Source of the DNA: an uncultured Clostridia bacterium
GTDB taxonomy: Bacteria > Bacillota > Clostridia > Lachnospirales > CAG-274
Direction: 5' to 3'
DNA: 37,479 bases
Assembly (NCBI GenBank): GCA_944381435.1
Contig: CALWLD010000023.1
Location: 1 to 37,479, forward strand
In this document: piece by piece, positions 1-37,479 of the stretch
Layout: each line of letters opens with the position of its first letter
Position numbering within the stretch: the first letter of the stretch is position 1
The notes under the pieces: generated by a model
The model's input: only the letters and a program-made list of their open reading frames with translations
The model's database searches: none
What the model was told of the DNA's origin: nothing
Translations under genes and position numbers: made by a program

Positions 1-3
1 TCA

Positions 4-77
4 GTTTGTTACTTAAAATTTAATTTTCTACCTTAGGTAGTCTTTTTTGTGATGTCTGTATAAATTGGTGCAGTTCA
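4..77 (+). repeat. Left arm of 74-bp terminal inverted repeat
   Basis: Bases 4-77 are the exact reverse complement of 37406-37479 at the other end of the window; the match stops abruptly at 78. It contains the stretch tgtctgtataaattggtgc. The repeat is probably a dispersed sequence, such as one end of an insertion sequence, at which the assembly broke. No transposase is visible, so the family is unknown. Confidence 0.85.
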
Positions 78-123
78 GTTATTAATAGCCTTTATTTTTT
101 TATTTTTTAATTTTTTAATTTTT

Positions 124-146
124 TTCTAAAGAAAGATACTTTAGAA
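124..146. promoter_or_regulatory. 8-bp inverted repeat upstream of the PTS promoter (possible operator)
   Basis: TTCTAAAG (124-131) and CTTTAGAA (139-146) are perfect inverted arms around a 7-base spacer, about 36 bp upstream of the -35 box. The position fits a regulator or operator site for the PTS gene. No regulator is encoded beside it, so the role is inferred only. Confidence 0.3.
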
Positions 147-181
147 GTGAATATATTTTATTGTGAAGTTTATATAAAGTG

Positions 182-210
182 TTGACAAAATAAAAAAGTA
201 GTAGTATAAT
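182..210 (+). promoter_or_regulatory. Consensus sigma-A promoter of the PTS gene
   Basis: TTGACA at 182-187, a 17-base spacer and TATAAT at 205-210: both hexamers are perfect. The predicted transcript starts near 217, about 40 nt before the PTS start codon. Confidence 0.85.
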
Positions 211-256
211 AAATGCATAAATAAAAAAATAAAAAAATAGGGGGAGGTTGTACATT

Positions 257-1723
257 ATGATGAAATATCTTCAAAGAATTGGTAAATCATTAATGTTACC
301 TGTTGCCTGCTTACCTATAGCAGGTATACTAATGGGTTTAGGTTATATGTTTGATAAGTCTGTTATGGCTGGTGGTGACCCAGGCTCGTTATTTGTTATA
401 GCTAAATTTTTAGTAACAGCAGGTGGAGCTATCATTGATAGTATGGGTATACTTTTTGCTATTGGTATTGCAGTTGGTATGTCTGATGACCAAGAAGGAA
501 CATCTGCTCTTGCAGGTCTTGTTTCATTTTTAATTTTTATAACTGTTTTAAAAACAGATACAGTTGCAGCTTTAAAAGGTATAGATGCTAGCGAAGTAAA
601 CGCAGCATTTTCAAAAATGAACCTTGGTAACCAATTTATAGGTATTATAAGTGGTATTATAGGTGCTAGCTGCTACAATAAGTTTAAAAATACTAAATTG
701 CCAGATGCTCTTGCATTCTTTAGCGGTAAAAGAAGTGTTGCTATTGTAACAGGTCTTGTTTCACTTATTGGTTGTGGTATATTATTCTTTATTTGGCCAG
801 TTATTTATTCAGGCTTAGTAAGCTTATGAGAAGGTATTGTTAGCTTAGGTGCTATAGGGGCTGGTTTATATGGTTTCTTTAACCGTTTGCTTATACCTCT
901 TGGCCTACACCACGCGTTAAACTCTGTTTTCTGGTTTGACGTTGCTAATGTTAATGACCTTGGTAATTTCTGGGCAGGTACTGGTATACAGGGGCAAACA
1001 GGTATTTATATGACAGGTTTCTTCCCTGTTATGATGTTTGGTTTACCTGCAGGTTGTCTTGCAATGTATCACACTGCTAAATCTAAAAATAAAAAAATGG
1101 TTGCAGGTTTATTATTCTCAGCAGCTATTTATTCATTCTTTACAGGTGTTACAGAGCCAATCGAGTTTTCATTTATGTTCTTAGCACCAGGCTTATATTT
1201 AATACACGCTATTTTAACAGGTTTATCTTTAACTATTTTAGGTTTATTACCAATAAGAGCAGGTTTTAACTTTAGTGCAGGCTTTTTAGATTTATTCTTT
1301 AGCTCATTTACACCTTTAGCTCTTAACCCTTGGATGCTTATACCTGTAGGTTTAGTAGTTGGTGTTGTATATTACTTTGTATTTGTATTAGCTATCAAAA
1401 TGTTTGACTTTAAAACTCCTGGTAGAGAAGACGAGCTAGAAGCTGTATCTAATGCAACTGGTAATATGGTATCAAACAAAGGTTTTGATGATATGGCAAA
1501 AATAATATTAGAAGGTCTTGGCGGAAAAGAAAATATAGTAACTGTTGATAACTGTATAACTAGATTAAGACTTGAAGTAAAAGATATTACTAAAGTTGAT
1601 GAGGCAAAAATTAAGACTGCAAAAGTTTCTGGTATATTAAAACCAGGTAAAAATGCAGTACAAATAATAATAGGTGCTAACGTACAGTTTGTTGCAGATG
1701 CTCTTAAAAATTTAGTTAAATAA
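257..1723 (+). pseudogene. PTS transporter subunit IICB, glucose/N-acetylglucosamine family, broken by an in-frame TGA
   Basis: This is a membrane sugar permease (IIC) followed by a cytoplasmic IIB domain. It would import and phosphorylate a hexose, probably N-acetylglucosamine or glucose. The ATG at 257 (or 260) follows a GGGGAGG site at 241-247. IIC hallmarks are GLHHALNSVFWFD, MMFGLPAG and GVTEPIEFSFMFLAP. The C-terminal IIB has the phosphorylated cysteine in DNCITRLRL. No IIA domain is attached. One TGA at 827-829 splits the reading frame, but both parts stay in the same frame and the protein sequence runs on without loss (...YSGLVSL-stop-EGIVSLGAIGAG). Relatives usually have Gly or Trp near this position, so one base change (for example GGA or TGG to TGA) explains it. 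TGA is a true stop elsewhere in the window. It is either a recent nonsense mutation or a sequencing error; the remainder looks unspoiled. Confidence 0.85.
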
Positions 1724-1736
1724 TAATATAAAAATG

Positions 1737-1784
1737 AAAATAGGGTAGAATGTTTAATTTTATATAAATGTTCTGCTCTATTTT
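1737..1784 (+). terminator. Terminator after the PTS gene
   Basis: The arms AAAATAGGGTAGAA and TTCTGCTCTATTTT pair with two G-U wobbles around an A/T-rich loop, starting 14 bp after the stop codon and ending in TTTT. Confidence 0.65.
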
Positions 1785-1851
1785 AATACTAAATACTATG
1801 TAAAATTACTAAAATATCTTAATATTAAATATATAAATAAATTCTATGTTT

Positions 1852-1866
1852 TGTGATTAAATCACA
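1852..1866. promoter_or_regulatory. Crp/Fnr-type palindrome TGTGATTAAATCACA
   Basis: TGTGATT-A-AATCACA is a perfect 7+1+7 palindrome resembling Crp/Fnr-family operators. It is centred at 1859, about 41 bp before the transcription start predicted from the -10 at 1888-1893. That is the usual position for class II activation. A Crp/Fnr regulator is encoded 850 bp away, at 2716-3390, and is the natural candidate to bind. Confidence 0.65.
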
Positions 1867-1887
1867 GATAAATATTAATAAATTTAT

Positions 1888-1893
1888 TATAAT
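1888..1893 (+). promoter_or_regulatory. -10 box of the ferredoxin operon promoter
   Basis: TATAAT at 1888-1893 is a perfect -10. The -35 position (about 1865-1870, cagata) is poor and lies at the edge of the Crp/Fnr palindrome. A promoter with a good -10 and no -35 is typical of activator dependence. Confidence 0.55.
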
Positions 1894-1927
1894 AAGCTTA
1901 ATTAATATTTATAGAAGGAGAATTTAT

Positions 1928-2125
1928 ATGCTAAAAAGAAAGGCTAGAGTTTTAAAAGATGAATGTGTTGCCTGTGGTCAATGTAAAAAAGTATGCCCTA
2001 GAAATGCAATATCTATAAAAAGGGGTATGTATTCACAAGTTAATGAAGAGTTATGTGTTGGGTGCAAAAGATGTATTTTAGTTTGCCCAGCAGATGTTAT
2101 TAAGTTAATTGAAGTGGAGGTTTAA
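1928..2125 (+). CDS. Two-cluster 4Fe-4S ferredoxin
   Basis: This 65-residue electron carrier has two full 4Fe-4S motifs, CVACGQCKKVCP and CVGCKRCILVCP, and almost nothing else. The start is the ATG at 1928, preceded by AGGAG at 1916-1920. The frame is open further upstream to a GTG at 1853, but that codon lies inside the Crp/Fnr palindrome and upstream of the predicted transcription start, so I reject it. Two bases separate its stop from the next gene, a membrane Fe-S protein, so the two are co-transcribed and probably work together as an electron-transfer pair. The electron donor and acceptor cannot be read from the sequence. The nearby CoA-disulfide reductase suggests a redox or sulfur role. 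Confidence 0.88.
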   Translation: MLKRKARVLKDECVACGQCKKVCPRNAISIKRGMYSQVNEELCVGCKRCILVCPADVIKLIEVEV

Positions 2126-2127
2126 AA

Positions 2128-2709
2128 ATGAAAAAAACGAAAAAATGGTATGATTATTTGTGGATTGTATCTCTCATTTATTTAATATTAGGATTTTTTA
2201 ATATATTATTTGCTTGGCTTGGGCTATTTTGCTTTTTTATCCCTTTGTTAATGGCTATGTTTGGAAAAGAAAAAGGATATTGTAATAATTATTGCGGAAG
2301 AGGCCAATTATTTAATATTTTAGGTACAAAATTAAAACTTTCAAGAAATAAATCTATACCTAAGTTTTTGCGTGCTAAATGGTTTAGATATGGATTTTTA
2401 ACATTTTTTATGATAATGTTTTTAAATATGTTATTTACAACTTATTTAGTGTTTACAGAAACAAAAGATTTAAAACAGGTTGTAACTTTGCTTTGGACAT
2501 TTAAGCTACCTTGGAACTGGGCTTACAATGTAACGGTGGAGCCTTGGATAGCACAGTTTGCCTTTGGATTTTACAGTGTTATGCTTACTTCAACAGTGCT
2601 AGGGGTTGTTACAATGATACTTTTTAAGCCCAATTCTTGGTGCGTTTATTGTCCTATGGGGACTATGACACAGCTTATATGTAAAGCTAAATATAAAAAT
2701 GAAGAATAA
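2128..2709 (+). CDS. NapH-like membrane 4Fe-4S binding protein
   Basis: This is a 193-residue integral membrane protein with about four hydrophobic segments (roughly residues 12-45, 90-112, 142-168 and near the C-terminus). It has cysteine motifs YCNNYCGRGQ (about residue 52) and WCVYCPMGTMTQ (about residue 171). The latter resembles the metal-site motif of NapH/NosR-type polyferredoxins (CxxCPxG), but the paired soluble ferredoxin domains are missing and are supplied by the preceding gene. GTGGAGG at 2114-2120 is the ribosome binding site. It likely passes electrons between the membrane and the ferredoxin. It ends only 6 bp from the convergent regulator gene, with no obvious terminator between. 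The exact substrate is unknown. Confidence 0.72.
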   Translation: MKKTKKWYDYLWIVSLIYLILGFFNILFAWLGLFCFFIPLLMAMFGKEKGYCNNYCGRGQLFNILGTKLKLSRNKSIPKFLRAKWFRYGFLTFFMIMFLNMLFTTYLVFTETKDLKQVVTLLWTFKLPWNWAYNVTVEPWIAQFAFGFYSVMLTSTVLGVVTMILFKPNSWCVYCPMGTMTQLICKAKYKNEE

Positions 2710-2715
2710 ATAAAA

Positions 2716-3390
2716 TTATATTAATTTTTTTAACTTTTCTTTATCTATAATTTTTATAGTGCCACGGGATAATTGAATAATATTTTCTTTTTCAAAGTAT
2801 TTTAACATACGAGATACAACTTCTCTTGCACTTCCTATATATCTGCTTATTTGCTCGTGAGTTAATTTAAGGTCATTTTTATTTAACCTTATAGACTCAT
2901 CTAATAAGAAGATAGCAAGGCGTGTATCAATTTTCATAAAGAGAATTTGTTCAATAGTCCACATTACATTAGAAAATTTGTCAACTGTATTTCTCAGTAC
3001 AAAATTTTCAATGTATACGCTTTCATTTATTAGCTCAAAAAATGCTATAGAATTTATAAGGAGAGCCTCTGTTTCTTGTTCACAATCTATATAAACATCA
3101 AATGTTATATTTTTTAATATACAAGATGAAGAAAGCACACAAACATTGTTTGCATTAAGCCTAAATAACGTTACTTCTTTTCCATCTTCAGATAATATAT
3201 AGGTTCTAAGCTCTCCTGTTTTTATTAATATAATACCTAAACACTCTTTGGTAGGGTTATAGATATTTTCACCTTTTAAATATTTTATATTTATTGTATT
3301 TGATATAATTTTACTTTGCTTATCTTTGTCTATTTTATCCCAAAAAGATAAAGTATTTTCCAAAAAAATTAAATCGTTTTGACTTAGCAT
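2716..3390 (-). CDS. Crp/Fnr family transcriptional regulator
   Basis: This 224-residue protein has an N-terminal cyclic-nucleotide-binding-like beta-barrel (about residues 25-130), a long dimer helix (about 130-160) and a C-terminal winged helix (about 165-220, LTHEQISRYIGSAREVVSR). The barrel contains a CVLSSSC cysteine pair, but the four-cysteine Fe-S motif of E. coli Fnr is absent. A thiol or redox signal is therefore plausible, but that is inference. The start at 3390 follows a minus-strand AGAGG site. It is divergent from the CoA-disulfide reductase gene, with about 60 bp between them, and convergent with the ferredoxin pair. The perfect TGTGATT-A-AATCACA palindrome at 1852-1866 is its likely target. 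No such palindrome is seen in the divergent intergenic region. Confidence 0.85.
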   Translation of the reverse strand: MLSQNDLIFLENTLSFWDKIDKDKQSKIISNTINIKYLKGENIYNPTKECLGIILIKTGELRTYILSEDGKEVTLFRLNANNVCVLSSSCILKNITFDVYIDCEQETEALLINSIAFFELINESVYIENFVLRNTVDKFSNVMWTIEQILFMKIDTRLAIFLLDESIRLNKNDLKLTHEQISRYIGSAREVVSRMLKYFEKENIIQLSRGTIKIIDKEKLKKLI

Positions 3391-3449
3391 AATATACCTC
3401 TAAATAAGTAATAATAAATAAATTTTAACATAAAAAGGAGATGGGTTCA

Positions 3450-5144
3450 ATGAATAATGAAAAAATTTTAATAGTTGGTGGTGTTGCTGGTGGAGCATCT
3501 ACGGCAGCAAGGCTTAGAAGACTTAATGAAAAAGCTCAAATAATTATGTTTGAAAAAGGAGAATATATTTCTTTTGCCAATTGTGGTTTACCATATTATA
3601 TAGGTGGAGAAATAAAAGAAAAAGAAAAATTAACATTACAAACACCTGAAAGTTTTAAAAAACGTTTTAACATAGATGTTAGAATTTTTAATGAGGTAAT
3701 TTCTATAGATAGAAACGAGAAAAAGGTTAAGGTTAAAAACATTAAAACTAACGAGATATATGAAGAAAGCTATGATAAACTGGTTTTATCGCCAGGAGCA
3801 GAACCTTTTAAACCTAACATTGAAGGGATAGATTCTAATTTAGTTTTTACCCTTAGAAATATTCCAGACACATATAAAATTAAAGATTATATTGAAAAAA
3901 ATAACTGCAAAAAAGCTATTGTAGTTGGCGGGGGATATATAGGAATTGAAATGGCTGAAAACCTATATAATTTAGGTTTAGATGTAACTGTTGTTGAAAT
4001 GCAAAACCAAATAATAGCTCCTTTAGACTTTGATATGGCTTGTGAAGTTCAAAGATATATGGAGAGCAAAGGTATAAAATTAATGCTAGAAAGCTCCCTT
4101 AAGAAAGTAACACAAATTGAAAATACCCTAGAAGCAACAATAAATGAGGACAAGCTAACTGCCGATATTTTAATTTTAGCTATTGGGGTTAGACCAGAAA
4201 GTAAAATAGCAAAAGAGGCAGGCTTAGAACTAAATGAAAGAGGAGCTATCATTGTTTCTGATAATATGTTAACAAGTGATAAAGATATATATGCTGTTGG
4301 AGATGCAGTTGAAATAGTAGATTTTGTTTCTAAAGAAAAAGCTATCATACCTCTTGCAGGACCTGCTAACAAACAAGGAAGAATAGTTGCTGATAATATT
4401 TGTGGAATAGAAAGCAAATATACAGGTACACAAGGAAGTGCTATTTTAAAAGTTTTTGATATGACTGTTGCAACAACAGGAATTAATGAAAAGATGGCTA
4501 AAAAGCTTAATTTAAACTACGACAAGATATTTACTTTTTCATCAAATCACGCAAGCTATTATCCTAACAGTGAAAATATGTCTATAAAAACTATTTTTGA
4601 AAAAGAAACAGGTAAAATTTTAGGAGCTCAAATAGTTGGATTTGAAGGAACAGATAAGCGATGCGATGTACTGGCAACAGCAATTAGGTTTGGAGCAACA
4701 GCAAAAGACTTAACTAGATTAGAACTTTGTTATGCTCCGCCATATTCTTCAGCAAAAGACCCAGTAAATATGGTTGGCTTTGCCATTGAAAATATAATAA
4801 ATAATAAGGTTAGAAACTTCCATTGGGAAGATATTGAACAATTACAACAAAATAAAGATATTATTTTATTAGATACAAGAACTGAAAAAGAATATAATAA
4901 TGGACATATAAAAGGGTTTATTAATATACCACTTGACGAACTAAGAGAAAATCTTGATAAAATTGATAAAACAAAGAAAGTTTATATAACTTGTCAGATT
5001 GGACTAAGAGGATATATTGGATATAGAATTTTAGCTCAAAACGGTTATGAATGTTATAATTTAAGTGGTGGTTATAGGCTTTATAATTCCATATATAATG
5101 AAACGAAAACAGATACAAATTCTGCTTGTGTTAATCCAAAATAA
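3450..5144 (+). CDS. CoA-disulfide reductase/NADH oxidase-like flavoprotein fused to a rhodanese domain
   Basis: This 564-residue FAD- and NAD(P)H-dependent disulfide/persulfide reductase carries an N-terminal FAD-binding site (GGVAGGAS, residues 10-17) and the single redox cysteine in SFANCGLPYY (Cys45). It also has a second dinucleotide fold (VVGGGYIGIEMAENL, about residue 150), a dimerisation domain, and a C-terminal rhodanese (about residues 455-550) with catalytic cysteine in TCQIGLRGY. This is the CoADR-RHD architecture linked to CoA-disulfide, CoA-persulfide or polysulfide reduction. An ATG at 3441 directly abuts the AAGGAG site (3435-3440), so the ATG at 3450 with a 9-base spacing is preferred. 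The neighbours (Crp/Fnr regulator, ferredoxin, NapH-like protein) suggest a sulfur or redox-stress module. The exact substrate is not determined. Confidence 0.88.
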   Translation: MNNEKILIVGGVAGGASTAARLRRLNEKAQIIMFEKGEYISFANCGLPYYIGGEIKEKEKLTLQTPESFKKRFNIDVRIFNEVISIDRNEKKVKVKNIKTNEIYEESYDKLVLSPGAEPFKPNIEGIDSNLVFTLRNIPDTYKIKDYIEKNNCKKAIVVGGGYIGIEMAENLYNLGLDVTVVEMQNQIIAPLDFDMACEVQRYMESKGIKLMLESSLKKVTQIENTLEATINEDKLTADILILAIGVRPESKIAKEAGLELNERGAIIVSDNMLTSDKDIYAVGDAVEIVDFVSKEKAIIPLAGPANKQGRIVADNICGIESKYTGTQGSAILKVFDMTVATTGINEKMAKKLNLNYDKIFTFSSNHASYYPNSENMSIKTIFEKETGKILGAQIVGFEGTDKRCDVLATAIRFGATAKDLTRLELCYAPPYSSAKDPVNMVGFAIENIINNKVRNFHWEDIEQLQQNKDIILLDTRTEKEYNNGHIKGFINIPLDELRENLDKIDKTKKVYITCQIGLRGYIGYRILAQNGYECYNLSGGYRLYNSIYNETKTDTNSACVNPK

Positions 5145-5160
5145 AAATACTTGAACTATT

Positions 5161-5215
5161 AAAGACAAAATATAAAAGCTGTAGATTTTATCTACAGCTT
5201 TTATATTTTGTCTTT
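5161..5215. terminator. Perfect 26-bp hairpin, bidirectional terminator
   Basis: Left arm 5161-5186 and right arm 5190-5215 are exact reverse complements with a three-base TTT loop. The arms start with AAAGACAAAA and end with TTTTGTCTTT, giving T-rich tails in both directions. It lies 16 bp after the flavoprotein stop codon. Confidence 0.8.
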
Positions 5216-5239
5216 AATTTTTTATTTATATAATAATTT

Positions 5240-5268
5240 GAATATTAATAATAAAAAATCCATATATT
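5240..5268 (+). promoter_or_regulatory. Candidate sigma-E (mother-cell) promoter of spoVB
   Basis: GAATATT (5240-5246), a 14-base spacer and CATATATT (5261-5268) fit the Bacillus sigma-E consensus kmATATT-N14/15-CATACAmT with two mismatches in the -10. SpoVB acts in cortex formation and is mother-cell expressed in Bacillus. The predicted transcript starts shortly before the AAGGAG site at 5278-5283. Confidence 0.5.
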
Positions 5269-5292
5269 AATAAAAAATAAGGAGTTTATTAT

Positions 5293-5457
5293 ATGAGTAA
5301 AAAATTAATAATAAAAGGAGCAATAATATTAACACTTGCTAATATTATTACCCGTATTTTAGGATTTATATATCGCATATATATGTCCAATTTAATAGGG
5401 GCAGAAGGTATGGGGCTTTATCAACTTATAATGCCTATATATACAAAATGCATATAA
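5293..5457 (+). pseudogene. spoVB: spoVB 5' fragment, interrupted by the serine-recombinase element
   Basis: The ATG at 5293 follows AAGGAG and opens a SpoVB/MATE-like flippase N-terminus, with segments such as GAIILTLANIITRILGF and GAEGMGLYQLIMPIY. Spore-gene similarity stops after codon 50 (Tyr, 5440-5442). From ATAC at 5441-5444 the frame runs into element DNA and stops at 5455-5457. The rest of the protein resumes in frame at 19400, about 14 kb away. SpoVB is a polytopic lipid-II-flippase-like protein needed for spore cortex synthesis. A 54-residue product holding a single membrane segment cannot work, so function needs excision of the element or is lost. Confidence 0.85.
5441..5444 (+). 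other. attL core (ATAC), left junction of the element
   Basis: ATAC spans codon 50 (taT AT part) and codon 51 of the spoVB frame. The same four bases in the same codon phase occur at the right junction. Left flank: cctatat is spoVB; right flank: aaaatgc is element. Confidence 0.65.
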
Positions 5458-5508
5458 TAAGACATAATTAAAAAGGGTTAAAAACTAGGCATTTTATTAT
5501 GTCTTATT
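5456..5508. repeat. 13-bp inverted repeat just inside the left end
   Basis: AATAAGACATAAT (5456-5468) and ATTATGTCTTATT (5496-5508) are perfect inverted arms with a 27-base spacer, 12 bp inside attL. There is no T-tract, so it is not a clear terminator. It may be a recombinase- or accessory-protein site. A 12-bp inverted repeat with the same 27-base spacing lies inside the right end. Confidence 0.6.
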
Positions 5509-5627
5509 GTTGATAAATAGGCTAAATATAAACTGATAACTATGCTAGTGATAGGTAAAATATCTTATATTTTCAGAATAAATCTACTAAAAATCAAATA
5601 TATTAAATTAAAAAAGGGGAAATATTT

Positions 5628-5909
5628 ATGGAAAATAAGTTTTATGTATCAAATGAAGAAATAGAAGCTTATAAAAATATAGATTTTGAAAAATTAAAAA
5701 ATATGGATATAATGGAAGTGAAATTAGAAGATTTAATAGATATTAATGATTTAGATATAGATGATAGCTTACCATATGAAATAAAAATTTTAAAGTTTGT
5801 ACAGCAAATAAAAAATCCATTTTTCTTTAAAGTAGGTAATGTTATAGTAAATAGCACTTACAATGATACTAAAGACAATATTTATATTGAAGATTGTTTA
5901 AGTAAATAA
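5628..5909 (+). CDS. Small acidic protein, DUF6870-like
   Basis: This 93-residue acidic protein is the first gene of the element. Its core, LIDINDLDIDDSLP followed by VQQIKNPFFFKVGNVIVN, resembles from memory the DUF6870 family (pattern DIRDVxIDxxLPxxER...IRQIxNPYCFKxG). That family is often found beside serine recombinases on Clostridia mobile elements. There is no signal peptide and no membrane segment. An AGGGGA ribosome site precedes the ATG. A hairpin at 5921-5985 separates it from the recombinase genes. Its function is unknown; a recombination accessory or directionality role would be a guess based on position. Confidence 0.65.
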   Translation: MENKFYVSNEEIEAYKNIDFEKLKNMDIMEVKLEDLIDINDLDIDDSLPYEIKILKFVQQIKNPFFFKVGNVIVNSTYNDTKDNIYIEDCLSK

Positions 5910-5920
5910 AATATAATTAT

Positions 5921-5987
5921 AAAAATCAACTAGATATATGAAAAGTTTGGGATATACTCTCAAAAAATAAGACAAGTTGATTTTTTT
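5921..5987 (+). terminator. Hairpin with T-run between the small ORF and the recombinases
   Basis: AAAAATCAACT (5921-5931) pairs with AGTTGATTTTT (5975-5985) and the T-run continues to 5987. The loop is long (43 nt). It could be a terminator or attenuator limiting recombinase expression. Confidence 0.5.
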
Positions 5988-6016
5988 GGTTGAAATAATC
6001 ATCGGGAGTGTTAAAA

Positions 6017-7636
6017 ATGAAAATATATAAAGTTGCAATGTATTTAAGAATATCACGAGAAGATAGCAACAAAAATGAAAGTGAAAGCATAATAAATCAA
6101 AAATCTATGATACAATCTTTTATTGATGACAGAGAAGAACTTAAGCTTATATCTATTAAAGTTGATGATGGATACAGTGGGGGTAATTTTGAAAGACCTG
6201 CCTTTAAGGAATTAATGGAAGAAATAAAAGATAGAAAAATAGATTGTGTTATAGTGAAAGATTTTTCTAGGTTTGGACGTAATTTTGTTGAAGTAGGAAA
6301 ATACATAGAAGAGATATTTCCTTTTATGGGCATAAGGTTTATATCTATTAACGATGGATACGATAGCATAAAAAATAATTCTCAAGAAAGCTTAATAGTA
6401 CCATTTAAAAATCTTATAAATGATGCTTATTTAAGAGATATATCTATAAAAGTTAGAAGTCAATTAGATACAAAAAGAAAGAACGGAGAATTTATAGGCT
6501 CTTTTGCTGCCTATGGATATTTAAAAGACCCTAATAATAAAAATAAATTAATTGTAGATGATTATGCCTCAAAAATAGTACAAGAAATATTTGAGATGAA
6601 GCTAGAAGGCTTTTCCCATAGCAAAATAGCAGAAAAGCTAAATAATAAAGGCATTTTATCCCCTAGAGAATATAAAAAACATATAGGCTTAAATTTTAAA
6701 AACTGCCTTAAAGCTAAATCTGTAAATTTATGGAGCCATAAAACAGTAATTGATATATTGAAAAATCCTGTTTATATTGGGATATTAGAACAAGCAAAAT
6801 ATACAACTTTAAATTACAGAGTTAAAAAATTAATTAAAAATCCTAGAGAAAAATGGTTAATTTGTGAAGATACACACGAGGCTATAATAGATAAACAAAT
6901 TTTTGAAAATGTGCAGAAACTTATGCTTTCAGACACAAGGGTAGCACCTAATAATGAAAAGGTAGCTTTATTTTCTGGGATTTTATTTTGTGGAGACTGC
7001 AAAAGAAGTATGATAAGAAAAAATTATGGCACAAAGGAAAAACGATATATTTATTATGTTTGTTCTGGAGCTGTTAAAAAAAACGGTTGCACTAGGCGTT
7101 CTATTAGAGATAAAGTTTTAGAAAAAGCTGTATTAGAAACAATAAAAATACATATAAAAACTTTATTAGACACAGAAAAAATATTAAAATCTATAAAAAA
7201 AATACATTGTAGTGAAAAACAAATAAAAAGTATTGATGTAAATATTAGCATTGGAGAAAAAGAAATTGAAAAATTAAAAGAATATAAATTTAAAGTATAT
7301 GAAGATTATAAAAATGATATATTAGATAAAAATGAATATGATAAATATAACGGTATAATAGATAAAAAAATTGAAAATATACAAAAATCAATAGAAGATT
7401 TTAAGTTAAAATTAGATGATTTAATAAATGGAAACAAACACCAAGAAGAACTAACTAAATATTTACATAAATATAAAGATATTAAAGAACTAGATAGAAA
7501 GTTAGTTGTTTCTTTAATTGATAAAATTTATGTTTATGAAAATTTAAGAATATCTATAAAGTTTAAGTTTGATGAGAAATATGTACAAATAATAAATCTT
7601 TTAAATAATTTAAAAGATTTAAAGGAGGTTATTTGA
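6017..7636 (+). CDS. Large serine recombinase 1
   Basis: This is a 539-residue site-specific DNA integrase/excisionase of the resolvase-invertase superfamily. The N-terminal catalytic domain (about 1-150) has the nucleophile Ser13 in YLRISRED, then DDGYSGGNFERPAF and VKDFSRFGRNF with active-site arginines. A recombinase domain follows (about 165-290), then a zinc ribbon (about 315-365; CGDC and later CSG...C), a coiled coil (about 410-470) and a short C-terminal domain. The ATG at 6017 follows GGGAG at 6004-6008; an in-frame GTG at 6008 overlaps that site and is rejected. It ends in TGA two bases before the next recombinase. No key residue is missing, so it appears active. Confidence 0.9.
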   Translation: MKIYKVAMYLRISREDSNKNESESIINQKSMIQSFIDDREELKLISIKVDDGYSGGNFERPAFKELMEEIKDRKIDCVIVKDFSRFGRNFVEVGKYIEEIFPFMGIRFISINDGYDSIKNNSQESLIVPFKNLINDAYLRDISIKVRSQLDTKRKNGEFIGSFAAYGYLKDPNNKNKLIVDDYASKIVQEIFEMKLEGFSHSKIAEKLNNKGILSPREYKKHIGLNFKNCLKAKSVNLWSHKTVIDILKNPVYIGILEQAKYTTLNYRVKKLIKNPREKWLICEDTHEAIIDKQIFENVQKLMLSDTRVAPNNEKVALFSGILFCGDCKRSMIRKNYGTKEKRYIYYVCSGAVKKNGCTRRSIRDKVLEKAVLETIKIHIKTLLDTEKILKSIKKIHCSEKQIKSIDVNISIGEKEIEKLKEYKFKVYEDYKNDILDKNEYDKYNGIIDKKIENIQKSIEDFKLKLDDLINGNKHQEELTKYLHKYKDIKELDRKLVVSLIDKIYVYENLRISIKFKFDEKYVQIINLLNNLKDLKEVI

Positions 7637-7637
7637 G

Positions 7638-9311
7638 ATGGCTAGAAAAAGCAGAATTAACTTAAACTTAAATTGTAATAAAAAAATATTTAAAGTTGGA
7701 GCTTACGTTCGCATTTCAGTTTTAAATAACAATACAGATGATGAAAACACTATTGAAAATCAAAAAAACATAATTTTAAATTATATAAATAATAATAATG
7801 ATTTTAAATTAGTAAATATTTATGAAGATAATAATAAAACAGGTACAAATTTTGATAGGGTAGGATTTGAAAGTCTTTTAGAAGATATAAGAAATAAAAA
7901 AATAAATTGTATTATAGTGAAAGATTTATCTAGGTTTGGACGAGATTATAAAGAATGTAGCAATTATATTGAAAATATTTTACCATTTTTAAATGTAAGG
8001 TTTATAGCTATTAATGATAATTTTGATAGTGCAGATATAAAAAATAATGATATATTATTGGTGCAACTTAAAAACATTGTAAATGAAATATATTCAAAAG
8101 ATATTTCAAAAAAAGTTTTATCTGCTTTAAATTCTAAAAGAAAAAAGGGGCAATATTTATGTAATATGCCTACTTATGGATATTTAAAAGATAGGGAAAA
8201 CAAGGGAAAAATAATCATTGATGATGATGCAAGCCAAGTTGTTAAAAAAATTTTTGATTGGCGTTTACAATATAAAAGTTATAATGAAATATTATTTGAG
8301 CTTGAAAGCCTAAATATAGATGCACCCTATAAACATTTCTATAATTTAGGTCTTTTTAAAACAGAAAAATATGCCAATATAAAATGGAACAAAGAATCTA
8401 TTAATAGAATTTTAAATAATGATTTTTACATAGGAAGATTAACACAAGGAAAAACTTCTCAAACAGTAAATAACAACTATAAAAAAATAAAATTACCTAA
8501 AGAAAAATGGATAGTTATAGAAAACAATCACATACCAATAATAGATGAAGACATATTTTATAGGGTTCAAAAAATAAATGAACAATTAAAACAAAAACAT
8601 TTTAAAGAGCATAATAAAAACGTAAATGAAGAAAATATTTTAAAAGGGGTTATAAAATGTGGATATTGTGGTAAAAATATTAGATTAGTTAAAATTACAA
8701 AAAAAAATAAATTTAAAGAAAATCCTATAGATAAAAGATTTGTTTGCTGTACAAAATTAAAATATAAAGATAGATGTAATTTTAAAAGCATTAAAGAAGA
8801 TATTATTTTAAACGTTGTTTTACAAAGTATAAAACTACAATTAAGACTTGTTAAAGATATAGGTGAAATAGTTAAAAGTGAAAAATATTTATCTAAATTT
8901 GAGCTAGAAAAAAATACAATAAAAGATAAAATAAATAAAATAAACATAGAAATAGCTAGCCTTAATAATATATACGACACTATGTATAATAATTATTTAG
9001 ATAATTTATTAAGCAAGGAAGATTATATTTATAACAAAAATAAGTACAAGCAAAAAGAAGTAAAACTTAAAAATGATTTAATACAATTAAATAAAGATTT
9101 AAGAAAAAATAAAGAAAGATTAAATGATAAAAATTTTATAGATAAATTTTTAATGTTTGAAGAAAAAGAAATTTTAAATAGAGAAACAATATTAAAACTA
9201 ATAGAAAATATAGTTATATATGATGATAAAAAAATAAAAATAAGTTTTAAATTTTATGATAGATTTGATGAAATAAAAAGTTGTTTAGATAGTGAGGAGG
9301 GTTGCTTTTAA
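7638..9311 (+). CDS. Large serine recombinase 2
   Basis: This 557-residue paralogue of the preceding gene has a short N-terminal extension, the catalytic Ser27 in YVRISVLNN, and VKDLSRFGRDY. A recombinase domain (about 175-310) is followed by a zinc ribbon with CGYCGKNIR and two further cysteines in KRFVCCTKL. A long lysine/asparagine-rich coiled coil (about 425-500) follows. AAAGGAGG at 7621-7628 sits inside the end of gene 1, so translation is coupled. Its stop (TAA 9309-9311) overlaps the ATG of gene 3. Divergence from genes 1 and 3 suggests different tasks, for example complementary subunits binding different half-sites, but the sequence does not prove that. Confidence 0.9.
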   Translation: MARKSRINLNLNCNKKIFKVGAYVRISVLNNNTDDENTIENQKNIILNYINNNNDFKLVNIYEDNNKTGTNFDRVGFESLLEDIRNKKINCIIVKDLSRFGRDYKECSNYIENILPFLNVRFIAINDNFDSADIKNNDILLVQLKNIVNEIYSKDISKKVLSALNSKRKKGQYLCNMPTYGYLKDRENKGKIIIDDDASQVVKKIFDWRLQYKSYNEILFELESLNIDAPYKHFYNLGLFKTEKYANIKWNKESINRILNNDFYIGRLTQGKTSQTVNNNYKKIKLPKEKWIVIENNHIPIIDEDIFYRVQKINEQLKQKHFKEHNKNVNEENILKGVIKCGYCGKNIRLVKITKKNKFKENPIDKRFVCCTKLKYKDRCNFKSIKEDIILNVVLQSIKLQLRLVKDIGEIVKSEKYLSKFELEKNTIKDKINKINIEIASLNNIYDTMYNNYLDNLLSKEDYIYNKNKYKQKEVKLKNDLIQLNKDLRKNKERLNDKNFIDKFLMFEEKEILNRETILKLIENIVIYDDKKIKISFKFYDRFDEIKSCLDSEEGCF

Positions 9312-10792
9312 TGCCTTCTAGCTATTTGATAGGGATATATTTAAGGATTTCAAAGGAAGATAAAAATAAATGTAAAGATAAAGAAAGTAATAGCATAGAA
9401 AACCAAAGAGACATTGTATACAATTTTATAAACAACAAAAAAGAATTTATAAATTTTAAAGTTTTTGAATATATAGATGATGGCTATTCTGGGACAGACT
9501 TTAAAAGACCTAATATACAAAGGTTATTTGAGGACATAAAAGAAAATAATATAAATTGTATAATAGTAAAAGATTTATCTAGGTTTGGAAGAAACTACAT
9601 AGAGGTTGTAAACTATTTAGAAAATATACTACCGTTTTTTAATGTAAGATTTATAGCTATTAACGATAATTTTGATAGCAAAAATTCAAAATATAATTTA
9701 AATGATATAGATATAAATTTTAAAAACATAATATATGATTATTATTCTAAAGATTTATCTAGCAAAATAATGAGTAGCAAAATAAATAAAGCTAAACAGG
9801 GAAATTATTTAGGACATATAGCCCCTTTTGGTTATAAAAAATCTAAAAAACAAAAAGGTAAGCTAGAAATAGATGAAGAAACATCATTGATAGTTAAAAA
9901 GATTTTTAGGTTGTTTTTAGAGGGTAATAGCTGTTTACAAGTAGCTAAAATATTAAATCAAAACAACGTTAAAACAAGGTTAGATTTTATAAACAAAACA
10001 ACAACTGCAAATAATTTATGGAAAAGAGAACATATTAGAGAAATATTATCAAACAAAGTTTACATTGGCACATTACAATATTTAAGGACTAGCAAAAGCA
10101 TAAAAACTAAGCATAAGCAAGTAACTAATGATAAAAAAGATTGGATTGTAGTAGAAAACTGCCATAAAGAAATTATATGTAAAGAAGATTTTTACAAAGT
10201 ACAAGATATGTTAAATACAAAAAAGATAACAAAAAATAGAGAAAGAAAAAATATTTTTGCCTATAAATTATATTGTGGTTATTGTGGTTATTCTCTTTAT
10301 AATTCTAGCAAAAAATACTTTTGTAGAACAATGAAATATGGATATAGCAAACATTGTAAAGATAACATAATTGAAAAAAATACTCTTGAAAACGCTGTAT
10401 TAAAAGCTATTCAAAAAATAGTGTTTGATGTATTAAATAAAAATAATAACAACCTAAAATATGAAATAAATCTATATGAAAAAAAACTTACTAAACTTGA
10501 TGATGAAAAAGATAAAATGTATATGTTATATTTAAATGAGGATATGAACAAGGAAGAATATTTGACAAATCGTAAAAATATAGAAGAAAGAAAAAAATAT
10601 ATAGCTGATAAAATAGAAGCTTTAAAAAATGAAACTAGAAAATACATAAAGTTAGATGGTATGGAAAAAGTTATTTATGAGGATAAGTTAACCTATGAAA
10701 TGGTAGATTTATTTATAAAGAAAATATATGTATATAACAAGGACAAAATAAAAATAGATTGGAATTTTAACATAGATTTTCTATCTTTATAA
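9311..10792 (+). CDS. Large serine recombinase 3
   Basis: This 493-residue protein is the third tandem member. It has Ser14 in YLRISKED, DDGYSGTDFKRPN, VKDLSRFGRNY, a recombinase domain (about 165-290), a zinc ribbon starting CGYCGYSLY, and a coiled coil (about 375-440). The ATG at 9311 overlaps the preceding stop and follows GAGGAGG at 9294-9300. A TTG in frame at 9302 lies within that site and is rejected. Its last codons (VYNKDKIKID, 10726-10755) are nearly repeated in the decayed fragment at 19302-19370 near the right end. The three genes form one operon closed by a terminator at 10880-10939. Confidence 0.9.
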   Translation: MPSSYLIGIYLRISKEDKNKCKDKESNSIENQRDIVYNFINNKKEFINFKVFEYIDDGYSGTDFKRPNIQRLFEDIKENNINCIIVKDLSRFGRNYIEVVNYLENILPFFNVRFIAINDNFDSKNSKYNLNDIDINFKNIIYDYYSKDLSSKIMSSKINKAKQGNYLGHIAPFGYKKSKKQKGKLEIDEETSLIVKKIFRLFLEGNSCLQVAKILNQNNVKTRLDFINKTTTANNLWKREHIREILSNKVYIGTLQYLRTSKSIKTKHKQVTNDKKDWIVVENCHKEIICKEDFYKVQDMLNTKKITKNRERKNIFAYKLYCGYCGYSLYNSSKKYFCRTMKYGYSKHCKDNIIEKNTLENAVLKAIQKIVFDVLNKNNNNLKYEINLYEKKLTKLDDEKDKMYMLYLNEDMNKEEYLTNRKNIEERKKYIADKIEALKNETRKYIKLDGMEKVIYEDKLTYEMVDLFIKKIYVYNKDKIKIDWNFNIDFLSL

Positions 10793-10827
10793 TATATATT
10801 AATGATAGTTTATTAAATTTACTATTT

Positions 10828-10856
10828 GATGTGGTGATAGGTACATAGGCTACATC
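10828..10856 (+). other. Small hairpin carrying GTGATAGGTA
   Basis: GATGTGG (10828-10834) pairs with CTACATC (10850-10856). The arm and loop contain GTGATAGGTA (10834-10843), which also occurs at 5548-5557 ahead of the first element gene. Function unknown. Confidence 0.4.
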
Positions 10857-10879
10857 AACAATATTAAAGTTTTAAAAAA

Positions 10880-10939
10880 GGGTTTTGAATGCTACAGTTT
10901 ATGGATAGGTGGTAATGTAGATTCAAAGCCTATTTTTTT
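10880..10939 (+). terminator. Terminator of the recombinase operon
   Basis: GGGTTTTGAAT-g-CTAC (10880-10895) pairs with GTAGATTCAAAGCCT (10917-10931), with two G-U pairs and one bulged G, followed by seven T residues. It insulates the arginine operon from recombinase transcription. The rest of 10793-11182 holds only the small hairpin before it and the argC promoter. Confidence 0.8.
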
Positions 10940-11103
10940 ACAAGAGGATTTGACATATTTATTTTAACAATACGTATATCTTTATTTTTTAACTTAAAAT
11001 TTATAAACAGTTTAGGTTTTAATTTTTAGAGAATAAAAACAGTATTAATACATATTTTTAAGTTATTGAATTAAAAATTTTACAATAAAATCATAAAAAA
11101 TAC

Positions 11104-11131
11104 TTGACTTATAAAAAAATAGGTGTATAAT
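11104..11131 (+). promoter_or_regulatory. Promoter of the arginine operon
   Basis: TTGACT (11104-11109), a 16-base spacer and TATAAT (11126-11131). The predicted transcript starts near 11138, about 45 nt before argC. Confidence 0.7.
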
Positions 11132-11166
11132 TATGTATAAAAAAACAAAAATATATTATAATTATG
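11126..11166. promoter_or_regulatory. Two TATAATTATG repeats, possible ArgR operator
   Basis: The 10-mer TATAATTATG occurs at 11126-11135, overlapping the -10 box, and again at 11157-11166, 31 bp later (three helical turns). Each contains the palindrome ATAATTAT and loosely resembles an AT-rich ARG box. No ArgR is encoded in the window. The assignment is inference. Confidence 0.35.
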
Positions 11167-11182
11167 CAATAGAGGATTTGGT

Positions 11183-12115
11183 ATGAAAAGTGTTTTTATT
11201 GACGGAAGTAGCGGAACTACTGGCTTAAGGTTAAAAAATAGGTTAGAACAAAGAAAAGATATAAAGCTAATAAATATAGATGAAAAATACAGAAAAGATA
11301 TTAGCTACAGAAAAGAGGCAATAAATAAATCAGATATTACAATATTATGTTTGCCAGATGAAGCATCAAAAGAGGCTATCAAATTATTAGATAATGACAA
11401 TACTGTAATAATGGATACATCTACTGCTCATAGAACTAACAAAGATTGGGTATATGGCTTACCACAATTAAACAATGAACAAAAAGAAAAAATAAGAACA
11501 TCTAAAAAAATAGCTATACCTGGTTGCCACGCTTGTGGCTTTATAAGCTTAGTTTATCCTTTAGTTTATAACAAAATAATAGATAGTGAAGAAAATATAA
11601 GTTGTTTTTCTATAACAGGTTATAGCGGTGGTGGCAAAAGTATGATAGAAGAATATGAAAAAGAAAATTTAGATGATTTATTAAAAGCACCTAGATTATA
11701 TGCTTTAGAACAACAACACAAACACTTAAAGGAAATGATTTATAAAACAGGATTAAAAAATCCACCTATATTTTCTCCAATAGTTTCTAATTTTTATAGT
11801 GGAATGCAGGTTGTAATAAATTTATCTAAAAATCAAATAAATAAAGGTTTTTCTATATATGACATAATAAATACATATAAAAATCATTATAAAGATGAAG
11901 TAATACAATATAAACAAGAACATAATGAAAATGGATTTTTATCTACAGCTTACCTTTCTAACAAAGATAGTATGCAGATAACACTGCAAGGAAACGAAGA
12001 AAGATTTTCCTTAATAGCAAGATATGATAATTTAGGAAAAGGAGCTTCAGGCTCTGCTTTAGAGTGTTTAAACATTGTTTTAGGTGTTGAACAAACATTA
12101 GGATTAGAATTATAG
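11183..12115 (+). CDS. argC: N-acetyl-gamma-glutamyl-phosphate reductase
   Basis: This enzyme catalyses the third step of arginine synthesis: NADPH reduction of N-acetylglutamyl phosphate to the semialdehyde. The protein has 310 residues, the shorter ArgC form. The nucleotide-binding start is FIDGSSGTTGLRL (about 5-17), with the catalytic cysteine in IPGCHACGF (about residue 114) and the substrate motif TGYSGGGKSMI. The GAGG before ATG 11183 is a modest ribosome site. It is first in a seven-gene operon inside the mobile element. The end overlaps the ribosome binding site of argJ. Confidence 0.92.
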   Translation: MKSVFIDGSSGTTGLRLKNRLEQRKDIKLINIDEKYRKDISYRKEAINKSDITILCLPDEASKEAIKLLDNDNTVIMDTSTAHRTNKDWVYGLPQLNNEQKEKIRTSKKIAIPGCHACGFISLVYPLVYNKIIDSEENISCFSITGYSGGGKSMIEEYEKENLDDLLKAPRLYALEQQHKHLKEMIYKTGLKNPPIFSPIVSNFYSGMQVVINLSKNQINKGFSIYDIINTYKNHYKDEVIQYKQEHNENGFLSTAYLSNKDSMQITLQGNEERFSLIARYDNLGKGASGSALECLNIVLGVEQTLGLEL

Positions 12116-12126
12116 GAGATTTAAAA

Positions 12127-13338
12127 ATGAAGATAATAAATGGTGGAGTATGTGCCCCTAAAGGTTTTTTATCTAGTGGAGTACATTGTGGAATTAGAAA
12201 AAATAAAGATAAAAAAGATTTAGCATTAATATATAGTGAAAATATTGCTAATGTAGCTAGTGTATATACATTAAATGAAGTTAAAGGCGCACCAATAATT
12301 GTAACTAAAGAAAATATTAAAGATGGTAAGGCTCAAGCTATTATTTGCAACAGTGGCAATGCTAATACTTGTAATGCAGATGGAATATATATAGCAAAAA
12401 AAATGTGTGAATTAGTATCTAACCAGTTAAATATAAAACAAGCAGATGTAGTTGTGGCTTCAACAGGTGTTATAGGGGTTCCCTTAGATATAAACCCTAT
12501 ATCTAAAGCTATGCCTAATTTAGTAGAAAGTTTAGGAGACAATTCTAAAGATACTGCAAATGCTATTATGACAACGGATACAAAAATAAAAGAAATAGCA
12601 TTAGAATTTTATATAGGAGATAAGCTATGTAAGATAGGTGGTATAGCAAAAGGCTCTGGTATGATACATCCAGATATGGCTACAATGCTTGTTTTTATAA
12701 CAACAGATTGTGCTATCAGCTCTAAAATGCTTCAAAAAGCACTTTCTACGGATATAAACGAAACATTTAATATGCTAAGCGTAGATGGAGATACATCTAC
12801 CAATGATATGGTTACAATATTAGCTAACGGTAAGGCAGAAAACATAGAAATAACTGAAGAAAATGAACATTTTAACATATTTATGAAAGCTTTAAACACA
12901 GTAAACATATATTTAAGCAGGTGCATTGCAGGAGATGGAGAAGGTGCTACCAAATTATTAGAATGTAAAGTTTTTGGTGCATCAAATAAAAACATAGCTA
13001 AAAACATAGCTAAAAGTATTATTTGTTCATCTTTAGTTAAAACTGCTATGTTTGGGGCAGATGCCAACTGGGGAAGAATACTATGTGCAATAGGATATAG
13101 CAAAGAAAATGTTAAAATAGACAAAATAGATGTTTCTTTTAAATCTAAAGTAGGAGAAATACAAGTATGCAAAAATGGTAATGGAATAGCTTTTGATGAA
13201 GATTTAGCTAAAAAGATACTTTTAGAAGAAGACATAGAGATAATAGTAAACCTAAATGATGGAGATGCATATTCTACATCTTGGGGTTGTGATTTAACCT
13301 ATGATTATGTAAAAATAAATGGAGATTATAGAACTTAA
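12127..13338 (+). CDS. argJ: Bifunctional glutamate N-acetyltransferase/ornithine acetyltransferase
   Basis: ArgJ transfers the acetyl group from N-acetylornithine to glutamate, making the pathway cyclic; bifunctional forms can also start it from acetyl-CoA. The protein has 403 residues. The self-cleavage site KGSGMIHPDMATML (about 175-189) holds the nucleophilic Thr just after MA. The oxyanion region CNSGNANTCNADG (about 78-90) is intact. With ArgJ present, neither argA nor argE is required, which matches their absence from the operon. AGGAG overlaps the argC stop codon. Confidence 0.93.
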   Translation: MKIINGGVCAPKGFLSSGVHCGIRKNKDKKDLALIYSENIANVASVYTLNEVKGAPIIVTKENIKDGKAQAIICNSGNANTCNADGIYIAKKMCELVSNQLNIKQADVVVASTGVIGVPLDINPISKAMPNLVESLGDNSKDTANAIMTTDTKIKEIALEFYIGDKLCKIGGIAKGSGMIHPDMATMLVFITTDCAISSKMLQKALSTDINETFNMLSVDGDTSTNDMVTILANGKAENIEITEENEHFNIFMKALNTVNIYLSRCIAGDGEGATKLLECKVFGASNKNIAKNIAKSIICSSLVKTAMFGADANWGRILCAIGYSKENVKIDKIDVSFKSKVGEIQVCKNGNGIAFDEDLAKKILLEEDIEIIVNLNDGDAYSTSWGCDLTYDYVKINGDYRT

Positions 13339-13360
13339 TTTAATAGGAGAGTGTTATTCT

Positions 13361-14221
13361 ATGAATATTTGTAACAAAGTTAGAGCAGAAATATTAGTTA
13401 ATGCATTACCATATATAAAAAGCTATAGCGGAAAGATTGTAGTTGTAAAATATGGCGGAAACGCTATGGTAAATAATGAGTTAAAAAACTCTGTTATGGA
13501 AGACATAGTTTTAATGTGGTTAGTTGGTATAAAAGTTGTTTTGGTGCACGGTGGAGGGCCAGAAATATCAAATATTTTAGAAAAATTTGGTAAAGAAACA
13601 AAATTTATAGATGGTTTAAGACAAACAGATAAAGAAACAGCAGAAATTGTTCAAATGGTACTAGCTGGTAAAGTAAATAAAGAGTTAGTTAATTTAATAC
13701 AGGTAAAAGGTGGGCAAGCAATAGGTTTATCAGGTGTAGATGGACATATGATATTAGCTAATAAAAAAGATGAAAGGTTAGGATATGTAGGAGATATTAA
13801 AAAGATAAATGCTAAAGTAATACTAGATGTTATTGAAAAAGGATACATACCTATAATATCTACAGTTGGCTGTGATGAAAATGGAGACATTTATAACATA
13901 AATGCAGATACAGTTGCAGCTAAGATAGCAGGAGAGCTAGAGGCAGAAAGTTTTATAAATATGACAGATATTAGTGGAATATTAAAAGATAAAGATGATG
14001 CATCTACATTAATACCTAAAATAAATATAGAAGAAGCTAAATCATTAATGAACAATGGGACAATTTATGGTGGAATGATACCAAAGGCAGAATGTTGCAT
14101 TAATGCTATAAATTGGGGAGTGAAAAAAGTATTTATTATTGATGGAACAATACCTCACGCTATATTGATAGAAACATTGACAGATGAAGGTATAGGAACT
14201 ATGTTTGTAAAGGAGAATTAG
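13361..14221 (+). CDS. argB: N-acetylglutamate kinase
   Basis: ArgB phosphorylates N-acetylglutamate (second step). The protein has 286 residues from the ATG at 13361, preceded by AGGAGA at 13345-13350. The frame is open further upstream into argJ, but those starts lack a ribosome site. Amino-acid-kinase motifs are VVKYGGNAM (ATP phosphate binding), LVHGGGPEIS (substrate glycine loop) and INADTVAAKIAGEL. In many bacteria this is the arginine-feedback step; feedback status cannot be judged here. Confidence 0.93.
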   Translation: MNICNKVRAEILVNALPYIKSYSGKIVVVKYGGNAMVNNELKNSVMEDIVLMWLVGIKVVLVHGGGPEISNILEKFGKETKFIDGLRQTDKETAEIVQMVLAGKVNKELVNLIQVKGGQAIGLSGVDGHMILANKKDERLGYVGDIKKINAKVILDVIEKGYIPIISTVGCDENGDIYNINADTVAAKIAGELEAESFINMTDISGILKDKDDASTLIPKINIEEAKSLMNNGTIYGGMIPKAECCINAINWGVKKVFIIDGTIPHAILIETLTDEGIGTMFVKEN

Positions 14222-14223
14222 CT

Positions 14224-15399
14224 ATGAGTATAAAACAACTAGACAATATATATGTATCAAATACATATAAAAGGTTTCCTGTATGCATAAAAGAGGGAAA
14301 AGGCTCTATTTTAAAAGATGACAAAGGAAAAGAATATATAGATTTAGGAAGTGGCATAGCGGTAAATACATTTGGAATGTGTGATGAAAAATGGATAGAA
14401 GATGTAACTAACCAGCTTAATAAACTAACACATACTTCTAATTTATACTATACAGAACCTTGTGTTGAATTAGCTAAAATATTATGTGAAAAAACAAATA
14501 TGAAAAAAGTTTTTTTCTCAAATTCTGGTGCAGAGGCTAATGAATGTGCTATAAAGGTAGCTAGAAAATATGCAAGCATTAAAAAGGGAGAAGAATATTA
14601 TAATATTATAACATTAAAAGGGAGCTTTCACGGCAGAACGATAACAACTCTTTCAGCAACAGGACAAGACGTTTTTCACACCCAGTTTAAACCGCTTACA
14701 CAAGGGTTTTTATATGCAAGCCCTAACAATATAGAAGAAATAGAAAATATATTAAAAAATAACAAATGTGCAGGCATAATGATTGAGATTGTTCAAGGTG
14801 AAGGTGGTGTAAATTGTTTAGAAGAAGAATATCTTAAAAAGCTAGAAAATCTAGCACATAAATATGATTTAGTTTTAATAATAGATGAAGTTCAAACAGG
14901 AAACGGTAGAACAGGGAAGCTTTTTTCATATATGCATAGTGGAATAATACCAGACATAGTAACAACGGCAAAAGGGCTTGGTGGAGGATTACCTATTGGT
15001 GCAACTATTTTAGGAGACAAAGTAAAAGATATATATACATATGGTGACCACGGCTCTACATTTGGCGGTAACCCTATTTGCTGTGCTGGTGCTATTAGCG
15101 TTATTAAAAGATTAGATGAAGGCTTTTTAAAAGAAGTTTTAGAAAAATCAAAAATTATTTATGATATGTTAAAAGATACAAAAGGGATAACATCAATTAG
15201 TGGGTTAGGGTTAATGATTGGCATAGAAAACCAAAAAGATGCAGATGAAATTATAAATAGGTGTATAGAAAATGGTGTTTTAGTTTTAAAGGCTAAAAAT
15301 AAAATTAGGCTATTGCCACCCCTTAATATAGAAAAAGAAAATCTTATAAAAGCATTAGAAATATTAAAGAAAATTTGTGAAGAAGATGAAGAAGAGTAG
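14224..15399 (+). CDS. argD: Acetylornithine aminotransferase
   Basis: ArgD is a PLP enzyme of the class III aminotransferases that converts N-acetylglutamate semialdehyde to N-acetylornithine. The protein has 391 residues, with SNSGAEANECAIKVARKY (cofactor phosphate site), LIIDEVQTGNGRTGKLF (aspartate contacting PLP) and the Schiff-base lysine in TTAKGLGGGLPIGA. A strong AAAGGAG sits at the end of argB, two bases before the ATG region, so translation is coupled. Confidence 0.92.
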   Translation: MSIKQLDNIYVSNTYKRFPVCIKEGKGSILKDDKGKEYIDLGSGIAVNTFGMCDEKWIEDVTNQLNKLTHTSNLYYTEPCVELAKILCEKTNMKKVFFSNSGAEANECAIKVARKYASIKKGEEYYNIITLKGSFHGRTITTLSATGQDVFHTQFKPLTQGFLYASPNNIEEIENILKNNKCAGIMIEIVQGEGGVNCLEEEYLKKLENLAHKYDLVLIIDEVQTGNGRTGKLFSYMHSGIIPDIVTTAKGLGGGLPIGATILGDKVKDIYTYGDHGSTFGGNPICCAGAISVIKRLDEGFLKEVLEKSKIIYDMLKDTKGITSISGLGLMIGIENQKDADEIINRCIENGVLVLKAKNKIRLLPPLNIEKENLIKALEILKKICEEDEEE

Positions 15400-15409
15400 G
15401 TGATAAAAT

Positions 15410-16393
15410 ATGAATTTAAAAGGTAGAAATTTTTTAAAGTTATTAGATTTTAAAACAGAAGAAATAAGCTATCTTATAGATTTTGCTAAAATTTTAAAAT
15501 CAGAGAAAAAAGCAGGTATTAAACATAAGCTATGCGAAGGAAAAAATATTGTATTATTATTTGAAAAAACAAGCACCCGTACTCGTTGTGCATTTGAAGT
15601 TGCAGGTAAAGATTTAGGCCTTGGCGTTACATATTTGGAGCCTACAACATCACAGATGGGAGATAAAGAAAGTATAGAAGATACAGCAAAAGTACTTGGA
15701 AGAATGTATGACGGCATAGAATATCGAGGGTTTTCTCAAGATACAGTAGAAAAAATAGCTAAATATGCAGGTGTTCCAGTATGGAATGGGCTAACAGATG
15801 AATTTCACCCAACACAAATATTGGCAGATTTTTTAACTATACAAGAACAATTAGGAAAATTAAAAGGTGTTAATTTTGTATATATGGGTGATGCAAGATT
15901 TAATATGGGTAATTCTTTAATGGTTGGTTGTGCTAAAATGGGTATAAATTTTACTGCTTGCACCAATAAAAAATATTTTCCTAAAAAAGAATTAATAGAT
16001 ACTTGTTTAGAAATAGCTAAAGAAACAGGAGCTAAAATATGTTTTGAAGAAGACGTTGAAAAAGCTACAAAAAATGCAGATGTAATATATACTGATATTT
16101 GGGTATCTATGGGAGAATCTAAAGAAATATGGCAAGAGCGTATAAAAGATTTATTACCTTATCAAGTTAATAAAAAAGTTATGGATAATGCAAAAAAAGA
16201 TGCTATATTTATGCATTGTTTACCAGCTTTTCACGATAGAGAAACAACAATAGGAAAGGAAATAGGAGAAAAATATAATCTTAATGGATTAGAGGTAACA
16301 GATGAAGTTTTTAGAAGCAGTCAATCTGTTGTTTTTGAACAGGCAGAAAATAGAATGCATACAATAAAAGCTGTTATGGCATCAACTTTATAA
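15410..16393 (+). CDS. argF: Ornithine carbamoyltransferase
   Basis: ArgF makes citrulline from ornithine and carbamoyl phosphate. The protein has 327 residues. The carbamoyl-phosphate motif is [12 protein letters not shown] (about 52-63), followed by [10 protein letters not shown] (about 131-140) and the ornithine-binding MHCLPAFHD (about 267-275). The STRTR form is the usual ornithine enzyme signature. The element has no carbamoyl phosphate synthase, so ArgF must draw on host CarAB, encoded at 30397-34693. A catabolic role is unlikely given its place between argD and argG and the absence of arcA or arcC. Confidence 0.93.
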
Positions 16394-16422
16394 AATTATA
16401 AAATAGATAGGAGATAAAAATT

Positions 16423-17634
16423 ATGAAAAAATATAACAAAGTTGTTTTAGCATATTCAGGTGGGTTAGATACATCTATAATAATATCTTGGTTAAAAGAA
16501 AATTATGGTTGTGAAGTAATATGTGTATCTGGAAATGTTGGGCAAGACGATGAGCTAGAAAATTTAGAAGAAAGAGCATTAAAATCTGGTGCATCAAAGC
16601 TATATATAGAGGACATACAAGAAGAATTTGTTTATGACTTTATTTTCCCTACATTAAAAGCAGGTGCTAAATACGAAAATTATTTATTAGGAACTGCTTT
16701 TGCAAGACCACCTATAGCTAAAAGAATTGTTGAAATCGCTAAAAAAGAAAATGCAGATGCAATATGCCACGGTTGTACAGGCAAGGGCAATGACCAAGTT
16801 CGTTTTGAGCTTACAATAAAGGCTTTTGCACCAGATATGCCTATAATAGCTCCTTGGAGAGAGTGGAATATTAAATCTCGTGATGAAGCCATAGAATATG
16901 CAATTTCTAAAAATATACCTATAAAAATAACTAAAGAAACAAACTACTCTAAAGATATGAATTTATGGCATTTATCTCACGAAGGGTTAGATTTAGAAAA
17001 TATAGAAAACGAACCTTTATATAACAAAGAAGGCTTTTTAGAGCTAGGAGTTTCTCCAGAAAAAGCACCAGATACACCTACATATATAGAAATTTATTTT
17101 GAAAAAGGTATACCAACAAAATTAAATGGAATAGAAATGAACGGGGTAGATTTAATTAAAAAATTAAATAAAATAGGTGGAGAAAATGGTGTAGGTTTAT
17201 TAGATTTAGTTGAAAATAGGCTGGTAGGTATGAAATCTCGTGGCTTATATGAAACACCAGGAGGCACTATTTTATATCACGCACATCAAGTTTTAGAAAC
17301 AGTTTGTCTAGATAAAAACACTCAACATTATAAACAAAAATTAGCACTAGAATTTGCAGATTTAGTATATAATGGTTTATGGTTTACGCCTTTAAGAGAG
17401 GCTATGAGTGCTTTTGTAGACGAAACTCAAAAAACTGTAACAGGAAGTGTAAAATTAAAACTATATAAAGGAAATATAATAAATGCTGGTATAAAATCAG
17501 ATTATAGCTTATATAGCGAAGAAGTTGCTACTTTTAATGAAGATGATGTTTATAACCAAAAAGATGCAGAAGGTTTTATCAATTTATTTGGCTTACCTAT
17601 AAAAGTTAAAGCACAAATGGATAATAAAAAATAA
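16423..17634 (+). CDS. argG: Argininosuccinate synthase
   Basis: ArgG condenses citrulline and aspartate using ATP. The protein has 403 residues with the N-type ATP pyrophosphatase loop [11 protein letters not shown] (about 9-19), [13 protein letters not shown] (about 117-129) and [17 protein letters not shown] lies before the ATG at 16423. It is sixth in the operon, 29 bp after argF. Confidence 0.95.
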
Positions 17635-17648
17635 AAGGAGTTTTTGTT

Positions 17649-19022
17649 ATGGCAAAAATGTGGGCAGGTAGATTTAAAAAAGATGTAGATAACAAAGTAA
17701 ACGACTTTAATAGCTCAATATCTTTTGATAGCGTTATGTATAAAGTTGACATATTAGGTAGCATTGCACATTCCAAAATGTTAGCAAAACAAGGGATAAT
17801 AAATGAAGAAGAGTCAAACTTGATAGTAGATGAATTAAATAACATATTAAATGACATAGAAAATGGCAATTTATCTTTTGATTATGAAGCAGAAGATATA
17901 CATATGTTTATAGAAAAAGAATTGACAACTAGGATAGGTGATGTTGGTAAAAAGGTTCATACAGCAAGAAGCAGAAATGACCAAGTTGCTTTAGATATAA
18001 GAATGTACTTAAAAGAAAACATACAAGAATTAATTTATCTATTAAAAAATTTATGCAATGTTTTATGCAATATATCACAAGATAACTTACATACTGTTAT
18101 GCCAGGATATACCCATTTACAAAGAGCACAACCTATAACTTTTGCACACCATATAATGGCTTATGCTCAAATGTTTATAAGAGATATAGATAGATTAAAA
18201 GATTGTTATAAAAGAACCAACGTAATGCCTTTAGGCAGTGGTGCTTTAGCTACAACCACTCATAATATAGACAGAGAATTTGTATGCCAGTTATTAAATT
18301 TTCAAGAAATAACCAAAAATAGTTTAGATTCTGTATCAGATAGAGATTTTTGCATAGAACTTGCTAACGATATTGCTATGATAATGATGCATTTATCTAG
18401 GTTTTCAGAAGAAATAATAATGTGGTGCTCTTGGGAGTTTAAGTTTATTGAACTAGACGATGCTTATTCAACAGGCTCTAGCATTATGCCTCAAAAGAAA
18501 AATCCAGATATAGCAGAGCTTGTAAGAGGAAAAGCAGGGAGAACAATAGGTAATTTGAATACGATTTTATGTATGATGAAAGGTTTACCTTTAGCATATA
18601 ATAAAGATATGCAAGAAGATAAAGAAGCTATATTTGATTCTGTAAATACAGTAAAAGTTTGCCTAGAAACTTTTACTGCTATGATAGAAAATATGACGGT
18701 ATTAAAAGAAAATATGAAAATAGCAGCAAATAAGGGATTCATAAATGCAACAGATTGTGCAGACTATCTTGTTAAAAAAGGTATTCCTTTTAGAGACGCT
18801 TATAAAATAACAGGGGAATTAGTTTTATACTGCATAGAAAATAATAAAACTTTAGAAAAATTATCATTACAAGAATATAAATCTTATTGCCAGTTATTTG
18901 AACAAGATATTTTTAATGATATAGACTTATTAAATTGTGTTACTAAAAGAAATATATCAGGTGGACCATCTCCAGAACAAGTACAAATACAAATAAACGA
19001 TATTAAAAAACAAATTTTATAA
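17649..19022 (+). CDS. argH: Argininosuccinate lyase
   Basis: ArgH cleaves argininosuccinate to arginine and fumarate (last step). The protein has 457 residues of the fumarase/aspartase superfamily: HTARSRNDQVALD (about 104-116), PGYTHLQRAQPITFAHH, and the signature GSSIMPQKKNPD with catalytic serine (about 278-289). AAAAGGAG precedes the ATG. It is the last gene of the operon, followed by about 190 bp and a strong terminator. Confidence 0.95.
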   Translation: MAKMWAGRFKKDVDNKVNDFNSSISFDSVMYKVDILGSIAHSKMLAKQGIINEEESNLIVDELNNILNDIENGNLSFDYEAEDIHMFIEKELTTRIGDVGKKVHTARSRNDQVALDIRMYLKENIQELIYLLKNLCNVLCNISQDNLHTVMPGYTHLQRAQPITFAHHIMAYAQMFIRDIDRLKDCYKRTNVMPLGSGALATTTHNIDREFVCQLLNFQEITKNSLDSVSDRDFCIELANDIAMIMMHLSRFSEEIIMWCSWEFKFIELDDAYSTGSSIMPQKKNPDIAELVRGKAGRTIGNLNTILCMMKGLPLAYNKDMQEDKEAIFDSVNTVKVCLETFTAMIENMTVLKENMKIAANKGFINATDCADYLVKKGIPFRDAYKITGELVLYCIENNKTLEKLSLQEYKSYCQLFEQDIFNDIDLLNCVTKRNISGGPSPEQVQIQINDIKKQIL

Positions 19023-19123
19023 TATTTTAAAATATGCTATTTTTATAGTATTATAATAAAAAGTAAAATTTAAAGGTTAAACTTTATTACTAAAAACATA
19101 CTATATTATATAGCTTGCGAGAT

Positions 19124-19174
19124 AACCATTTATATAAAAGTTTTCATAAAAAAGTTATTGCCATATAAATGGTT
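19124..19174. repeat. 12-bp inverted repeat near the right end
   Basis: AACCATTTATAT (19124-19135) and ATATAAATGGTT (19163-19174) are perfect inverted arms with a 27-base spacer, 222 bp inside attR. The spacing equals that of the inverted repeat inside the left end, although the arm sequences differ. Confidence 0.55.
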
Positions 19175-19215
19175 TATGTTGAAAATAAATATTTAAAAAG
19201 AAAAATTAATTATGT

Positions 19216-19257
19216 AAAAAGGCTAACTAATAATTATTTATTAGTTAGCCTTTTTTT
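19216..19257 (+). terminator. Terminator of the arginine operon
   Basis: GGCTAACTAATAA (19221-19233) and TTATTAGTTAGCC (19238-19250) form a perfect 13-bp stem with a 4-base loop and seven T residues, flanked by A's on the other side. Confidence 0.88.
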
Positions 19258-19301
19258 GTACAATATAGTATATTGATAACTTGTTATATTATTTTTAAAA
19301 C

Positions 19302-19370
19302 AAATATTATGTATATGACAATGACAAAATAAAAATAGATTGTAATTTTTATTTTGATTTTAATAATTAA
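19302..19370 (+). pseudogene. Decayed 3' end of a fourth serine recombinase gene
   Basis: Codons 19302-19370 read KYYVYDNDKIKIDCNFYFDFNN-stop in two pieces comparable to the end of recombinase 3 (KIYVYNKDKIKID, then WNFNIDF). At the DNA level ACAAAATAAAAATAGATTG is shared. An in-frame stop lies just upstream (19296) and no other recombinase sequence is present, so only about 23 codons of a tail remain, 26 bp inside attR. Confidence 0.75.
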
Positions 19371-19395
19371 AAAAATTATTTCCTGTCTTTACAAC

Positions 19396-19399
19396 ATAC
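19396..19399 (+). other. attR core (ATAC), right junction of the element
   Basis: Left flank tttacaac is element; right flank tatgttagcttgg is spoVB. ATAC occupies the same codon phase as at attL, so joining restores the spoVB frame. Confidence 0.65.
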
Positions 19400-20759
19400 T
19401 ATGTTAGCTTGGAGTATATCATCATCAGGATTTTCTACAACTATATCAAAGCTTGTGGCAGAAGAAAATTGTAAAAGAGAGTATGGTAATATAAAGCGTA
19501 TTTTACACATTTGTATATTTTTATCTGGTTTAATAGCTTGTTTAATAAGTATTTTTATATTTATGTCTTCTGAATATATAGCTAATAATATATTAAAAAA
19601 TGAAAATACTTTATTGTCATTACATATTATGTGCATATCTTTTCCTTTTATGGCAATAGGTTCTTGTATAAGAGGATATTTTTTAGGTATGCAAGATACA
19701 ATAGTGCCTGCTATAAGTCAGGTTTTAGAGCAGGTATCTAGAATGATTGTAATATATCTTTTAGCATCTACATTTATACCTCTTGGCTTATCTTATGCTT
19801 GTGCTGTTGGTGTTATAGGTATGTGCGTTGGGGAAATTTTTTCATTTTTATATGTTTTAATGATATATAATACAAAAATAAAAAAAGGTAAAAGCAATAA
19901 ATCTGTAATAAAATATACTAGCATAATATTAGCTATGGCTATACCTTTAACAGCTAATAGAGTTTTAGGTTCTTTCTTTAGCACAATAGAAAATGTTTTA
20001 ATACCACAAAAATTGATGGAATATGGATATAATGATACAGAGGCTATGAGCTTATATGGGCAACTTAGCGGTATGTCTATGCCTCTTGTTATGTTTCCAT
20101 CATCTCTTTTGACAGCTCTTGCTATAGCCATTGTTCCTGCTATATCAGAGGCATTAGCAAAAAATAATATAAACTTAATAAGGTTAACTATATCTAAAGC
20201 ATTTACCGTAACCTGTTTTATAGGCATAGGTACAGCTGGGCTTTTTATATTTTTTTCTAACCAATTAGGATATACTATATATTCCCAACAGGATATAGGT
20301 TGGCAACTTTTATACATAGGGTTTTTATGTCCATTTTTATATTTGCAAGTTACATTTTCTGGCATATTAAACGGTTTAGGAGAACAAATGTTAATATTTA
20401 AAAATAGCATTTTATCTTCTATAATAAACATTTGTTTTATATATTTTTTTATACCTAAATATGATTTATATGCCTTTATATTAGGTTGGTTTTTAAGCTT
20501 AATTTTAATAAACTTTATATCTATATTAAAATTAAAACAAAAAACAAATTTTAAAATAGATATTTTTAATAGCATATTAAAGCCTATGCTTTGTATATTA
20601 TCTAGTGGTATTGTTGCTAAATATTGCTATAAAATGTTAATTTTATCTTATGGAAATATTTTTTCCATTATAATTACAATATTAATTTTTGCACTATTAT
20701 ACATTATTTTATTAATTTTAGTGGGAGCTTTAGATAAAAAAGATTTAAGGTTATTTTAA
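19400..20759 (+). pseudogene. spoVB: spoVB 3' fragment, remainder of the interrupted gene
   Basis: From 19400 the frame encodes the rest of a SpoVB-type polysaccharide/lipid flippase: MLAWSISSSGFSTTISKLV, then about eleven to twelve hydrophobic helices and SIRGYFLG-like and AIVPAISEALA segments typical of the MurJ/MATE superfamily. An ATG at 19401 has no ribosome binding site before it, so this half is probably not translated by itself. Joined to codons 1-50 it gives about 503 residues, close to normal SpoVB length (about 500-530). No frameshift or stop spoils it, which argues for recent insertion or for regular excision. Confidence 0.87.
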
Positions 20760-20842
20760 TTACCATTTAATTTTTGTATAACAGTTTTATATTTGGTAAG
20801 CATATATTTATAAGCTTAAATAAAATATAAGGAAGGTTTAAT

Positions 20843-22108
20843 ATGCAAAAATTAAAAGGATATATAATTGTTTTAGGTATAATATTAGTTAGCTTAATTT
20901 TTATTATACCTATTTTAATAAATTTTATTTTTTTCCCTAGTAATATAAATATATTAGCAGGTAATACACATAAATTACATTTTAATATACCAGCGGTTGC
21001 AACAATAGTATCTAGTGATGAAAGCGTTTTAAAGGTTAATGATGAAAATTTATATAATAAAGATAACATAAACCTTAATGATACATTATATTTACAATCG
21101 GAAAAAGAAGGTTATGTTAAAATGAAAGTTTCTTTAATGGGTATACCTATTAAAGATGTTACAGTATCTGTTTTACCTAATGAGAAACTAATACCTAGTG
21201 GAGAATCTGTTGGTGTTAGGATAGATACACAAGGTGTTATGGTTCTTGGAATTGGAAGCGTAATTGGTGATGATGGTAAAGAATATGAAATAGCTAAAGA
21301 TATATTAAAACCAGGAGATATGATTTTAAAAGTAAATGATACACCTATTGATAGTAAAGAAACATTGATTAAATGTATTGAAAGTTATGATAGCTTAAAT
21401 ATGGAAATAAAAAGAAATAATATTATACAAAATGTTAATATAAACTGTATAAAAGGGCAAGATGGCAAAAATAAAATAGGTGTTTGGGTTAGAGATAGCA
21501 CACAAGGTATAGGTACACTAACGTATATAAACCCTAAAGAAAAGACTTTTGGAGCATTGGGACACGGTATTGTTGATGTAGATACAAAAGAAATAATGGA
21601 AGTGCAAGATGGCAAGATAATGAAATCTGAAATAGTTGATGTTAAAAAAGGTGAAAAAGGAAAACCAGGTGAGTTAATAGGTAATATACAAAAAAATGAA
21701 GAAATTGGTAAGATTAAAAATAATACAAATTTAGGTATATATGGCAAAATAGAAGATGATAAATATATAAATGAAAAAAATGCTATACCTATTGGACTTA
21801 AAGATAGTGTAGAGATAGGTAAGGCATCTATACTTTGTAATATAGATGGAACAGAGGCTAAAGAATATGACATAGAAATAGAAAGCATAAATAAATATAA
21901 TATAGATAATTCTAAATCTATGGTTATAAAAATAACCGATGAAAAATTATTAAATAAAACAAATGGAATAATACAAGGTATGAGCGGTAGCCCTATAATA
22001 CAAAATGGTAAAATAATAGGTGCTGTAACCCACGTTTTTGTAAATGACCCATCAAAAGGATATGGAATATTTATTGAAAATATGTTAGAGGCTGAAAAAG
22101 GGCAGTAA
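20843..22108 (+). CDS. spoIVB: SpoIVB signalling serine protease
   Basis: SpoIVB is made in the forespore, acts in the intermembrane space, and triggers processing of pro-sigma-K in the mother cell. The protein has 421 residues: an N-terminal membrane anchor (about 6-32), a PDZ domain (about 125-205, around VMVLGIGSVIGDDGKEYE and LKPGDMILKVNDTPID), and the S55 peptidase domain. The catalytic His is in FGALGHGIVD and the Ser in GMSGSPIIQNGKIIGAVTH. GGAAGG precedes the ATG. It lies 83 bp after spoVB. In most spore formers spo0A follows spoIVB, but here it does not. The presence of an intact spoIVB suggests the sporulation programme is still kept. Confidence 0.93.
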   Translation: MQKLKGYIIVLGIILVSLIFIIPILINFIFFPSNINILAGNTHKLHFNIPAVATIVSSDESVLKVNDENLYNKDNINLNDTLYLQSEKEGYVKMKVSLMGIPIKDVTVSVLPNEKLIPSGESVGVRIDTQGVMVLGIGSVIGDDGKEYEIAKDILKPGDMILKVNDTPIDSKETLIKCIESYDSLNMEIKRNNIIQNVNINCIKGQDGKNKIGVWVRDSTQGIGTLTYINPKEKTFGALGHGIVDVDTKEIMEVQDGKIMKSEIVDVKKGEKGKPGELIGNIQKNEEIGKIKNNTNLGIYGKIEDDKYINEKNAIPIGLKDSVEIGKASILCNIDGTEAKEYDIEIESINKYNIDNSKSMVIKITDEKLLNKTNGIIQGMSGSPIIQNGKIIGAVTHVFVNDPSKGYGIFIENMLEAEKGQ

Positions 22109-22129
22109 ATTAAAGCCCTTTAGCCTCTT
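22088..22129 (+). terminator. Hairpin at the spoIVB 3' end
   Basis: AGAGGCT...AAGGGC (22088-22103) pairs with GCCCTTTAGCCTCT (22115-22128), overlapping the stop codon; the T-tract is poor. The following 22130-22467 is A/T-rich with no gene or structure I recognise. Confidence 0.45.
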
Positions 22130-22467
22130 AACATAAAATTTTACTAAATTTAATTTTTTACTAATTTATTTTACAGTATAAATATACAAAAATATATAAA
22201 TATTATACAGTTTAAAAGTAAAATTAAGATGTTTAATAGAATATTTTTCTTTTATTACATACTATTTGTTTGTATAAAAAAATACAATATTAAAAAATAA
22301 TATACATTAATACATAATATTGTATAAATTAACAACTCTATTAGAATTGATAGGGATAAATAAATATTAAAAAGTAAAAAATATACAAAATATACTTTAA
22401 ATAATATATATAAATTATAACTAAATAACAAAATATTACAAAATAGCAAAATAATACTATTAGATAG

Positions 22468-22496
22468 TTGATAACAAATTCTAAATATAGTATTAT
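22468..22496 (+). promoter_or_regulatory. Promoter of the YegP-like gene
   Basis: TTGATA (22468-22473), a 17-base spacer and TATTAT (22491-22496). The start of transcription is expected near 22503. Confidence 0.65.
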
Positions 22497-22530
22497 ATTG
22501 TTGAAAAATATAAGAAAAGGAGAATTAAAA

Positions 22531-22875
22531 ATGATACTAAAAGATTTAACAAGGATTAAAAATAACTACACTTGGGAATTTATTGAGAAAAATAATACTT
22601 ATGCTTGGATAGTTACAGATGAAGAAGGAAAAGAAATTGGAAAATCTTATGAAAGTTATGAGGATTTAGAAAATTGTATATTAAATGCAAGCATTAATGG
22701 TTATTCCCATAATACAACAAAAATAGAAGATAGTTGGGTATTTTATTATAAGGGGAACAAAGGCTATAAATGGCAAAGGTTAGACAATAATGAAGGTGAA
22801 ATAATTGGACAATCTATACGATATTTTAATAATAAAGAAGAATGTATCAATAATGCAATCATATTTGGATTTTAA
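22531..22875 (+). CDS. Small two-repeat protein, YegP/DUF1508-like
   Basis: This is a 114-residue soluble protein from the ATG at 22531, with AAAGGAG at 22515-22521 nine bases before it. Upstream in-frame starts lie inside the promoter and are rejected. It contains two copies of one unit: YAWIVTDEEGKEIGKSYES...LENCILNASINGY (about 25-60) and YKWQRLDNNEGEIIGQSI...EECINNAIIFGF (about 76-113). The aromatic-x-W start, a turn with G-E-I, a serine and a late cysteine/alanine helix recall the tandem DUF1508 (YegP) fold, but similarity is loose. Function unknown; not linked to its neighbours. Confidence 0.6.
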   Translation: MILKDLTRIKNNYTWEFIEKNNTYAWIVTDEEGKEIGKSYESYEDLENCILNASINGYSHNTTKIEDSWVFYYKGNKGYKWQRLDNNEGEIIGQSIRYFNNKEECINNAIIFGF

Positions 22876-22903
22876 CTAAAATAATATATAAAATAGACTA
22901 TAA

Positions 22904-23005
22904 TAATCTAAATGTTAAGTTTAGTTATACATATCAAAATAAGAGAATGTTATTACATATTTATTATAAACTGAATAAAGAGACTAATATTAAGCATTTA
23001 GATTA
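22904..23005. repeat. 11-bp inverted repeat with 80-base spacer
   Basis: TAATCTAAATG (22904-22914) and CATTTAGATTA (22995-23005) are perfect inverted arms in a gene-free stretch between the YegP-like gene and the FIST-EAL terminator. No function is recognised. Confidence 0.4.
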
Positions 23006-23090
23006 AAATTTTTAAACTTTCTATATAGATATTTTTAGTTATTACTTTTAATATTGAATATATTTTTATTCATAAGGATATTTCAATATA

Positions 23091-23140
23091 AAAATTACAC
23101 CTTAAGTATTATTTTACTTAATACTTAAGGTGTAATTTTT
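23091..23140. terminator. Bidirectional terminator, 21-bp stem
   Basis: AAAATTACACCTTAAGTAT (23091-23109) pairs perfectly with 23121-23139, plus two inner pairs, around a 7-base loop. T-runs at both ends allow it to stop the FIST-EAL transcript on the minus strand and rightward transcription. Confidence 0.8.
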
Positions 23141-23151
23141 ACGTGATAAAA

Positions 23152-25686
23152 TTAATTTAAGTTATCTTTAATATTTTCATAAGGTTCTGGTTTTGCAAAA
23201 TAATAACCTTGAGAATAGTTTATACCTAGCTCTTCTATTATACTTTGTATATGTTCATTTTCTACAAACTCTGCTATTAACTTAGCATCAAACTGTTTTC
23301 CTAAAAATACAATAGTGTTTAAAACTTTTCTATTCATAATTTCGCTATCTACATTTTTTATTATGCTACCATCAATTTTTATAAAATCTGGTGCAATTTT
23401 TGAAATTTCCATAAAGTTAGAATATCCTGTACCAAAATCATCTATAGCTATTTTTACATTATGTTTTCTAGCACGTTCTATAAATATTTTTAGCATTTCC
23501 ATATCTCTAAAATTTTCATCTTCTAAAATTTCGAAAGTAAAGTTACCTTTGTTTTCTATGCTTTCTAGTTTTTCAAAAATTGCATTTTGAAAAGATTCAG
23601 AATTTATATCATAAGCAGATAAATTTATAGATACTTTTGTAGTAGTATCTTTAAATTTATCAAAAACTTGATTAATCATTGATTTACTTAATGCAGGGTA
23701 GAGATTATATTTTTTTGCTATATCCATAAAGTGATAAGGTGTATAAATTTTTCCATCTTTATCTCTTATACGCATTAAAGCTTCATATTTATTTATGGTT
23801 TTACTTTCATTGTCATACATACCTTGAAAATATGGTATAACCCATTTATTCTTTATAACCTCATTTAATAAATGGATAATTTCCATTTCGTTATCAAATT
23901 GGATTTCTTTTTCGTTAGAGCTATTATATATTAAAAAGTATGTTTGAAGGCTTTTACATTTTTGTAAAGTTTCTAAACCACATTCTAACAAGTCGTCTTG
24001 ATTAAATACTACAGCAAATCTAAAAATCATAAGCTCTTCTCTGTTAGGTAGTTTTATAAATTGGAAATTTTCATAGATTTCATTTATGAAATTTGAAAAT
24101 TTATCATCATTAATACTTTCACCAATAGATAAGAAGATAGTGTTATCATTTAAAACATATATATCATAGTTATTATTATATGCAGAGTAGTTATCTATAA
24201 AGTTTGATAAAGAGTTTATAACATTTCTCATAATATCATAGTAAGTTTCTTTACCAACTCTAGACATAAGAAGTTCAGAGTTTTCTAACTGTATCATACA
24301 TATTTTGTTAAAGTTACGAGCATCTTTTTCGTGTAAAAACTTTATGCTGTTACTAATGCCTAGATTAGTATCTAGATATATGCGTTCTTCAGATATCTCT
24401 TGATGAACAAGAATTTTTTCTAATAGCTGTTTATTTTGTTGTGTTATTGCAGCGCTTTGCTTTCTTAAAACTATATTTAATAGTTTTTCTCTATCATCTT
24501 TTATTTTATAAAGTTCATCGAAAACAGAAAAATCTACATTCATATAAGAATCTTGATTTTCTGATAAACCTAAAAAGCAACAAGAGCCATTTAAAAATTC
24601 ATTTCTACCATTTATATAAGACACTTCACCCATCATAAATATACCACAGATATTTTCACCAAATGGGCTTATCTCCCATTTAGCACAGTTATTTAGGTAT
24701 AATTTTCTAAAAAGACAGGTGTAAATAAATAAGCTTTCTACAGGTTTTTTCTTTAAAGTATTACATATACGGTATGTTTCTTGTACACATTTTATAGGGC
24801 TAACATAACCTATTTTAAAGCTAGTATTACTTTCTAATTTAGAGAAATATAGTGACATATTTTTTGTAAAGGAATCGTATTTTATAAACCTAGTAACATT
24901 GTTAGAGTTATGACCTTCTAGTATAAGAGGGAACCTAACTAATGTATCATTTTCCGTAATAGCTTGCCAATCTGTATACTCTTTTAAGTCAGCCATACCA
25001 AATTGCTTTTTACACCAGTCTATAGCTGGTGTATTGTCTATTTCTATAAGGGTATTTCCGTTACAAGAATCTATGTTATAAACTTGGCTTATAGGTTCGT
25101 GGGCAACATTAACATCTGAAAATATACATATATTTTTAGAAATTATACTAACTGTAACAACACCATATTCTACAATACCATCTTCTGTAAAAACATAAGG
25201 TGATAAGCTTTTTGGCAGAACCTCTCCCAATACACCGCCAGCAAGCTTTGTAGTATTATTTAATGAATTAAATGCATCTACAAATTCACTTATGTCTGTA
25301 TAGTAATCACTACATAGAATATTCATAACAGGAACATTTAAATCTCTAATATCATCATTAATCTCTTTTGCTAGATATATAGCTGGTTTATCTTTAAATG
25401 TATAGCTATTAATTTTAACATCGGCATTGTTAAATTGTTGGATAACTATTAAAGTTTCAGTATCATACTGCTCACCGTTAAAAATAACACCACTACAACT
25501 ACCACCTACAATACTAGAATTTGGAATAATTTCTTTGATAGTATTAGCTATTAACATAGCTTCTTTAGGCTCGCATATAGCAGTATATATCATTATAAGA
25601 GAGTGTTTTTCAAAATTAAAATTTTTCGTTTGTAAAAAATCCAGGAATTCTTTTTTATCTTTATAAAGTGTGCTTAATGTTATCAT
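23152..25686 (-). CDS. FIST sensor with degenerate GGDEF and EAL c-di-GMP phosphodiesterase
   Basis: This is an 844-residue cytoplasmic signalling protein. FIST N (about 1-200, with SSIVGGSCSGVIF) and FIST C (about 210-375) form the sensor; FIST domains are thought to bind small ligands such as amino acids. A GGDEF-like region (about 450-590) has lost the GGDEF motif and should not make c-di-GMP. The C-terminal EAL domain (about 605-840) keeps YEALMRI, INLSAYD, FEILEDE, AIDDFGTGYSNF, IKIDGSII and SQGYYFAKPEP, so phosphodiesterase activity is likely. There is no membrane segment. A perfect promoter precedes it on the minus strand and AGAGG before the ATG at 25686. Confidence 0.88.
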   Translation of the reverse strand: MITLSTLYKDKKEFLDFLQTKNFNFEKHSLIMIYTAICEPKEAMLIANTIKEIIPNSSIVGGSCSGVIFNGEQYDTETLIVIQQFNNADVKINSYTFKDKPAIYLAKEINDDIRDLNVPVMNILCSDYYTDISEFVDAFNSLNNTTKLAGGVLGEVLPKSLSPYVFTEDGIVEYGVVTVSIISKNICIFSDVNVAHEPISQVYNIDSCNGNTLIEIDNTPAIDWCKKQFGMADLKEYTDWQAITENDTLVRFPLILEGHNSNNVTRFIKYDSFTKNMSLYFSKLESNTSFKIGYVSPIKCVQETYRICNTLKKKPVESLFIYTCLFRKLYLNNCAKWEISPFGENICGIFMMGEVSYINGRNEFLNGSCCFLGLSENQDSYMNVDFSVFDELYKIKDDREKLLNIVLRKQSAAITQQNKQLLEKILVHQEISEERIYLDTNLGISNSIKFLHEKDARNFNKICMIQLENSELLMSRVGKETYYDIMRNVINSLSNFIDNYSAYNNNYDIYVLNDNTIFLSIGESINDDKFSNFINEIYENFQFIKLPNREELMIFRFAVVFNQDDLLECGLETLQKCKSLQTYFLIYNSSNEKEIQFDNEMEIIHLLNEVIKNKWVIPYFQGMYDNESKTINKYEALMRIRDKDGKIYTPYHFMDIAKKYNLYPALSKSMINQVFDKFKDTTTKVSINLSAYDINSESFQNAIFEKLESIENKGNFTFEILEDENFRDMEMLKIFIERARKHNVKIAIDDFGTGYSNFMEISKIAPDFIKIDGSIIKNVDSEIMNRKVLNTIVFLGKQFDAKLIAEFVENEHIQSIIEELGINYSQGYYFAKPEPYENIKDNLN

Positions 25687-25701
25687 TAATATACCTCTTT
25701 T

Positions 25702-25743
25702 ACAATAATATTAGACTATATTAAAGATATTATATATTATTGT
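25702..25743. promoter_or_regulatory. 10-bp inverted repeat overlapping the FIST-EAL promoter
   Basis: ACAATAATAT (25702-25711) and ATATTATTGT (25734-25743) are perfect inverted arms spanning the -10 and start point, with a 22-base spacer. They could be an operator or a 5'-leader hairpin. Confidence 0.35.
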
Positions 25744-25757
25744 AAAAACAATGTCAA
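25729..25757 (-). promoter_or_regulatory. Consensus promoter of the FIST-EAL gene
   Basis: On the minus strand TTGACA (25757-25752), a 17-base spacer and TATAAT (25734-25729): both hexamers are perfect. Confidence 0.85.
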
Positions 25758-25813
25758 TATATAATGTCTTTAATTAAATCGTATAACATTTACTAAAAAA
25801 TAATAATTAATAT

Positions 25814-26491
25814 TTATAAAAATATGTAAATTATAACTGTCATAATACCTGAAAGTCCTATAGCTATGCTACTTAAGGCACCTTCAGTTTCTCCTATTTC
25901 AATAGCTTTAGCTGTGCCAACGCCGTGGCTAGATGTACCTATAGCAAGCCCTGCAGATACAGGATTTTTTATTTTAAATATCCTTATTAAAATAGGAGAA
26001 AAAACAGCACCTAAAATACCAGATATACAAACACAAAATATAGTTACACTAGCAATACCACCTGTTTTTTGAGATAAATCTAAAGCTATTGGCATAGTAA
26101 CAGATTTTGGCAATAGACCTTTTATAAGATTGTTATCTAAATTAAATAACATTGACATAAGCAGGATACTTGTAATAGAAACTAAAGAACCTACAAACGT
26201 ACCTGTTATTATAGGTAAAAAGTTATGTTTTATAGTCTTTATTTTGTGATACATTGATATTGCAAGAGCAGAGGTTGCAGGGGTTAATAACATATTTATT
26301 ATGTTACCACCTTTTTGATAACTAGCTGTTGGTATTTTAAAAATTAATAAAAAACTAACTATAAATACTATAGATAATATAAAGGGGGATAACAAAGGTG
26401 ATTTTATTTTTTTGTAAATTAAAACTCCAAGCTCAAAAGCTATCAATGTTATGCTAATTCCAAACAGTGGGCTATTTAATATGTTTTCCAT
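25814..26491 (-). CDS. lrgB: LrgB/CidB family membrane protein
   Basis: This 225-residue polytopic membrane protein has the family signature region near the C-terminus: KSVTMPIALDLSQKTGG, then AGLAIGTSSHGVGTAKAIE. Members act with an LrgA/CidA partner in holin/antiholin-like control of murein hydrolases, or in pyruvate or related metabolite transport. The ATG at 26491 lies inside the lrgA-like gene (20-bp overlap), so the pair is translationally coupled. Whether this pair is Lrg-type or Cid-type cannot be decided from sequence. Confidence 0.88.
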   Translation of the reverse strand: MENILNSPLFGISITLIAFELGVLIYKKIKSPLLSPFILSIVFIVSFLLIFKIPTASYQKGGNIINMLLTPATSALAISMYHKIKTIKHNFLPIITGTFVGSLVSITSILLMSMLFNLDNNLIKGLLPKSVTMPIALDLSQKTGGIASVTIFCVCISGILGAVFSPILIRIFKIKNPVSAGLAIGTSSHGVGTAKAIEIGETEGALSSIAIGLSGIMTVIIYIFL

Positions 26492-26846
26492 TTTTTCTTA
26501 CCCTTTCTTGTAATTTTATTGTTATATTTACTGTATAAGCAGTTGCTAAAAATGTTAAAAAGAAACTGATAAAACTTATTATTAAAATAGGTAATATTTT
26601 TTCTTTTATATAAGGAAATTCATCTATTAAAGATATAGCAGGAGGTATAAAAAATATTGATATATTATGCTGTAAAAAATTTCCTACATTTTCTATATAT
26701 TTTATACTTAATAATTTTGTAGCTAATAATACAAATAAAATTAACATAGCTAATAAACTAGCAGGAAAGGTAAAAGGCAAAAAACTAGATATTATTTCAC
26801 TTAAAAAGCTAATAGAGAATAAAATTGTTAATTGTCGTATTATCAT
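26472..26846 (-). CDS. lrgA: LrgA/CidA family holin-like protein
   Basis: This 124-residue protein has four predicted membrane helices. The family features are PASLLAMLILFVLL (about 28-41) and FFIPPAISLID (about 67-77). It overlaps lrgB and presumably forms a complex with it. AAAGGA precedes the ATG at 26846. It has no LytTR regulator beside it, unlike the classical lrg operons. Confidence 0.85.
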   Translation of the reverse strand: MIIRQLTILFSISFLSEIISSFLPFTFPASLLAMLILFVLLATKLLSIKYIENVGNFLQHNISIFFIPPAISLIDEFPYIKEKILPILIISFISFFLTFLATAYTVNITIKLQERVRKNGKHIK

Positions 26847-26879
26847 ATCAAAAGTCCTTTCTAAAAAATCTATATAAAT

Positions 26880-26909
26880 ATTTTACAATAATAAGATATA
26901 TACAATCAA
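26880..26909 (-). promoter_or_regulatory. Promoter of lrgAB
   Basis: On the minus strand TTGATT (26909-26904), an 18-base spacer and TAAAAT (26885-26880), about 34 bp ahead of the lrgA start. Confidence 0.5.
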
Positions 26910-26991
26910 GTAGTAAATATTAAAAATAAATATCTAAATTTATTAAATTATAGGTAATAATAACAAATATTAAATATTTATAAAAAAGTTA

Positions 26992-27020
26992 TTGACAAAA
27001 GGGTTTTCTAGTGATAAAAT
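26992..27020 (+). promoter_or_regulatory. Promoter of the pyr operon
   Basis: TTGACA (26992-26997), a 17-base spacer and TAAAAT (27015-27020). Transcription should begin near 27027, leaving a leader of about 215 nt before pyrB. Confidence 0.8.
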
Positions 27021-27065
27021 CTTATAAGCAAATTAAGAGTTTTAAAGATTTAAGGAGGGATAGAT

Positions 27066-27155
27066 ATGGCAAATTTATTATTAAAGAAGCAAAATATTTT
27101 TTGTTATTTTTATTCTATCGTTAAATCATTTTTATATTTTATAAGCAATAGTTAA
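27066..27155 (+). CDS. pyr operon leader peptide (pyrL-like)
   Basis: This 29-residue ORF starts with ATG 27066 behind a full AAGGAGG site (27052-27058, 7-base spacing). It reads MANLLLKKQNIFCYFYSIVK then SFLYFISNS. It is rich in Phe, Tyr, Leu and Ile codons because the RNA from about 27091 to 27142 is U-rich. Its TAA stop (27153-27155) lies in the 5' arm of the terminator at 27143-27191. This is the layout of enterobacterial pyrBI attenuation: at low UTP, polymerase pauses on the U-rich leader, the ribosome catches up, and it prevents terminator formation. It has probably no function as a protein. That the ORF is translated is inferred from the ribosome site and its position. Confidence 0.75.
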   Translation: MANLLLKKQNIFCYFYSIVKSFLYFISNS

Positions 27156-27191
27156 GGTATTTTATTTCCTTAATTTTATTGCTTTTTTTTT
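27143..27191 (+). terminator. Attenuator terminator of the pyr operon
   Basis: AAGCAATAG-TTAAGG (27143-27157) pairs with CCTTAA-tt-TTATTGCTT (27168-27184) around a 10-base loop, with one G-U pair and a two-base bulge, and ends in nine T residues. It lies between the leader peptide and pyrB, so it must be read through for pyr expression. Confidence 0.82.
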
Positions 27192-27244
27192 AGCAATTTT
27201 AGTGAGTTATTAAAATTATTTACTGTATTTTAAGGAGGCTTTCT

Positions 27245-28168
27245 ATGTTAAAAAGAAAAGATTTGTTAGAGATAAAATCTTTATCAGAAGATGAAATTTT
27301 ATCTATATTACATACTGCTAAAGATATGAAAAAAAAGATAGACAACACAGACTTAAGAAGTGAAGAGCTTAAAAACAAAAGCGTTGTAACTTTATTTTAT
27401 GAAAATAGCACAAGAACAAAAATGTCTTTTATGTTAGCAGCAGACTATTTAGGGGCAAAGCCAGAAGATTTAGGCATAGCAACAAGCAGTGTAAACAAAG
27501 GGGAAAGCCTTATAGATACAGGAGTTACTCTTGATAAAATGGGAATAAATGCTATGGTTATAAGGCATTCTTTAACAGGAGCTAGCCATTTGCTTGCTAA
27601 AAACGTAAATGCTTGTGTTATAAACGCAGGTGATGGTAGCAATGAACACCCAACACAAGCTCTTTTAGATATGTATAGCATATTAGAAGAAAAGGGAAAG
27701 ATAGAAGGGCTTAATGTAGCTATAATAGGTGATATAGCTAATAGTAGAGTTGCAAGAAGCAATGTTTTTGGGCTTACAAAGCTAGGGGCTAACGTTACTC
27801 TTGCAGGGCCTTCTACGTTAGTATCTAAAAATATGGAGAGTTTAGCTAAAAATGTTAAGGTTATAAACAATATACAAGAAGGCATTAAAAATGCAGATGT
27901 TATAATGGGGCTTAGGGTACAGTTTGAAAGACAAAAGAAAATGCCTTTCCCTAATACTCGTGAATATCACCAGTTTTTTGGATTAACAAAAGATATGTTA
28001 AATCTGGCTAAAGAAGATGTTACAATTATGCACCCAGGGCCTGTAAACAGAGGTGTTGAGCTTAGCACAGATGTTATAGATGGTAAAAGCTCTATAATAA
28101 ACGAACAAGTTAAAAACGGTGTTGCCGTTAGAATGGCAATTTTAAAATTATTATTACAAAATAGATAA
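27245..28168 (+). CDS. pyrB: Aspartate carbamoyltransferase catalytic subunit
   Basis: PyrB joins carbamoyl phosphate and aspartate to give carbamoyl aspartate. The protein has 307 residues with the carbamoyl-phosphate motif ENSTRTKMSF (about 49-58), HPTQALLDMY (about 133-142) and MHPGPVNRGVEL (about 262-273). AAGGAGG at 27232-27238 precedes the ATG. No pyrI regulatory chain follows. It is the first structural gene after the attenuator. Confidence 0.94.
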   Translation: MLKRKDLLEIKSLSEDEILSILHTAKDMKKKIDNTDLRSEELKNKSVVTLFYENSTRTKMSFMLAADYLGAKPEDLGIATSSVNKGESLIDTGVTLDKMGINAMVIRHSLTGASHLLAKNVNACVINAGDGSNEHPTQALLDMYSILEEKGKIEGLNVAIIGDIANSRVARSNVFGLTKLGANVTLAGPSTLVSKNMESLAKNVKVINNIQEGIKNADVIMGLRVQFERQKKMPFPNTREYHQFFGLTKDMLNLAKEDVTIMHPGPVNRGVELSTDVIDGKSSIINEQVKNGVAVRMAILKLLLQNR

Positions 28169-28183
28169 GACAGGAGGATAATT

Positions 28184-29479
28184 ATGAAAATACTTATAAA
28201 AAATGGTAGACTTATTGACCCATTTAATAACATTGATGAAAAAATGGATATATTAGTAAGCAATGGTATAGTTGCCAAAATAGCAGAAAACATAACAGAT
28301 GATGCAGATAAGATAATAGATGCTAGCAATATGTGGGTTGCTCCTGGGCTTATAGACTTACACGTACATTTAAGAGAACCAGGTTATGAGCACAAAGAAA
28401 CAATAGCTACAGGTACAAGAAGTGCCGTTAAAGGAGGCTTTACAACTGTATGCTGTATGCCAAATACAAAGCCTGTTACAGATAATGAAATATTAGTAGA
28501 ATACATTAAAATGAAAGCAGAGAGAGAAGGGCTTTGCAAAGTTTTACCAGTTGGTGCTATAACTGTAGGGCAAAAAGGTGAAAGCCTTGCAGATATTGGT
28601 AAAATGGCAAATGCAGGAGCTTGTGCTATATCTGAAGATGGTTTTACAGTTGAAAATGCTTCTCTTATGAAAACTGCTATAAAATATGCAGAAATGTTTA
28701 ATATACCTGTATTTTCTCATTGTGAAGATGTAACTTTAGCAGGTGGTAGTATGAACGCAGGAGATACTGCTACAAAGCTTGGGCTAAAAGGCATAGGAAA
28801 TGATAGCGAAGATGTTATAGTATCTAGAGATATTATTTTAGCGGATAGCTTAAAAGCTCCTATCCATCTTTGCCATATAAGCACAAAAGGTGCGGTAGAT
28901 TTAATAAAAGAGGCTAAAGCCAGAGGTTCTAAAGTTACAGCAGAGGCTACACCTCATCATTTTACCCTTGTAGATGAAGATATTACAGATTATGATGCTA
29001 ATTTTAAAATGAACCCACCTTTAAGAAGCACACAAGATAGAGCAGCTATCATAGAGGCTTTAAAAAATGATACAATAGAGGTTATAGCTACAGACCACGC
29101 ACCTCATCATATAGATGAAAAAAATTGCGAGTTTGAAAGAGCATTAAATGGTATTGTTGGGCTAGAAACTGCTCTTAGCCTTGCTATATCAGAGCTTGTA
29201 GAAAAAGGTGTTTTAACACCATCTAAGATGATAGAAAAATTTACCAAAAACCCTGCTAAAATTTTAAGAAGAAAAGATTTAGGGCATTTATCAGTAGGTG
29301 CTAATGCAGATATTGCTATAATAGACCCTAATGTTAAATATAAAATAAACGTGGAAAGCTTTGCATCTAAAGGTAAAAATAGTCCTTTTAATGATAGAGA
29401 GGTAACAGGAAAAGTTTTATATACTTTAGTAAATGGTAAAATAGTATTAGAAAATGGACAAATTAGAGAGGATATTTAA
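28184..29479 (+). CDS. pyrC: Dihydroorotase
   Basis: This zinc amidohydrolase cyclises carbamoyl aspartate to dihydroorotate. The protein has 431 residues, class I type. Metal ligands are in DLHVHLREPG (about 58-67), later histidines in FSHCEDV and HLCHIST, and the aspartate in ATDHAPHH (about 302-309). It is preceded by CAGGAGG, 15 bp after pyrB. Confidence 0.94.
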   Translation: MKILIKNGRLIDPFNNIDEKMDILVSNGIVAKIAENITDDADKIIDASNMWVAPGLIDLHVHLREPGYEHKETIATGTRSAVKGGFTTVCCMPNTKPVTDNEILVEYIKMKAEREGLCKVLPVGAITVGQKGESLADIGKMANAGACAISEDGFTVENASLMKTAIKYAEMFNIPVFSHCEDVTLAGGSMNAGDTATKLGLKGIGNDSEDVIVSRDIILADSLKAPIHLCHISTKGAVDLIKEAKARGSKVTAEATPHHFTLVDEDITDYDANFKMNPPLRSTQDRAAIIEALKNDTIEVIATDHAPHHIDEKNCEFERALNGIVGLETALSLAISELVEKGVLTPSKMIEKFTKNPAKILRRKDLGHLSVGANADIAIIDPNVKYKINVESFASKGKNSPFNDREVTGKVLYTLVNGKIVLENGQIREDI

Positions 29480-29481
29480 AA

Positions 29482-30396
29482 ATGGTTATAGATAAGCTTA
29501 TAGATAAAATTAACCAGACAGGAAACCCTACTGTTGTAGGGCTAGACCCAAGGCTAGACTATATACCTAGCTTTATTATAGAAGAAAAATACGAAAAATA
29601 TGGACATAGCTTAAAAGCAGCGGCAGAGGCTATGTACGATTTTAATAAATATATAATAGATGAAATTTACGACCTTATACCTGCTGTTAAGCCACAAATA
29701 GCAATGTATGAAAGATATGGCATTGAAGGTATGGAGGCTTATTTAAAAACTATAGAATATGCTAAAGAAAAAGGGCTTATCATTATAGGTGATATTAAAA
29801 GAAGTGACATAGCATCTACTGCAGAGGCTTATTCAGATGGACATATAGGAAGAACTGTTGTAAAAGATAACAGCTTTGATGTGTTTAAGCAAGATTTTAT
29901 AACTCTTAACCCTTATTTAGGTTCAGATAGTATTACACCATTTTTAGAAGATTGTAAAAAATATGAAAAAGGTTTATTTATCCTTGCAAAAACATCTAAC
30001 CCTAACAGTGGTGAAATACAAGATTTATTAGTAGATGGTAAGCCTTTATACGAAAAAATAGGTAGCCTTATTGATAAATGGGGTAGTGAGCTTATAGGTA
30101 AAAATGGTTATAGCGAAGTTGGGGCAGTTGTAGGAGCTACCCACAAAGAACAAGCTAAAAGGCTTAGAGAAATAATGCCTAAAAGCTTTTTCCTTGTGCC
30201 AGGTTATGGTGCACAAGGTGGTAAAGCAGAAGATTTAGCTGTATGTTTTGATAAAAACGGACTTGGGGCTATAATAAACTCATCAAGAGGTATTATTGCT
30301 AACCATATTAAAGAAAATATGAACGGAAAAGATTTTGCTAAAGCTAGCAGACAAGCTGTTATTGATATGAAAGAAGATTTAAGGAGGTGCATTTAA
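29482..30396 (+). CDS. pyrF: Orotidine 5'-phosphate decarboxylase, type 2
   Basis: PyrF decarboxylates OMP to UMP (last step). The 304-residue length and motifs VGLDPRLDYIP, VKPQIAMYERYG and IGDIKRSDIASTAEAY (catalytic Lys/Asp) mark the longer type 2 family, unlike the roughly 240-residue B. subtilis type. It starts two bases after pyrC; its end carries the AAGGAGG site for carA. Confidence 0.93.
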   Translation: MVIDKLIDKINQTGNPTVVGLDPRLDYIPSFIIEEKYEKYGHSLKAAAEAMYDFNKYIIDEIYDLIPAVKPQIAMYERYGIEGMEAYLKTIEYAKEKGLIIIGDIKRSDIASTAEAYSDGHIGRTVVKDNSFDVFKQDFITLNPYLGSDSITPFLEDCKKYEKGLFILAKTSNPNSGEIQDLLVDGKPLYEKIGSLIDKWGSELIGKNGYSEVGAVVGATHKEQAKRLREIMPKSFFLVPGYGAQGGKAEDLAVCFDKNGLGAIINSSRGIIANHIKENMNGKDFAKASRQAVIDMKEDLRRCI

Positions 30397-31476
30397 TTGA
30401 ATAAAAAATCTATTAAAGCAAAATTAATATTAGAAAATGGCAAAGTTTTTAACGGTAAAGCTTTTGGATATATTAAAGAAACAGTAGGCGAGGTTGTTTT
30501 TACAACTGGTATGACAGGTTATCAAGAAACATTAACAGACCCTTCTTTTGCAGGGCAAATAGTTACTATGACATATCCTTTAATTGGTAATTACGGTATT
30601 AACCTTGAAGATATGGAAAGTATTAAGCCTTATTTAAAAGGATTTGTTGTTCGTGAAAAATGTGATTTACCTAACAACTGGCGTTGCGAAATGGAGCTTG
30701 AAGGCTTTTTAAATCAACATAAAATAATGGGTATTGAAGGAATTGACACTAGAGCTTTAACAAGAACTTTAAGAGATAGCGGTACAATGAGAGGGATTAT
30801 AACTACTAGAGATGATTTGACACCTTCTCAAATTAAACAAAAATTTGATACGTACACTAACAAAAATGCCGTAAAAGAAGTTACTATACCAGAAAAATAT
30901 ACTATAAACGGAAATGGTACACATCTTGCAGTTTTAGACTGTGGCATTAAAAAAGGTATTTTAAAAGAGCTTGAAAAAAGAGGTTGCAAACTTAGCGTAT
31001 TCCCTGCTTTTGCTACTTATGAAGAAATAATGGAAGTAAACCCTGATGCAATCTTTTTAGGTAATGGACCTGGAGACCCTAAAGACATACCAACAGTTGT
31101 AGAGGTTGTTAAAAAACTTATTGATACTAAAATACCTGTTTTAGGTATTTGTTTAGGGCATCAAATTTTAGGTTTAGCTTTAGGTTGTAACACAAAAAGG
31201 TTAAAATTTGGACACCACGGTGGAAACCACCCTGTTAAAGACTTAAAAACAGGTAATGTGTTTATAACAAGCCAAAACCACGAGTTTGTTGTATGCGATT
31301 TATCAGATGATGTAGAGCCTACATTCATAAATGTAAATGACGGTAGCATTGAGGGGATAAGACATAAAACTAAACCTATATATAGCGTTCAGTTTCACCC
31401 AGAGGCTAACCCAGGGCCACTTGATATGCAATTTTTATTTGATAGATTTTTAAAAATTATAGAGGAGGGTAAATAG
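30397..31476 (+). CDS. carA: Carbamoyl-phosphate synthase small (glutaminase) subunit
   Basis: CarA hydrolyses glutamine and feeds ammonia to CarB. The protein has 359 residues: an N-terminal CPSase domain ([16 protein letters not shown]) and a class I glutamine amidotransferase with the cysteine in [15 protein letters not shown] and His-Glu in FHPEANPGP. The start is TTG at 30397, directly after the pyrF stop and 9 bases after AGGAGG (30382-30387); no ATG exists before the conserved core. A weak start may tune the CarA level. Confidence 0.93.
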
Positions 31477-31477
31477 T

Positions 31478-34400
31478 ATGCCAAAGGATATATCTATTAA
31501 AAAGGTACTTGTTATAGGCTCAGGGCCTATCGTTATAGGACAAGCTGCCGAATTTGACTATTCAGGAACACAAGCTGTTTCATCTTTTAAAGAAGAGGGC
31601 ATTGAGGTTGTGCTTGTAAACTCTAACCCTGCTACAATTATGACAGATATAGGTATGGCACATTATACTTATATTGAACCTCTTAACATAGACTTTTTAG
31701 AAAAGGTAATAGCTAAAGAAAGACCAGATAGCATAATAGCAGGTATGGGTGGGCAAACAGGCTTAAACCTTGCTTGCGAGCTTTACGATAAAGGTATTTT
31801 AGATAAATATCACGTTAGAGTAATAGGTACTTCTATCGATTCTATAAAAGAAGGGGAAGATAGAGATAGCTTTAAAAAGCTTATGGAAAGAACAAACCAA
31901 CCTATTATTGAAAGTAAAATAATTACAGACCTTGAAGACGGTGTAGAATTTGCTAAAAAAATAGGTTATCCTGTTATAATAAGACCGGCTTATACTCTTG
32001 GCGGTACAGGTGGCGGTATAGCTGAAAATGAAGATGAATTTAGAGAAATTTGTGCTCAAGGTTTACATTTTAGCCGTGTAGGACAAGTTTTAATTGAAAA
32101 AAGTATAAAAGGTTGGAAAGAAATAGAATTTGAGGTTATAAGAGATGGTGCTGGTAACTGTATTACTGTTTGTAGTATGGAAAACGTAGACCCTGTTGGT
32201 GTACATACAGGTGATAGTATAGTAGTTGCTCCTGCTCAAACTTTAACAGATAGAGAATACCAAATGTTAAGAACTGCTGCTATTAACATTATTAACTCTA
32301 TAGAAATAAAAGGTGGTTGTAACGTACAGTTTGCATTAGACCCTAATAGCTATAACTATGCAGTTATTGAGATTAACCCTCGTGTTAGCCGTTCATCTGC
32401 TTTAGCATCTAAAGCTACAGGTTATCCTATTGCAAAAGTTGCTGCTAAAATTGCTTTAGGTTATAACTTAGATGAAATTAAAAATGAAGTTACAGGTAAA
32501 ACTTTTGCTTGCTTTGAACCTACACTTGATTATGTAGTTTTAAAAATACCTAGATGGCCTTTTGATAAATTTTACAGTGCTAAAAGAACACTTGGTACAA
32601 AAATGATGGCAACAGGGGAAGTTATGGCTATTGCTAATAACTTTGAAATGGCTCTTTTAAAAGGTGTACGTTCTTTAGAGATTGGTCAATACGGTTTAGA
32701 GCGAAAATCTTCTACAAACAGAGATTTAGAAGAGCTTAAAAAACGTGTCCAAGTGCCTGATGATGAAAGGCTTTTTGACCTTGCAGAAATGCTTCGTAGA
32801 AATTACCGTGTAGAAAAAGTTTGCGAAATAACAGGTATGGACCCATTCTTTGTAAACAAAATTAAAGGCATTGTAGATATGGAAGAAGCATTAAAAGAAA
32901 TGACTATCGATACTTTAGATGCTGATACTTTAAGACATTACAAAGAAAAAGGTTTTTCTGATAAAATAATAGCTAGATATTTAAACGTAGAACCGCCACA
33001 AATTTATGAGCTTAGAAAAAAATATAACATAATACCTGTTTATAAAATGGTTGATACTTGTGCAGGGGAATTTGAGGCAGTAACACCATACTATTATTCT
33101 ACTTATGACGAAGAAAATGAGGCAATCACAACAGATAAGAAAAAAGTTATGGTTATAGGTTCAGGCCCTATAAGAATAGGACAAGGTATAGAGTTTGACT
33201 ATTGTTCTGTACGTTCTATTATGTCTTTAAAAGATGCAGGCATAGAAACAATAATTGTAAACAACAACCCAGAAACAGTTAGTACAGATTTTGACACATC
33301 AGACAAACTTTATTTTGAACCTTTAACAGAAGAAGATGTTTTAAATATAGTAGAACAAGAAAAACCAAATGGTGTAATCTTACAATTTGGTGGACAAACT
33401 GCTATTAAGCTTGCTAATTTCTTTGATGAAATGAACATACCTATTTTAGGTACAAAGCCAGAGCAAATTGATGCGGCAGAAGATAGAGAAAAATTTGATG
33501 AAATATTAGAAAGCCTTGGCATTGTACGTCCTAAAGGTAAAGGTGTTTGGAGCGTAAACGAAGGTATAAAAGTTGCAAATGAACTAGGTTTTCCTGTTTT
33601 AGTACGTCCTTCTTATGTTTTAGGTGGGCAAGGTATGGAAATAACTTATGAAGAAGAAGGCCTTGTTAAATATTTAAAAGATGCCTTTGAAAAAGATAGC
33701 AAAAACCCTGTTTTAATTGATAGATATATAAACGGTAGAGAGCTAGAGGTAGATGCTATTTGTGATGGAGAAGATGTATTTATCCCTGGTATAATGGAGC
33801 ACTTAGAACGTGCTGGCGTTCACTCAGGGGATAGTATATCTATATATCCACCTCAAAATGTAACACCTGAAATTAGAAAAGAAATAATTGAAGTTACTAA
33901 AAAAATGGCTGTTGCTCTTAAAGTAATAGGTATGATTAACATTCAATTTATAGAATATAAAGGGGAGCTTAACATAATTGAGGTAAACCCACGTTCTTCA
34001 AGAACTGTACCTTATATAAGCAAGGTTACAGGTGTGCCTATTATTGACATTGCTACAAAGGTTATGCTTGGTGAAAAGCTTAAAGATTTAGGCTTTGGCA
34101 CAGAAATAGCAGATGAGCCTAAAGTTGTGTCTGTTAAAGTGCCTGTTTTCTCAACAGAAAAATTACCACAAGTTGAAGTTAGCTTAGGGCCAGAAATGCG
34201 TTCAACAGGTGAGGTTTTAGGGCTTGGTTATAACTTACAAAATGCTCTTTATAAAGGCTTTATAGCATCTGGTATGAAAATACCTAAAAAAGGTAGCACA
34301 ATAGTAGCTACTATTAGAGATAGAGACCACGAAAAATTTAAAGATATAGCTAGACGTTTTGATGCTTTAGGTTGTAGATTAATTGCTACATCTGGTACTG

Positions 34401-34693
34401 CTAAAGCTATTGAAGAGGCAGGTATTAACGTACAAACTGTTAAAAAAATAAGCGAAGGTGTGCCTAACATTTTAGATATTATAAGAAGCGGTATTGTAGA
34501 TTTAATTATTGACATACCAGAAAAAGGCAACGACGTAGAAAGCGATGGATTTAAAATTAGAAGAACTGCTGTTGAAAGTGCTGTTACTCTTATAACTTCT
34601 TTAGATACATTGGTTGCTATGCTTGAGGTTATGGAAAAAGATATTAAGCTTGATGATTTACAATTATTTGATATATCTAAAGATTTAAAATAA
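31478..34693 (+). CDS. carB: Carbamoyl-phosphate synthase large subunit
   Basis: CarB makes carbamoyl phosphate from bicarbonate, ATP and ammonia. The protein has 1071 residues with two homologous halves. Each has an ATP-grasp domain (starting near [20 protein letters not shown] and near [19 protein letters not shown]) and a central oligomerisation domain lies between. The C-terminal MGS-like allosteric domain (about 935-1065, [17 protein letters not shown]) usually binds UMP or ornithine. It begins one base after carA. The only carAB in the window, it may serve both pyrimidine synthesis and the element's ArgF. Confidence 0.96.
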
Positions 34694-34700
34694 TTTTTAC

Positions 34701-34730
34701 TTCCTAAAAAGGCTTATGCCTTTTTAGGAA
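34701..34730 (+). terminator. Terminator after carB
   Basis: TTCCTAAAAAGGC (34701-34713) and GCCTTTTTAGGAA (34718-34730) form a perfect 13-bp hairpin with a TTAT loop, 8 bp after the carB stop; the T-run lies inside the 3' arm, so strength is uncertain. Confidence 0.7.
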
Positions 34731-34735
34731 ATCTA

Positions 34736-34744
34736 TGATATAAT
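34736..34744 (+). promoter_or_regulatory. Extended -10 promoter after carB
   Basis: TGATATAAT at 34736-34744 has the TGn extension joined to a perfect TATAAT. No good -35 is present. It could start transcription of the orphan ORF and pyrK-pyrD. Confidence 0.55.
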
Positions 34745-34776
34745 CTAAATATACTATATTGAAAGGTGGTATATTT

Positions 34777-35196
34777 ATGGAAAATGTACTAAATATTTTA
34801 CAACCAGCACTTATTATTTTGCTAGCAATTAGTATATTTGTAATTAGATATAATTTAGGGTATCCATTTAATTTTAACATGTGTGTTATTGGTATTTCTA
34901 AATATGCACCATTTTATAAAAATGGTATAGGATTTAAAGCCAAAATTGCTAGTGGTTATGTAATACAAAAGATTAAAACAAAAGAATTTAACAATATTAA
35001 TTTTAAGTTAAATACCGATATAGAAAAAGGGGATATACATATCTATTTATTTGATAAAGATAAAAATGTTATATGTAGGTTTCATAATGAAAATAGTGAA
35101 AAACCTTTAAAAGTAAATTCAAATGAAGCATATTATTTAAAAATAATATACACAAAAATGAAAGGCGAATTTGATTTAAGTTATAAACTGTCATAA
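34777..35196 (+). CDS. Unknown membrane-anchored protein between carB and pyrK
   Basis: This is a 139-residue protein from the ATG at 34777, preceded by AAGGTGG. One N-terminal membrane helix (about residues 8-27, LQPALIILLAISIFVI) is followed by a soluble, beta-rich region (about 35-139). There, alternating hydrophobic and charged residues (GDIHIYLFDKDKNVICRF, YLKIIYTKMKGEFDLSY) suggest a small beta-sandwich outside the membrane. I recognise no family. It sits between the carB terminator and pyrK, behind its own extended -10 promoter. A link to pyrimidine metabolism rests only on position. Confidence 0.7.
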   Translation: MENVLNILQPALIILLAISIFVIRYNLGYPFNFNMCVIGISKYAPFYKNGIGFKAKIASGYVIQKIKTKEFNNINFKLNTDIEKGDIHIYLFDKDKNVICRFHNENSEKPLKVNSNEAYYLKIIYTKMKGEFDLSYKLS

Positions 35197-35228
35197 TAGT
35201 TTTATTATATGAGAAAGGGGCTAAAACA

Positions 35229-35993
35229 ATGAAAAAAACAGTAGTAAATGCTACAATTTTAAAAAATGAGCAAATAGCACCTGATATTTTTGATATGGTT
35301 TTACAAACAAGCCTTGCTAAAGAAGCAAAAGCAGGACAATTTGTAAAGCTTTACCCTGATAATAACAAAAATTTATTACCACGCCCTATAAGTATTTGTG
35401 AAATAGATAAAGAAAAAGAAACTTTAAGGCTTGTTTATCAAAAAATAGGAGAGGGGACTTGTCTTTTTTCTACTATGAAACAAGGGGATACTATTAGAGT
35501 TTTAGGCAACTGTGGTAATGGTTATAAAATTTTTGAAGAAGAAAAAACTCATATTTTTGTAGGTGGTGGAATAGGTGTGCCTCCACTTTTAGAAACTTGT
35601 AAACAAGTTGAAGGTAAAAAAATTGTTGTTTTAGGCTTTAGAACAGGTCAGTTTTTAAAAGAAGATTTTGAAAAGCTTGGGGCAACAGTTTATATAGCTA
35701 CAGATGATGGCTCTGTGGGCTTTAAAGGTAATGTTATAGAGCTTATGAAACAAGAAAATATAACAGGTGATTATATATATTCTTGTGGTCCTAAACCTAT
35801 GCTTTCTGCTTTAACAGAATATGCTAAAGAAAAAGATATTTATACACAAGTTTCTATGGAAGAGAGAATGGCTTGTGGTATAGGAGCTTGCGTTGGTTGT
35901 GTTGTAAAAATACTTGAAAATGGAGAAGTTGTACATAAAAAAGTTTGTAAAGATGGACCTGTTTTCAACTCTTTAGAGGTGGTATATAAATGA
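35229..35993 (+). CDS. pyrK: Dihydroorotate dehydrogenase electron transfer subunit
   Basis: PyrK passes electrons from PyrD to NAD+ using FAD and a 2Fe-2S cluster. The protein has 254 residues: a ferredoxin-reductase-type FAD domain (RPISICEID, about 51-59), an NAD-binding region (FVGGGIGVPPLLE) and C-terminal cluster ligands in ACGIGACVGCVV with a later Cys in KVCKDGP. Its TGA stop overlaps the pyrD ATG (ATGA), so the two are translationally coupled. Confidence 0.93.
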   Translation: MKKTVVNATILKNEQIAPDIFDMVLQTSLAKEAKAGQFVKLYPDNNKNLLPRPISICEIDKEKETLRLVYQKIGEGTCLFSTMKQGDTIRVLGNCGNGYKIFEEEKTHIFVGGGIGVPPLLETCKQVEGKKIVVLGFRTGQFLKEDFEKLGATVYIATDDGSVGFKGNVIELMKQENITGDYIYSCGPKPMLSALTEYAKEKDIYTQVSMEERMACGIGACVGCVVKILENGEVVHKKVCKDGPVFNSLEVVYK

Positions 35994-36895
35994 AAAATTT
36001 AAGTTTTAAAATAGGTAATGTAGAATTTAAAAACCCTGTAATGACTGCCTCTGGCACTTTTGGTAGCGGTAAAGAATATTCCGATTTTGTAGACTTAAAT
36101 AAGCTTGGTGCAGTTGTTGTAAAAGGTGTATCAAAAACTGCTTGGGCAGGTAATGACACACCTCGTATTGCAGAAGTTTACGGTGGTATGTTAAATAGCG
36201 TAGGCTTACAAAACCCTGGGGTAGATGTATTTATTAAAGAGGATATACCATTTTTAAGGCAATTTGATACAAAAATAATTGTAAATGTTTGTGGACATTC
36301 TTTAGATGAATATATTTCTGTTGTAGAAAGCTTACAAAATGCAGATATTGATGCAATGGAGCTTAACATATCTTGCCCTAATGTTGCTGAAGGTTGTTTA
36401 AGCTTTGGAACAGATGCTAAAATGGTAGAAAAGGTTGTATCTAGCGTTAAAAAGGTAGCCAAACAACCACTTATTGTTAAGCTTACACCTAATGTAACTG
36501 ACATTACAGAAATTGCAAGAGCTAGTGAGGTAGGTGGAGCTGATGCAATTTCACTTATTAATACTATAACAGGTATGAAAATTGATATACATAAAAGAAA
36601 ACCTATTTTAGCTAAAAAAATGGGTGGTATGAGCGGTCCTGCTATTAAGCCTATTGCTGTTAGAATGGTTTATCAAGTTAATAAGGTTGTGAATATACCT
36701 ATCATTGGTATGGGAGGTATATCTAACGGCGATGATGCTATAGAATTTATATTAGCAGGTGCTAGTGGTGTTGCAGTTGGTACTGCAAATTTTATTAATC
36801 CTTATGCAACAATCGATGTTTTAAATGGCATTAATGAATATATGGATAAATATAATATAAAAGATTTAAGAGAAATTAGAGGGATAGTAGATTAA
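35990..36895 (+). CDS. pyrD: Dihydroorotate dehydrogenase, class 1B catalytic subunit
   Basis: PyrD oxidises dihydroorotate to orotate with FMN. The protein has 301 residues: KNPVMTASGTFGSGKEY (about 14-30), NISCPNV with the class 1 catalytic cysteine region (about 125-131), and the phosphate-binding PIIGMGGISNGDDA (about 237-250). Its pairing with pyrK defines the NAD-linked class 1B type. It is the last gene of the locus; pyrE is not in the window. Confidence 0.94.
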   Translation: MKNLSFKIGNVEFKNPVMTASGTFGSGKEYSDFVDLNKLGAVVVKGVSKTAWAGNDTPRIAEVYGGMLNSVGLQNPGVDVFIKEDIPFLRQFDTKIIVNVCGHSLDEYISVVESLQNADIDAMELNISCPNVAEGCLSFGTDAKMVEKVVSSVKKVAKQPLIVKLTPNVTDITEIARASEVGGADAISLINTITGMKIDIHKRKPILAKKMGGMSGPAIKPIAVRMVYQVNKVVNIPIIGMGGISNGDDAIEFILAGASGVAVGTANFINPYATIDVLNGINEYMDKYNIKDLREIRGIVD

Positions 36896-36927
36896 TATAT
36901 ATTGAGCTATAGATTTTATATAGCCTG

Positions 36928-36956
36928 AGAGTGAAGACTTTGTCTTCACTCTTTTG
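36928..36956 (+). terminator. Terminator after pyrD
   Basis: AGAGTGAAGAC (36928-36938) and GTCTTCACTCT (36942-36952) form a perfect 11-bp stem with a TTT loop and a following T-run. Confidence 0.85.
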
Positions 36957-37048
36957 TTGTTACAATTAAGGTATGACTTAATATTTTAGAACAAAAATTA
37001 TAAATGTGGTTTTTGTTTTAAATTTTGCGAGTAAAATATTTAGGAATA

Positions 37049-37081
37049 CAAGTTTTTGAATATAAAATATTCAAAAACTTG
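37049..37081. repeat. Perfect 15-bp hairpin in the gene-free right end
   Basis: CAAGTTTTTGAATAT (37049-37063) and ATATTCAAAAACTTG (37067-37081) with an AAA loop. No T-tract follows, so it is not a clear terminator. The stretch 36960-37405 holds no gene I can support. Confidence 0.6.
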
Positions 37082-37149
37082 ATTGTAACAAAAAGGTTAT
37101 AATAACAAGTTTATCATAAGAAAAATAAGATTTTATCCAACAAAGGTTA

Positions 37150-37288
37150 AAGCCCTTAAAAAACCTAGCTTTTTGTAAAAGTTAAATTTTCATTAAAATT
37201 TTTATGCTTTCATAAAAATGATATTTTTTAATTTTATATTATAAAAATAAGATATAAGTATAGCTAACAGGGGCTTACAGAAAGCTAG
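37150..37288. other. Paired segments of possible structured RNA or DNA
   Basis: CTAGCTTTTTGTAA (37165-37178) is complementary, 13 of 14, to TTACAGAAAGCTAG (37275-37288), and AAGCCC (37150-37155) to GGGCTT (37271-37276). The two pairings cross each other. No known RNA family is recognised. Confidence 0.3.
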
Positions 37289-37405
37289 TTATAAAGTATT
37301 AATCATAATTATATATAGGACGTTGTCTAGGTTTATAAAATTTAAGACAATGTATTTAATATAAAACCATATAAATTAAGTAATAATAAAAAGAGTGAAG
37401 AGAAA

Positions 37406-37479
37406 TGAACTGCACCAATTTATACAGACATCACAAAAAAGACTACCTAAGGTAGAAAATTAAATTTTAAGTAACAAAC
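37406..37479 (-). repeat. Right arm of 74-bp terminal inverted repeat
   Basis: This is the exact reverse complement of 4-77. The arm runs to the last base of the window, while the other arm is preceded by three extra bases. Confidence 0.85.

What the first reader, a model, noticed from the sequence alone, without database searches (positions are those of the whole stretch)
5293..20759. spoVB is split by a ~14-kb serine-recombinase element; precise excision would restore the gene
The 5' fragment (5293-5442) and the 3' fragment (from 19400) are the two parts of one SpoVB-type flippase. ATAC occurs at both junctions in the same codon phase, and joining there reads PIY-T-MLAWS and leaves about 503 open codons. 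Three large serine recombinases start 560 bp from the left junction. Neither spoVB half contains decay.
Basis: partly seen in the sequence, partly recalled or inferred. Interest (0 to 1): 0.95.

Follow-up and report, generated by a model that had tools for sequence, protein, structure and literature searches.

The report
Arginine element splitting a spore gene
The sporulation gene spoVB of this bacterium is split by a 14-kb stretch of DNA with three recombinase genes and a seven-gene arginine operon; the stretch likely descends from a conjugative element and is predicted to cut itself out and restore spoVB when spores form, which would make it a developmental switch that carries metabolic genes.

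Summary
Confirmed, with a corrected junction. spoVB is cut after codon 50 by a 13,958-bp element. Both ends share the dinucleotide TA (5442-5443, 19400-19401), not ATAC. Joining there gives PIY-MLAWS and 502 codons, the uninterrupted site seen in four congeners; there is no extra Thr. The element carries a DUF6870 ORF, three intact large serine recombinases and argCJBDFGH. Related element ends occupy spoVB in five congeners. A further relative's element with such ends carries conjugation genes, and the window keeps a dead trbL fragment, so this is likely a reduced ICE. In a single-contig relative two elements cut spoVB into three pieces that still join in frame. One relative holds nearly identical empty and occupied alleles; another has joined element ends. 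Two species of another family share a different three-recombinase element, with ilvD, in spoVB, and both gene halves there are under strong purifying selection. The recombinase operon has a promoter-like block resembling spoVB's. It resembles skin and gin; the papers seen name other host genes. Excision during sporulation is inferred: no reads, RNA or culture were available.

The parts
5240..5270 (+). sigma-E-like promoter block of spoVB (GAATATT-N-CATATATTAA)
   Evidence: block conserved upstream of spoVB in the genus alignment; AATATTN{12,15}CATATATT once in the window, 0.03 expected; sigma class recalled from the B. subtilis consensus
5293..5443 (+). spoVB 5' piece, codons 1-50 plus the first base of codon 51
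5442..5443 (+). left crossover dinucleotide TA
5444..5508 (+). left element arm, N9-TATAATAAGACATAAT with inverted repeat 5456-5472 / 5492-5508
5576..5606 (+). promoter-like block GAATA-N17-ATATATTAA of the recombinase operon
5628..5909 (+). 93-aa DUF6870 protein, candidate directionality factor (inferred from position only)
   Evidence: PF21757 69.8 bits; no fold match
6017..7636 (+). large serine recombinase 1
   Evidence: Resolvase, Recombinase and Zn_ribbon_recom domains; invariant Ser/Arg/Cys columns
7638..9311 (+). large serine recombinase 2
9311..10792 (+). large serine recombinase 3
10801..10940 (+). decayed trbL (conjugation gene) fragment
   Evidence: tblastn with the TrbL_4 protein of a G007 element, E 1e-9 against 10701-11250, with stops and a frame shift (domain)
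11104..11131 (+). sigma-A-like promoter TTGACT-N16-TATAAT before argC
   Evidence: read from the sequence; class recalled
11183..12115 (+). argC, by domain and operon position
   Evidence: semialdehyde dehydrogenase domains
12127..13338 (+). argJ
   Evidence: TIGR00120 465.8 bits, over cut-off
13319..14221 (+). argB
   Evidence: TIGR00761 253.3 bits, over cut-off
14224..15399 (+). argD
   Evidence: TIGR00707 443.1 bits, over cut-off
15410..16393 (+). argF
   Evidence: TIGR00658 419 bits, over cut-off
16423..17634 (+). argG
   Evidence: argininosuccinate synthase domains
17649..19022 (+). argH
   Evidence: Lyase_1 and ASL_C2
19323..19361 (+). second copy of the 3' tail of recombinase 3 (87% to 10742-10780)
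19379..19399 (+). right element arm TTTCCTGTCTT-N10
   Evidence: same arm beside spoVB3 in G003, G004 and G005
19400..19401 (+). right crossover dinucleotide TA
19400..20759 (+). spoVB 3' piece, codons 51-502 and stop

Best explanation
spoVB is split after codon 50 by a 13,958-bp element that likely descends from an integrative conjugative element, carries an arginine operon, and is predicted to excise at a shared TA dinucleotide in the sporulating mother cell, which would make spoVB whole when it is needed. Shown: both halves are open and in frame; the crossover point is fixed by empty sites in relatives; the three recombinase genes are open with their key residues; related ends sit in spoVB of five congeners, and a conjugative element of a further congener (G007) has the same kind of ends. 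Inferred: a sporulation sigma factor, probably sigma-E, acting on a promoter block like that of spoVB, makes the DUF6870 protein and the recombinases; one or more of these recombine left and right ends into an intact spoVB and a circle. The mother cell would lose the arginine genes but is dying anyway; the forespore would keep the integrated copy. Loss of conjugation genes with retention of recombinases and cargo parallels the change from prophage to skin.
For: Empty sites in 4 of 8 genus genomes match the TA join exactly. Occupied junctions of the same kind occur in 6 of 8 (G000, G001, G003, G004, G005, G006), so G001 and G003 show both states. In G003 the occupied contig shares 222 bp of spoVB3 with its own empty contig with 1 mismatch, against 33 (G001) and 38 (G000) mismatches between species. 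G004, one contig: pieces of 118 and 33 nt plus the 3' part, separated by 62,921 and 24,821 bp, join in frame. G007 contig 29 holds joined right and left ends at TA, and an inversion in its contig 18 has TA at both breakpoints, in the element ends and in recombinase 2. G090 and G117 share one element in spoVB, with dN/dS 0.07 for the 3' half (dS 0.73) and 0.027 for the 5' 47 codons (dS 0.33). The Spo0A_C and SigK models are over cut-off in 8 of 8. GAATA-N16/17-ATATATTAA occurs twice in the window, at spoVB and at the recombinase operon, and 4 times in the 2.16-Mb genome; the other two lie within ORFs. It is exact before 6 of the 8 DUF6870 genes found.
Against: Neither the empty site nor the circle is seen in this genome itself; the joined-end pattern found nothing in G000. 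The promoter motif was chosen after seeing both sites; the reversed control pattern gave 1 hit in the genome against 4; the operon copy lacks the C of the sigma-E -10 CATA; 2 of 8 DUF6870 loci lack the block. No directionality factor is proven: the DUF6870 model is of modest confidence (mean pLDDT 75.6) with no fold match. The dN/dS of spoVB3 in the genus (0.16-0.18 for pairs of split copies, 0.13-0.25 for pairs of whole ones) says nothing if the insertions are recent. Empty and occupied contigs in metagenome bins could come from different strains: in G001 the two 5' alleles differ at 9 of 126 positions. Joined ends could also be a tandem array instead of a circle.
Confidence: 0.72

Rival explanations
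1. Ordinary mobile element with spoVB as its attachment site: it excises at low, unregulated frequency, and most cells that carry it sporulate badly or not at all; nothing is timed to development.
For: A relative's element has coupling, TrbL and TraG-type proteins and ParA/ParB; occupied and empty alleles coexist in two bins; no expression data exist here.
Against: The window element shows only a dead conjugation-gene fragment, yet keeps three open recombinases. In G090 and G117 both gene halves stay under strong constraint, which is not expected if the split gene is useless. The promoter-like block is shared with spoVB.
Confidence: 0.2
2. Recent, irreversible insertion: spoVB is dead in this strain, and the halves look intact only because there has been no time to decay.
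For: Genus-level dN/dS cannot date the insertion; no joined end was found in this genome.
Against: The element itself has had time to lose conjugation genes and leave a decayed trbL and a duplicated recombinase tail. The same site is occupied in five congeners by related ends, and empty and joined forms are found.
Confidence: 0.06
3. Assembly or binning artefact: flanks and element were wrongly joined.
For: The genome is a 38-contig draft and no reads were seen.
Against: Right and left junctions of the same form recur in independent genomes, including the single-contig G004.
Confidence: 0.02

Closest known systems
gin element in gerE of Bacillus cereus ATCC10987 (PMC5595907; abstract and passages seen)
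   Same: Element without phage genes that splits a sporulation gene, three serine recombinase genes, precise join restores the frame; the paper discusses possible conjugation remnants.
   Different: gin is 28.6 kb in gerE with a 9-bp shared sequence; girAB and girC lie apart, and GirC with the 42-aa GirX suffices. Here the three genes are consecutive after a DUF6870 ORF, the host gene is spoVB, the shared core is TA, and the cargo is an arginine operon.
skin (sigK), SP-beta (spsM), vfbin (spoVFB), yin (yabG) (passages of PMC10747680 seen)
   Same: A serine-recombinase element inside a sporulation gene, removed to restore it; for yin, integrated and excised forms coexist in a culture.
   Different: Those are prophages or prophage-like; no phage gene was recognised among the ORFs of 60 aa or more here. 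None of these host genes is spoVB.
ICEBs1 carrying the SP-beta recombination unit, an engineered ICE that integrates into spsM (PMC6957869, passages seen)
   Same: A conjugative element using a sporulation gene as attachment site.
   Different: Laboratory construct with one recombinase; here related elements occupy spoVB in natural genomes.

Membership tests
sporulation gene-intervening element (skin/gin class) | Splits a sporulation gene so that exact removal restores one reading frame | tested here: met
   Joined frame of 502 codons equals the empty site of four congeners
sporulation gene-intervening element (skin/gin class) | Encodes its own serine recombinase | tested here: met
   Three, with key residues kept
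sporulation gene-intervening element (skin/gin class) | Circular excised form | tested here: inconclusive
   No joined ends in G000; joined ends of a related element in G007 contig 29, a circle or a tandem array
sporulation gene-intervening element (skin/gin class) | Encodes a directionality factor | tested here: inconclusive
   DUF6870 ORF conserved beside the recombinases; function unknown, no fold match
sporulation gene-intervening element (skin/gin class) | Excision specific to the sporulating mother cell | not testable with these tools
   Only a promoter-like block shared with spoVB, chosen after the fact
integrative conjugative element | Own conjugation machinery | tested here: not met
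   Only a decayed trbL fragment; genes present on a G007 element with the same kind of ends. Filed as likely ICE-derived, not as an ICE
integrative conjugative element | Site-specific recombination module with att sites | tested here: met
prophage-type intervening element (skin, SP-beta, yin) | Phage genes | tested here: not met
   The main-strand ORFs of 60 aa or more in the element are DUF6870, recombinases and arg genes; no phage library was searched

The most novel reading that the evidence does not exclude
spoVB is a general docking gene for conjugative and other recombinase elements in this order: they hide there at no cost because their recombinase operon has taken up the host gene's own mother-cell promoter pattern, leave at the moment the gene is needed, and are kept by the spore; some have dropped conjugation and become carriers of amino-acid genes (arg here, ilvD in another family), and two can sit in one gene and leave in turn.
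Probability: 0.4. Interest if true: 0.95.

Novelty: new variant of a known kind. Interest (0 to 1): 0.85.

Why it matters
The spore-gene elements named in the papers seen are mostly phage-like. Here several stages stand side by side in one genus: elements with conjugation genes and the same ends, two elements stacked in one spoVB, and a stripped one whose cargo is arginine synthesis (argJ was not found in 6 of 7 congeners). It makes testable how a mobile element becomes a developmental switch, and how biosynthetic genes can ride on DNA that the mother cell would throw away.

Tried and rejected
Junction at ATAC: rejected; it adds a codon that the four empty congeners lack. Direct repeats of 12 bp or more within each end region: none. 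Arginine operon as an old locus of the genus: not supported; argJ is found in 2 of 8 genus genomes (one 81% and one 89% complete among the eight), 97% identical between them while spoVB3 is 78% identical; the next best of the 61 genomes searched is 61%, outside the family. Rfam families and tRNA genes in the window: none at gathering score, none by ARAGORN. G007 contig 18 as a closed circle: its ends do not overlap; contig 29 likewise showed no end overlap. G004 locus 542187 as a second working 5' end: it is decayed. Apparent spoVB splits that are not DNA elements: G047, G224 and G226 look like adjacent pieces in shifted frames, G127 is one frame, G078 has a group II intron. DUF6870: 7 homologues in the protein database, no fold match at E 0.001. 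Plasmid records: 2 weak matches to the recombinase DNA. Papers: searches listed no paper on an element in spoVB; several lists were cut (20 of 41; 15 of 87; 10 of 126; 10 of 28; 8 of 13; 8 of 10), and the library lacks most subscription journals.

Full report
WHAT IS THERE. The two spoVB fragments are real. The 5' piece runs 5293-5443 and the 3' piece 19400-20759; spoIVB follows at 20843. Between them lie an inverted-repeat left arm, a DUF6870 ORF, three large serine recombinases in one direction, a dead trbL fragment, argCJBDFGH, a short second copy of the tail of recombinase 3, and the right arm. The three recombinases keep the invariant Ser, Arg and zinc-ribbon Cys columns shared with six other recombinases, from G003 and G090; which residues are catalytic is general knowledge.

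THE JUNCTION. spoVB was compared in the eight genomes of the genus held here. Uninterrupted copies are in G001 (contig 33, which starts at codon 9), G002, G003 (contig 73) and G007 (contig 22, which ends at codon 22): host-TA-TG(T/C)T, translated PIY-MLAWS. The window's left end reads CCTATATA-TA-CAAAATGC and its right end ACATAC-TA-TGTTAGC. A 2-bp crossover is what serine recombinases use (general knowledge). The circle would be 13,958 bp. The joined protein scores as whole SpoVB of relatives does.

RELATIVES USE THE SAME GENE. Left junctions with a similar arm (TA-N9-TATAATANGNCNTANT) are in G001, G004 (two), G005 and G006; right junctions (TTTCCTGTCTT-N10-TA) in G003, G004 and G005. So 6 of 8 genomes show an occupied site and 4 of 8 an empty one; G001 and G003 show both. 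G001 and G006 gave only left junctions, G003 only a right one, and G005 has its two junctions on different contigs. In G003 the occupied and empty contigs share 222 bp of spoVB3 with one mismatch; G001 and G000 differ from it by 33 and 38. In G001 the two 5' alleles differ at 9 of 126 positions, so that pair is not clean. G002 has no full recombinase module (best match E 2.9e-13 over about 130 bp, whose row list was cut).

TWO ELEMENTS IN ONE GENE. In G004, a single-contig genome, the 5' piece ends at GAAGG-TA (1472201), a 33-nt middle piece lies at 1409279-1409247, and the 3' piece starts at 1384425. Stretches of 62,921 and 24,821 bp separate them, each with a recombinase module. Joined at both TAs the three pieces read MSKNLIIKG...AEGMGLYQLIMPIYMLAWS without a break; the script held only the first 192 codons, and the 454-aa 3' ORF is. 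The left element of the pair used a TA about 30 bp upstream of the usual one.

JOINED ENDS IN A RELATIVE. A pattern for right arm joined to left arm, with up to 2 mismatches, gave three hits in 8 genomes, each with two mismatches; the reversed control gave one. Only the G007 contig 29 hit reads as known arms: CTTCTTGTCTTGACATCATAA-TA-CTTTGTTGATATAATAAG, like the right and left arms of the larger G004 element, with a recombinase module beside it. The G003 and G004 hits were not followed. The contig's ends do not overlap, so a circle and a tandem array both fit. In G007 contig 18 a segment running from inside recombinase 2 to the right end is inverted, with TA at both breakpoints; such an inversion would need joined ends as partner (inference).

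WHERE IT CAME FROM. G007 contig 18 carries a coupling protein (T4SS-DNA_transf), TrbL_4, a TraG-type ATPase, ParA and ParB with the same DUF6870-recombinase module and arms. The window keeps 10801-10940 of a trbL with stops and a second recombinase-3 tail at 19323-19361. The simplest inference is a conjugative element, or two in tandem, reduced by deletion; the order of events is not resolved. argJ was found in 2 of 8 genus genomes, G000 and G001, at 97% identity and dS 0.15, against dS 0.74 for spoVB3 of the same pair, so the operon likely moved horizontally. In G001 it lies directly before a spoVB 5' piece that is itself occupied by a ParA-type element. That arrangement is unexplained.

IS THE SPLIT GENE USED? 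Pairwise dN/dS (Nei-Gojobori) of spoVB3 is 0.16-0.18 among three split copies, 0.13-0.25 among four whole copies and 0.15-0.27 between the two sets; spoIVB is 0.12-0.24. This cannot date the insertions. A better test is G090 and G117 of another family (f17). Both have spoVB cut at codon 48 by the same 7.6-kb element: three recombinases on the other strand, a GntR-like regulator and ilvD. Between them spoVB3 has dN/dS 0.07 (dS 0.73), the 5' 47 codons 0.027 (dS 0.33), the recombinases 0.17-0.20 and ilvD 0.016. If the insertion precedes the split of the two species, which the shared gene content suggests but does not prove, both halves were kept for a long time while apart.

OTHER SPLITS. From a sample of 294 genomes of the order (205 with a match at 1e-60; the row list was cut, and genomes without a match were not followed) I followed 11 outside the genus. 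Six show a break consistent with a DNA element: G090 and G117 (codon 48), G009 and G151 (codons 137-138), G203 and G158 (codon 279). The two pieces are on separate contigs in G151 and G203, and for G158 only the 5' piece was seen, ending near a contig end. The other five are likely frame shifts (G047, G224, G226), one frame (G127), and a group II intron (G078). Serine recombinase genes lie in the gap or near the break in G090, G117, G009, G151 and G203; for G117, G151 and G203 they were recognised by eye. The frequency of such splits in other genes was not measured.

TIMING. The Spo0A_C and SigK models are over cut-off in all eight genus genomes; SigK rings in 11 of 14 controls but is over cut-off in none, B. 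subtilis among them, whose sigK is split by skin (recalled). Upstream of spoVB a block GAATATT-N-CATATATTAA is conserved and fits the B. subtilis sigma-E consensus as I recall it. The same GAATA-N17-ATATATTAA layout stands before the DUF6870 ORF. The pattern occurs twice in the window (0.01 expected) and four times in the genome, with one hit for the reversed control; the other two hits lie within ORFs. It is exact before 6 of the 8 DUF6870 genes found in 12 stretches tested, and absent from the two most distant. The pattern was chosen after seeing both sites, and the operon copy has A for the C of CATA, so this is a lead.

WHAT IS KNOWN. Host genes named in the passages seen are sigK, spsM, spoVFB, gerE and yabG (PMC10747680). 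gin (PMC5595907, abstract and passages) is the nearest: non-phage, three serine recombinases, GirC with GirX doing the work. Searches listed no paper on an element in spoVB. The class is known; the host gene, the conjugative kinship, the stacking of two elements and the arginine cargo are the new parts as far as these searches reach.

Noticed in passing
L071:1-7705 (G001 contig 46), L102:12360-12852 (G001 contig 110): In G001 the arginine operon (93-96% DNA identity) lies directly upstream of a spoVB 5' piece that is occupied by a ParA-type element, not inside the element.
   Followed up: partly
L126:1037-8900 (G090), L171 (G117): A different three-recombinase element with a GntR-like gene and ilvD in spoVB at codon 48, with near-perfect inverted ends (GCTGTTTTTAATAAGG).
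   Followed up: partly
L127:5127-7485 and L129 (G009): spoVB split at codon 137 by about 7.9 kb with a 202-aa serine resolvase and a helicase-like ORF; the ends look inverted (ACATACATTACTA / TAGTAATGTATG).
   Followed up: partly
L175, L176 (G151): spoVB split at codon 138; a serine recombinase frame runs off one contig and another starts on the second; a rubrerythrin-like ORF (name recalled) lies between.
   Followed up: partly
L172:2003, L173:2981 (G203), L174 (G158): spoVB pieces end at codon 279 in two species of one genus; three recombinase-like ORFs lie within 5 kb of the break in G203.
   Followed up: partly
L185:1137-1827 (G078): spoVB 5' region preceded by a group II intron (RF02004, RF00029), a self-removing element of another kind in the same gene.
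   Followed up: partly
L044 (G004:C1:542187-542297): A second, decayed copy of the spoVB 5' end far from the gene.
   Followed up: no
L117:8635-9570 (G007:C18:23635-24570): ORF on the relative's conjugative element that looks like a class A beta-lactamase lipoprotein (by eye, from the first residues; not tested).
   Followed up: no
window 10807-10936 and 10980-11028: Both stretches have DNA matches at many places in the genus genomes; the first is the trbL fragment, the second is unexplained.
   Followed up: partly
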